Position numbers and translations under genes: made by a program. A stretch of DNA of 64,000 nt. It comes from Cinnamomum chago (Eukaryota; Streptophyta; Magnoliopsida; Laurales; Lauraceae). Positions 1 to 64,000 of this stretch are shown here, piece by piece; position 1 is the stretch's first letter, and each line of letters opens with the position of its first letter. The notes below the pieces were generated by a model. That model was not told the origin of the DNA, made no database searches, and saw only the letters and a program-made list of their open reading frames with translations. The stretch lies in NCBI GenBank assembly GCA_038049695.1, contig CP142456.1:21734501-21798500 (forward strand). The letters run 5' to 3'.

Positions 1-683
1 TTAGCTCTTAATCAAGATGGGTGCACACTTACTAATGACAAATCCATCAATTGGCACAAGGGGGTGATATCGATAGATTCCATCTGATCATTGGATGTTC
101 CCATAGTCCTACTGCCACGTACCCAAGACACCGAGGTGTTAACCTACAGTTGGCCTCACTTATTGGTGACTCAAAGCAAATGAATAGATAGAAACTTGAG
201 TTCATCAATGTTTCAGGATTGAGAGCCTATTGCTAGGGAATTATGAGAGCAGACCTTAAAATCGAGACAATATTCATAAGGTGCTTCTCATTGTCCTTCA
301 ATACATCCAATGTACCAGGACTATAATCCAGAATCTTACATTCTAATGATCGAGAAAAATCACACTATCTCATAGTGATCAAAGTGCTGCAACCTTATCA
401 GATGAGATGTCCAGTCTCATCACTGGTTGTGAAGATATTTTTAAGTATAAGATTTGTGACACATGTCTCATGTATGTGGATCTCATCCATATACATATAT
501 CGCATCTAATCTACTAATGGGACCCGGTTCATCTCATAAACCATTATATCATATGTATTGGTCATGTGCATTAAGTAATAAATCACCATTCATCTCATGA
601 AAGGAAAGCATAATTTTATTGATAAATAAAGAAATTAATCAATTTATTACATCAACTGATGGATTGAGACCATAAATCTAACA
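1..683 (-). repeat. 3' LTR of copia element (partial)
   Basis: This stretch repeats 5563-6249 in the same orientation and ends at the same terminal sequence (aatctaaca on the plus strand, i.e. TGTTAGATT at the LTR start). About 1 kb of the LTR is missing because the window begins inside it. Confidence 0.95.
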
Positions 684-697
684 ATCTCCCACTTGGG
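684..697 (-). promoter_or_regulatory. Polypurine tract of copia element
   Basis: On the minus strand CCCAAGTGGGAGAT directly abuts the TGTTAG start of the 3' LTR. A purine-rich AAGTGGGAGA next to the LTR is the usual plus-strand primer of plant copia elements. Confidence 0.85.
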
Positions 698-698
698 C

Positions 699-1648
699 TC
701 AATGCCAATCAGGGCTGCATCTCATGCCCATCCCTTTTACATGTTGCTCAAAGACTTTGGTAGTCAAAGTCTTAGTAAAGGGATCTCCTATATTATCTGC
801 AGAGTCTATCTAGGTGATAGCAGTATCACCTCTTTGCACAATCTCTCTGACCATGTGTTACTACCTTTGTACATGCTTTTGGCTCTTGGGTTCCTTGGAT
901 TTATCGACTGCCCTACTGTTATTATAGTAAACTGTGAGCGGCTGTCCTGCCAATAGTACCGCTCCAAGTTCCATAAGAAATCTTTTGAGCCAATCTGCTT
1001 CTTTAGCTGCTTCTCAAGTAGCTACAGCATAAACACATACCCAGAAGTTAATTTCCTGGAATTCTTATCTAACATGAAGTCAGAATCTATGTAATCGACT
1101 GGAATCAGCTCATCACTGCCATAAATCAACATGTAATCTCTAGTCCTTCTTAAGTATTTGAGAATACATTTTACAACAGTCCAATGTTCAGGTCCTGGGT
1201 TAGACTGATATCTGCTGACTAGGCCTACTGCATGACAGATATCTAGTCTACTACATAGCATAGCATACATGAGGCTACCAACAGCTGAAGCGTATGGTAT
1301 CGACCTCATCTGCTCTTTTTCCTCAGGTGTCTTGGGACATTGATCTTTGGAAAGGTGCACTCCATGCCTGAAAGGTGTAATATCCTTCTTGGAGTCTTGC
1401 ATAGCAAACCGTACCAGTACCTTATCTATGTATGCAGCTTGGGATAAGCCAATCATCCTATTTTTTCGATCTCGATGGAGTTTGATCCCTAGGATGTAGC
1501 TAGCTTCTCCCAAGTCCTTCATATCAAAATTCTTTGCTAACCAAACTTTCACTATTGACAACATTCTCACGTCTTTCCCAAGGAATAGGATGTCATCAAC
1601 ATATAAAACCAGAAAGACTACCCTGTCACCTTCACTTTTCATGTACAC
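699..1648 (-). pseudogene. Copia pol: RT C-terminal half and RNase H
   Basis: The first 208 codons are open and carry the reverse transcriptase motif VLYVDDILFLG near residue 20 (the YVDD catalytic pair), followed by the connection region and the start of RNase H. After a stop near 1022 the same protein is still recognisable to a terminal stop at 699-701: an EAAKEADWLKRFLMEL-like stretch, then a DPFTKTL-like motif typical of the copia pol C-terminus. At least four stops interrupt this last part. It copies element RNA into DNA in functional relatives; this copy cannot encode the whole enzyme. Confidence 0.92.
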
Positions 1649-2013
1649 ACATGACTCATCCAGATTTTGACAAAAACCAAATGACTTGATTGCCTGGTCA
1701 AAACGGATGTTCCAGCTTCGGGATGCCTGCTTCAGTCCATAAATAAACTTCTGCAGCTTGCAAACTCTTTGCTCTTGGTTTGTATAGCTACGAAATCGTC
1801 TGGTTGCACCATATAGATGTCTTCCTCAAGATGACCGTTGAGAAACGCCGTCTTGACATCCATTTGCCAAATCTCGTAATCGAGATGAGCCGCAATGGAT
1901 AAGAGTGTCCAGATGGACCTGAACATGGCTACCGGAGAAAAGGTTTCCTCATAATCAATACCCTCTTTCTGAGTATACCCTTTCACAACAAGCTTGGCCT
2001 TAAAGGTCTCCAC
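1649..2013 (-). pseudogene. Copia pol: RT N-terminal half
   Basis: Translation shows the hallmark copia RT entry KAKLVVKGYTQKEGIDYEET and FSPVA, then IWQMDVKTAFLNGHLEEDIYM, which contains the first catalytic Asp of the polymerase (QMDVKTAF). The frame is lost near 1790 by an indel. The lost part, resembling a YGLKQASRSWN segment, can be followed in another frame up to the next pol block, so only small indels separate the two RT halves. Confidence 0.92.
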
Positions 2014-2043
2014 TCTACCTGGTCCTTTTTTTCTCTTGTAGAC

Positions 2044-2580
2044 CTACTTGCACCCAATAGGTTTAATATTGGTAGGCAAGTCCACAAGTGTCCAGACCTG
2101 ATTGGAGTACAAAGACTCCATCTCAGCTTTCATAGCATTTTGCCAACGTCCTAAAGCTATGTCATTAATTGCTTCATCATAGTTACATGGATCTTGTTCC
2201 GGTTCTTCCGGGACTGCCTCGTAAGACTCTCCCAAGAATGAGAGCATGTTAGGGGGTCTGACAATCTTCCCATTACGACTAGGCATTGGTGTAACTACTG
2301 GGTCCGGTAAGGGCGGTTCTTCCTCAAGTTCGGTCATACTTGAATTTGGAATTGTTTGCTCTTGAATTTCTTCCAAGATCACCTTTTCTAAAGATTTTCG
2401 GTTCATCATATAATCTTCCTCCAGAAAAACCGCATTAATGCTCACCAACACTTTCTGCTCTCTGGGATTATAGAATAACCAACCTGTAGTTCCTTTAGGA
2501 TATTCTACAAATGTGCACACTTCCGACTTTGTTTCCAACTTATCCGTCTTAACCTTTAGCACATGTGTCGGAAACCTCAA
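2044..2580 (-). pseudogene. Copia pol: integrase C-terminal region and INT-RT linker
   Basis: This 178-codon open stretch contains the copia integrase C-terminal signature (FVEYPKGTTGWLFYNPREQKV), an acidic, proline-rich linker with EEEPPLPDPVV, and the start of the conserved pre-RT block (EAINDIALGRWQNAMKAEME, SLYSNQVWTLVDLP). It overlaps the preceding integrase block by a few bases in a different frame, which marks a frameshift at about 2577. Confidence 0.9.
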
Positions 2581-2972
2581 ATGTGTAAATGTTGTAGACT
2601 AGGCTTTCGCTCAGACCACAACTCGTGGGGAGTCTTAGGTACAGACTTAGATGTTACGAGGTTTAGTATGTACATTGCAGTATCCGAGGCATATCCCGAA
2701 AAGGATATAGGTAATTCTGAGAAACTCAGCATAGACCTAATCATATCTAAAAGAGTCATGTTCCTTCTTTCTTCTAGTCCATTCTGTTGAGGCATACCAG
2801 GAGTAGACAACTGAGATAGAATCCCATTTTCTGATAAGTATCCCATAAAATCAACAGAGAGATATTCCCCTCCTCGATCTGATCGAAGAGTCTTGATACT
2901 CTTACCTAATTGCTTTTCTGCTTCCGCTCGAAACTCTTTGAACTTTTTAAAATCCTCGGACTTGCGGTGCAT
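2577..2972 (-). pseudogene. Copia pol: integrase catalytic core
   Basis: The segment carries the second catalytic Asp of the D,D,35E integrase in SDRGGEYLS (about residue 33) and the catalytic Glu in QQNGLEERRNMTLLDM (about residue 65). The first Asp (TDVCGP) lies in the upstream block. It begins just after a stop near 2975 and ends with a KPSLQHL-like segment. Integrase inserts element DNA into the host chromosome; here it is split across three frames. Confidence 0.92.
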
Positions 2973-2984
2973 AAGGTATATGTA

Positions 2985-3671
2985 TCAATATCTTGAGTAA
3001 TCATTTGTGAAAGTGATGAAATACTCGTATCCTCCTCTGGCCTTGACATTAATGGGTCCACACACATCAGTATGCACTAATTCCAATAAATCTTTGGCCC
3101 TATTGCCCTTTGATGAAAAGGGTCTTTTGGTCATTTTTCCTTCCAGACAGGACTCGCAGACAAGCATTGGTTCTACCACCAATGAAGGCAAGATACCATC
3201 TTTTAGTAGCATGTCAATCCTGTTCAGGTTTATATGACTTAGCCTCAAGTGCCAAAGTTTTGTTGGATTAGATGAATATGACTTCCTCTTTAATGATGAT
3301 CTATTAATTGTTTCAGTAACATGTATCTCATACATTGTAGGAGTTAACAAATAAAGCCCATTGGTTACATTACCAGAACATATAAAAGTACCATTCCTCT
3401 TTATGACAACTTCAGTACCAAAAGTAATAAAATAACTTTTATTCACCAAACTAGAAACTGAGATTAAATTCCACCGTAAAGACGGTACATATAACGTGTC
3501 TGACAAAACCAATTTATTATTTGAAAAACATAAAGTAATAACTCTCACTGAAACAGCCTCTGCCTTAGCGTCAGATCCTAGGTTGACAATGATTTCTCCA
3601 TCACTGAGCCTCCTGGTTTCCCTAAACCCTTGCAACGAATTACATATGTGATTAGTTGTCTCGGAGTCCAC
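2985..3671 (-). pseudogene. Copia pol: protease end, GAG-pre-integrase zinc finger, INT start
   Basis: The open stretch begins with MDSETTNHICN, which corresponds to the aspartic protease active site (usually DSGAT-like). The Gly-Ala after DS is replaced, so the protease would probably be inactive. Residues about 140-180 carry the HHCC zinc-binding pattern of the GAG-pre-integrase domain (LWHLRLSHIN ... CESCLEGK). TDVCGPINVKARGGYEYFIT follows, with the first catalytic Asp of integrase. Confidence 0.92.
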
Positions 3672-3689
3672 ACACCAAGATTCTAAAGT

Positions 3690-4152
3690 ACCAGTTGCAA
3701 AACTAACTTAAAAAATAAGTGACTCAATCATAACTAAGGTCTTCTTCTTAGATAGATACTCTGGACAATTTCTTTTCCATTGTCCTGTCTTACCACAATG
3801 GAAACACTTTCCTTTTGACCCTGAACCTTTAGCCTCGGTTACGCCACCATTAGGACCATTCTCCACCTTAGGACCTTTCGGAACTAATTTCTTTTTGCCT
3901 TTCCGCCCTTTTCCTTTCGACTTGGACTAGGCATCTGATTTTTCTGTCACTAGGGCAGTTGACTTCTTCTTCATAATCCCTTCAATCACCACCAGCTGGC
4001 TAGACAACTCAACCAGAGTCAGATTTATTTTATTCATATTGTAATTAACCTTGAAATTGTTGAATGACTCTGGCAATGACTTAAGGGGTTATGTCGATCT
4101 GCGATTCTGCATCAATCGCAGCTCCCAGTACATCTAACTCATTTAATGAGTT
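3690..4152 (-). pseudogene. Copia gag remnant (C-terminal half)
   Basis: On the minus strand, in more than one frame, the UBN2-type gag C-terminus is readable: LPESFNNFKVNYNMNKINLT, LVELSSQL and EGIMKKK, then a Lys/Gly-rich stretch and a zinc knuckle CFHCGKTGQWKRNC. The knuckle's His is Gln (CX2C-X4-Q-X4-C), so metal binding is likely lost. A stop interrupts the stretch before the Lys-rich segment. The N-terminal half of gag is not recognisable. Only about 0.9 kb lies between primer-binding site and protease, too short for an intact gag. Confidence 0.75.
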
Positions 4153-4420
4153 CATCCGGGCAGTTCGCGAGGGTACAGCTGCCCCCGGACCAAAAAATTT
4201 GGATCAAAGAACAAAGTGATCCTGTGTGCCCGGTCGACCGGCCAGAGGGCTTGGTCGACCGACCCTATAGGCACCCGGTCGACCCGCCTGACGAAGGCAG
4301 AAAATTGAGTTCTCTTAATTCGAGTCCAAACACCTCCAAAACACTTTTGAAGGCTCTCAATGGCTTCCTACCATCCTTCCAACATTATTAAACCCTTTTG
4401 TGACTGTCCAAACATAGATT
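4153..4420. repeat. GTCGAC-rich segment inside the copia leader/gag region
   Basis: Three GGTCGACC-type palindromes (near 4232, 4252 and 4275) are packed in about 50 bp, next to CCGGCC and CCGACC variants. The surrounding sequence is not gag-like and takes the place of the missing gag N-terminus. Similar clusters occur near 34.3 kb and 35.8-36.0 kb in other elements, so this may be an inserted fragment of another LTR. I see no boundary duplications. Confidence 0.55.
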
Positions 4421-4544
4421 CACTAATAAACAAAGCAAATCCGTCAAAAACTGATCCATACATAGCCCTTGCTCTATCCTTTTCGCATCTCATGCAAAGA
4501 TTAGAACAAGATTGCTGATCTAACATGATTAGAGATGAGGTATC

Positions 4545-4557
4545 GCTCTGATACTAA
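4545..4557 (-). promoter_or_regulatory. Primer-binding site of copia element (tRNA-iMet type)
   Basis: The minus strand reads TTAGTATCAGAGC directly after the CCAACA end of the 5' LTR. It matches the plant copia consensus TGGTATCAGAGC, complementary to the initiator tRNA-Met 3' end, except at its first bases. Confidence 0.88.
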
Positions 4558-4558
4558 T

Positions 4559-6249
4559 TGTTGGAAGTTGGTGGGCCTCTTGGATAGATTTTCAAAACTT
4601 TTGACCCACTTGACTCAGGAATCAAGTACCTATAATGCCATAAACCATATCCAGAAGGCTATAAATGCCAATCCAGGATCCATGTCCTCAATCTCAGCCA
4701 TCATGATCAGCAAATAAACATATCAAGAAGATAAATCAACAACCAACAAGCATCCATAAAGTCTACAACATGCAAGGAAGTAGATTATACCTTTGGAGCT
4801 CGGTTGTGCTCTAATGGAGAAGTTGCGTCTTTCTTTGATGATGAAACACTTTCACGTATCAAATAAGAATCTCCAAGACCTTTTGATCTTCCGCGCTAAG
4901 ACCTGTTTATCAGATCTCTTTTCTCAAGAAAGTTGGTGGAAACCTCAAGAGAAATCCCTACTAGAAACTCCAAGGAACTAGAAGCGAAAGAGAGGAAGAA
5001 GAGTTATGCAAGAACTTGCAAAAGGGGGGGCTGGGGCGTGCAATAATGGTTGTGGACGTCCAAGGGTATGTTTCCCCTTATAAAGCCCTCAAGTAACTTC
5101 CTCTCTAGTTCTCATACTAATTAAATTAGAAGTCTCACTTCCATACAAATTAGTAACATACTATTATCACTATTAGAAGTCCAACTTCAAATAGAAATAG
5201 TAACTTTCTAATTCATTCCTTTTAGAGTTCAAGTAGGATTAGTATCTAATAACTTGGGCTAGCATGGGGACCACTAGGGATTCCTTAGAAAGCTGGCTCC
5301 AACTTGGACACCGCGACTCTACATCTCATGTACAATCCGGGCCCACAGTTAATTACAAATAATACCACTATATAAATGCAATTGCACTCCAGTCTTAGGA
5401 CTAAAATTACAATGAAGACCCTAAACTTCCCAATTTCCATAAGTAGGCCCCTCAATCATTATCCATGGATCAATTGGAACAAATCTGTCCCATCCAATCT
5501 TAGATCCACATCTTATTATCCTTTAGCCCCAATTAATCACAGTGATCATCAGTACCATCCAATTAGCTCTTAATCAAGATGGGTGCACACTTACTAATGA
5601 CAAATTCATTAATTGGTACAAGGGGATAATATATATATATATTCCATCTTGATCATTGGATGTTTCCACAGTCCTACTACCACGTACCCAAGACACCGAG
5701 GTGTTGACTTATAGTTGGCCTCACTCATTGGTGACTCAAAGCAAATGAATAGATAGAAACTTGAGTTCATCAATGTCTCAGGATTGAGAGCCTATTGCTA
5801 GGGAATTATGAGAGCAGGCCTTAAAATCGAGACAGTATTCATAAGGTGCTTTTCATGGTCATTCAATACATCCAATGTACCAGCACTATGATCCAGAATC
5901 TTATATTCTGATGATCGAGACAAATCACACTATCTCATAGTGATCAAAGTGCTGCAACCTTATCGGATTAGATGTCCAATCTCATCACTGGTTGTGAAGA
6001 TATTTTTAAGTATAAGATTTGTGACACATGTCTCCTGTATGTGGATCTCATCCATATACATATATCACATCTAATATACTAGTGGGACCCAGTTCATCTC
6101 ATGAACAATTATGTCATAAGTATTGGTCATGTGCATTAAGTAATAAATCACCATTCATCTAATGAAAGGAAAGCATGATTTTATTGATAAATAAATAAAT
6201 TAATTAATTTATTACATCAACTGATGGATTGAGACCGTACAATCTAACA
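4559..6249 (-). repeat. 5' LTR of copia element
   Basis: The boundaries are set by TGTTAG at the right end and CCAACA at the left end (element sense), adjacent to the primer-binding site. A TATA-like CTTTATAAGG lies at 5086-5095 on the minus strand, so transcription would run leftwards with an R-U5 of roughly 0.5 kb. The outer 690 bp repeat the left window edge. A (ta)n expansion near 5630 distinguishes this copy from the 3' LTR. Confidence 0.92.
5086..5095 (-). promoter_or_regulatory. TATA-like box of copia 5' LTR
   Basis: CTTTATAAGG on the minus strand lies about 530 bp before the LTR end, in the position expected for the U3/R border. It is based on motif and position only. Confidence 0.5.
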
Positions 6250-6424
6250 CTTGCACCCATGACTCCTACAATTTTGGGTTTCATTGCAACATCACTTTCT
6301 TTCTTGTATAGGCAATTGTACCTATAAATATAATGTTCAAACACACACACAATATTCAAGTAAAAAAGAAATGAAAGAAATAATTTTCTATAGTCATTAT
6401 TCTCTCTTATTGTTTAGAGGAGAA

Positions 6425-6665
6425 GCTCGTGGAAGAGAAGAAATAAGGAAGAGAAGAAAGCTCGTAAAGGAGAAGAGAGATGAAAAAAGAAGAAATTTTG
6501 TGAAGGAGAAGAGATGTGGAAGAAGAAGAAAGCTTGTGAAGGAGAAGAGATGTGGAAGAAGAAGAAAGCTTGTGAAGGAGAAGAGATGTGGAAGAAGAAG
6601 AAAGCTTGTGAAGGAGGAGAGATGATGAAAATGAAGAAAGCTAGTGGAGGAGAAGAGAGGAGGAA
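6425..6665 (+). repeat. 36-bp purine-rich minisatellite
   Basis: A unit containing aagcttgtgaaggagaagag and gatgtggaagaagaaga repeats about six times. Inner copies are nearly identical and outer ones are degenerate. Read as protein one frame gives repeats of MWKKKKACEGEE. There is no start context or partner domain, so I treat it as a tandem repeat and not as a gene. It lies between the copia 5' LTR and an older repeat. Confidence 0.85.
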
Positions 6666-6869
6666 GAAGAAAAGAAGAAAGGTCATGGCAGAGAAAAGAG
6701 CAAGAAGAAGAAGAAAGGAGGGAAGGTTGTGGAGGAGAAAAGAGTTTTTATGTGGGTTTTAAAGAACATGTGAGCAGGGATATCCCTGCTCAGGAGTTTT
6801 TTAAAAAATAATTAAAAAACGCCCTTGGGACCACTATGGAGGATAAGTATAATCCATACTAATATAATA

Positions 6870-6985
6870 CATGAATAATATATTAAAAGATATTCATGTA
6901 TTTTATCCATGGTAGGCCCACCTATATAAAATCCGAACCACTAATAAAAAACTGCCCTTTTTTGTATGTGATGTGATAAAATTCA
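6870..6985. repeat. Left part of ancient dispersed repeat, split by Harbinger
   Basis: The sequence from atgaataatat through ccacctatataaaa to gataaaatt matches 38865-38975 in order and spacing. The matching right part continues after the Harbinger element (10566-10632), and then beyond Tat and the SINE (38623 onward). I see no coding potential. Confidence 0.7.
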
Positions 6986-7414
6986 GGCATTGTTTGGCAT
7001 CTCTATTCTTTTTTTGACAGACCATTCAAAATAGAACCATTAAAAAAAGAGCTATAAAAAAAAGAAGCTAGAACAAAAAAACGTGTTTGATAATGAACAG
7101 GTCTACTTCAAATTGACTATTTAATATGCCCTCTATTTACCTCTTTTTAAAGGGGTTTGCCTCTTTTTAGAGGGATATGTACTGTCATTATGTAAAAATG
7201 AACTTATGCACATTTTCATCAAAATATGCCCTCTACACACATACCATAACATCATAATCTCTTATCATCATTTGAAAACTACAACTATTTCCATCAAAAT
7301 ATGGCCTGTAAATTGTAAACAATTTAAAAATTACAACATGAGACACAATTATATATTATCTCCATCATTCCATCATCACACACCATCACTCCATGCTGCA
7401 TGACATAAGTTAAA

Positions 7415-7553
7415 CCATGACATAAGATGATAAAAATCAGAAAAAACCAAAACCATGACATAAGATGATAAAAATCAGAAAAAACCAGAACCATGACATA
7501 AGATGATAAAAATCAGAAAAAACCAAAACCATGACATAAGATGATAAAAATCA
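7415..7553. repeat. 38-bp tandem repeat, about 3.7 copies
   Basis: The unit ccatgacataagatgataaa plus aatcagaaaaaaccaaaa repeats almost without change. It lies in the 3' non-coding part of the Harbinger element, about 170 bp downstream of the transposase stop. Confidence 0.9.
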
Positions 7554-7717
7554 AGCATAAAAAGAAGCATCTTGTCAAATGGCATCTACAATTGAATTCC
7601 TCTTGATGTCCATCTTTGTCCTATCTGTGATATCAAATGTATAAGCGTTTTCTCCATGTGATTCCTCAATGTTAGTGTCACGCTCTACTTGGGCATCATC
7701 TCTGAAAATTGTGAAAA

Positions 7718-8056
7718 TTATTGATCCTCCATATCCTCTTTCCTAATGAAATTATGCATTGCCATTGCAGCAACTACGATGCTCCGTCGTACAGGAAATG
7801 AGTAAGGAGCAATCCATTTTATGGTAGGGAATCGAGCTTTCAATAGTCCAAAGCTTTGCTCGATCACATTCCTTAAGGATGAATGCAATCTATTAAAATG
7901 CTCCTCTCTAGTACGAGGAATGGCAACACCTTGAAAATCTAGAAACCAGTATCGGACATTTCGAAATGGAAAAAGAAACCCCTTCATGTTTGTATAACCA
8001 GCATCAACCAAGTAATATGTACCTAAAGACCATTCAAGACAAATGTTAAAGGGCAT
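7718..8056 (-). pseudogene. Harbinger transposase, C-terminal DDE part
   Basis: This is the last coding block of a HARBI1-like nuclease. It contains YYLVDAGYTNMKGFLFPFRN, with the second catalytic Asp in VDAGY. It continues with FNRLHSSLRNVIEQSFGLLK, where the Glu before QSFG is the third catalytic residue, and ends AAMAMHNFIR as the family does. An upstream splice acceptor is plausible just before GTACATATTACT, but the exon join is not in phase as I read it. Confidence 0.88.
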
Positions 8057-8090
8057 GTCAAACTATGTTGTAGCAATCATTTATTGAGAT

Positions 8091-8360
8091 TTAAAGCACT
8101 AAAAATACTTTCTTGCCAGGCGGGGCATGTGGAAACTTTAGCCTTTCGTCATAAATGGTATCCAAGAGAATCCGTTGATCAAGAGATGTACCTTCCCATC
8201 CACATACCACATAGGTAAAGAGCATGTCAAACGAACATACTACCATAACTTGCTGCATACATTCCCCCTTTCTACCTCTGTATGGAATTTGTTTCTCTGG
8301 TTGGATAATGGCATGCACAAGGGTGCCATTTATAACACCAATACAATCTTATTAAAAAGA
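8091..8360 (-). pseudogene. Harbinger transposase, middle part with mutated first catalytic Asp
   Basis: The block begins after an acceptor-like TTTAATAAG near 8345 and reads CIGVINGTLVHAIIQPEKQ then IPYRGRKGECMQQVMVVCSF and TYVVCGWEGTSLDQRILLD. It is clearly the start of the PIF DDE domain. In the family the first catalytic residue is the Asp of an AIDGTH-type motif. Here it is Asn (codon AAT at 8330-8328, minus strand) and the His is Leu. The copy is therefore expected to be catalytically dead even apart from its frame breaks. Confidence 0.85.
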
Positions 8361-8436
8361 AAATATCAACATTGAGAAAATTTTCAAAAGAATTTAGCTT
8401 AAATAAAAAAGTGGTGTCAAGGAAAGAGATAAATAC

Positions 8437-8756
8437 CTTAAAATATGGCTCAAAACGTGGATTCAAAAGAATTTCCTTAGGCACTGTATCTCTAGTGGAG
8501 GTGGCTTTATCATATCTTTCGCAAATATGATCATTGCTATCAATACCTGATGGAAGTGTCTATGAATAGTTTCCCCTGAGTTTTGGAATCTATCTTGTAT
8601 CACTCTATTCGTATGGGCGTGCGCAATGACCATCATGAACATAGCCAACTGCTCCTCCAGAAGTATATATCTGTTGTCTTTCAGTAAACTCTTTGATCTA
8701 AAACACATGCATAAATGCCGAAATACACGTTGTTCATACGTAATAGCTGATGACAA
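8437..8756 (-). pseudogene. Harbinger transposase, N-terminal exon
   Basis: This is the helix-turn-helix region that precedes the DDE domain: EQRVFRHLCM, LLEEQLAMFMMVIAHAHTNR and RFQNSGETIHRHFHQVLIAM. A frameshift near 8487 moves the reading into a second frame (DTVPKEILLNPRFEPYFK), which ends at a GTATTTAT donor. The exon's first 35 codons are duplicated to the right (see the 172-bp tandem duplication). Confidence 0.85.
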
Positions 8757-8995
8757 ATAATGGGATTCCCTTCAAAATGATTTGGACATGACCATGTCCC
8801 GTTAGGATTGAGTTCCTATATGGCTCCTCCACAAGTATATATCTGTTGTCTTTCAGTAAATTCTTTGATCTAAAATACATGCATAAATGCCGAAATACAC
8901 GTTGTTCATACGTAATAGCTGATGACAAATAATGGGATTCCCTTCAAAATGATTTGGACATGACCATGTCCCGTTAGGATTGAGTTCCTATATGG
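8651..8995 (-). repeat. 172-bp tandem duplication over transposase exon 1
   Basis: Two adjacent copies starting at 8651 and 8823 differ at only a handful of positions. Each contains the start of the transposase reading frame (MSSAITYEQRVFRHLCM). The distal copy runs out into non-family sequence after about 35 codons, so it is a duplicated 5' exon and not a second gene. Confidence 0.92.
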
Positions 8996-9288
8996 TTCCT
9001 TAATCAAGCATTGTTGTCGTTTCTTGTACAACAATATGATAAGTATGATATTTCGAAGTAAAATCAAGTCCATATGCTTTATATATATTGCAAACAAAAC
9101 ATAACTAATCATTCATTCATATTTGAAGACATTTAACAATTTGAACATTCTTTAAATAAAACACCATACCATGTTTAAAACATAACATTCATGTTTCAAA
9201 ATCCATAAATAAGAACAAAAGTTTACGAGAGACATAACAGTCATGTTTCAAAAAAAAACAAAAGAAAAAAAAAAGAAAAACATAACAA

Positions 9289-9430
9289 CTAGAGATCACT
9301 TGCAACTCCAAAAGCATTTCCCTTCTCTATTTCCATTAAAGATTTGAGCCAAGTTATCTTTCCCTCATCTATCTTGAATTTAGTCCAAATAATTCTGGGA
9401 AATGCCCAACAGACAAGAAAGTGAACCTTT
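9289..9430 (-). pseudogene. Possible Myb/SANT-like ORF fragment of Harbinger
   Basis: A short minus-strand stretch ending at a TAG (9291-9289) reads VHFLVCWAFPRIIWTKFKI, then DEGKITWLKSL. PIF/Harbinger elements carry a second Myb/SANT-like protein, and the Trp spacing is suggestive of that. No start, no neighbouring exon and no full helix-turn-helix can be shown, so the assignment is tentative. Confidence 0.25.
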
Positions 9431-10565
9431 CAGAGCATAAAGGAGACAAATAAGAAAAGAAAGGCATTAGTTAACAACATACAAGACTACAGATAAAGCA
9501 CCCTAGCAGTTGCACCTTTAATTTCAGCAGAAGCATTTGCCTTCAAATTACAAAGGAAGAAGTATTGTGAGTTTGAAAAAAGCTTTATTAACGGAGTTGG
9601 CTAACCTCTCTCTGAAAGATTACAGATAAACCCTTTCATGTAAGACTAGAAGTCTAACATGGATTTGCATGGATTTGAATCCAAGTCCAGATTTCTTCTC
9701 ATAGAAATCTTCCAAACGATGAGAGGAAGAGGAACCCTCGTTTTTATTTCTTCTCCTCTCTCTGTTTGTCTCTCTGTTTGTGTTGGTGAATGTATAAAAT
9801 GGGCATATGATGATGAAAATCACATATTCTATAATCAAACCCATCTCCCAAATACCCTCCTCCAAATCAAAATCTCTACCACCAACCCCAGTATCAGTAT
9901 GGCTTTCCTCATCCTCATCCACCAACACCATCATCTCAGAAATCGAAACCATCCTCAAGACCACTCCCTCCATCATCGAAACTCCTCATGTAATACCATC
10001 TCAAACTAAAACCCATCTCCAACCCTTTCTAGCCTCATGTAATAGCATCCCAAACTAAAACCCATCGCCAACCCTTTCCATCATCATTCAAACAAAAAAA
10101 AAAAAAACCACATCGATTGAACATAGAGAGAGAGAAAGAGAGTAGAAAGCAACTGTTCTGAATGAAGAAAGAAACAAGAAGAAACAAAAGAAATAGAAGA
10201 AAGTAGTAGACACGTACCTCTTCTCCGTTCTCCCTTCCAGCCTTTTTCAAGGAGATGTGTGGTTTCGAGTTGCAGAAAGAACGAGAATTGAGGGCTTAAT
10301 TCAAAAGACTTTCGTTGACAATAAAATTCCGTCGAAGGCATTTTTGTCATAAAAAATGGGTTCCGCCTCTACTTTTTCAAGAGGCATTGCCTCTGATTTC
10401 TACATGCCCATTTTTTGGGCATTTCCTTTTTAGAGGCTTTGCCACTTTTGCTCTAGAGTGTGCAGAGGTTATAAATCACTACCAAACACCTCTAATTTCA
10501 AAACCTCTGTCCGCTTTAGAGAAATAGATATTTAGAGGCAAAAAATAGACATGCCAAATAGGGGC

Positions 10566-10632
10566 TATATCTAATACATTTTAGAGACACCTTAAGATGT
10601 ACCAACAATAATACCCTTAAACATCATTCTAA
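10566..10632. repeat. Middle part of ancient repeat between Harbinger and Tat
   Basis: This short unoccupied strip (tctaatacattttagag ... cttaaacatcattctaaa) aligns with 38970-39040 of the sister copy. It shows that Harbinger and Tat entered the same repeat copy 67 bp apart. Confidence 0.65.
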
Positions 10633-10637
10633 AAGAG

Positions 10638-13277
10638 TGATGGACCCGGCTTTTGTATTCTCCTTCCGCCCCAGGGCTGCTAAGGTCTGGCAGATGAGAA
10701 AAACGAGCATCAACATTTTTTGTACGGGTATGCCAGATTTTCTATTTTACTTGGAATTTGAAGTGGTGATCCGGAGATTCACCTTCACAAGTACAAAGGA
10801 AATCAACTCTTTTTTTTTCTAACTTTCCATTGCACATATATTTTTAAGAAAGAGACACAATTTTTTTTAAATGTCGTGAGAGGCGATTTCATTTTGTTTG
10901 CTGTGAAAGGCGGTTTTTTTTTTATGCCGTGAAAGGTGGTTTTGCCATAGAAGGCGATTTACAAATCTCATTAATAATGAAAGACAAGAATTGTGATTTT
11001 TTTGTCTCTTTAAAAAAATACAAAATACAATAGAAAAGTAAGAAAATGAATCTAACTTCTCAAGAGATTGTGGAGACTCATTCAGATCGACGGTCGCAAG
11101 TCGTGTATGGGCTTCGCCATCGTCCTTCAGATGAGAACATATGATGCTTTGATTCTCTTGGCTTGGATCTAACCTTAGATTTTTAGAGGATAAAGACCAA
11201 GGGGAGGTCCTATATCCAATAAAAAACCGAGTAAACGGGCTAAAAAGCCGTGTTTAAGCCATGTTGGATAGAAGGAGAGGGGACCTTGCCTTGGGGGGGG
11301 GGGGGTGGCCCCCCAAGGGACTTTGATCACCTTGTGGTGTTTGCTGCAGCAAAGTAGCAGGGTTTCTTCAGAATTTCTCTCTCTTGCTTGTGTGTATGTG
11401 TGTATGGATATGTATCTGTCCTCCTCTTGGAATGGCCCCTTTTTATAGGCTCTTGGTAGCTATGGGGTGATTTATGACATTGATGACATATGATGAGAGA
11501 ATTGATGGCATTGATGCTCCATGATGGGAGAAGTTACAAGTTTTAATTCTTTTATTTTGTAACTCCTTTTTCTTGACTTGTGATTGGCCGATGAGAATGA
11601 TGGGCATTTAATCGCCTTTAATCTCCATGATGAGAGGAGTTTCATGGTTTTAATGCTATGATTGTTTGGATTTGTAACTCCCATTTGCTTGATTCTGATT
11701 GGGCCGTCCAAAATAATGGGTTAATGACTGCATTTAGTTGTCATAAAACGGATCAATTAACAGCATTAAGTGGTTGCCAGGGCATTTGAAGAGTCGCGGG
11801 CCGTACCCCATCTTTTGGAATTCTTCTTGAGACGATCGCCGATGGATCCACATGTTGTTTGATGTTGGATGGCGGTGCAACTTCAGACATTGATTGGTGC
11901 TAGTGGGCTGGTGACATCTGTCTTGTCGATTTCTCGATCGGTCGGATAGAAAGTATACTTTCTTGGTCAGCCGGTTGGCGATCTTGGAGCGATAAATGAT
12001 GATTTCATGCTCTTGACGGCGGATCCGAAATGTTGATGAAGATCAGTTGATTTCAAGCATCAAGAATCAGATTTTCAGAAAACCACAGGGACTGGAATTC
12101 CTGAAACGTGAAAAGGGTCTGAAAACGGGCCACCCGGCTTTCCAGGGTCGCTGGCGACCATGCACCCAAGGTCGCCGACAACCTTGGGCTACGGTCACCG
12201 GCGACCATGGGGGATTTTCCCCTTGTGGTCGCCGTTTTTCAGCCGTTTCTCTGATTTTTTTTATTCTTTCTTTTCTCCTCTATTTTTGTTGACATTTTTC
12301 CTCATTTATTGGCTTGATTCTCCTGAAGAAAATCTGACGAGAACCCACGCAAATCGAAGCACAAAGTTTTCTATTTTCCGGAAAGGCCGAAGACTTTGTT
12401 GTAGATTTTCTGTCAAGAGTTAAAACTAGGTCAAACGATGTCGGAATGACCTGAAATTTGAGGTGAAGCCTCCTGAGCAGTAGATAGGACCAACCATGGG
12501 CTTTTATTTGACTTTTGAAGCCGTGTGGGGGTCCCGTTGCCAGTAGACTTATTTTGCCGCGAGGAAGATGCCACACTTTGATGTACGGTCAACCGATGTC
12601 TAATCGACTTGAAATTTGACAGGAAGCCTATTGGAGTCATTTAGAGATGATCCATTAGCTCCAATTTGGATGTCATGGTCCTAGGAAGCTCCGTGGCCGG
12701 GAGGATTGATTTTATTTCGGAGTGTCAAAGTCGGGTCAAACGTTGTCGGAATGATTTGAAATTTGACGTGCAGCCCTTTGGAAGCATGTTAAAGCCACCC
12801 ATGTGCTTTGTTTGATGAGTGATGGCCTAGATAGCTCTTGCCGCCGAGAGGCTTGATTTTACTGCTCGAGGGTTGATGGAGGGTCAAACGTTGTTTGTTT
12901 GACTTGAAATTTGGCATGGAACCTTTTGGAGGTATTTTGAGACCATCCGTAGGCTCTGATTGAAGTTTGGATGTCTTCGACATTGTCGCCGCCATGAGCG
13001 CCTATTTGGCTACCGGAGGAGTGAAGTTAGGTCAAATGATGTCGGAATGACCTGAAACTTTATGTAGAGCCTCCTAGTGGCATTTGTAGCCAATTGTATG
13101 CTCTGTTTTGTGTGTCAGGGTCTCTGGCTTCACTGTCGCAGAGAGCTCCTACTCCGTTGCTGGAGTGAAGTTAGGCCAAATGATGTTGAAATGGCCCGAA
13201 ACTTCATGTGCACCTCTCCTTTGGCTTCATGTGGCTTCTTTATGTTGAGGAGGCAGGGTGACTTTTTGGTGTCAACA
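10638..13277 (-). repeat. 3' LTR of Tat element
   Basis: This 2.64-kb LTR aligns with the right LTR (30854-38466) over its whole length except for the nested insertions there. It is bordered by the AAGAG duplication on its outer side and by a polypurine tract on its inner side, which identifies it as the 3' LTR. An 11-12 G run near 11287 is shortened in the other LTR. The short open frames inside it have no family resemblance. Confidence 0.95.
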
Positions 13278-13291
13278 AATGCCCCCTTGAG
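13278..13291 (-). promoter_or_regulatory. Polypurine tract of Tat element
   Basis: The minus strand reads CTCAAGGGGGCATT immediately before the TGTTGACACC start of the 3' LTR. Confidence 0.8.
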
Positions 13292-14289
13292 GTACAGCGA
13301 CGAGTAGGTTTTGGAGTCGATGTGCCTCGAAGAGAAACTTGGAGGAGAGCTTCTGACTTGACCAAGAGTCTTTGAGCATTTTTTTTTTTTTGTTTTGAAT
13401 AGCCTTTTGAGTTTCCAATGAGATTTTATGGTAGTGAGAGGGATCACGTACTATCTCAAGGGAAAGTTTTGAAAATGACATGGGGGAGTTGGATCTTGGA
13501 TTTTGGATTTTGAGTTTTGAGTTTTCCTTTTGACCTTGTGAACCTAACAGCTGAATGTGGGGCATTAGGCGGTCAAGAGGGTTTTTTTTTTTACCTTGTA
13601 ACTTAACAAGTTGTATGTGGTAGGTTAGGGGTTTAATTTTTTATTTTGACCTTGTGACCCAACAAGCTGTATGTGGCAAATTAGGGGGTCCTATATGTGG
13701 CGAGCTAGGGGGTCAGGATTTGTTTTTTTTTTTTTTTTTTTCGGCCTTATAACCTATCAAGCTGTATGTGGCAAGTTAGGGGACCAGAGTTTGGTTTTTT
13801 GTGGAATGTCAATTTCAAGATTTTGGCTTAATTTGGTTCATGAGGTTGGTTGGTTTGGATTTTTGGAAACTCATGTAGCTTTCCTTTTTTTTTTTTTTTT
13901 TTTTGATCGGTTCAATCAACTCAAAAGAGGTATGGAACCATTTTGAATGCTCTTGGTAAAGGGAATTTTTTGATAGGAAGCCCCTTTTAGTGCCTAGGTG
14001 GTCAAATTTGGCTCATGTGGACTAACTCATGGGATCTTAAGCTTTTAAAGATGACCTAGATCTCATGTGGTGTCATTTTGTAGAGAACATCTAAAAATAT
14101 CTCTTGTGGGTAGAGAATATCTAAAAATATCCTTACTTGGAGAGAATCTCTCATGTTTCCTTGTTTTTGGGAGAGGTTTTCTCAAAGGTTCTTTCTTTGG
14201 GAGAGAATATCTCACAGTCCCTTTCTTTTTGTCAAAGTTGCTAATTTTTAGCACTTACCTCCTTTCTTTTCTCCTTGTTTCCTCTCCTC
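13292..14289. repeat. Non-coding Tat region with degenerate tandem repeats
   Basis: From about 13520 to 13800 a unit of roughly 60 bp recurs four to five times (ccttgtgacc, caacaagctgtatgtggcaa, gttagggggtc), separated by poly-T runs of variable length. From 14075 to 14225 a shorter unit around agagaatatct recurs five times. There is no coding signal. The stretch is immediately upstream of the plus-strand promoter, so it may act as its control region; that is inference. Confidence 0.75.
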
Positions 14290-14296
14290 TATAAAA
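14290..14296 (+). promoter_or_regulatory. TATA box of the antisense gene in Tat
   Basis: TATAAAA in the context cctctataaaagccagggg lies 128 bp upstream of the predicted ATG, followed after about 30 bp by a pyrimidine-rich start region. It faces the PMD gene and away from the 3' LTR, i.e. opposite to gag-pol. The support is motif plus correct spacing to a well-formed first exon. Confidence 0.65.
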
Positions 14297-14427
14297 GCCA
14301 GGGGAGATTGGAACTTTGCTTCATTGCTTTCTTTTTGCAAGAGTCTTCAAGAGTGCTCCAAGATCAAGAACTTCTCTTCTTCTTCAAGAATCTTCAAGTT
14401 CTCTTTCTTCTCCATCCATGGCTTCAA

Positions 14428-15387
14428 GTAAGTTTTCTTCCTTCACAAGAAACTCTAAGTAGAAGTAGAAAAAGTTTCTTTCTTTTCTTTTCTTTTCTTT
14501 TTCTCGTTTTCTTTTATTTTCTTTTCATTTCCACATGTTTTCTTCTTTTTTTGACACGTGCCCCCCCCCCCCCAATTTTTTCTTCCTTTTTCTTTCTTTC
14601 TTTATTTTTTTCTCACAGTTTTTCTTCTTTTTCTTTTTCTTCACGATTTTCCCTTTTTTTTTACCCTTTTTTTTGTTGTACAGACCTGGCCGTACAGCCA
14701 TGTGGCAGTGGGCCACGGCCTGTGGGCCAGCCCAGAAAAAAAAAATTTGAAGAGGTTTTTCTCTTTTTTTTTTTTTTTTGCTCACCATGATAATGAGGTT
14801 TATGCAATTCAAGATGTTCATGCATTTTTTTTATGCATCAAGATAGAAGGCCAGAGTCTCTAGGTCAAGCCAACATGATTTTTGACTTGGACAAAGTTTG
14901 ATTGGTTTTGACCAAGTTGGGTTGGAATTGGTCAAACTTTGTGTAAGGTTTCCCTAGCATCCAATGCATGATGATTTACTTTGATGCATGATTTTTAGTA
15001 AATTGATTTGGAAGCATGATGATGCATACCTGGAAATCTTTTGCAAGTATTGGGATTTGGAGCTCGCAGCAATGTTGAGCCCTTTCTTAGTTTTGCGACG
15101 CCTTTTGAGGAGCTTTGCAAGTTTTTGAAGTCTGGAGCTCGCAGCAATGTTGAGCCCTTTATCAAGCTTGTCGAAATTTGAGAAGACTAACTTGATCTCG
15201 CAGCAATGTTTGAGTTTGAGTCTTCTATGAGCTCGCAATGACGTTGAGCTCATCTTCAAGCTTCTTATCTCTTTCGGGGTGCTTCCCTTTTCTTTGGAAT
15301 TGTCCTGGAATCGCGCCAAAATTTCGTTAGAATTCTTTTAGCAAAATTATGTCATTTCGATGATTGATTTTTTTTAATCCTTTACAG
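14428..15387 (+). other. Intron 1 of the antisense PMD gene
   Basis: The donor CAA|GTAAGT and the acceptor TTTACAG|GT border a 960-bp T-rich intron. It holds long pyrimidine runs (14470-14780), a poly-C tract at about 14564, and a short repeated segment (agctcgcagcaatgttgagc at 15060-15250, four copies). Removing it fuses ATGGCTTCAA to GTAGTTCC in frame and extends a Ser-rich N-terminus. Confidence 0.75.
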
Positions 15388-17609
15388 GTAGTTCCTCCAG
15401 AACGAACAAGGGTAAGGGGTCTGTTACTAATGCATCCTGCCGGTCTGCCAGGTCTCCTAATGCAGCCGTACAGCAGGCCTGGGAGAAGGTACAGTATGTG
15501 GAGAGAAACTTGGAAGAGTGCGACTCCTTCAACCGTGATGAGATGAGGCAACGATTAATCGCTCTCAAGGATGAGGAGTTTTACAAGATTATGGTAAGCA
15601 ACCGTCCTTAGGTCATGGACGATCAGAGCATTATGCCCAAGCCTACCTTCCTCTTTGGTGATGCAGTCCTTGACGACCTGACGTACCAAAGAAGGTGTTT
15701 TCAAATCTCTTACACGGCAGATGGTGAGGAGAGAACTATTTCTACCCGGTCGACCTTCGATCGCACTATCTCGATCATGGGCCTTTCTCCAACATGCCCT
15801 AAGAGGAAAGATCCTCCAAGTTGGGTGGAGAGGACTAATGTGATCAAGACCGGAGTTTTTGTTGGCGGCCCTTCCAGATAAGCAGAGAAGTCGCCTGTCC
15901 GCATGGACACGTTGATGCCAGCCAGTGGCTACCAAGGTTCTGATCATCCACCGGTTGATTTGAGACCGGTGGGCCTTAGCATTTTCCTGGGTGACGGTAG
16001 CAGTTAGGTGAAGCCTTTTCGACTTCGTGGCAATTTCAGAGCTGACTCAACTGGGAGTCATGGATTGATCACATCTTACAGGTTGGTGGGGCCATTCTGA
16101 AGAAGGCCAAGATCTTTGACGTGGTTCGTGCTTTTCGGCAAACCGTAGTTTTCTCCAATGAAGCCTTCATGGCCATGTTGGAGTCATTCCTTCCACAAAC
16201 CAAAACCTTCATTGTCATAAATGGTGAGATTGGTTTTTCTTTGAAGGTATTGAGTGCCATCACCGGGCCGCCTGTCTTCGGCAAACTTTATGAGGAGTTC
16301 ATGCCTATTGACAGCGTCCTTGAGGAGCAGTCTGGGGAGTTTAAGCTTTTGTACTTTCAGCTTGTCGCCTTCTATGATATTTTGAAAGAGAAGATGGGCT
16401 CGAAAGTTAGGTCCAGCAGTTGGAGGAGTTTTGGCTCTTTGTTCCCCAACTTCTTTGACAGCAGAGAGTCTTCTGATAGCACGACTCGGGAAGCCAGAGC
16501 TAAGACTCCGGGTTTGAAGAAGACTTTTGTCACGCGAGATGACTTAAAGGACTTCTTCATGAGCACAAGTATCATTTGTTCTGACACTGCGTTGTGGAGG
16601 GATCTCGTTGTTTACCTCACTTACTGGCTGAGTGAGGCTGTTTTTGCTGGAGGAGATGGAACGCACATCAGGCCGCATTGTATCTTTCCGACTTGTCAGA
16701 TGGCATTCGGAGAGCGGCTTGCTTTGGTGTCTGCAGAAGAAGGCTTTTGATTTTGGTGTCTCCCATGATTCCACCAGGGCAGGGTCGGGAAGGCACTATT
16801 CTTCGACTTATGTAGAGAAGAGGTGGCTTTTTAACATACGAGTTAACACAATGGTGTACCGTAGACATCTTTTTGTATACATCCAACCGTATGTCCCCTC
16901 ACGTTTTGCATTGCAGTTGGGCTTCTCTCAAGGCGTTGTTGGAGCGCCTTCAAGCATGATGAAGTGTTTTGGAGGTTTGCGGGATGGGAGGAATGCATGA
17001 GCCTTTTACAATGCAGAGGACACTACCGCCATGATTTCCTATCCTGAATTGCCCACTTTCTGGACTGATGGCTTTACGAAATAATTCGTAGAGAGATTTT
17101 CGGTGTACCGAGGGCTTTCCAAGAAGGAGCTCGATGTCAAACAATCTTCTAGGAAGGGTCTTGGCAGATCAGATGGAGTCCGACGAGAGGAAGTTCTGGC
17201 TTTCCTTTCTGGAGAGATGCACAAGATAGGCTTTCTCGGTGAACAGGACATCATCGGATCAAGAGCTGTATAAGAGATACCTAGTGAGGTCTTGGAACAG
17301 CTAGAGGAGGAGGAGGCCGAGATCGGCACTTGGATGCAAGCGGAACGAACGAAGGCTTCCTTGTAGTCCACCGGGAAGAGCAGACCATCCGGTGAGAAGT
17401 CAAGCAAGGTCCTGACTTTGAGGATGGGGCGGGTACTTCAACCAAACTGACCCATAGAAGCAAGAGGAAGAGAGGGCAGCGCCGTAATAAGAGATGGCAC
17501 GAAAACTCTCCTGATCCAGAAGTGCCTCTCACCATTGCTGAAGAGATGTCAGGAGACGCTGATGAGCCTTCGGAAAAAAGGAGTCGAGAGGAAGAGACCG
17601 TTAGTGAAG

Positions 17610-18105
17610 GTATGATTCTTCCTTTTTCTCTTTCCATTTCATTCATTGAGACTTTGTTGTTTTGATTTGCGTTCTCTCCCTTTTTCAGTGGGAGATGATG
17701 ATTTGGGGATGCCTGAGGTTCCAGTTGATGAGGCACTGACGGATCCAATCGTGGCATCTGAAGAAGAACCTAGGGACTCTGGAGTGATTCCAGAATCTTC
17801 ACCTAGTATGACTTCTTTGTATTTTATTTTTTTTATATGTGCCGTCATTTGCTAACATATTGCTTGTTTCCTTGTCAGCTGACTTGCCAAAGAATTTCGA
17901 CGACTTCGAGCCACCCACGAATGCAACCTTTGACGATGCTTCAGATGAACTCATGGAGGCAGAAAGCATTCCGCTGTTCGTCGAAGAAGGTATTTGTAGC
18001 AATAATCCTGATGATAATGATTTTTCAACAGGATCATGTTCATACCTTTTTTTGTTTTGCTAGCAGGTTGTGAGGTAACATGAGAAGTTCCACACTCTTT
18101 CTCAG
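17610..18105 (+). other. Three short introns of the antisense PMD gene
   Basis: Introns lie at 17610-17688 (GTATGA...TTTTTCAG), 17806-17878 (GTATGA...TTGTCAG) and 17990-18105 (GTATTT...TTTCTCAG). All three are phase 1 and removing them keeps one acidic reading frame open. The frames do not continue through the intron sequences. The exact acceptor of the third could be an upstream AG, but only 18105 restores the frame. Confidence 0.75.
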
Positions 18106-19159
18106 GGCCAGAGCAGGGGATGCCTGCAGTTGAACCAGAAGTAGGGACTTCTTCTTCCAGTTTGAATGCGGCAGGGGTGAAATCTTCTGAGGAGATTCCT
18201 TTGCCCTGTGTTTCCGATTAGAAAGAGTTCGATGATCACTCCTCCAACAGGGCATGACACGGGCGATCGACCAATGGAGAGGGGCGAGCCTTCAAACGGG
18301 CCATCTCTTCAGTATGCGAAGAAAGTGTTGAAGAGCGTCTTGAGCTCATGGGTCGAAACTCTTTCTTCTGGCCATTTGGAAGCTGGCTTCAGGATGATCA
18401 AGTATGTGCAGGACATCCTTTCTGATAGCAAAGAGGTTGATCTGGACATTGCAAGTGGGAACGTTGTTGTTGATGAAGTCATTATTTTGGGCAACAAATG
18501 GAATGAGACCAAGAGCTTCCCAAATGGTGACTTGTTCAATGAAATGTTTTTGAAGCTTTCTGGTGAGGTCAAGTCTGAACTGAATGAGATATCGCGGACT
18601 CAGAAGCAATTCGTTTAGGAGAGTAATGTCATCGAGTTAGCTATCATTGAGCTAACAGAAGACCTGCACCGTCTTGATAGGGAGGTCGTTGAAGCCAAGC
18701 AGCGTTTCGAGCTATTGGAGGAACAAGCTGCTGCCAAATGGACCGCCATTGTGGAAGCTCGTGCTAGAGAGGGGACTCTGATTCGCCAAGTCGATGAAGC
18801 TAACAGCAATCTCCAGAGGAAAACTCAGGAATACGAGCAATGGTAGATTCTCTGGGAAAAACTTCCCCGTGCTGAAGATGGGTAGCGGCGTTCTGCCGTA
18901 TTTTATGGAAAATTTTTGAAGAAGCGTGGGTTGGAAGCTTTAGAGACTAAGGCCAAGAGTTTGCTTGAGGAGATGAATCTTTGGTTAAACACCATGTTAG
19001 ACTGAGCTCCTGATTTTTGGAAACAAACTCTTTTCTTCTTTTCTTTAGTACCTCCATGCAAAAACATTTTTGGTACCTATATACCTTTCACTTAAATTCT
19101 TTTTGATGAAAATAAGCAAAAGTTGGATGAGAATGTTTGGGAAAACTTGACCAAAAGGT

Positions 19160-19420
19160 TGTCATTTAGTGAAAATCTTTTGTCAAAGGATTATTTTGGT
19201 ATGAAAGCCAGATTTTGTGGCAAAAGGCCTGACTTTTTGATGGCTTGAAAGCCGAGTTTTGAGATGGCATGAAAGCCGGATTTTGAGATGGCATGAAAGC
19301 CGAATTTTGAGATAGCATTAAAGCCAAATTTTTGGGATGGCGTAAAAGTTGAAATTTGGGTTTACGGCATGAGAGCCGAAATTTTGTTTTTTGCATAAAA
19401 GCGAGGTTTTGGTTTTAAAA
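19160..19420. repeat. About 28-bp tandem repeat in Tat, downstream of the antisense gene
   Basis: A unit like gatggcatgaaagccgaatt plus ttga occurs seven to eight times with increasing divergence to the right. It lies just past the stop of the antisense gene and before the next array. Confidence 0.85.
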
Positions 19421-19429
19421 AATGTAAGT

Positions 19430-19940
19430 ATTGACTAAAAGTCGCCTCCCTACTGAATGGTCTTGCAATTATCGATGGAATGTCGCCTCAATGCTCATTC
19501 GTTTGCGTGTATCGATGGAATGTCACCTCCTCGTGAATTTGGGTGAAGGTATCGACTCAGTGTCGCTTCCCTACTGGATGGTTTTGCAAGTATCGATAGA
19601 ATGTCGCATCCTTGCTCATCTGATTTGCGAATATCGATGGAATGTCGCTTCCTCGCTTTCAAAAAATATTATTTTGCGGGTACTGACTGAATATCTTTTC
19701 CCCATAATTTTTGAAAATTTTAGGTGTTTTGGACCTCAGTTTTTTGTTTGAATTTTGGGCTTGCGGAAATCAACTTGGACTGTTGCGTCTCCAAGATTTT
19801 TGAAAATTTGCAAGTATTGACAAGGTGTCGCTTCCTTACGATTTTAAGGTTTTGGAAGTATCGAATGGGGTTCGCATCCTTTCAATTTTTTGGTTTTGCG
19901 AGTATCGACTAAAAGTCGTTTCCTCGCGGTTTTTTGTTTT
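19430..19940. repeat. About 60-bp tandem repeat in Tat
   Basis: A unit built on gtatcgatggaatgtcgcctc followed by a cctactgaatggtttgca-like segment recurs about eight times, decaying to the right. Together with the previous array it fills the space between the convergent 3' ends of the antisense gene and pol. I see nothing coding here or up to 20289. Confidence 0.85.
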
Positions 19941-20289
19941 TGAAAAACCATTTTTGTTTAAAGACACGAGGGTCATAAATTTTGACCTAAAACCATTTTG
20001 GTGGTAGAAGGCAGAGTGGACTAGGGTGGAAATCCCTAATCAAACCATGAATTTTGGGTTCAAGGATTGAAAATTTTGGTCAAGTCCGGGAAGAGGCTCC
20101 TAAACTTGGATTTTTGGATTTGATTTTTTTGTTAACAATGAAATGATAAAAGTAAGCATTGTTTTGAGAGTTTTTTTTTTAAATTTCAACATAAGGATCA
20201 AAATTCCAAAAGGGATGGGTTTGGTGAGCAAGTACCTAGGAATAAGATTTGGCCATATAGGCATCGCTCTGACCCGTTGGAGGAAGTCT

Positions 20290-21420
20290 TCAAGGGTAGT
20301 ACCGCTTCAAGAACTTTCCGTTGATGGGCAGCATACATCTGTCACCTTCCATGTTTAGAAGGGCATATGCACCGTTGGAGAAGACTTTGTCGATGACGAA
20401 GGGTCGCTTCCATTTTGGTTCGAACTTGCCTTTGGATTTGTGGGCGAAAACCATTGACCTTTTTACTGCAAGAATCAAGTCTCCCTTTTTGTAGGCGCGT
20501 TGCCTGACATTCTTGTCGAAAGATCCTGTCATGCGTGCTTGGTAAAGCTCAATGCTTTGTAGAGCTTCAAGCCGTCTCTCATCGAGATTATCCAACTCTT
20601 CGAGTCTCAATTTGACATTGCTTTCTTGCGTGATGTAATTTTGCAAAGATACCCTTAAGGAAGGAATTTGTACTTCCAAAGGGACAACAACTTCACAACC
20701 ATAAACCAAAGAGAATGGTGTGCTATGAGTTGGTCCTCAAACGGTGGTTCGATAATCCCACAAAGCTTCAGGTAGTTTGTCGCACCAGTCTCTTTTGGGA
20801 CTTGAGACCATTTTCTTGAGAATTTTGCAGAGTATCTTGTTGAATGCTTCTGCTAGTCCATTCGCTGTAGGATTATATGGAGTCAAAGGATAACTTTGGA
20901 TTTTGTACTTGTGACAGAACCTGTAAAATCTGTGATCCCGGAATTGTGGTCTGTTATCATGGATGAATCTTTCAGGTATGCCAAAGCGACAAATAATGTT
21001 GCTGCGCAAAAATTGAAGGACTGATGAGGTCTTCATTTCGCTGAGCGCAAATGCTTCTGACCTCTAGGAGAAATAATCTGTAGCGGCGAAGATGAAGCGA
21101 TGACCTTTGCTTGATCGGGGAGAGATAGGACCTATTATGTCCATACCCCAGACTTCGAAAGGCCGTGAGTTCGCTGTAGGATGTAACCATTCTGGAGGCA
21201 TGTGGACATAACCTCCATGAATTTAGCAATGTTGGCAGCGTTTAGCAAATTGCATTGCATCAGCTACCATGGTAAGCCAATAATAACCTAACTTTTTTAT
21301 CTGATCGTAGTGCTTGGGACCAGCCTGATGAGCTCCACAAAGACCAGCATGCACTTCTTTGAGAGTTTCCTCGGCCTCTTGTTGTGACAAGCAGCGTAGA
21401 AGTACTCAATTGAAGGATTA
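20290..21420 (-). pseudogene. Tat pol: integrase
   Basis: Reading right to left across frames: an HHCC zinc-binding region (EVHAGLCGAHQAG ... CQHC near 21235), then WGMDIIGPISPRSSKGHRF, with the first catalytic Asp, and ATDYF. RFIHDNRPQFRDHRF follows with the second Asp, then NPTANGLAEAFNK with the Glu. The C-terminal module contains RAYKKGDLILAV and GKFEPKWKRPFVI and ends at LKRYYP followed by a stop. Stops or shifts occur near 21230, 21060 and 20735. This is the last pol domain before the 7-kb 3' region. Confidence 0.93.
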
Positions 21421-21699
21421 TCTGTACAGTATTTTTGAAGGAATATCCAAATGAAAGTTTGGGGTTCGTCTTTGAATGCTTACCTGCTCTTTTGGATCTT
21501 CAGGTAGGATTCCGAATATAATGTAATCAATGAACGGATCCCTTCAGTCGCAGATCGGAGGTTTGAGGATGGATATCTGACTTCCAACCACTTGGTGGCA
21601 TTCAATAACTACTTGGTGTGTGTTAAGAGGAGGGAGAACCTTCTTTGAAATACTGCAATTTGCATGTTTTCCCCTTTTTGGATAGCCATAGATGCATCA

Positions 21700-22263
21700 A
21701 GTCTAGCTAGGGCATCTGTACGGATGTTTTCACCTCTAAGGATGTGGGTGATGTGACAGATGTCAAACTTTTACTGAAGTGATTGTGCCTTGTTGTAGTA
21801 AGGCAACAAATCAAGCTTCTTGACTTCAAATTTCTGATTCATCCAGTTGACGATCAGTTGAGAGTCCACAAAGGCTTCTAGCACGGTGATGCCAAATTCG
21901 AGGGTGAGTACCAATCCCACAATCAGAGCTTGGTACTCAGCTGCATTGTTTGAGTGGTTCCAATAGCAAAAAAGCGTGCGGAATCATGTATTTTTCGAGA
22001 CTAACAAAGAGAATGCCAATTCCCGATATTTGCTTTCCTTTTTCATTTGTCCCGATTGCGCTGTCAAAGTACATGTCCCAGGAAGCATTAGATGGGGAAA
22101 TCTCCACGGTGTAGACAGGTTCGTCTGGGAGATCATCCTTGAGTGGAGAATCTTTAGGTAATGGGTGCTCTGTAGGAACGTCTGCAAGAGCTTGGCCTTT
22201 GATTGCTTTTTGTGGTACATACCTAATATCGAATTGCGACAGAAGGATGGACCATTTTGCCAA
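21700..22263 (-). pseudogene. Tat pol: second (archaeal-type) RNase H
   Basis: The domain opens with WDMYFDSAIG (first catalytic Asp). It continues with a NNAAEYQALIVGLVL-like block (catalytic Glu) and an EAFVDSQLIVNWMNQKFEV-like block (second Asp), all readable on the minus strand between 21950 and 21780 with stops between. A second RNase H after the ordinary one is diagnostic of the Tat clade. Upstream, VPQKAIKGQALADV is the usual tether between the two RNase H domains. Confidence 0.9.
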
Positions 22264-22868
22264 TCAGGCATTGAGAGAACTTGTTCTTGTGACAAGGACC
22301 TTTAAAAGATTGATCATCGAAATCAGGTACACTGTGTTGGACATCAGATAGTGATGCAACTTTTGTACGGCTAACATCACTGCAAGGCATTTTTTTTCGA
22401 CTGAAGAGTAGTGATGCTCTGCACCTACCAACATGTGGTTGAGGTAATATAAAGCAATTTCTTTTCCCTCGTCATTTTCTTGTGCTAGTAGAGCACCCAA
22501 AGAGTAATCAAGAGCTCTTGTGTACAAGATGAATGGTTTTCCAATTGTGGGGGCAGCCGGTATTGGAGGCTTGTTCAGGTATGTCTTGATGTCTTGAAAT
22601 GCAGCTTCACATTCAGCATCCCAAACAAAGTCCACACCTTTCTTCATTAACCGAGAGATAGACGACACTTCCCTGACAAATTGGAGATGAACCGTCGAAT
22701 GTATGTCAACCTTCCTTGAAGCTCTTTTAGCTCTCTTAGGGTTCTTGGAGATGGCATTTCTAGGATAGCCTTGACTTTGGTGGGGTCAAGTTCTATTCCG
22801 GCTTTTCGAACTATGAATTTGAGGAACTTACCCGATGATACACCGAAGAAGCATTTTAGCGGATTCAT
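22264..22868 (-). pseudogene. Tat pol: RT thumb/connection and first RNase H
   Basis: NPLKCFFGVSSGKFLKFIV, LRELKELQGRLTYIRRFIS and MKKGVDFVWDAECEAAFQDI mark the RT thumb and connection. LYTRALDYSLGALLAQEND and HYSSVEKKCLAVMLAVQKL mark the gypsy RNase H. Two overlapping frames show an indel near 22655. No D-to-N change is visible at the first RNase H position (LDYSLG). Confidence 0.92.
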
Positions 22869-22934
22869 CCGTAGTTTGTGTTTACGAAGTCGAAGGAAGA
22901 CTTCTCGAAGATTTTTGAGATGGTCTTCTTTTCT

Positions 22935-23741
22935 TCAACCTTTGATGGCGAGATCATCAATGTAACATTCGACCGTCTTGTGCTGCATATCTTGGAATAT
23001 CTTCATCATAGCCCTTTGATATGTTGCACCTACATTTTTCAGACCAAATGACATCACTGTGTAGCCATACACGCCAAATGGAGTCCGAAATGTTGTATGT
23101 CTTTCATCTTCAGTATGCATCTTTATCTGATTGTGGCCAGAGAAGCCATCCATGAATGTCATTCGCTCGAATCCGCAGGTTTTGTCAATCATCACCTCTG
23201 GTATGGGGAGCATAAATTCATCTTTAGGGCATGCAATATTCAGGTCTCTATAGTCAATACAGACCTTGATCTGCCCATTTTTCTTTGTCAGGGGGGCGAT
23301 GTTGGCCAACCATTCTAGATATTGTTCCTCACGGATGAAGCCAATGCTTTTGAGTTTCTGAACTTCTTGTTCAATTTTGTCCATCACATCAGGATGGAAT
23401 CTTCTTTGGCCTTGTTTGACAGGCTTGATATCTGTTTCTAGATTGAGTTTATGGAATGCTATTTTGGGGTCTAAGCCAGGCATTTCAGCGTAACACCATG
23501 CAAAACAATCAACGAACTCACAAAGAAAAGCGATATACTCGGGTAACTCATCATCCTTTATATTCTTACTTATGAATACAGGACGTGGGTTATCAGATGT
23601 CCCCACGTCTATCTTTTGAATAGGATCTTCTGTTGGAAGGTTTGAAAGTGGTTCCTCCATAATGTTTTCGGAGGCTTCCAACTCAACAAGACCTTTTGGA
23701 GTTCCAAAGGATTTACAAACCAAGGTTTTGCTTTTGTCCAT
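22935..23741 (-). pseudogene. Tat pol: reverse transcriptase
   Basis: This is the longest uninterrupted pol segment (268 codons). It carries the N-terminal block MPGLDPKIAFHKLN, KQGQRRFHPDVMDKIEQEVQ, PLTKKNGQIKVCIDYRDLN (the first RT signature), MTFMDGFSGHNQI (catalytic Asp), YTVMSFGLKNVGATYQRAM and the catalytic YIDD in CYIDDLAIKG. The frame is lost right after the YIDD motif at about 22935. It copies element RNA to DNA in active relatives. Confidence 0.95.
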
Positions 23742-24723
23742 GGGTCTTCTTGATCGGTACTCTTCTCAAGACTTGCAATGAGATGATCCCAATCACCTGT
23801 TGAAACTGGGTTGAAGTAGGGTATTTATTTTGGAGACGATGGTTCTTCTGGTTCACAAAACAGTGCGCCTGTGTCATCGAACAATTCTTCTTCATCGTTA
23901 GAGAAATCATACCAATTGGAGGAGCTTCCTGGATCCTTGACGGGTGACTCCTGAAAGAGATATCCAGGGTGATCAATGTCTTCATGGACACGAGATGTTG
24001 AGGCTTGGTCGGCAAAACGACTTTACAGCCTTTGTGTCAACTATCTCATGGGAGTGTCAGGATCATACCCCAACCCGTATGAAGACTTGTCTATATGACG
24101 ATAGAGTTTCCAATCCTCCAGCTGACTTTTGGTCAGAGTAGGTTCCAATGGTGTGGGAATACCACGGCCACCTCCCAAACCGATTGGATTCTGAGCATCA
24201 TAGCCCATTTTCTTCATGATAGCTTATGCCATTGGACTATACAAGAATAGTGGAGGCATACCTTCAATTTGGAAATGTTCAAGCGAAGAATTTGATAAAG
24301 AGGCTTCCGATCTGTGGAAGAAGATTGTCTTTTCTTCTGCCGAAGTTGCCGGAACAACGAAGGAAGCAAACGTAGGGTCTTATACGTCCGCAAGTGTTTC
24401 CAATGGAGTGAGAACGGGATGAACTTGCTAAGTATCGGCTTGGCTTGACGTTGTGTCGTCTTCTAACTTTGAATCTAAATATGTGTCATGCATAATAGAC
24501 ACAAAAGAGACAACAAACTTGCCCCTAGCCCCTTTTGTTTTGTCTTCTTTGCTTTGGTGGTGATTACCAAAGGCTTTGAAAATTTGATAGAGACAACGAA
24601 AGGAGAATGACTACTCTCTTCAGATTTGCTGGAAGGTTATTTTTCTTCCGATGATTGCTGAGGAGCATTGCCCTTATCTTTCCGGAGATTTTCAGCAAAG
24701 GGTGTTGTTTCTTCCTCCATTTC
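23742..24723 (-). pseudogene. Tat pol: spacer between protease and RT
   Basis: This stretch has no open frame of useful length. Fragments rich in acidic residues and prolines are readable around 23880-24020 on the minus strand, as usual between protease and RT in Tat elements, but I recognise no domain. It is interrupted by many stops. Confidence 0.5.
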
Positions 24724-25161
24724 TTATTTTTCATCTTTATACACCTGAGCATCTGTAAAATGGACGTCTTTGCCTTTGAAGGAATTTTTATCTGCAAACA
24801 CTCGATGTATTAAGCTGTCGTTGCCAACGAACTTAATGCACTGATGTAAAGTTGAAGGGACGACACCATTCTCATGTATCCAAGGGCGTCCAAGAAGGAT
24901 GTTGTAGCATGAAGGGGTCCTTATTGCATACACAGTGACTTCAGAGATATGATCACCAATTTGCAACTTGAACCTGATTTTGCCGATAGACCTTTGAGCG
25001 CTCCCATCATATCCAAAGATGGATACAAACGTGTGACTCAACCTGCTAGGTGGAATACCCATCTCTTCGAGCGATGAAGTAGAGATGAGGTTGAGTGCAG
25101 AACCTGGGTCGATCTGGACTCTGTGAATCGGCATTTCTTTGAAGTACCATGTAAAGTACAA
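24724..25161 (-). pseudogene. Tat pol: aspartic protease
   Basis: A retropepsin-like fold is visible: VQIDPGSALNLIS with the catalytic Asp in a D-x-G-S motif near residue 17, a flap-like region, and YNILLGRPWIHENG, the conserved ILLGR-W block of gypsy proteases, near residue 103. The segment begins in frame with Tyr-Phe-Lys. It processes Gag-Pol in functional relatives. Confidence 0.9.
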
Positions 25162-25307
25162 GGGTCGGTTGTGCTTTGTCTCGCCTAGCAGGAGGTCATC
25201 CTTATCGAAGGTGATGACTGCACTTGCTGCTTTCTGAACCGAGAGGCATTCAACGCTTGATCCCTCAGTTTTCTTCTTTTTTCCCTTTGAGGAAGTACTT
25301 GATTTTT

Positions 25308-26617
25308 TTACCCTATAGTCATTTCAATTTGTAGGACTTGTGGGGCATTTTTGTCGACATCCGCATTCAGCCTTTGCAGTTCTGAAATGAGACTATCACG
25401 AGTTTGTGGAGACATTCGTAATAAGTTAAGGATGCGCAGTCGTGCAGGTATGTGTTTGAAGTGCTCAATCAAGTCGTACTTGAAAGCCTCCTTCGGGCCT
25501 GCATTTTTATTATTGTTGCCACTTGGGGCTTTTACAACTTGCTTTCCTGAATGATTTACATAAGAAGAAAAAGGTTGGTTGTAATTTTTGTGGTGATCCC
25601 GGTCAAAGCGGCTACCTCTACCAACTTCAAGAGCTTCTAGAGAAGGGTTTCCTTTTGGAAGATCACTCTTGAGATCAAGGGGTTGATCCTTGTCATTTGC
25701 TGAAGACGTCTCTGTAGCAGTATTGCCGTCTTCGGTGATCGCGTTGCATGGAGCATTTTTCGGGAACAAGTCGGGAACAGCGTCCAACAACTTTTCTTCC
25801 TTGTTAAGTAATTTATCGGTCCAGACATCACCTATTAGGTCGGGTATCTGGGACCACTTGACCGGATTTTCATTGAAGAAGACTTCATTGGCAGGAGCTT
25901 CTTCAAGATGATCAGTCGGAAGAGGCTTAAGCTCCGATGTCACAGTTTCAAGAGACGAAGGCTGAGAAGATGATACCTCTGTGGAAGTCACCTGAGAAGA
26001 TGTAGCTCCAGAAGATATGCCACCGGACGTAGTCTGATAATCTAAGGCCTCAGCAGACGAAGGTTCAGAGGCACCATCATCCAAACTATCGCAGTGCAAG
26101 CAACTCCGATAGGAGATGCCTCTAGAATGCACTGTTGAGATTCAGACTCGTCTTCAGATGTAAGAGGATCATCAATCCAGTAGTTTTCTTCATTTTCCGG
26201 GGTTACTGGAGGAGATGTCTGTAAATTTTCTGGGATTTCCTGTTCTGGATTTTGATTATGACGAAGCTCATTGATACGATCCTGCTCCCGCTCTATGGCA
26301 AGACGTTGCAAGATTCTTGCATATTCTTTGAGATCGGGCATATGAGCCAAATCTTCTTTGTCATCTGCTCCTTGTGGTTCATCAATGTTGGGTTCCACTG
26401 GAGCACTTGCTTGTGTTAGATAGACAATATTTTCTTGAACAACCTCTCGGTCTTCTTCATCATCAGACCAGGATCCTTGTGGTTGTAATGGGTTATACCA
26501 GATTACTGGCATAAGATAAGATTCGGGAATCCATTCCTCATCGAAGAGGTATTCTCCTACTTCAAGGGATTTCTCCCACTCATCGGTATCACTAGCAGTA
26601 TCACTAGACTCATCCAT
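25308..26617 (-). pseudogene. Tat Gag-Pol: acidic linker between gag and protease
   Basis: Two overlapping open stretches (191 and 274 codons) encode an Asp/Glu- and Ser-rich region (DESSDTASDTDEWEKS, ENEENYWIDDPLTSEDESES). A basic/helical tail with HFKHIPARLRILNLLRMSPQ and TRDSLISELQRLN follows. This layout is common between gag and protease of Tat elements. No catalytic motif is seen. A frameshift lies between 26042 and 26132. Confidence 0.75.
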
Positions 26618-26801
26618 CCATAGAGAATCCTATTACTGAGTTGCAAGAGTATGATGCCCCCTGCGTAGTTTCATTTATGTAATGAGGTGGCATGAAATCA
26701 CCAAGGGTGAATTTTGTTACCACCTTTGAAGTCTTAGGAAGGAATTCTTCCATTGCCCCTAGTGAAGCAGTGGAAGAGGTCTCTGCCTTTTCAAGGACTT
26801 C

Positions 26802-28186
26802 TTATTTTGGTTGAGCTTTCTCCTGCTGCCTTAGCTTACGGAGTTGTCTCCTGGCTTGCCTTTGTTGTTGAGTAGTCGGCTTTGTTTTGACGATCTCCCA
26901 ATTTTTATCTTCTATGAGATCAGGATGCACCCATATGGGTTGTCCGTTTAGTGTTGGGTACGAGACCAGTTCTTGGGACGTTTGAGTCATTGCTATCACC
27001 TTGAAGGAAGTAGTGATCTTTTTCTTTGGTGATTTTGATGTTTGTCCATATGACACCATGTTGACAAAGGCAGACCCATAATTTTTGTCAAAGGTAATGA
27101 CTCCATTTTTCCACATCTCGTTGATCTTTTCTCTCACAACGAAGCATTGATCGAGAGGATGCGAGACCATCTGGTGGTATGGACAATACCGGGTATCATT
27201 GGTTTTGCCAACATCTCCTAGTCTTTTGGGGTCGGGCAAGGTGAGTTTGCCATTTGCTAAGAGAGCCTCAAAGATTTCTTCAACATCTTCATCGAATAGG
27301 TATTTCTTCTCTACTCGTTCTTTAAAGGCCTCAGAGAGTTCAGGTTTCTTACCTGCAGTTTTATTTTCAGCTTTCTTTGGCTGCTGAGGAGCAAACTTGG
27401 TTTGCACATTAAGAACTTCCTTTTTCTTTGGTTTTGAGGTCGTAATGGCAGTCGGCTCTTTCTTTGATGACTTTTGACTGTTGAGGTATTTGATCACCGT
27501 TTCCGCATCCATAGCTGCTTCTAGGAGTTCTCCCAGGTTTTTTGATTTGTTACCGATAATCATGGAGCGGATCCTTGCTCTTATGTTGTTATGACAGATG
27601 TCGACCAACAATGCTTATGGCAGTACATCTGAGCACTTGTACGCCATCGCCTTCCACTTTGAATGAAATCGTATGTTGACTCATTCTCTCCCTGTTTTAG
27701 GCTGCAGAGTTGTGCCATAGTAACAAGATAATCTTCACCTTTGAAGTTGGTTAGGAAGCGTGTCTCTAGCATGGCTCAGTTTTGGATGGAGTCCTCTGGC
27801 AGAGTGGAGTATCAATCAAAGAACGTACCTTTTAGGGTACTTGCAAAGAGACAGATCTTGAGGGCATCTTGATCCGTAATAGCTCCCGTCAGGATCTTGA
27901 AATGGATGACATTTTGTCTGGTTGAACCTTTTCCCGTATATGTTTGGAGAGTAGGTTGTTTGAATTTTGCAGGGAACGGAACCGAGTCCATCTTTAAGGG
28001 ATATGGTGGCTTGATCCCATGTTCCTTCAATGTATCTTCTTCTTTTGCTTTGGCAAGGATATCGTCAACGTCTTTTTTGGTAAGGGCGCTTGACTCCTTG
28101 TTTTCCCCATTAACCTCCTCATCTTGATGACTCGGAGGAGGTTCATTGTTAAGTGGACGCTGGAAAGTGAGAAGGAGGATTTCCAT
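26802..28186 (-). pseudogene. Tat gag: retrotransposon gag domain and zinc-finger-like tail
   Basis: Three frames together give the gag core: PAKFKQPTLQTYTGKGSTRQ and DALKICLFASTLKGTFFD, then FLTNFKGEDYLVTMAQLCSL, KQGENESTYDFI, and NNIRARIRSMIIGNKSKNLG. The C-terminal part has YCPYHQMVSHPLDQCFVVRE, the modified C-x2-H-x4-H-x4-C knuckle usual in this clade. Breaks fall near 27800 and 27600. Gag forms the particle that packages element RNA. Confidence 0.92.
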
Positions 28187-28201
28187 TAGAGCCTCAATTC
28201 T

Positions 28202-29382
28202 CTATTGTCCTTGCTCCAACTGCTGGATGCGTGAGGTTACTTCAACATGCGGTGGGGGCTGCTCAGCATTTGTAACCAGGACATTCATCCTTCGAGAATC
28301 AAATGAGGATATCGTCTTGGTGACTAAGCTGGAGCTCATTCTTTTGGATGAAGAGTCCGAGAAGTGGTTACTCTGATGTCCTTGGCTTGAAGGAGAAGGA
28401 GAATCCTCCTGATGTTTGCTGCGAGTCACCGGTCGTCTGACATGAATTTTGGTTGCCGACTTCTGACGTCTTCTGGTTTTGCTAACCATATGGACAGCAA
28501 CAACTTGGTTGGGTCTTTCTTTCTCGACCCATTTTTTAGAAACTTGAAGGGTAGAATGCTAGGTTCTTTGCTTCTCTAGTCTCTTTTGTCGATATGCCGC
28601 GCGGCGACGTATACGACGAGCAATTTGAGCTTTAGTTAGTTTTGGTTGGGATTTGGCAATGAAGGACGTAGTCACCTGTGCGCAGCAGTCAAGCTTGTCT
28701 TCTTTGAAGCTAGGCATGGACAGGATCCAAACGCGGTCCTTTGCCTGTCGTAGTGAGGCTTTGAATTTTGCGAGTTCGTCCCCTGTTGAGATGAAGGGTT
28801 GACTCGCAGGAGTGTAGGCCTTAGCAGGTTCTTGTAGAGGCCTGGTGATGCATGACTTGATTTTGGGCTTGTAGGAGCAAGCCTGTTCATGCTAGGTTGA
28901 TTTGTTTGTTTGGTGGAGGGTAGATTTTTCCTTTTTCATGTAAGAGAGACGATAGAATCGGCTCTCCTTGAGAGGGGCCAGGTACGTTGGTTTTGTAGAT
29001 GTTCGGGACCTCCTTTGCTTTGGTGATGGTCTCGGGGACCAAGTCTTGGGGAAAACCTGGTCTCTTGTAGGTTGAGGCTTCGTGGGAGTGTCACAGGCTT
29101 CAGGCTTCTTGATTGTTGCCCTTGGTGTCATGACAGTGACACGTTCAGGGCGGTTTTCTGCTTCTTGGCAGGTACAGTTTCTTTTACGGGGAGTGAGAAT
29201 GGTCCCAGCGACCCAAAGACGATGGTCCGGGGAGTAGAGGTCGACCCGTTGTTTTGAGAGTTGTCAAGGGAGATGACGCTTCGGCAACTACCAGAGTGCT
29301 TATGAGTGCGATTGTTTTGTTTCTCTTGAAGCAGAAGTTGGCACTTGTTCTCATTGAAGGTGATGGTCAATGAAGCTGCCAT
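28202..29382 (-). pseudogene. Tat gag N-terminal region
   Basis: The likely start of the polyprotein is the Met at 29382 (MAASLTITFNENKCQLLLQ), the only Met that opens a long readable stretch here. It continues as a Ser/Thr/Lys/Pro-rich region containing PRTIVFGSLGPFSLPVKET and PRPSPKQRRSRTSTKP, then TSRIQQLEQGQ, a short coiled-coil-like piece just before the gag core. Stops fall near 29125, 28890 and 28490. No enzymatic motif is seen. Confidence 0.7.
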
Positions 29383-30826
29383 TGCTAGTTTGGAAAACTT
29401 CTGAAATAATACCACATTCATTAGTAATCACAAGAATATGGTGACCATAAATGGAAAATAACTATGGTCTTATCTTTTCAAATCGCTCGAGGAGACATGG
29501 CCCAGCCCAAGCAAGATGAAGAAGGCAAAAGGCCATAGAGGGTATAATTGTTCTAAATGCAATATTGGTAGGCTCAAGGTGAGCATTCTAGTGACTGCTA
29601 GAAGCAATTGTAAACCTTAATTCAAATTACCGAGAAGCAAAGCTCACTCGAGATAAGATGATATAAGGTTGGAGATACAAATGTGTCGGTGGCAAATGCA
29701 GTAGACCCGAAAGGGCATAATAGCACCGCTAGGCACAAATGTTGTAAATCGCTTCCTTGGAAAGGACACAAGATGAGATTTTCTTTTTGAAAGGTCAAGA
29801 TTGGATTCATAAAGGAGAGAAAATGGTATTCCAATCCGAACATAGGCTCAAACATTTCTTCGAGCACTGAGTCCTAAAGGGAAGGAACAAGAATTCCTCG
29901 AATCTGAACCCAAAAGTGACGGAAGTTTTTTTTTTTTAAAGGTCAAGATTGAATTCATCAAAGAGAGCAAATGGTGTTCCAATCCGAACATAGGCTCAAA
30001 CATTTCTGTGAGCACTAAATCCGAAAAGGAGAGAACCAAGATTTCTCAAATCTGAACTCAAAAGTGACGGAAGTTTTTTTTTTTGAAGGTATTTTTTTTT
30101 AAAGATTTTTTTTAAGGGTGCACATAAGTTTCCAATTCGGTCTTATGAAACCTTAGTAGATGATCAGCCCCCAGATAAGGGAATGATTACTTAATGAACC
30201 CGTTTGGAGGACCCTTGCCTCGAACAGTCTAGCTACCTCCACACTCTGGACAAGGCTTTTCTTAGATCCACTTTGGTAAGAGAACACAATTGGTGCAACC
30301 TTAGTGGGTTTTGAGCTTTTTTTTTTTTTTTTGAAAGATTTCTGATGGACTCATCAAATATAGTGAATGGCCCCTCCAAATCCAAATGCTGGCTACAAAC
30401 GATTTTCGCGAGCCATTGTCCGAAAAGGAAGAAACCAAAGTTTCTCAAATTTGAATCCAAAAGAGAAAACACTGATTTTTGTTTTTTTTTTAAATAGTTT
30501 GAAATGAGATTTTTTTTTGTTTTTGAAAATCCCTATCGGACTAATCTAAGAGAAAAGATGGACCATTCCTCGATACGAACAATAGCTGCAAACATATCTG
30601 TGAGCTATCAAGTTCAAAGAGGAGATGATCAAAGTTTCTCAAAATTGAATCCAAGAAAGAGAAATCATTTTTCCTTTTTTTTTTTTTTGCGAAATGAGAA
30701 AGAGTGGAAATAAACTCAAAATAGAAATTTCCAAAAATATTTCATCTCATGTTTTTTAGAGGCAAGATCCAACATAGGCCACCAACTAGAAAGGAGCCAA
30801 AGAATCTAAGCATCATGTTCTCAAAT
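29383..30826 (-). repeat. Tat 5' leader with degenerate ~150-bp repeats
   Basis: From about 29750 to 30720 a unit containing caagattggattcat, tccaatccgaacataggctc, aaacatttct and aaaagtgacggaag recurs at least four times. The copies are separated by poly-T/A runs and diverge to the right. There is no gene. The leader lies between primer-binding site and gag start, so the repeats would be transcribed in the genomic RNA. Confidence 0.75.
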
Positions 30827-30830
30827 GAAT

Positions 30831-30853
30831 GCGCCCCACCGGGTGTGCTAACT
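30831..30853 (-). promoter_or_regulatory. Primer-binding site region of Tat element
   Basis: Immediately inside the 5' LTR the minus strand reads AGTTAGCACACCCGGTGGGG. The position and the GC-rich CACCCGGTGGGGC core fit a tRNA 3'-end complement. I cannot name the tRNA, and the usual initial TGG is altered. Confidence 0.6.
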
Positions 30854-33800
30854 TGATGGACCCGGCTTTCATCCTCTCCTTCTGCCCCGAGGTTACCGGG
30901 GTCTGGCGGAGGAGAAAAGCAAGCATCAACATTTTTTGTACAAGTATGCCATATTTTCTATTCTATTTGGAATTTGAAGTGGTGATCCGGAGATTCACCT
31001 TCACAAGTAGAAAGAAAATCAACTCTTTTTTCTAACTTCCCATTGCACATATTTTTAAGAAAGAGACACAATTTTTTTTTAAAAGTCGTGAGAGGCGATT
31101 TCATTTTGTTTGCCATAAAAGGAGGTTATTTTTTGTGCCGTGAAAGGTGGTTTTGCCGTAGAAAGCGATTTTTATGCCGTGAAAGGCGGTTTTGCCGTAG
31201 AAGGTTATTTACAAATCTCATCAATAATGAAAGACAAGAATTGTGATTTTTTTGTCTCTTTAAAAAAATACAAAATACAATAGAAAAAAGTAAGAAAATG
31301 AATCTAACTTCTCAGGAGATTGTGGGGACTCGTTCAGATCGACGGTTGCAAGTCGTGTATGGGCTTCACCATTGTCCTTCAGATGAGAAAATATAATGCT
31401 TTGATTCTTTTGGCTTGGCTCTAACCTCAGATTTTTAGAGGATAAAGACAAAGGGGAGGTTCTATATCCAATAAAAAACCGAGTAAATGGGCTGAAAAGC
31501 CGCGTTTAGGCCATGTTGGATAGAAGGAAAGGGGACCTTGCCTTGGGGGGTTGCCCCACAAGGGACTTTGATCACCTTGTGGTGTTTGCTACAGCAGAGT
31601 AGCAGGACTTCTTCAAGAGTTCTCTCTCTTGCTTGTGTGTATGTGTGTATGGATATGTATCTGTCCTCCTCTTGGAATGACCCCTTTTTGTAGACTCTTG
31701 GTAGCCATGGGGTGATTTATGGCATTGATGACCCATGATGAGAGAATTGATGGCATTGATGCTCCATGATGGGAGAAGTTACAAGTTTTAATTCTTTTAT
31801 TTTGTAACTCCTTTTTCTTGGCTTGAGATTGGCCGATGGAAAATAATGGTCATTTAATCGCCTTTAATCTCCATGATGAGAGGAGTTTCATGGTTTTAAT
31901 GCCATGATTGTTTGGATTTGTAACTCCCATTTCCTTAATTCTGATTGAGCCGTCCAAAATAATGGGTTAATGGCCGCATTAAGTTGCCATAAAATGGATC
32001 AATTAACAACATTAAGTGGCCGCCAGGGCATTTGAAGAGTCGCGGTCGGTACCCCGTCTTTTGGAATTCTTCTTGTGATGATCACCGATGGATCCACACG
32101 TTGTTTGATGTCGGATGGCGATGCAACTTCAGACATTGATTGGTGCCAGTGGGCCAGTGACATCTGTCTTGTCGATTTCTCTATCGGTCGAACAAAAAGT
32201 GTACTTTCTTGGTCAGCCGGTTGGCGATCTTAGAGCGATCAATGATGATTTCATGCTCTTGATGGAGGATCCAAAATGTTGATGAAGATCAGTTGATTTC
32301 AAGCATCAAGAATCAGATTTTCGGAAAACCACATGGGCTGAAATTCTTGAAACACGAAAAGTGTAACATCCCGGAATTCCATGGTTGTAATTAGTTTAGT
32401 TAATTGTACTTTTAGCTAATTAAGCTCATTTATAAGCCAAACAGGTCTGATTAATCTTTAGGGTCGCGCGTGCAAAGTTGGGTTGATATCCGAGCCCGTT
32501 TGGGTACAGTAGGGGTGTGTGTCGCTTTTTCGGAAGAGTTCCGAGGGTCTTTTAGTATTTTCTGCTTTTCGTGATTTTGGCACCATCGGGTAGATTACCT
32601 AAATTCCCGGACTTTGTCCTTCTATTGCATCTTGATCCGGACCCTCGAACACGACCGAAAACCTGACCTGACTCGAACACATCTAAGCTTAATTTATTAA
32701 TTTCCTAAAAGTCAAACCCCACCCCCACCTAACCTAATCCCATGTGAGCCCCACCTCATCTCCCCATCCTATTTTCCTTTATCCCATCTCATCCCCATCA
32801 AAACACCCCCTTTATCCCATGTGCAAAACCCCCCCACCCATTTCCCATTTCTCCTTTTTCCTTTACTAGGTCAAAACCCTCCCTTCCATTTTCCATTCAC
32901 AACAGCAGCGCCCCCCCCCCCCCCCTTGTTCTCATCTCTTTCGTTCTCCACTCCCTCACCTCACTCTCCTCACTGCCTCGCTGGACAACGAGCATGCTGC
33001 CGCCGGTCACCCTCATCTTTGGGGGACTCCTCTCCTCATCTCATCTCATCTCCCTCTCCCAGCACCTCGCTACCCCACCGTCCCGGCATCATCATCGTCG
33101 CCGTCGGCGACCTCCATGATCACCGCCAGCCGCCGGCGAACCCAACCCACCCCATCTCTCTTTATTTCCCCCATTTTCCATTTCTCTCTTTCTCTCCCTC
33201 CCCCCCCCCCCCCCCCCGCCCCTGTTTCTCTCTCCCACGATTTCTCTCTTTCCTTTCTTTATTTCTTCCTCCCCACTTGCTGCCAACATGAATTAGTCTC
33301 AACCCTTTTCATTTCTCTGTTTCTTTCTCTCTGTTCATTATTTATTTCTTTTCCTCCATCCACTCCCCTTGCTACCAACGTGAGGTACCCCTCACCCATC
33401 TCATTCTATCTCTCTTACTTTCTATCTCTCCACTCACTGTTCACATAAGCTAAATCCCAACTAATCTCACCATTTTCACTCTTTCTCTCTCTTACTTTCT
33501 CCATTCTTTCTTCGTTCTGTCTTTGTTGTGGGGGTTGTTAATGGACCACCAAGAGTCCCCATCACCACCAATTTAGTGGGCCACCAATCATGTGGGCCCC
33601 ACAACCCCCACAACCTCCCCATCTCAATTTCAATTATTTTTCTCTCTTTCTCAACCTTTTTCACCCACCTTGCTGGAAATGGACTGCAAAGGCAGCCCCA
33701 CCTTCGATCTTTGTCATCATCTCCGCGTGGACCCCGCGAGCTTCTCATCTCCAATTTGCAAGCCACCACTCCATCCACCCATTTATTTGGTAAGCTCTTT

Positions 33801-34319
33801 TCCCTTAGGTTTGGGTTAATGTATTTTGGGTGTAGTAATGTGTTAGATAGCTTAGAGGTTCCCTTTCTTTTGGTTTATTATTTAATTTAGTTTTATTTTT
33901 CTAATTATCCCTTAGGTTTGGTTTGTTGGGCAATGGAGTTAGGATTTATGGATTTGGGCATTTTTCCACCAAAGGCAAGTAGATATTTATATATATTCTT
34001 GGATATGTTTGTCTTTCCTTTGATTTGATGATTGATGATGATTTAGATGACCACATGCTCATTGATACTTTAAATGTTTGAAAACATAATAATATAAATT
34101 GAATGGTTGGATTGGGATGGATGTTGGTTGAATGGACTTGATAAGAGGGGGTATGGGTGTATGTGGAGAAGGCAAGGCCCTATTTTTTTTATTTGCAAGA
34201 TTAGAATGGAAGGGCTAGGCCCTTCATACTGACTAATTACATGTTTTGGGATCTTGGAAAGGGGTTTCCACCCATTTCACTTCAGTTACAGGACTGAGGT
34301 TCTATAACTGCAGTGTCTG

Positions 34320-34462
34320 CGGTTGACCGGCCAAAGGGACCGGGTCGACCGGCCACACACAATGAGGCTCTCTGGAGCCTGATGAAAAACACCGTGCACT
34401 CCATTTGTTTACAACTTCCGGTCGACCAGATTGGGTCGGGTTGACCGAGTACTCTGTGTGGG
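34320..34462. repeat. GTCGACC-type motif cluster in the solo LTR
   Basis: Five variants of GGTCGACC or GGTTGACC (near 34321, 34344, 34420, 34436 and 34440) occur within 140 bp, some joined to GGCC or GGGT. They resemble the clusters near 4.25 kb and 35.9 kb, although the flanking sequence differs. Confidence 0.65.
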
Positions 34463-35825
34463 ATGTGGACCGGGCCCATTGTTGGATACCTTTTTGAAGG
34501 GCCCTTTTTGACTTTTTTCGGTTGGACTTGGGTGGAACCTTGGCTACCTTTTTGGACTCATTTGACTATATGTAAAGATGTTTTGAGCCGACTTCTTTTA
34601 CGGTTAATCCAGTTGTATCAGTTACAACTTATCTCAATCTTGAACGGTACGGGACAACGGATACCCCCTTTATATCTATGCACGAAGATTGTCCATTAGG
34701 GTATCACGAACCCTATTCTCTTCATTGACTGAGTATGGTTGTACGATACCTCGGGTTTAACACTGTACCTAGGATTGGATTGTCTATCACTTCTGATTCC
34801 AAGTTGTACTGTCTAGTACTTTTCTACATGCTATGTTCATGTTCCTTAGCTTCATTTGCTTTGTTTTGTTTTTGGATTACTTGATGAACCTAGGTGTCGA
34901 ACTTAGGATCCCTTTTGATGTTCCGTTTGTTTTGACTATTGATTGAAGTGTTGAGGCTAGGTGGCTTTGATTGTAAAAGCTTGACGAGGACTACTTATGG
35001 TATTGATGTTGGAAGAAGCTTTCTTGTTGGGTCTTGATCTTGATTTGATAATGGAAAGTAATCTCTCTTTTATTAATGAATCTTGTTTGCGCAAGAAAGC
35101 TTAGCCCCTCACTATTGTTTGTCTAAGGATCTTTGTGTTAAGCACCACTCAGCTCTATGTCGCCCAACACGGATGGGGCACCATCTGTGTGAGGACCTTG
35201 ATGAACGTCTGCGCAATACGAATTTTTACATTTTAGATGGATGTACACCATCGGATACATCTTGAGCACTTGACTCTTAGATGCGAAAAGCAAGGGAGAG
35301 CTCTAACCAAGGGGGAGAAATCTTGGAAAGATTAAGTTAAAAGCTCTCGACGAATCGGTCATACGGTCGAAGCTACATTCAAGAGATTTCTAGAACTGAG
35401 CCGTTAAGAAGAACCAAAGTCCTAGAAGTGTTGTGATCATATTAGTTGCCATCAAATTGCAAAGGGGGAGATTGTTAGGTTTTTGTTTGTTGCTAATTTG
35501 ATGGATTCACATTCACCTTCACTGTCAAATGATCACACACTCATGCTCTTAGTTTTGACTTTGGAATCTAAGATTCTATCTTGCATTTGCATATGTTTTT
35601 CAAATGATTTATTCATGCATGTTTTTAGAATCCAAATACTCTTTTGAAAACCTAATTCTTCATACATTATTTTGGAAAATCAAATTAAGAATTTAGGTTT
35701 GTGATTTGCATACATTTCCTATTTTTAGAATCTTTTTATCATGCTTAAATCACACTGGCCTTGAGTTCCATGTTTCATCTTTGGATTTTTGAAAACTCTG
35801 CAGGGACTCTTCCCAGGCCAGTTTG

Positions 35826-36000
35826 GTCGGTCGACCGACCCATGTACCTGGTCGACCGACCAAACTGTCTGTTGGGAAAACAGCCAATGTACCCGGTCGA
35901 CCGAGCCATGCCCAGGTCGACCGGGTAACTAGCCGTTGGGCCAATTTTACCGTTGGGCCAGATTGACCCGGGGGTCATGGGGTCGACCGAGCCAACTAGC
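35826..36000. repeat. GTCGAC palindrome cluster in the Sirevirus-like LTR
   Basis: GGTCGGTCGACCGACC, GGTCGACCGACC and CGGTCGACCGAG and relatives occur five times within 175 bp, immediately upstream of the LTR TATA box. Clustered palindromes in the LTR promoter region have been described for Sireviruses. Confidence 0.8.
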
Positions 36001-36017
36001 CGTTGGACTGTCTTTTG

Positions 36018-36025
36018 TATATAAG
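36018..36025 (+). promoter_or_regulatory. TATA box of Sirevirus-like LTR
   Basis: TATATAAG in tttgtatataagtcc lies 545 bp into the LTR, just downstream of the palindrome cluster. It is supported by motif and position. Confidence 0.6.
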
Positions 36026-38327
36026 TCCATTTCATTCCCTTCTTTCAAGATACTTGATAATTGAATCTTTGGAACCCTATTGAAGCCTAAAGAAGTGGAA
36101 TAAGCTAAGAGAGCTAGAAGGCTATTGGAAATCAAATGTTTGAGATTTAAAGGGTATATCTTAGTAGTTAATTTTGATTTCCATTCCATTTAAAATCAAT
36201 GCATGTTTAACTCTTTGTTTTTTCATATATGCATGATTTCTAACTTTTAAAGAGATGTTTTACAAACACAATATCACCTTTGGAATATTAGATTGCTTTG
36301 CAAACATTCTTGTCTAAATCACATGTGTTCTTAGTTGTTAATCTTCTTACAACTTGTTTAGGACTTTCTTTCAAGTTGCTTGATCCTTTCATGTGATTAG
36401 CATATAACTTCAATCACCTTTTTCTGAGCTTAGATTTTAAAATGCATCAAGCATTCATTTAAGAGCTTCATTTTAGAATTTGATTGGAGTAAAACATTCA
36501 TACACTTTGTGCACACACTTTAGCTATTTGTTGTGTATGTTTGTACATTGATTTTCACTTTCATATCAGCCTATTGAAGAGGCAATTCTATTGAGCTTAA
36601 ATTGTATCTCTTAGAGTGTTTTTGTATAGACACCTTCTTTGAGAAATCTTTCATTTGTAAAGGTTATTGCTTAGCCTAAGAAAAGCACATTGTAAAGGTT
36701 ATTGCTTAACCTTGGAAAAGCATCTTGTAGAGGTTGTAGTTTAGCCTAGGAAAACAACGTTGTAAAGGTTATTGCTTAGCCTATTAAAAAGCATAGATAG
36801 TGGAAATCCGGTGGGGTGATTGGATCACAAGCCGGTAGTGGATGTAGGCATTGAGGCCGAACCACTATAAACCTTTGTGTAATGGTGTATGCTTGTGGTG
36901 ATTTCTTTTGTTAGCTTCTGCATCTTGTTTGGTAAATCATCACTTGTGACTAGTTTATTTTAAAGAAATTAAAATTGGTCTAAATTGGTCACATATTGTA
37001 GCTCACCCTATTCACACCCCCCCCCCTCTAGGGTTAGGATCCCAAGACTTTCAAGATGTGCATACTCTGAGATATTATATTGTACCATTTGTTTAATATG
37101 ATGTTCCGCTATGTTTTATGGTTACCGAGGAAATATTTATACCTCACCACGGACTTCGATCGTATGGGACATGATTGGGGCTAAGTGTTATTATTATTAT
37201 TGTTGAAAGATTTTAATTGACCCTAATCTCACGCATAACCCCGGTTTCAATTTTGGGGTTGTGACAAAAAGGGTCTGAAAACGAGCCACCTGGCTCGCCG
37301 GCGACCATGGGGGATTTTCCCCTTTTGGTTGTCGTTTTTCGGTCGTTTCTCCAATTTTTTTATTCTTTTTTTTTCTCCTCTATTTTTCTTGAAATTTTCT
37401 CACATTTATCGGCTTGATTATACTAAAGAAAATCTGACGAGAAGCCGTGCAAATCAAAACACAAAGTTTTTTATTTTCCAAAAAGGTCGAAGACTTTGTT
37501 GCTGATTTTCCGTCAAGAGTCAAAACTAGGTCAAACGATGTCGGAATGACCTGAAATTTGAGGTGAAGCCTCCTGAGCAGTAGATAGGACCATCCATGGG
37601 CTTTTACTTGACTTTTGAAGCCGTTTGGGGTCCCGTTGCCAGTAGACTTGATTTTGCCGCGAGGAAGATGCCGCGCTTTGATGTACGGTCAACCGATGTC
37701 CGATCGACTTGAAATTTGATAGGGAGCCTATTGGAGTCATTTTGAGACGATCCATTAGCTCTGATTTGGATGTCATGGTCCCGAGAAGCTCCTCCGCCAG
37801 GAGGCTTGATTTTGTTTCGGAGCATCAAAGTCAGGCCAAATTTGTCGAATGACCTAGAAATTTGACGTGCAGCCCTTTGGAAGCATGTTGAAGCCACCCA
37901 TGTGCTCTGTTTGACGAGTGATGGCCTCGATAGCTCTCGCCACCGAGAGGCTTGATTTTACTACTCGAGGGTTGATGAAGGGTCAAACGTTGTCGGTTTG
38001 ACTTGAGATTTGGCACGGAGCCTTTTGGAGGTATTTTAAGATCATCCATAGGCTCTGGTCGAAGTTTTGATGTCTTCGACACTGTCGCCGCCAAGAGCAC
38101 CGTTTGGCTACCGGATGAGTAAAGTTAGGCCAAATGATGTCGGAATGGCCTGAAACTTAATGTAGAGCCTCCTAGTAGAATTTTGAGGCCAGTTGTATGC
38201 TCTGTTTTGTGTGTCAGGGTCTCTAGCTTCACTGCCGCCGAGAGCTCCTACTCAGCTGCTGGAGGAGTGAAGTTAAGCCAAATGATGTTGAAATGGCCCG
38301 TAACTTCATGTGCACCTCTCTTTTGGC

Positions 38328-38412
38328 TGTCTTGAAGAATCTTGCAATTTTTGTTAGGTTCTAACAAGATTTGATGCTTGAAGTAGCATTGCTTGTTTGT
38401 AATAGGATGCGG
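38328..38412. repeat. Small ~85-bp insertion in the Tat 5' LTR
   Basis: Comparing the two Tat LTRs, an extra piece lies between ttggc and ttcatgtg here. It holds an inverted repeat aatcttg ... caagatt around gttaggttctaac. A repeated ggc borders it. It carries no gene and could be a tiny MITE or filler DNA. Confidence 0.6.
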
Positions 38413-38469
38413 CTTCATGTGTCTTTTTTATGTTGAGGAGGCAGGGTGACTTTTTTGGTGTCAACAAAG

Positions 38470-38622
38470 AGGTCTTGTGTTTTATTTTATTTTTTTGCTT
38501 TGGCTCACTGGCCAGGAGGAAGGAGGTTCAAACCTCCCACTAGGATCGATCCCTGGTGAGAGGGATGGGAGCGAGATGCCTTACCAACAGGTCATCCCTA
38601 TGTTCCAGGTCTTGTGTTTTAT
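38470..38622 (-). mobile_element. Short tRNA-derived SINE with 16-bp target duplication
   Basis: The body (38486-38606, 121 bp) is flanked by two copies of aggtcttgtgttttat. Read on the minus strand it has a tRNA D-arm/A-box-like CTGTTGGTAAGGCATC, a B-box-like GGGATCGATCC about 35 nt on, and ends in GCAAAAAAATAAA. Pol III boxes, an A-rich tail and a long target duplication together identify a SINE mobilised by LINE machinery. An L1-type LINE lies at 43.3-48.7 kb, but L1 copies are many in plants and no direct link is shown. Confidence 0.78.
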
Positions 38623-39330
38623 ACTTGATCTATTTTATGAAGGGCCTATATCCAATCAAAGCGAAGTTTTGAGAGGGCCCACATAAGATGGGGACATTTA
38701 TTTTGAACTATTTTTATTTTTAATAGGTAAACCCCCACACTAAAGAGCCATATGAATAATTTCGCATGAGTTAAGGATGTTGAACACAAATTTCCCTTAG
38801 ATTGAGCAGTTAACAACGTATGGGCCCTCTCACTGGCCGTATATTACAGTGGGCCACATGAATAATATATATATTGCAAAATGTTCATGTCTTCTATCCA
38901 TAGCAGGGTCCACCTATATAAAACTGACCCACTAAAAAATGTCCATTTTGTATGGGATGATAAAATTTGAATCTAATTATATGTTTTAGGCCCGCCATAA
39001 GATTTATTAAGTATAATATCCTTAATGAAATATTAAGAAGTTTATGTGTTTTATATTTGATCAACTTGATGATGGGCCATGGCCATTTCCAACAAAACTG
39101 AAATTTTGAGAGGAACCATCCAAGATGGGGACATTTCTTTTGAACTATTTTTATTTTGAATAGGTGAACCCCACTTAAGAGCCATATGAATTTTCCATGA
39201 GTTAGATGGGGACATTTCATTTGAGCTATTTTTATTTTTAATAGGTGATCCATATTGTTTTTTTTTTTCTTTGGTAGAAGATTTGTCCTACATTGAGGGG
39301 AATTTGAGTGTTGGACACAAATTTCCCTTA
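38623..39330. repeat. Ancient duplicated repeat, split copy (right part) and intact sister copy
   Basis: Segments at 38640-38820 (ttttgagagggcccacataa, gatggggacatttattttga, acaaatttcccttagattga) recur at 39085-39330 with the same order. The first copy continues leftward into the strips at 10566-10632 and 6870-6985. The sister copy is uninterrupted from about 38865 to 39130. A third short copy of gatggggacattt lies at about 39207. There is no coding content. Confidence 0.75.
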
Positions 39331-42080
39331 TATTGAATAGCTAACAATGTTGACGGATCTTCTACCAAAAATAATTTAAAAAAAATTGTATAACAAATTA
39401 TTCGAGGCTTGCTTTACATGTTTACCATGATCCTTAGATTGTTAAAAGAACCCCATTGGACTTGTTAACCATGCAATCAAATTCTCCCATGCAAGAATTC
39501 ATGGGGAATTGATGAAGCTGTACAGGAAGGTGACAAACTTATTAAAAATCTAAATTTCCCACCCCACTTGCATATGGCCTTGCCAAATATTACTTCAATA
39601 GGAGTTCGGGCCCTCGGAATGAAACGATAAATTTGATAGGTGATCTTAATGGTAACTATTTGATGGCCATTTGTGGATATACACATTTATTACTTTAGGA
39701 CAATTTTCACTCATGAGGCTCCTATATGACCGCTTTGGAAGAATTTGGCTAGAGCCTTTAATGCAGGGCTCCTACTTTTATAAATGGTGGGGGTAAAAAT
39801 CCTCCACTATCCTTATGCAAGAGCCCTAGAGTTGAAAGTTGAGAATTTCGCTATGACTTCAATTTTCCGCCTAGAAACTCAATTCCATGCAAACAAACAG
39901 TCCCTTTCGACTTGTTTGTGCTGAGGCACTTCAACAGAAATGGAGCAGAAAACTAGTCAGTTTTCTACAAGGCTTCTTTTTATTACATTGATGCGATTCT
40001 CTTTTAACTGAGAAAGTGGCATAAAATTTCTTCGTTTTTCTCACTAGTGAGGATATACATTTCCAATGGGGCAGTAGGAAAAGCATTGCCATAGAAGAGA
40101 AACAATGGATAACAACCCACAAAAACGTAAGTATATAGGATAACTTTACATTTGAATAAAGAAATAAAAATGTTCTATTTAAGCATTTTTTTTATTTGTC
40201 TTTTTAGACAAATTCAAAATAGAAGTATTTCAAATCTTAAGAATTGGGTGAAATAGTGAAGCTAGAGATCAAGATAAAATAGGAAATATTAAAAAGTATA
40301 AAGAGAAAATAAAATATTGAACACTAATAAAAGATAAAGAAAAATAAAGATCCAAAAATAAAACGCAGATTAAATTATCACAGCGATTACAATTATTGCA
40401 AATAATATGGTTTTATAAGAGGTTTCTTGAGAAGTAATCCAATCACATTTAACATAATTAGAATTATGAGCTAAACAATAAGAGTTAGAAATGGTGTCAA
40501 AATGAAATTGGAGTTCGGCGACCAACACTCCAACCATTTGGAAAACAGCAGCCACTATTGAACTCTCAACTCTTGGCGGCCATTGCTCGAACTAATCAAG
40601 CGCTCAACAGCTATGATCTCGCCTAGCATTTGATGGTCATTATGCTTCGATGCATTTCAATCAGGTCACGACCCAACCCAGATCCGATCCTGCTAACCAT
40701 CAAGATCTTGTATGGCCGTTCACTGATCTAAATTTCAAGGAGAGAAACATCACAATGGTCCAAACAAAAGCCAAGGTCTGCAAAATATTGTTGTGATCTT
40801 CAAATCATCATGGTGTGAAACAAAACCCGCCTAGATAAATCCCAAACAAGAAAGACCTGCATGCCTTTCTCTATCAGAACACCAGGTCTCTCAAAAATCC
40901 TTTCTCATTGAAAGTAACCGGAAGTTTTATCCTTTGTCTTCCTTGGGGTAAAACTCTGGAAGATGAGCTTGAAAATCTATGGGCTCAAAACTGGCCTAAA
41001 GAGGTTCACAATCTCGCCGCTCATCGTCTTCTCAAACAAAAAAAGAAGAGCTCTCATTCGAAATCCAAATCTCACAAAATCAAGAAAATGAAAAGGTCAA
41101 GAGTTCCAAAAGAGATCAGAATCATCAAGCAGCAAACCCCTTGAAGGAAGAAGAGTGATAGAATGCTAGCTAGCATGCAAAAACTCTAACTTGAAGACCT
41201 AAAGCATGCATGAATTTTTGTTTGGGTTTTACAAGAAACCAAGAAGCATAGTGATGATCAAATGCTACAAACTCCATTACTCAAAATTTAGAAAAGAGAA
41301 ATCTCGAAGAAGAAACTCAAGGAATACAAAGAGAACTCTGAAAACCGGTTCGGGTGTAGGAACTCTAGGATTTCAGGAATTTGAAACGATGGAATGAGAA
41401 TAGAGGGGGTAAAATGCCTTTATAGGCTACCCATATTCCTCAATTTTCAAGAATGGCACGCTAATTATAACACAGCGCCCATCGGCTATCATAGGAAAGT
41501 TTTAGCGCCCATCGGTCATTACGGAAAAAGTTCAGCGTACATCGGCCATTACAAAAAAAAACTAGCCAATGGCTGAGCAATTCCCCATTCGAGGATGGTG
41601 ACGTTTAGATTTCTAGCCATTTTTCAGACTTTACATTCCCGCCAAAATTCAGAAAAGGATGACATCATCATAATGATTTACTTGAAAATATCTGCAAATG
41701 TCCATTTACCTACTCCACTCATCAAATTTATGAAATTAGTGCCAACGGAATACAAAACCACTGAAAAGTGGGCGCAAACTTTCTGCTTTATTCCCTTTGC
41801 TAAATTCGGATTCTACTTACCAAGAAATTATCTCTTTCACTACCCAAAAGAAAATTCTCCAAATTATTGTATTATACCTCTGGGATTCTTCCTTGAGTAT
41901 TCCTCATAATCCACGCAAAGATGTACATGTATGATATTTTGTGAAAAAGTAAGGCATGAATAACCTTCAAGCCGAGTTCTTTATTCCCAAAATACACAAT
42001 TTTACATAAATCTGTATTTTTGAACAAAAACTGAAAGCCTCAAAGTACAATGATTTCAATACATACACCAATCATTGTAC
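39331..42080. other. AT-rich region without a recognisable gene
   Basis: Short frames on both strands show no family motif. One Lys/Arg-rich frame on the plus strand (40908-41144) lacks any supporting context. At 41470-41560 a unit gcgcccatcggccattac plus a short A-rich spacer recurs three times. The right end directly precedes a polypurine tract, so the last several hundred bases may be the 3' interior of the retroelement whose LTR starts at 42096. Confidence 0.5.
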
Positions 42081-43273
42081 CTCGAGGGGGCCACTTGTTG
42101 GCATGTAAATTTTCACTTGTTCATTTTCCTAATTTCTCTAAGGCAAGATGCTCATTTTTTTTTTACCGCTGGAGAAATCATCTAATGTGGTTGACTGCTG
42201 ACCGTCGAAATAAGGGAAGACCCGCCACTAATGATGCATTATAACGGTCAAAGATTGTACATAACGGCCGCTTCAACATAAGAAATCACAGGCCACTATA
42301 GACTATACAGTAGCCAACATATGCAAACATTTTCAACAACCAATCATCATACTAACCGCTGAATGCTCTCCAAAGATACTAGCCGCTAGACGCTCTTCAA
42401 TGGTCGCTGCCACATCCCTCAAAGCAGCTATATATACAAATGCCACCTTCAATTAGCCGCTAAGAGCACCTGATTAGCTGCTAGGCGCAATTCATGCACT
42501 CCAGTAGCCACTGGACGTTGTGAAGTTATTCTAATGGCTGATAAACAGTTAATTCCCACGATCTCCTCTCTTGACCAAGTCTGATGGCTGCGAGACGTGC
42601 AGAAATGGCAGTTAAACCCCATTTACTCCACTTCCTAAAATTACTCCCCACTCCCCCATGATCTTCATCAGTTACAGCATTCAAAATGGCTATAAAAGGG
42701 AAATTGAAGGCAATTTTCCCGAGACACACAGAGACGTACACGGAAGGCATTCACAAAGTCCTTTTGTGCTCCCGCCAGAAGATTCAACCCCCGCTAGAAG
42801 ATTCAACCTAATTCCTTTTGCAAGGTAATGGTCAGCCGCATCAATTATAAGCCTTTGTGAGGGTCTCCAAAACCTTTATTTGTTCTCTTCACATAAGAAG
42901 GGAATGACAATAATGTCTATACAAACCCCATTCAAGTGGTGATAGATTACAAAGATTGGAGAATGAAACTACATTCAAGGATGGATATGTTCTATGAAGC
43001 AACTTTCTTTATCCTTTCTTTCTCTTTGAATGTTGTATTTTACACTTTCTTCTGTATTCGATCCCCTAAGCCTAATGAAGGGGTTGCATAAAAATTTATA
43101 AGCAACCTGCACTTAGAAGGTGAGATGAGTATAACCCATATAAAAATAAAAGCAAAGGTGACTTTTCAATGCATAGTCAAAACACATGTGCAAGTTATTT
43201 TTGTGTCTTCTTGTAATTCATTGAGATTGAATAAAATTAGCACAATGTTGTTTCTTCAATTTTCAACGAAACA
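42081..43273 (+). mobile_element. LTR-like fragment with polypurine tract and TATA box
   Basis: CTCGAGGGGGCCACT at 42081-42095 looks like a polypurine tract abutting TGTTGGCATG. The matching end would be CGAAACA at 43273, giving TGTT...AACA termini and a 1.18-kb LTR. TATAAAA at 42691 lies mid-LTR and is followed by a start-like acacacagag. A unit like agccgctagacgc recurs several times in U3 (42240-42530). No second LTR or target duplication is visible, so this is a truncated 3' end at best. Confidence 0.5.
42691..42697 (+). promoter_or_regulatory. TATA box of the LTR-like fragment
   Basis: TATAAAA in ggctataaaagggaaa lies about 600 bp into the putative LTR. Confidence 0.5.
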
Positions 43274-43846
43274 AAGGGTACCTCCTCGAGGTTCCTATTA
43301 GTTGAACTTTTTTTTTTTTTTTTGCTAAATTGCAGATTGAATTAAGAAAGAGAGAAAAAGAGATTACAGCCAAAGAAAGCCAAAACAGAGAAGAAAAGGC
43401 AACAAAAGAGAGAAAGAGCAGAACTCTATCTCAAGCAAGGATTGGGCTGGTTACGAAGGAGAAAAAAAGAGGCTAAAGTGTTGCTGTTAAATGAAGAAGA
43501 CATATTGTTTAGGGAGAAGGCAGCATCCATTAAAAAGGTTTTAATTGCAGAGTCGAGAGAGGACACCTTGTTGGAGAAGAGAACCATGTTCCTTTCCTTT
43601 CATAAGCTGAAGAGCGCAACAATGAAGAAGGCTCCCAGACCCTTCTTGTCTTTGGAGCTGGAGTAAGTAGAGAAGGAGTCTCATTTGGAAGTAACCGAGC
43701 AAGAAGGAAGAGACTCAATATTTCCTTTATCCTCAAGCCAAGCCCAGAAAACAGGAGGTGAAAAGGCGGAGGAAGAATAAGTTGAAAGCTGATTCTTAGT
43801 AAGAACCACAGAGGGAGCAGGTGGACGCCAACTGCACTCCTATCAA

Positions 43847-44464
43847 TTAGGCCCAGACATTGGTGGGGAGTTTATTATGGAACAACTTCCAAGCAAAGCA
43901 AGTAGTGGAAGGCTTAAGGAGACTGTTCCAAGCAAACTTATGCCAGACTCTTGGGAAGCTTCTAGGTCTGATAGACTCCCAAGCAGCAGAGAAAGAGAGA
44001 TGGGAGGAGTTGGAACTGGACCAGATCAGAGCATCAGGTTCTTCCACTAACGAGTAAGTAGCTAAGAGGGCGGAGGAGAAGGAGACAACCTGCTGAGGGA
44101 GAGAGATGCTAGAAAGCCTTTGGGGGTTAGAGAGAGTGTCATTCACAGTAACAAGCCATGAGAAGTCCATGTTAGGGAAAATCTGCACCAAGGAGAGGGG
44201 GCCATCCCATTTATCATGCCAGAAACTTATGATTTTCCCATCACCCAGAATCCAGTGACTATTTTGAAAGATGAAATGAGAGCATCTCTTGATGGGCCTC
44301 CAGATGCAAGAGCCAGTGGATCGAGAGCTTGGATGCCAAGGAGAAAAGCCTTTGAGGTACTTAGCTCTGAACCAGCTGGCCCACTGGAAAGAAGAGGAGA
44401 CAATAGACCAACCTAATTTAACCAAATTAGCAAAGATCATGTCCTTAATGTGGCGAAAACCCAA
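43847..44464 (-). pseudogene. LINE ORF2: C-terminal zf-RVT region
   Basis: An open stretch of 205 codons includes FHWILGDGKIISFWHDKW-like sequence (here NSHWILGDGKIISFWHDKWD), the linker usual after plant L1 RT. It ends with RVWHKFAWNSLLKPSTTCFA and WKLFHNKLPTNVWA, the start of the RT-associated zinc-binding domain. The family's following Cys/His residues are cut off by a stop. About 520 bp between here and the poly-A tail have no recognisable domain. Confidence 0.88.
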
Positions 44465-44690
44465 CCCTCCTTCCGACTTTGACTAGCAAACTGAATTCCA
44501 ATTAAGAAGGCTCTTCTTAGCTTGCTCCGGACCCCCTTACCAAAGAAAATTTCTCATCCATTTCTCCAAGAATTTGCAAACCAAGGAGGGGATGGAGGGA
44601 ACCAGAAGGATGTGAATGGGGAGCTTTGAAGCACATGCTCTACAAGGATAACTCTCCCTGCAAAGGAGAGCATGTCGCTTTTCTAACCAA

Positions 44691-45736
44691 CTAACTTGTG
44701 CCTAAAAGAGTACTTGAGACTCTCAAAGTACTGAGCTTTGGGGATGCCAATGAAAAGGGGAACACGGTATTTACCGGAAAAAAGGCATGAGGAATGCCTA
44801 AAGAACTCAAGGTTCTAGCTTTGAAAGACTCCCTGCTGTTGCCAAAGAGAACATTGCTTTTCCTGAGGTTGAAATGTTGCCCAGCTGCCCTTTGGTAAGC
44901 TTCCAAAGCTCCATTAATGGCTTTGATACTCCTAGGTAAAGCTTTGAAAAAGGAGGATGTCATCAGCAAACATAAGGTGACAAACAGAGGGAGAGGCTGG
45001 GGCTCTGTATATCAGAGTCACTTGATTTTGAGAAACAAGCTTTGCAATGTTTAAACTGACGATTTCTTCCGCTAATATGAAAAGGTAGGGGGAAAGGGGA
45101 TCTCCCTGCCTAAGCCCACCCCTAACTTCGAAGTATCCAGCGGGCTCTCTATTGATGAGGACAGAGCCTTTAGAAGAGCAGATACATTCATAGATGAGGG
45201 TAGACCAATCCTTGCTAAAGCCAAAGAGATCCAAAACTTTGAATAGGAAATTCCAGTTTAATTTGTTAAAAGCTTTAGAGATATCCAGATTCATACATAC
45301 TCCTTTGCCTTTAGTACCCTTTTGAAGGTTCTAGGTAAGCTCATGAGCCAAAGCTATGTGATCTCGGATTCCCCTACCTTTTAAGAAAGCCACCTTATGA
45401 AGAGAAATAAGGTCTGGAAGAACAGCTACCATTCTAGAAGCTAGGATCTTTTATATAACCTTGTAAGAGAATTTGAGGAGGCTAATGGGGCGGTAATCTC
45501 CAAAGGAAAAAAGGCGCTGCAACTTTTGGAATGAGAGAGATAAAGAAAGAGTTTGAAGCCTTCAGGAGCTTTTTGTAGACTAAAAATTTTTTAACTGCAG
45601 CTATAACAGACATGCCTGCAATGTCCCAACAACTAGTGAAGAAGCTACCTAAGAACCCATCCGGACCAAGAGAGTTAGATTTGTTAAAGCTGAAAACTGA
45701 AGCTCTTATTTCTTCATTAAAGGGAACGACCTGCAA
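44691..45736 (-). pseudogene. LINE ORF2: reverse transcriptase
   Basis: Several frames give the RT: SFNKSNSLGPDGFLGSFFTS (start of the RT palm), LDISKAFNKLNWNFLFKVLD (catalytic Asp), REPAGYFEVRGGLRQGDPLS, PYLFILAEE and HLMFADDILLFQ (the FADD catalytic motif), then GLEAYQRAAGQHFNLRKSNV-like sequence (here NGALEAYQRAAGQHFNLRKS). Breaks lie between 45482 and 45294 and near 44940. RT primes at nicked target DNA in active L1 elements. Confidence 0.93.
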
Positions 45737-45834
45737 AATGGAGTTTTGAGCAGGAGAAACATTCCTACTTTACACTTGAAAACGCTGGGGATCCAATGGA
45801 GCACGAGAAGAGTAGAAGATATCAGAGAAGAATT

Positions 45835-46098
45835 TCACAACTGTTGTTTTAATCTGAGGATGATTTTCAAGGTTATTGCTTTGTATTCAACCTTATCAAT
45901 GTGATTCTCGGTGCCTATGATTTTAGTAGCAAGATGGAAAAATCTGGTATTTTTATCACCTTCCTGCAGCCAGCTAATCCTGGATTTTTGTTTCCAATAG
46001 ATTTCTTCAACTTGAAGCAAGTTCTGGAGCGAACATCTAGCGAAGCTAAGAGCAACCTTTGTGGATTCCCGGGGGTCTAAATCCATGTTTTCTTGCAA
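45835..46098 (-). pseudogene. LINE ORF2: region between endonuclease and RT
   Basis: This holds the conserved linker motif [20 protein letters not shown] followed by [11 protein letters not shown], which precedes the RT palm in plant L1 elements. It is out of frame with both neighbours. Confidence 0.88.
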
Positions 46099-46416
46099 TT
46101 GGAGGATACTGGATTCAGCTGCAGATATGTTATTCTTTAGGTGGCCAAAAGTTTCCTTGTTCCAGGCTTTCAGCCTAAGCTTTAAAGCATTGAGCTTCTA
46201 ACTAAGGACAAGCTGAGGATTTCCATAAACTGGGAGGTGCCAAACAGCTTCCACCAGGTCTTTAAAGGAAGGGTGGCCAATCCACATTTCCTCAAACTTG
46301 AATGGGATGAATCTTGCCGCTATGGGAGGACGACTGGATAACAGAATGGGACTATGGTCAGAGTTTTGTCCGACAAGGTGTTGGAGAAGGCCATCAAGGA
46401 AGGAGAGTAACCAAGC

Positions 46417-47096
46417 TTAATTGGTGAGTGAGCGGTCTAACCTGGCAGCAACATAGGAGCTACCTTGCTTGTTGTTAGACCAAGTGAAGCTACTGCCTGA
46501 GAAGCCAATGTCCTGGAGGCCAGAGGAGACTATCATATTATTGAATTCTGAAGTAGCTAGGGAATTGATGGGGTGGATACTGAGTTTTTCAACAGCAGAG
46601 GAGACCGCATTGAAGTCTCCAATGGCTGCCCAAGGGTAGTTATTAAAAAAAGGAGGGGAACGCGGGTACTGCCAAAGTGATCTTCTTTGGATTGGGGAGG
46701 TGGAGGCATAAATGCCAGTTATGAAAGTGGTTGGCCTATTGAATGAGGAGAAGAGGGATATAGTGAGGTGCTGGGTGGAGTAGTCAACCATTATGAAAGA
46801 GTAGTTAGTGGAGGATTTGATGAAACACCAGATGGAGGGGCTGAGAGAAGAGTTGGAGTTTGAGAAGAAGGAGGAGAATCCAAGCCTGTCTAGTTTCTAG
46901 GACAGGGGTTGGCATTGGAAGTTTTGGGCTCAGAGAGAAATATTATGTCAGGGTGGTGAGATTTGACCAAGAAGATGAGGGTCCTTAAGGTTGGGGAGTT
47001 TACAATTCCCCTGCAATTCCAATAGAGGGTTTTAAACATGGAGGTGGGGGATGGATTGATGCTAAGAGGGGATTTGAGGGAGAGGGACTCCTCCAT
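46417..47096 (-). pseudogene. LINE ORF2: AP-like endonuclease
   Basis: The ORF2 start region reads MFKTLYWNCRGIVNSPTLRT, LVKSHHPDIIFLSEPKTSN: the WNCRG and LSEPK motifs, with the catalytic Glu, of L1 endonucleases. After a break near 46885 it continues with ITGIYASTSPIQRRSLW, WAAIGDFNAVSS (GDFN motif), QDIGFSGSSFTWSNNKQGS and ARLDRSL. It nicks target DNA in active relatives. Confidence 0.92.
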
Positions 47097-47100
47097 AGCC

Positions 47101-48735
47101 CTAGCTATCTTTTTCCTTTTTTGTTTTTTTTTTCTTCTTAGGCTGCTGATCAGCTATTGCTATGTCAGCAGAGGAGGGGGACCAAATTAAGGTTGGGGGA
47201 ACAACTTTGGGAGGTTTGCTGGAATACTGATTTATAGGGAAAGAGGGCTCTTCCTGGATACAGAGGTCTATGGAGAGGTTATCGGAGATATCAGCCATGA
47301 AACTGTTGCCGAGAGAGTTTTGTGGGTTAGAATGGGTAGGCTTAGGGTCAACACTGGGAACCACCTAGGTAACTCGATCCAGGACTGAGAAGGGGTTGTG
47401 GATCTCAAGGGCTGAAGCAAATGGGGAAAGGGGTCCTCCACAGGGGTAGGGACTTCCGCAGGGATAGGGTCAGTATCTGGGGGGGTAGAAGATGTTGTTT
47501 GGTAGGAAGACTCTGTTGCAGAGGATTGGAGAAAGGGATCAACTGCTAGGGGAGCTAACTCTAGAACAGTGGGATTTTTTAAGAGACCTAGGGCAGAGGT
47601 GCGAGGAGGAGGGAGCCTTAATCTAGGTTGTTCTGTTATGTGAGTTGACTGACACATGCATTCACCATGGCCAGAGCCAAGACAGGGGGAGCATGGGATA
47701 GTTTCATACAAGACTTCGACTTCCACCGACTTCCACCCTTGAGTCCCCTGCCAGCTCTACTACTATGGAAGAGGGCTTTGGTTTATGGAGATCAAGATTT
47801 ATGCAGATTCTGGCATAGGAGAGAAATCTTTGAGAAGCTGTAATCTCGTCCACCAGAATAGGATTTCCGATTAAGGTTGCCATAGAGAAAAGAATGTGTT
47901 GACTCCAATAGTGGATGGGTAGTCCTTTAAGCCTGATCTAGGTAGGGGCTAGGGTAGGCCAAAAGAAAGAGTCCATGCCTGGAGATCAAGGTAGAAGATG
48001 GAGCTTTCTGTGACCAAGGGGGGGAGGGGAAGAAGATAGGAGGGAGTTCCTTACCTGGGGGCAGTGAATCTAAAGAGAAAGTATCCTTGTTCCATTAGAG
48101 AGATTAGGCTTCTTATTGGCAAGTTCCAAGCTTGGTTGGTATGTTGCTTGACCCACTCCAGAGAGGGTTGTTTCCCTTCAAACCTGCCAATCACTGCATA
48201 AGAGAAGGACTCCTGGCTAATGGAAATCATTTCTTTGGGGATAGTGACAGAGGGCTTGCTGTCGATCCAGGTAGTAGGGGGCATATTTTGTGGGAGAGGT
48301 AAGGGGGGTTGGGAGAGAAGAGAGGCATATGATATGGGATTAGGGGGGTGGAGTTACTCGGAGGGAAATGGATATTTGAGTCATTAGGGCACTGATTCCG
48401 TAGATCTATAAGCTGCTGGACTTGGACTAAGGAGAGAGGGTTAGAGGGTAAAACAGGGGAAAGCATATTAGCTTGGAGGATAGCTAGAATCTCTGATGTA
48501 TGGATGGAGAGCCCTGACTGAACTAAAGGAGGAGGAGATGGGGATCCGATACAAGAGGAGCTTTTAGGGATGGACAGATGAGATCGGGATCACGGTCGGG
48601 AGGAGCAAACATCAGTCTCTCTTTCAGTCGATTGTGGTTGTGGAAATGATTGCAAGTGTCCCCTGAGAAAGACTTAGCTTTTGAGGGCGTGAAGCCTCGG
48701 CCTTCAATTAGGCATATGAAGGAATTCTGTCTCAT
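47101..48735 (-). pseudogene. LINE ORF1: DUF4283-like domain and zinc knuckle
   Basis: In several frames: an N-terminal stretch MRQNSFICLIEGRGF, a Pro/Ser-rich part, then SFSYAVIGRFEGKQPSLEWV and LEQGYFLFRF-like sequence (here SLMEQGYFLFRF), typical of DUF4283. A CCHC knuckle CSPCLGSGHGECMC (C-x2-C-x4-H-x4-C, intact) lies after VLYETIP. A Pro/Thr/Ser-rich C-terminus ends in a Lys-rich KKKKKTKKEK. ORF1 proteins bind element RNA. Breaks lie near 48500, 48050 and 47740-47270. Confidence 0.85.
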
Positions 48736-48754
48736 TCAATAAATTGTTGTAACT

Positions 48755-49160
48755 TCTGACTTGACCGTCGGATTTTGATGTTTTATATATCGTTAGAAAT
48801 ATCTTCTCGAGTAGATATTTATAAAGTCCAAATTTACCTCATTATGAGCTATACTATGAAAGATATGGACTCCCGAAGATTCTATTGAGCTTCATCAAAC
48901 TTAGTCATTTTCTCGAGTAAGAGGATGATCCTCACTCACCCAAGTTCCTGCCTTGGCAATGGGGAAGCACCTCCTACGCAATTCCACCTCTTTTTTGGCC
49001 TTGTTCATTTCTTTGTAATCTTCAAATTATCATAACTTGGGATTTGTCCATCGAATTTCTACCCTCAATATATCGTTGGAAAGATCTTTCCAAGTAGAAG
49101 TTTGTGGACTCTAAGATCATCCTCATCTGATTTGTTCTGAGGAAAATATTTTCCCGGGAA
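48755..49160. repeat. LTR-like sequence fragment (gypsy-type motifs)
   Basis: The motif pair ccgtcggattttgatg ... tatatatcgttagaaat near 48765, and a second looser copy ending ctcaatatatcgttggaaag near 49060, resemble sequence I know from LTRs of plant Ty3/gypsy elements. No ends or coding parts are visible. The fragment abuts the 5' end of the LINE. Confidence 0.4.
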
Positions 49161-49922
49161 GGTTTTCATTTTGTTTTTTTAAGGGAGTAAACTGTGCTAC
49201 GCCCTGGGAAAATTCTTGGAAGTGTGAACTTCTCGAGTTTCCGGGGCATGGGTTGAATACCTATCTCCAGCTTGGCATCTTTGAATGTATTTGTGAATTC
49301 TGACATGGAGTACCGTTCCCATGTCAGTTTGTTGTATCTTCCTATACGTCCTTGGTTTTCAAATCTCCGATTTTGATGTAGTTTGTATCATTTTCTTCAT
49401 TTCGGAATCCTGGACTTGTTCTTAATGATTTCCTCACTTAAGGAAGTCATTTTCTGTAATTCTTCATTTTTCATAGAATCTTCGACTTTCCGCATAATTC
49501 TCTTTTCCATGCTTTTGGGGAGTCTTTTCTTGCCTCTTTTCCTTCTACAAATTTGTGTCTCCAATCATCTACTTTATGGATTGAATTATAATAGAATGTA
49601 TAATTTTAAAGCGAGAAAAGGTCTAAAATATATCTTTTTTATTAGTATAGTTGGTGTCATTGAATCTTACAAAAAGAAAACAAAATTACTAAATAGTCGA
49701 TTCAGGTAAGTTCTTTTCATACCTGTTTCAGCCATATACTTTCTTATTGTTGTTCAATTCAGGTAAGTTCCATGTAATTAGAGTTTGATTATTGGATTAT
49801 TTAAAAGACAAAAGTTGAATTTTAGAAACTTTAGAATCTCTACTAGCAGCCAAATTAAATATTGCTTCATCATCTCCAGCTCTAGCACAATTAGTTAGAG
49901 ACACGTGTATGTGAGTTATTTA

Positions 49923-49926
<4 letters not shown>

Positions 49927-49965
<39 letters not shown>
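49927..49965. repeat. (TA)n microsatellite
   Basis: An uninterrupted alternating ta run of about 39 bases. Confidence 0.95.
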
Positions 49966-49970
<5 letters not shown>

Positions 49971-52052
49971 AGGAAATCCTCTCGGAAAATTCTCATATCA
50001 TTGGATTACAGTAGTAACTGTACATAATGACTGAGGAGTATTTGGGTCTAATATGATTCAAAGTGGAGGTGCTTTTAGAAGCACTTTGAAGTACGTTGGT
50101 CTTTCAATGCAGAAATGAAAGAGTCGGGCTTCACGTGAATTGAATGCATGAGACTCGCCATACGGAGCTGGTTGCGTGGCTTTGTTTTATCTTGGTTTTC
50201 TAGAGTTGTAATTTAGAAAAATATTTGTCTTTTTAATCTCTCTCAACTAAATTCAATCAATACCTTGTTTATAAAAAGATTAAACACATAATTTTTTTTT
50301 GTCATTGTTCATGAAAGGTGTTGCGAAGCTTACTAACATTATTGGTCTACCATCGCTTGCCCCTCTCAATGAAAATCCAGCCTCCGCCACTTGTAACTTG
50401 TCTACTCTAATGCCACAAATGCATTTTAAAATAGAAAATTTGGTTTAATTTGTTGACTATCTATTTTATGATTTTAGATTAGATAGGTTACAAAATGATC
50501 AAATGATTCTTTTCCCAGATGGCTAAAACTAAGGTCCTCTCACATCCCTCATGACTAAATGGACAGTACAAAATCCATTACATGTCCAAATTTATCATGC
50601 TTCAAGAGTTACCTCCTCAAAAGTTATAACTAGGGGGAGCTAGAGAGAGGATCCTTGCCGTAGCTGCTGCTATTAATCCATAAAACAAACCTTAAACAGG
50701 CCTAGATGGAATGAACCTGTCCTTAAGAGTGGCCTATAAGTGCAGTTTATCAATGATACTCCACAACAAAATGGTCTTAAAGTGAATGAATTTGGAAAGA
50801 AAGAAAATGGTGTATGTATTGTTGGCCCAAGTGTCACCCCCAACATGCATGATTTATATGGAAGATGGTAAGCTGTACACGTGTATTGTTCTTTTTTCTT
50901 AGCCTTAGAGAAGATCGCGTTGCAGTTGTCCCCCGTATTTAGAAGATGCCCCTGCCAACTTTCATTGTATTTCTGATGGCGTGTAGCAGTTGTCCCCCGT
51001 ATTAATTAAACAACACTGTTTAGTATTGTGAGTTTTCAAAAATTCAATCTTGTGAATTGAGTCTTTTGACATTCAAAATTGACCTCTAATATTTTAGATA
51101 TTCAGATTTCAAAATGCTTGAATGTTCTTGAACATTGGTGAATCCAAACCAGAGACAACACATGGAATTTCTAAATATCCCCTAAATGGGGATTCTAAGG
51201 TATCATCTAAACAAATAGGCCCTAACAATGTCGGACAGCCCTACAAAGATTCTAAGAACTAAATCCTTTTAAATGCCTCGTTCAGTCTTATGGGAGTGTG
51301 AACTCGTCTATAAGATGTCTCCAAAAATTTAGTCTAACAAGTGTTCGTCTATGATATTAAATTATTAATGAGCCGTGCCGGCAAGCTATTGTACATTTGT
51401 ACGATGCAGAAAGAAAGGCAGTAGCTATGTTTTATTATTGCGTTCATTAACCGGTCAAAAGGTCTATATATGTGGAAAGAATCGCATGCAGCATTTGCAG
51501 ATGGGAATTCACACTGAATGGATGTGGAAAGGTCCAATGAGACCCTGCATTGCCGAGTCTGCTTAGATTATAATTCTCCCAATTGTTTGGGCTTGCTTTG
51601 TTTAATGATATTTCCTGCTCATCTTGACTTGGAACTGGTCTTTTGTGTGTCTATACATCTCAAGTATGAGTCTATATAGTATACATCGCAATTGTTTGGG
51701 CTTGCTTTGTTTAATGATATTTCCTGTTCATGAGGTTTGGAAGTGTGTTACACTCCAGAGGGCTCCTTATTACTTTAATATATATACTAGTGTAAGAGGC
51801 CCGAAAAAAAAAAAAGTAATAAAAAAATATTTATAGAGGAAGCAAGATGAGAAAAGGAGTAAGGGAAAGATAAAATATTTTGACCAATTAGGTGGGCCCA
51901 TAATGATATAGTGGTGGCCTAGTGGTCAGGAATAAAAGAAATTAACAACACTAAGCTATAAAAAACTTTCAGGTATGTTGGCCTAATCCGGGCAAACAGG
52001 CTTGGGTAGAGTGGTCATAAACCACTTGATTTTGATTAAAAAAAAATTCAGG

Positions 52053-52400
52053 AATTACCGTGGACCCCATAAATGAGGGGTCTAAGTGCTAGATTATAAA
52101 AGATTTAAGTGGGTCAACATTTATGGAGTGAGATTTGATTTGGATTCATGAAAAAATGAAGCCATTATTTTAATTGGTTTGGATATCTTTTAGAAGTAGG
52201 ACCAATGAGGACGCATACAAGATGGGTCGATTCAGGAATATCATGAATTTTCCATTGATCCACTAAGTGCTACGTTATAAAATTTTGAAGCGGGCCAAAC
52301 TTTTATTAAGTGAAATTTGATTGGACCCATAAAATATGGGGCCATTTATTTTTATTTTTTTTATCAGATTTTTTTAATGGGTCCAATGAGGAGTGGTTTG
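52053..52400. repeat. Two diverged tandem copies of a ~180-bp segment
   Basis: Both copies contain, in order, taagtgcta-gttataaaa, gtgggtcaa/cgggccaaac, attta-gagtgagatttgatt/taagtgaaatttgatt, and accaatgagga/tccaatgagga. Divergence is high, so the duplication is old. There is no coding signal. Confidence 0.7.
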
Positions 52401-53860
52401 AAAGAAAAATACTTCTTTGTGATATTTTTAATTTTAAGAAGTAAAGTAATTGATATGAATATATTTGGAATGGATGAGGATTGAGAGATTTGAATTAAGA
52501 ATTAATGTTATCAAGAGATTTGAGTAAGGAGGTTTTTTGGGTAAGCCGCATTCTTACTGCACTCACAAAATTGCTTACCTTAAAATATTAAATAAAGAAA
52601 GAATTTAAGGAAAGAATCAATACTAAGGGGAGAGAATTTAGGAAAATAATCAGATTTGGGGGAGAAATAAAAGAGAAGATAATAATTTGGAATTTCTAAT
52701 CTCTAAAGTAGCGTCGAGGTTACCTATTGCTTTAATATATATAATGAGTGGAGTGAGTAAGAATCCATGGTGGGGGCCACATATTGAAATTTCAACCACT
52801 CAAAATGATCTCCCTCCCCTTTAGGGCTTGTTTGGATAGCAAAAAAATGGAGTAGAGTGGAGTTAAATGGGCCTTAACAATCTAAATTTCAACTCTACCA
52901 TGTTTGGATGAGTCTGACCCAATAGATGAAGTAATATTGTGAAGTCACATGTACTCCATTTCACTTCAACTCAAAATACTTCAATTTTCTTGAGTAAAAG
53001 TTGATTCTACTTCAAACCTTAACTTTAAAATAAGCATCCAAATGGAGTGAAGTGAAGTACTCTATTTTAATCTCAATCTACTTCTCTTCACTCCATTTCA
53101 AGTATGAAATCCACTTCATTTTACTCCACTCCTCATTTATCCAAGGGCCTGTTTGGATAATTGATGAGTAGAGTGAAGTGGAGTGAATTTCACATCAAAA
53201 GTGAAGTGGGGTGAAGTGGGTTGAAGTTGATTAAATTAACTTCACTTCACTCTGTTTGGTTACTTTGTGTAAAGTGAAATCTAAAATACTTTATATGTGT
53301 TTGGTTGGATACCTATGAGTAAAGTGAAAATGAGAATACAGAGAAAAACAAGCTCTTTTATTCTTTCTTACAAACACTTCATGGGATCGTTTCAACAGGT
53401 CCCATATAATATTAATATTTATAGACACACCTAATATCATCTTTTCTATGCCTCCATCAGCATTTGACTCATGCAGGTAACAAAAAGGCTAGAAAAAAAA
53501 TTAAAAAGAGATCCTTCAATGGCCTTTTCTGAGAGACAATCAAGCAATAATAATTAATGTCACCTAAAATAATTAATAACCATGTCATTTAATTTTGTGC
53601 GAAACCATCAACATACCCACGCCCTCAACACTAGTCAAAGTACTATTTTTTTTTTTTTAAAGTTCAGTAACAAAAAGAAGAAAAGAAAGGAAGCAATACT
53701 ATCCTACTAGAACCAGCCAAGGACAGCATCTAGAGTCTTGTTTGCCACCTTGGTTAGATACATCAAAAAAGTTGAGTCCCATAACAGAAGCCACTTGGGC
53801 TTCTAAGTAAAAGTTACAGAATCTCTATTAAAAGCAAAGGGAACATAGAGAAGCACAAAG

Positions 53861-53995
53861 TCAGCCATGATCTTGATGATACTCGCTGCCTTGGTTGCTA
53901 CTTGATGGCTGGTTCCCCTGCACAGAAAGGTACTGTAAGTGCCATATGCTGATAGTTTGATTTCTTGCTACTGTTGAGCACATGGCTCTGTAACA
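53861..53995 (-). other. Exon-like segment inside the PIF-like element
   Basis: On the minus strand an acceptor-like TTTGTTACAG precedes an open stretch MCSTVARNQTISIWHLQYLS, then VQGNQPSSSNQGSEYHQDHG and a stop. The Ser/Gln-rich end looks like the C-terminus of a real protein, but I do not recognise the family. A GAG-repeat region with a donor-like CAG|GTAGTC at 57250 could be the first exon of the same minus-strand transcript. Confidence 0.3.
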
Positions 53996-56682
53996 AAAAA
54001 AACACCAATAGAGAAATACAACCACAACCCAACAGTCAAAAATCAATTTTTTCGTGCGCTACCCAAAACCAACAACATGCAAGTCGAAGAAAAGAAAACA
54101 TAAAAACAACCCAATATCAGAAAATGTAAGAAAACCCCAGGATTGAGATCACCACCAACAAAAGAAAATGATGGAAAATATTGAATATTCACAGAATTTT
54201 TATTTTTAAATATTTCTAAACTCATTTTAAAACTGAGAGTCAAAATAATAAAAATATCATTCAAGAACCAACATTTTGGGGTTTCAGCACGGGCTGATAC
54301 AGAGTCAAAGGCCAGCACTATGTTCTAGAATGATAGTTTAAATACAAATAAACAGTCCATTGCATTTATAAGCACTAATGGATTTTGAATTATTTAGATC
54401 TTAAAAGTAGGCCCCATTGGTGGATTTGCAGAATTGCACTTGGAGAATCTCCAAGTCCATCAAAAGCTCATGTATTCCAAATGTGCTAGCTCTTAGAAAT
54501 CGAATTGAAAATAGCAAAACTAACAGATTCTTTCCTCCAAACTGCAACCAATATCATCATTACTAGAAATGACATAAGAAGGGAAATGCATATATTTCTA
54601 TCAAATCTAAGAATTCTACACTAACCATAAATCTGAATTTAAAAACCTATTTGACTAGTAGGAGCCAAGAACACAGGAGATCCTAAACATAAAAAGTAAA
54701 AATAAAAAGCCTCACTTTGGATGCCTCAGCAGATGTAATATAATCTAACAATCAAGTTGGCAAACATGATACAAATGCTAAAAAAACAACTACCATTTTT
54801 GGCTCAGCTAAACTTTTGGTCATCTGGGGTGATGGATTTTCATGCAAAAAATGCACTTTTTGAATGAATTTTCCTCAGGAGAGGAAACAACATTTTGCTT
54901 CAATGGTTTGCACAAGCAATATTAAAAGGCAAAGTATATAATTATACATACAACGATCTTCATAAATTATCTTCATAATTGTATATTAACTCCAACATTC
55001 TGATCATCAAATGAAGCTAAAAGGGATGGGGCCCACCAGGAAGGGATCCTGCCATCAGAATTGCACAAAACAATCCCAACCATCTATTTCAGTTGATGGA
55101 CTTATCAGTTCTCCTAGTATACATGCATTCTCCACATCTCTTTTGGGTCTGCTTGTCTCAAGCTTAACGTGCAAGTTTCAGATAGCTATATTTCAATCTT
55201 CTGTTTACTAAAATTATAGTAAGCAAAAAATGTATTCAAGCTGAATGCTACATTTAGAAACACAAACATACAAAAAAAAAATCCAATCTTTACAAATTTA
55301 GCAAAGCAAGATACGAATCACATGGAGCTCCTGTTACTCATGTGACTCTTGCTTGTTTGGTTGCAAGTGATTTGGAGAAATTTCAAATGGTGTCTCCCTT
55401 AAACAGGAATTTTATGATGCTCAGCTCATAGGAATTTCAAACAAGGGGAATTTCCATAAGAAACGTTGTGTAGCATTTGTAGAAAACTATTTTTGTCTAA
55501 ACTTGGGATATGTTTTGCATCTTAAAAACATAGCATCGCAGAAAAAAAGACCCACCTTTACTGTCTCTTGCTAAACTTTTCAAGGTCTTCCTTAATTCAA
55601 GTCTGCAATGTAGATTGAAAAAAACAATAATTAGAAGGAAAATAGGGGAAAGAGATCTCCAAAGGGCAAACCCTATTCCGAAAAAGAAAACTGACCATTT
55701 ACCTCTATTGCTGCTACCAAATCCTCAACAGTTGCAAAGAATCTGGATTTCTTCTCTTTGGAAGCCTACCTTATCCCTTGTTCAATTCCTATTCCCCTCC
55801 TCTACTGCCAATGACTACCAAATGCATGCACTAATTTTCCATAAACACACCAGAAGTTAAAAGAAGATATTGCCATTTAATTTAAACCAATGCCGACAAC
55901 TCACATCATTCAAATAGGCAAAAACACCCACCATTGTATATACAATTTTTTTCTTTCTTATGCATGTTTTAACTGTATATACATGTTAACACATGGCATT
56001 GACTGAGTAGTAAAAAAAAAGAAGTGGGACTCACCCAAATCACTTGCACCAGAGGGAGTGGATAAGTAAAGAAGTCCTTATCACTATACATATAAAAACC
56101 AATAGAAGCATTGCTGAATGAGGCCTTTTGTTTATGCTAAAGTTACTTGGTTTATGGACCACTTGTTTTGCCCTTATTTTGTAGGAATTTAATTGGGTTA
56201 GTCGAGTTAGTAGAACAATATCTTTTTAGTTTTACCTACCCATAAAATATGAAGGAATTGATGTGCTGTTGAGCTTCCCATATTTCCTGCATCCAAAAGT
56301 GCCCAGGAAACAATAACAGATGGAAGGCGGTAAACACACAAAATCCCCAAGCATCATAACATCACAGTATTTACTTAAAATGATTGTTCTCTTATGAATT
56401 ATTACATTTTAAAATGTTAAAAGTTTGTTTCAAATAGTATAATATTTTAAAATGAAATATTGCAATAAAACTATAATTTCCAAAGGGAAAAAGGTCTACT
56501 TTGTAATTAAAAAAAAAAACCCATGTTTACTCAAACGAGTCAAGACCTTACCCTGTTTTGAGGGGTGGTTTTGGGGTACAGAGGGGCTTTCAATCTTGAT
56601 TGTGAAATCTGTTTGGACGTTTTCTCTTGGTATTTTGTGTTGGTGTATTGGATGCTGGAGCAACTTCTAAGGCAAGAAAGCA

Positions 56683-57008
56683 TGGCTACCAGATCAGTGG
56701 TGGCAGAGAATATAGATGGCTTTCAGGTAAAAATATATCCTACTGAAAAGAAGGCTACATTGACATTGACTAATACTGCCAATGACTACCAAATGCACGC
56801 ACTTATCCTCTTCAAAACCTCAGACCCAACCAAATCAGCCCTAAACCAAGTCCCATTCACCACAACTGCCGAAACCCAAACCCCCCAAACGATTGCACTC
56901 GTCCCAAATTGTTCCAATCCTAGTCACCCACCCCATCTCCAAACCCTACAACCTCACCAGTCCTTCAATCCCATCTATCCCAAAACCCCAAAATCATTCC
57001 AAACCTAG
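56683..57008 (+). other. ORF-like segment inside the PIF-like element
   Basis: An ATG-started stretch reads MATRSVVAENIDGFQVKIYP then TEKKATLTLTNTANDYQMHA before turning into Pro/Thr-rich low-complexity sequence. The NDYQMHAL part recurs at 55802-55850 (actgccaatgactaccaaat). I recognise no family. It may be antisense to a minus-strand 5' exon. Confidence 0.25.
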
Positions 57009-57523
57009 CATTCGAAAATTCCAAACCCTCTCATCAAATAATAACCCAACCCTAATACCCCTTTCCCCTTACCAAACCAGACCCAAACCTTAAACCCAGC
57101 CAACATCCACCACGATTCAATCGAACCCCAAACTGAACCTAATCCACCAGAACCCTGCAACAAAATCGTAAGCCCTAATCCAATCCTTCAAACCATGTCT
57201 AGAAACCAGAAATCGTCACCCATTATCGAGAGAGAGAGAGAGAGACTACCTGAGATGTGGAAAGGCAAAACACTTCATCCAAGTTGCAGACGGTTGCGTT
57301 GAAGTGAGAGTAGAGGAGAGGAGAGGAGAGGGAGGAGAATCAATTTCACCCAGAAAAACCGAAGTGGTTTTTGTTGAAGTGAAATGGGATCCACGTGGGC
57401 CGACCAGAATACTTCATCTGTCGGGCCAGCCCGATCCAAACAACGATGAGTTGAAATTTTTAACCGTTGGGCCTCATTTAACTTAACTTCAGTCCATTAC
57501 TTCCTTATCCAAATAGGCCCTTA

Positions 57524-58037
57524 GTGAGCTTTCTCTAAATTTTACTCCAATTGGAGTTGTACCTACAGTAAGATCAATATGGTGATTAGCGATTGATCTA
57601 ACAATGGAATTAACTTTTTTTCATTGAAGTAGGATTTGGAAAAATTCATTCAAGCAAATAGAGTACATATTTATTGGTTTGGATTTTCCAATATGTGAGC
57701 CCCACCATGGAGTTTCACTTCCTTCACTATTGGAGTATGAGTGAGAAACTCAAAAGATCTGTACTCGGGTTATAATGTTAACTGGTCATAATTATCAGAA
57801 GTAGGATTATAAGGTCAGGTCTAATTTTGCCACCCGTAAATTGAGAAGACTAATTTTGAACCGTTTCGATTTTGTCCCATTTGACAATCCTCACTGATCT
57901 CGCCTTAGACCATCCTTCCATGACACCTATAAGGAGTCCAACCTATGAGGCCAAAGTGGTTCGCCTAAAATGCATATATGCCAATATGGCTGAATTTTAT
58001 TTAGTTGGCCCTACCGTAAAATTGATGGTGATCATGT
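57524..58037. other. Intergenic spacer
   Basis: AT-rich sequence with no gene, repeat or promoter motif that I can support. Confidence 0.6.
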
Positions 58038-58920
58038 AGGGATGTACATGGGCAGTTCAGATCGGTTTAAAGGGAAAACCATCAACCAAACCCACCGATT
58101 TTCTATTTTCCCAAACCGAACCAAACCGCCCATGTGCTTGAACCGAACCGAACCAGTTTCTTTTTATTTTTTATTTTTTATCTTTACAAAAGAAGTAGCA
58201 GTTCAAACTTGGTCCATCAAATGGAACGAGAAGCTGCAATGCACACTAAAATATATTTCATAATTCGTTTCAACCAAGGAAGCATACATCAAACGATGGA
58301 CGAACTCTTTCCATCCATCATCCGGTCGCGTGATTAAATGGACCAGGCTAGGTTTGGCCAACTGTTCAGGCCAATGAGCTGAAGTAGTTCAAATCTTCTG
58401 GTAAAATACCTATTTCGCATAAAACCTAGACTAGACTACATTGCTTCATCCAGACCAATGAATTCAACACAAAAGGAACTAGGTTTTTTCTTTTCTTTTT
58501 TTTTTTTTTTTTTTATTGCCAACAAGATAGGTTCGAGTGGAATGTAGCCCCAAATTTGAACTAACTGAAATAGGCCTCTTCATAATTAACTTTCTCTTAG
58601 GTCAGACCAAACCCCTTGACAGCGTTACTAAAAATCCAATAATGCACATTTCTTATAGAACTTTCATCAAACATGTAATATGCAAGTAGAACATACAAAC
58701 GCTTCCCCTAAGGCTAAAATAGTCAATACTCAATACTCAAGTTAATACATACGGTCGGTTTGGTTTAGGCAATTAACCGTGGGTTTAAACCGATAACCGA
58801 CCAATGTAAGGCAGTTTCTATGATTTTCAAATCGTTGACCGAACCGATCTATATAAAACCGATCCAAACCGCCCGGTTCAGTCCGGTTTTGCGGTGATAT
58901 TGAATTTTTTGTGCATCCCT
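58038..58920. mobile_element. MITE-like element with 11-bp terminal inverted repeats
   Basis: The left end agggatgtaca and the complement of the right end agggatgcaca match at 10 of 11 positions. Adjoining them, on both sides, are runs of accgaaccgaacc / ccgaaccaaaccg type, a hallmark of a common plant MITE-like class with GGTTCGGTT repeats. The interior has no transposase. The flanks (gatggtgatcatgt and atggcgatgtatt) are only loosely alike, so the target duplication is uncertain. Confidence 0.55.
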
Positions 58921-59290
58921 ATGGCGATGTATTACAAAACACAGGATATTGCATGCATATTTTATTCATGTGTTTTATATATGTACACTAACATGGTAGA
59001 ATCAATTTACATTGAAGTAAAATTTGGCCACAGCTGATAAAAGAGAGAATTCCATCTTGACCTGTTTGGAAGATACCGCACAGCGCATGAGTGCGGCATT
59101 GAAGATTTATACTGTACAGCACCAAACACTGAAAAAAGTAAATAGCAACGATGTCGTGACAGAGAGATAACGTCTTTCATTACGGATCTGTGAAATTTCG
59201 AAGAAGGATCTCTGTAATTATCTCATTTATAGGTGGGTAGAAGAAGTCAACTTTGCCGCAAACAGAAGTTACATAGAAGATACGTCTCCT
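58921..59290. other. Upstream region of the Ca2+-ATPase gene
   Basis: 370 bp without coding signal, ending at a TATA-like motif. It may hold the promoter; I see no specific binding-site cluster. Confidence 0.45.
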
Positions 59291-59300
59291 TTTATATATG
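59291..59300 (+). promoter_or_regulatory. TATA-like box of the Ca2+-ATPase gene
   Basis: TTTATATATG lies about 95 bp before the predicted ATG at 59390, on the coding strand. Confidence 0.5.
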
Positions 59301-59389
59301 ATTCTTGGGTAGACTGCCTTTTAATCTTCAACAAGTTTTTACTACATTAATCTTTTTTGGGGCTCGTTTGTTTTGCTCTCTCTCTTTGC

Positions 59390-62300
59390 ATGGATATTCC
59401 TACAGACTTTGCTGCAGTGATCTTTCAAGGTGGTCTAAGGACCTTGTCACCATCATGCAAGAGATGGCGCAAGGCTCTTACATGCATATATTCCTACAGA
59501 GTCATGCTTTCCATTGCTAATGAGATACTAGCACGCAAAAAGAATTAAATCTCCTCTTCCACCTCGCGTAGCCCCTCCTATGTCACCCTCCATGTCCAAA
59601 GCCAACACCCAGATGATAATGGCGCTGCCAGTGAACGTAAAAATGCTGGGTTCTTGCATGCCGACCCAGAAGCAATTACCAAAATCATCAAGGACAAGGA
59701 TATGGATTCTCTTCATCGACTTGGAGGGCCACAAGGAGCTGTTGCTGCTCTTGAAACCAATGCAGATAGCGGAATAAGCGACAATCCAGACGATGTAATG
59801 CGCCGAAAGGAGGTATTCGGTTCAAATACATACAAGAAGCCGACCCCAAGAAGCTTCTTTTACTTTGCTTTTGAAGCATTCAAAGACCGCATAATTCTCA
59901 TCCTCTTGGGCTGCGCTGTGCTCTCACTGGCGTTCGGGATCAAGGAACATGGCCTCAAGGACAGGTGGTATGAGGGAGGAAGCATTTACATTGCTGTCTT
60001 CTTAGTCATTGGCGTCAGCACGGTTAGTAATTTCCGCCAATCCAAGCAGTTTTTGAAGCTGTCTAACCAGAACAGCAACATCAACGTGGATGTCGTGAGG
60101 AGTGGCCGACGCCAACAGGTATCAATCTTCGATGTTGTTGTTGGCGATGTCGTTTGTTTGAAGATTGGTGATCAGATTCCGGCAGATGGGTTGTTCTTGA
60201 GCGGCCATTCCTTGCAAGTAGACGAGTCAAGCATGACGGGTGAGAGCGACCATGTACATGTAGATGCCAATAGGTACCCATTTCTAATATCTGGTGCGAA
60301 GGTAGTAGACGGGTATGCCACCATGATTGTCACCTCTGTGGGCATGAAAACAATGTGGGGTGAGATGATGAGCTCAATAAGTCGCGATTCTGATGAGCAG
60401 ACGCCTTTACAAGCACGCCTTGACAAGCTCGCTACATTCATTGGAAAGTTTGGTCTTGCTGTTGCTTTTCTTGTTCTCATCGTGTTGTTGGCACGTTACT
60501 TCACAGGGAACACTGAAGATGATAATGGAAACCGAGAGTTTAAAGGCAAGAAAACCAAGATTGAAGTGGTGATTAACTCAGTGGCTAGTATTTTTAGTGC
60601 CGCTGTTACTATAGTGGTGGTGGCGATTCCTGAAGGTTTGCCTTTGGCAGTCACTCTTACTCTTGCTTATTCAATGAAGAGGATGATGAGTGATAATGCT
60701 TTGGTCCGGAAGCTCACGGCTAGCGAAACCATGGGATCAGCTACTACTATTTGCACAGACAAAACTGGCACATTGACATTGAACCAGATGAAGGTCACAA
60801 GGTTTTGGATTGGGGAAGAAGTTGTCAGCGCTGATGAAGGCATCTCTGAAATCGACCCAGAAGTCTTGAAGTTCTTGCACCAGGGTGTCGGTCTGAACTC
60901 AACCGGCAGTGTCTATCGACCAAATTCAACTTCACTGCCGGAGTTCTCAGGTATCCCCACAGAAAAGGCAATTCTTTCGTGGGCTGTGTTGGAAATGGGC
61001 ATGGATATGCAAAGTTTGAAGCAAAGCTACACTATTCTTCACGTTGAAGCCTTCAATTCAGAGAAAAAGCGAAGTGGGGTACTAGTGAGGGAGAACAGTC
61101 ATAGGTCTATCCACTTGCACTGGAAGGGAGCTGCTGAAATGATTTTGTCCATGTGTTCAAATTGCTATGAATCTAATGGGACCTTAGAAGCCATCAATGA
61201 GCAAAGGAGGATGAAGTTGGAGCAAATTATTGAAGGTATGGCAGCTCAAAGTCTTCGGTGCATTGCTTTCGCCTACAAACAAATTATAGAGGGTGAAGTA
61301 ATCAACAACAATGACGAAGGGAAGGTCAAAAAGCTTCCCGAAGATGGCTTGACACTATTAGGCCTGATGGGCTTGAAAGACCCTTGTCGGCCAGGAGTGA
61401 GAATAGCCGTTGAAGCTTGTAGAGGTGCTGGTGTTGACGTCAAAATGATAACTGGGGACAACGTTTTCACTGCAACAGCCATAGCCATTGAATGTGGGAT
61501 ACTCAAGGATGATCAAGATTTCAGTGTGGCTGTTTTGGAAGGTAGGCAATTTCGTAATTACTCAACAGAGGAGAGGATGGAAATGGTGGAAAGAATCAGT
61601 GTGATGGCGAGATCATCCGCACTAGACAAGCTTTTAATGGTACAATGCCTAAAACAGAAAGGCCATGTAGTAGCGGTCACTGGAGATGGTACAAATGATG
61701 CTCCAGCATTGAAAGAAGCTGATATTGGACTTTCAATGGGAATTCAAGGCACCGAAGTGGCAAAGGAAAGCTCGGACATTGTCATCTTGGATGACAATTT
61801 CACTTCAGTTGTGACAGTTTTAAGGTGGGGAAGGTGCGTGTACAGTAACATTCAAAAATTCATTCAATTTCAGCTAACTGTAAATGCCCTGCTCTAGTGA
61901 TAAATTTCATTGCAGCAGTCTCTGCCGGTGAAGTTCCACTGACAGTAGTCCAGTTGCTATGGGTGAACCTAATAATGGACTCACTAGCTGCATTGGCTCT
62001 TGCTACAGAACTCCCCACGAAGGAGCTGATGGATAAAAGGCCAGTTGGTCTAACTGAGCCACTAATAACAAACATTATGTGGAGAAACCTCATTGCTCAA
62101 GCTCTTTATCAAGTTGCTGTCTTGCTAATCCTACAATTTCAGGGTCGTTCAATTTTTGGTGTGGATGAAAGAGTCAAGGACACCCTTATTTTCAATACTT
62201 TTGTTTTGTGCCAAGTTTTCAATGCATTCAATGCTAGGAAGTTAGAGGAGAAAAATGTGTTAAAGGGAATTCACAAGAACAGGTTGTTCATAGGAATCAT

Positions 62301-62487
62301 TGCAATTACTATCATTCTCCAAGTGATTATGGTGGAGCTCCTCAAGAAGTTTGCAGATACAGAAAACTTGAATTGGGAACAATGGGGTGCCTGTGGGGGA
62401 ATCGCAGCAGTGTCTTGGCCAATTGCTTGGGTTGTCAAGTGCATACCTGTACAGGATAGACCATTTTTCAGCAAGCTCAGGCGTTGA
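59390..62487 (+). pseudogene. Autoinhibited plasma-membrane-type Ca2+-ATPase (ACA12/ACA13-like) with a nonsense codon and a frameshift
   Basis: This is a P2B calcium pump that would export Ca2+ from the cytosol. It is intronless, as the ACA12/13 group is, and about 1,032 codons long, the usual size. The N-terminus has a calmodulin-binding-like basic helix (CKRWRKALTCIYSYRVML, residues ~24-41). Catalytic motifs: TGES at ~283, PEGLP at ~414, the phosphorylation motif DKTGTLT at ~457, KGAAE at ~579 (nucleotide binding), MITGDN, and TGDGTNDAP at ~764. Membrane segments flank these as in the family. Two lesions: an in-frame TAA at 59546-59548 (codon 53, reading frame open again directly after), and loss of one base near 61886-61890 in the expected VNVAALVINF segment, giving VNALL and a TAG at 61895. 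The remaining 196 codons with the last membrane helices are intact in the next frame. It is either a recent pseudogene or contains assembly errors. An internal start (for example ATG at 59702) would lack the autoinhibitory region. Confidence 0.9.
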
Positions 62488-63503
62488 GAGACTTGAGTCG
62501 TAGATCTGTAGATATATGGAGGACTGTCATATTCATCATGATAATATGGTTATTTTTTTCAGTTGTGCACTTGTGTTGGTTTGCTTCATTACCAATTACA
62601 GTTTAGTAGGAGAGGTTTTATGTTTTAACGCATCTTTATTATGTTTAGATCAACAATCAGTTCAGTTTTATATTTGCTTAGATATTTCTATTTACTTCAC
62701 TAGCTGATTTACATTCATGGGATAAGGATCTGGTGATGATGGTTTTTTCTTACTTGTCTGATTCTCTCCTTGCATCTGAAAAACATAGAAAGGATAAAGC
62801 TTAGGTAATGATAATTCGTTTCAGTGAAAACCATTACTTAACTAAATCTTAATAGTTTGTTATGAATGGTATACCTGCATTTCTATCCATGTCCTAAAAA
62901 ATAAGGTAGAGATCTGCATCTGTACTATACATTTCTAAGCACGGGTTAACTAGACCTGGGATTCCAACATTTGTAGTTTGATTCCAAGATCTCAATTTCT
63001 TTGCAAGAGATACGCAATTCTCCTTTCCAGGCCATCTCAGGCATAAGCCTATCTTTGATTGAAGATAATGCCAGATTTATCTCCTTTGTTTGACAATGAA
63101 CCGAGTTCCTTCTACGCAGTTAATCCATACTCTAAGGAATGAGTTTGATACAAATTCAGCTGTCATATGTTATAATTAGAAGATCAAACTGATATTGCTT
63201 CCAAAGCATGCACCAGAGAGGACATCATTCCAGATTCCTACATCAAAACTGTCTTGATACTTAGATGACAAGTCACTATCAGATTCTGTGAAAGCAAAAT
63301 TTACAATTTAACAAATTCAAACACACATTATTTGATGTGAATCCATTCACCTGAATACTAGGGCAATAACAAATATGTAGAATACAATATCAAGTATATA
63401 GAATTTAAGGTGCATACATTTTTATTGACTTTCAGCTGATACAACTGACAGAATAACCATAAAGTCCTATCCGATGAGCAGAGAGCAACAAACTCTATCT
63501 TAT

Positions 63504-63551
<48 letters not shown>

Positions 63552-63785
63552 AATGGTCCAGTTTTTTTTTGGAATGGTCCAGAGAGCAACATTCTCTATC
63601 ACTCATAACACTTCGTGTTGCGTAGATAACAACAGGGCCAGCCAACCTGGCAGAACAATTTTACTACATCTTCTGGAATCATAGAGTCATACTAGCATTA
63701 GTGCAATCAAGAATCTGGAATTTGATCGTGCCTAATAATTAGAAAATGGTATATTCTCCATTTTCTAAGGGAGTAGTATGTGAGG
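62488..63785. other. 3' flank of Ca2+-ATPase gene and spacer
   Basis: No gene is recognisable. A T run of about 32 bases at 63519-63550 is followed by a duplicated ggaatggtccag (63551 and 63571), which could be a poly-A tail remnant of a minus-strand retroposon, but no body is visible. Confidence 0.5.
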
Positions 63786-64000
63786 TGATAAGTCCACAAA
63801 ATTGTAGCTTTCATTCATCATTTTATATGCATTTGTGGACTTAATTAGGTTAATTGCATAGAATTACAGTTAATTTCATGATTTCATGCATTTGAGCATA
63901 AAAGTTGGAATCTTAGTCAAATTTGGTCAAAATTCATTACATTGAATGACTTTTGTGAAATTAGGGATTTTCATCTCATTTATCACCCAAAATATTAGTT
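63786..64000. repeat. Possible start of an LTR at the window edge
   Basis: TGATAAGTCCACAAAATTG resembles the first bases of LTRs of plant Ty3/gypsy elements, and purine-rich aagggagtagtatgtgagg stands just before it. The rest lies outside the window, so ends, duplication and coding parts cannot be tested. Confidence 0.3.

What the first reader, a model, noticed from the sequence alone, without database searches (positions are those of the whole stretch)
14290..19005. Self-contained, spliced, antisense plant-mobile-domain gene riding in a giant Tat retrotransposon
Seen: on the strand opposite to gag-pol, between integrase and the 3' LTR, a TATA box, a 10-base first coding exon with a GTAAGT donor, a 960-bp intron and three further short phase-1 introns with GT-AG borders can be joined into one protein. 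It has a Ser-rich start, a PMD core, acidic stretches and a coiled coil. Established: extra antisense ORFs in Tat/Ogre elements are known, and PMD proteins occur both as host silencing factors (MAIN, MAIL1) and in transposons. Inference: the element keeps an independently transcribed gene whose product may counteract or mimic host PMD function. An antisense unit with introns can only be spliced from its own transcript, not from genomic RNA, so introns survive retrotransposition. That would explain why they persist.
Basis: partly seen in the sequence, partly recalled or inferred. Interest (0 to 1): 0.82.

Follow-up and report, generated by a model that had tools for sequence, protein, structure and literature searches.

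The report
Intron-bearing antisense gene inside a retrotransposon
A giant plant retrotransposon carries, on the strand opposite to its own replication genes, a five-exon gene for a plant-mobile-domain protein that selection has preserved across related elements, although the copy in this window is dead.

Summary
The gene is real. On the strand opposite pol, between integrase and the 3' LTR of a Tat element, lie a TATA box, a 10-base first exon, a 960-bp intron and three short phase-1 introns, as described. The window copy is a pseudogene: 10 in-frame stops, about 286 bp fewer in exon 2, and a PMD just under Pfam's cut-off (32.3 vs 34.9 bits).

The family is informative. 20 fetched siblings and one copy of a 70-75%-identical subfamily (L059) share exons, phases and boundaries. 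L059 has one premature stop in 1,216 codons and a PMD over profile positions 1-346 of 347. dN/dS between the subfamilies averages 0.18, against 0.93-1.19 in four of five other frames. Shared variants carry fewer amino-acid changes than private ones (stratified p = 6e-5). Of 55 scored exon-2 copies of L059's subfamily, 23 are stop-free. No exon-joined copy was found.

PMD in Ogre elements and antisense accessory genes with their own promoter are both published. The conserved multi-intron antisense PMD gene under measured purifying selection is the new part. Transcription, splicing and the proposed anti-silencing role are untested.

The parts
10638..13277 (-). 3' LTR of the element (left side; element runs on the minus strand)
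   Evidence: 87.7-94.8% identical blocks to the right LTR; TGATGG...TCAACA ends and AAGAG duplication
14078..14228 (+). about 30-bp tandem repeat with AGAGAATATCTC core directly upstream of the TATA box (candidate promoter array)
   Evidence: Tandem Repeats Finder; AATATCT 8.4 per kb in the 250 bp upstream of TATA against 0.27 per kb elsewhere over 18 copies, which are not independent
14290..14297 (+). TATA box TATAAAAG, 128 bp before the ATG
   Evidence: TATAAA kept in 16 of 17 eligible rows (window included) and in L059
14418..14427 (+). exon 1 (10 coding bases, ATGGCTTCAA), phase 1 end
   Evidence: ATG kept in 14 of 16 eligible rows and in L059; exon1+donor 17-mer occurs 879 times in the genome, reversed control 0
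14428..15387 (+). intron 1, 960 bp, GTAAGT...TTTACAG
   Evidence: 698 bp in L059 with the same borders
15388..17609 (+). exon 2: N-terminal region, PMD, basic cluster. Damaged here by stops, frame changes and about 286 missing bp near 16735
16046..16747 (+). longest open piece of the plant mobile domain (PF10536, profile 2-152 of 347)
17610..17688 (+). intron 2 (79 bp, phase 1)
   Evidence: 91 bp in L059
17689..17805 (+). exon 3 (117 bp, acidic)
17806..17878 (+). intron 3 (73 bp, phase 1)
   Evidence: 71 bp in L059
17879..17989 (+). exon 4 (111 bp, acidic)
17990..18066 (+). intron 4 (77 bp, phase 1)
   Evidence: 72 bp in L059
18067..19004 (+). exon 5: acidic then coiled-coil-like C-terminus, with premature stops in this copy
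   Evidence: coiled-coil-type hits below cut-off and a crude heptad count without control in L059
19239..19909 (+). tandem arrays (24, 41, 44-bp units) between the gene and pol
20290..21405 (-). integrase (H2C2 21223-21405, rve core 20737-21063, C-terminal region to 20290)
21771..21983 (-). second RNase H (RVT_3, aRH) between RNase H and integrase: the Tat mark
22264..25161 (-). RNase H 22264-22668, reverse transcriptase 22935-23741, protease 24724-25161
30854..38466 (-). 5' LTR (right side), split by an insertion at about 32362-37266

Best explanation
A resident accessory gene of an angiosperm-type Tat (Ogre/Retand-like) Ty3/gypsy retrotransposon. [quoted passage not shown] Shown: anatomy, residence in the element, conserved gene structure in two subfamilies, and purifying selection on the protein. 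Inferred: it is transcribed from its own promoter and spliced by the host. Because its introns are backwards in genomic RNA they are not spliced out of the retrotransposed template, so new copies keep them. Most likely function (inferred, about 30%): a nuclear factor that engages the host PMD silencing machinery (MAIN/MAIL1-PP7L) or the element's own chromatin, to keep the element expressed. The window copy itself is dead. The confidence given is for the gene and its selection, not for the function.
For: dN/dS between L059 and 21 rows (window plus 20 siblings) averages 0.178 (dN 0.18, dS 1.02); PMD 0.13, exons 3-5 about 0.3. Four of five other frames give 0.93-1.19; the fifth, a minus-strand frame mirroring third positions, gives 0.27. 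1,173 of 1,227 codon columns are in frame with L059's own model. Private against shared (3 or more copies) variants: transitions N/S 445/281 against 181/183 (p = 3.5e-4), transversions 436/124 against 20/12 (p = 0.053); stratified odds ratio 1.64, p = 6e-5. L059 keeps all eight splice dinucleotides while intron mismatch is 25-42%. Matches of 40 scored copies to joined exons 2-5 break at the junctions. Exon1-exon2 joined form 0 against 236 unspliced acceptor sites. 32 of 38 gene ends are followed by integrase. 23 of 55 scored exon-2 copies are stop-free. Integrase dN/dS between the same two subfamilies is 0.14.
Against: No RNA or protein data. Within the window's own family splice dinucleotides are kept hardly better than intron interior (100 of 115 against 83%), as expected of decayed copies. 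None of the 21 aligned family rows is stop-free, and L059 has one stop in exon 5. L059 is one copy; dS near 1 is close to saturation. The transversion part of the shared/private contrast alone is not significant at 0.05. The 55 scored exon-2 copies are the most similar of 4,457 candidates, so the stop-free share is biased upward. Nothing tested bears on anti-silencing.
Confidence: 0.78

Rival explanations
1. Same gene, different job: a nuclear accessory factor of the integration complex (nuclear import, DNA binding or target choice) rather than a silencing antagonist.
For: Local basic cluster KRKR at residue 784, acidic stretch of net charge -34, coiled-coil-like C-terminus in L059. Grande's antisense gene product is nuclear, and Vicient and Casacuberta propose retroviral-accessory-like roles (PMC7264820, parts 1-2 of 3 read). 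Integrase and the gene show constraint of similar strength.
Against: No Pfam family other than PMD over its cut-off in the pieces scanned; PMD relatives with known roles act in silencing (PMC5418596, passages).
Confidence: 0.3
2. The selected product is the antisense RNA itself (dsRNA or siRNA control of the element), the reading frame being incidental.
For: Antisense transcripts of LTR elements can trigger or interfere with silencing (PMC7264820; PMC12786077, passages).
Against: Constraint follows codons: divergence by codon position 0.20, 0.17, 0.39, and dN/dS 0.18 in the coding frame; introns mismatch at 25-42%.
Confidence: 0.05
3. A dead fossil or chance assembly: splice signals and frames read into decayed DNA.
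For: True of this copy as a working gene: 10 stops, frame changes, a lost part of the PMD.
Against: Family-level frame, shared-versus-private substitution contrast, and L059.
Confidence: 0.02
4. A passenger from another mobile element or host gene that settled in one lineage and is slowly decaying, without use to the retrotransposon.
For: Other PMD loci, some host-like, exist in this genome; MULE elements captured PMD genes elsewhere (PMC5418596, passages). The gene is more diverged than its integrase: dS about 1.0 against 0.37 between the same two elements, so the module may have moved.
Against: Purifying selection near that on integrase, and many stop-free copies.
Confidence: 0.08

Closest known systems
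PMD-bearing extra ORFs of Ogre/Tat elements (PMD-A1/A2, Gypsy-encoded)
   Same: PF10536 protein inside a Tat element with aRH between RNase H and integrase; PMD reported in 57% of Ogre elements (PMC6317226, passages); PMD-A clades exclusively Gypsy-encoded and widespread in angiosperms (PMC5418596, passages)
   Different: There extra ORFs were called as single frames of at least 250 codons, and the passages read do not give orientation or introns for the PMD ones; here the gene is antisense, between pol and the 3' LTR, with a 10-base first exon and four conserved introns
Grande gene23 and the aORF-3R class
   Same: Antisense gene between pol and 3' LTR; gene23 has a promoter of its own and a nuclear product (PMC7264820, parts 1-2 of 3; the primary paper is not held)
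   Different: The review reports no clear similarity of aORF-3R products to other proteins and asks for spliced antisense transcripts to be looked for; here a PMD and conserved introns
Retand antisense TRP28 genes
   Same: Long pol-3'LTR region with antisense coding sequence and tandem arrays (PMC11963269, parts 1-3 of 5 read)
   Different: TRP28 (PF04195) in 97% of clusters there; no PF04195 hit in the pieces scanned here; ORF Finder was used there, and introns are not discussed in the parts read
MAIN/MAIL1 host PMD proteins
   Same: PMD family; the host proteins act in TE silencing with PP7L (PMC8616336 passages; PMC7156037 title, abstract start and passages)
   Different: Retrotransposon gene, low PMD score (57-58 bits against 301 for the best PMD locus of this genome), long acidic and coiled-coil-like tail
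HBZ-type antisense genes of deltaretroviruses
   Same: Works alike in plan: antisense, spliced, nuclear product (splicing recalled; nuclear location of HBZ in PMC11963269)
   Different: No relation claimed; HBZ starts in the 3' LTR (recalled)

Membership tests
Tat clade of Ty3/gypsy | second, archaeal-type RNase H (aRH) in the polyprotein | tested here: met
   RVT_3 39.1 bits at 21771-21983, between RNase H and integrase; definition from PMC6317226 passages
Tat clade of Ty3/gypsy | grouping by RT/RH/INT phylogeny | not testable with these tools
   no reference RT set at hand
Ogre subclade | PMD extra ORF | tested here: met
   PMD is common in Ogre (57%) but the text read does not make it defining
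Ogre subclade | tRNA-Arg primer binding site | not tested
   sequence beside the 5' LTR was printed but not compared with tRNA ends
Retand subclade | antisense TRP28 (PF04195) gene between pol and 3' LTR | tested here: not met
   no PF04195 among Pfam hits of the pieces scanned; not every base of the region was scanned
PF10536 plant mobile domain | score at or above the gathering cut-off 34.9 | tested here: met
   4 of 5 PMD-bearing sibling pieces over the cut-off (41.9-58.1 bits), the fifth 33.4; L059 57.0. The window piece alone, 32.3, is under it
[quoted passage not shown]
   32 of 38 gene 3'-end pieces, from 40 scored of 2,721 candidates, are followed by integrase on the same strand; two more are followed only by the spacer before it
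aORF-3R (Grande gene23 type) | transcription from its own promoter | not testable with these tools
   TATA region conserved; no RNA data
Silencing antagonist acting on MAIN/MAIL1-PP7L | contact with or effect on host PMD proteins | not testable with these tools
   no interaction or reporter data

The most novel reading that the evidence does not exclude
A retrotransposon lineage runs a complete, independently promoted, multi-intron nuclear gene whose PMD protein acts as a decoy or antagonist of the host's own PMD (MAIN/MAIL1-PP7L) silencing complex. The gene travels as a module: it is exchanged between Tat lineages at the tandem arrays beside pol, which would explain gene dS near 1.0 against integrase dS of 0.37 between the same two elements. 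The antisense layout is what lets a retroelement own introns indefinitely.
Probability: 0.15. Interest if true: 0.85.

Novelty: new variant of a known kind. Interest (0 to 1): 0.6.

Why it matters
Antisense accessory genes of plant retrotransposons are known but without known function, and the surveys read here called them as uninterrupted ORFs. A five-exon version under purifying selection close to that on integrase shows that such an element can hold a full eukaryotic-style gene, introns included. It gives a defined protein with which to test whether PMD proteins of retrotransposons oppose the host PMD silencing pathway. It also warns that ORF-only annotation will miss or truncate such genes and may call their exons host genes.

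Tried and rejected
Chance ORF or misread splice sites: rejected at family level. Antisense RNA as the only selected product: disfavoured by codon-position divergence. Splice-site conservation inside the window's family as evidence: tried, not informative (100 of 115 kept against 83% background); only the diverged subfamily is informative. A pooled test of shared against private variants gave p = 2.4e-10 but mixes transitions and transversions, which inflates it; the stratified value is used instead. Variants in exactly two copies were left out of that test, and codon columns past 1190 were left out because nearly all rows reaching there share stops, which points to a slip of the column phase. 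Sequence search of solved structures with a sibling PMD piece gave nothing significant (best E 0.12). GAGAATATCTC over the whole window equals chance in number (25 against 25.5 expected), though 8 of the 25 lie within 14083-14213. Structure prediction was not run: by its description the tool takes window sequence or loci from other searches, and a single damaged window piece would give a poor model. Host identity, RT phylogeny, transcripts and LTR dating were not obtained. Two primary papers (Gomez-Orte 2013, Steinbauerova 2011) are not held.
Full report
What is there. An LTR retrotransposon on the minus strand spans 10638-38466, with LTRs that are 87.7-94.8% identical in blocks, TGATGG...TCAACA ends and an AAGAG duplication; its 5' LTR is split by a later insertion of about 4.9 kb. 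Protease, reverse transcriptase, RNase H, a second RNase H (RVT_3) and integrase follow in that order; four pieces where gag is expected gave no Pfam hit. An aRH between RNase H and integrase is what the reference survey gives for the angiosperm Tat subclades Ogre and Retand (PMC6317226, passages).

The antisense unit. A 30-bp repeat lies just upstream of the TATA box.

This copy is dead. In family codon columns it has 10 stops before codon 1190, the frame changes inside exon 2, and exon 2 is 2,222 bp against 2,508 core columns. Alignments to siblings break near window 16735 and resume 234-288 bases further on in 17 of the 20 fetched; the other three show no second piece. Its PMD piece scores 32.3 bits, under the 34.9 cut-off.

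The family. Of 2,101 first-look candidates 40 were scored, the window included; the others match at 81-90% identity over pieces of 240 bases or more. Core exon lengths are 10, 2508, 117, 111 and 936, the last four each a multiple of 3. Codon columns past 1190 were set aside, since nearly all rows there share stops, probably a slip of the column phase. In-frame stops up to codon 1190 fill 151 of 20,143 codon cells, against 896 and 1,475 in the other two phases and 463, 1,130 and 554 on the minus strand. None of the 21 rows is stop-free. Comparing variants seen in one copy with those seen in three or more: transitions N/S 445/281 against 181/183 (p = 3.5e-4), transversions 436/124 against 20/12 (p = 0.053); stratified odds ratio 1.64, p = 6e-5. 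That is the pattern of a protein constrained while the element spread and released after insertion. Splice dinucleotides inside this family are kept in 100 of 115 cases, hardly above the 83% of intron interior, so they are not evidence on their own.

The diverged subfamily. One copy (L059), with a gene at 70-75% DNA identity to the window, was fetched because its integrase is 89% identical to the window's. It shows the same five exons and four phase-1 introns with different intron lengths (698, 91, 71, 72), 1,216 codons and one premature stop in exon 5. 1,173 of 1,227 codon columns are in frame with it. dN/dS against 21 rows averages 0.178 (range 0.13-0.21): 0.16 N-terminal, 0.13 PMD (21 rows each), 0.18 rest of exon 2 (16 rows), 0.29 exons 3-4 and 0.31 exon 5 (13 rows each); within the family 210 pairs average 0.38. 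The other frames give 1.06, 1.08, 0.93, 1.19 and 0.27, the last being a minus-strand frame that mirrors the third positions. Mismatch is 0.16 in the promoter/5' UTR against 0.25-0.42 in introns. Its PMD covers profile positions 1-346 of 347 at 57.0 bits. Using its exon 2 as a protein query, 55 places were scored of 4,457 candidates, at 92-97% identity besides itself; 23 of 55, itself included, have no stop. These are the most similar places, so the share is biased, but it shows that an abundant subfamily has many open exon-2 copies.

Residence and introns. In the scored copies there are 38 gene 3'-end pieces; 32 are followed on the same strand within 1 kb by a piece reaching into integrase, two more by the spacer only, and four by neither. 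The exon1-donor 17-mer occurs 879 times, with 0 in the reversed control. The unspliced acceptor pattern (29 bases, up to 3 mismatches) occurs 236 times, control 0; the exon1-exon2 joined form (28 bases, up to 3 mismatches) 0 times. A 345-base query of joined exons 2-5 matched 40 scored copies of 1,242 candidates only in pieces; no listed row runs more than 5 bases past a junction (not all of the 153 matches are listed). No intronless copy was thus seen, which fits genomic-RNA templates in which these introns run backwards. It does not prove splicing.

A discordance. Between the window element and L059's element, gene dS is about 1.03 but integrase dS is 0.37. Between the window and a sibling's integrase it is 0.24, near the within-family gene mean of 0.23. 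Integrase dN/dS is 0.14 between the subfamilies and 0.34 between window and sibling, close to the gene's 0.18 and 0.38. Module exchange at the tandem arrays between gene and pol is one reading of the dS gap. It rests on one diverged element.

How it most likely works. Shown: gene anatomy, residence, codon-level constraint. From established knowledge: an antisense gene with its own promoter and a nuclear product exists in Grande (PMC7264820); PMD proteins of Gypsy elements form their own clades, and host PMD proteins MAIN/MAIL1 silence TEs (PMC5418596; PMC8616336). Inferred: own transcription, host splicing, a nuclear protein. A local basic cluster, an acidic stretch and a heptad-biased tail (a crude count without control) fit a nuclear scaffold protein. 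I put the silencing-antagonist reading at about 30%, an integration or nuclear-entry role at about the same, and the rest open.

What is new. PMD in 57% of Ogre elements and antisense ORFs in the surveyed Retand elements are published (PMC6317226 passages; PMC11963269 parts 1-3). The 2020 review asked for spliced antisense transcripts to be looked for. My searches for spliced or intron-bearing antisense genes in plant LTR elements showed no such report in titles, abstract starts or the passages I opened. Those searches cover open-licence PMC papers only, most listed papers were not opened, and two relevant primary papers are not held.

Noticed in passing
14078-14228 and the aligned place in siblings and L059: A 30-bp tandem repeat upstream of the TATA box is rich in AATATCT: 38 in the 250-bp upstream stretches of 18 copies (0 in one of them) against 29 in the remaining ~106 kb. 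The core resembles the plant evening element (recalled); could give clock or cold control.
   Followed up: partly
19005-20289, L059, L060, L061: Gene and integrase give discordant divergence between subfamilies (dS 1.03 against 0.37), suggesting exchange of the gene module near the tandem arrays.
   Followed up: partly
L039 (C9:39533118-39539318): One sibling carries two extra copies of about 335 bp of the PMD-end region of exon 2.
   Followed up: no
32362-37266: An insertion of about 4.9 kb splits the 5' LTR; it contains 35-bp repeats at 36655-36789.
   Followed up: no
7718-8056 minus strand: Fragment of a DDE_Tnp_4 (PIF/Harbinger-type, recalled) transposase, 37.3 bits, with tandem repeats nearby (7375-7602, 8651-8994).
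   Followed up: no
G000 C10:59768590-59801066: Three PMD loci with open frames of 499-597 aa and the best PMD scores listed for the genome (246-301 bits); they may be host PMD genes.
   Followed up: no
L006 (C6:21809214-21813365): A different PMD family about 12 kb right of the window; many places with near-equal scores and the same stop pattern (1 TGA, 1 TAA) inside the PMD, perhaps introns.
   Followed up: no
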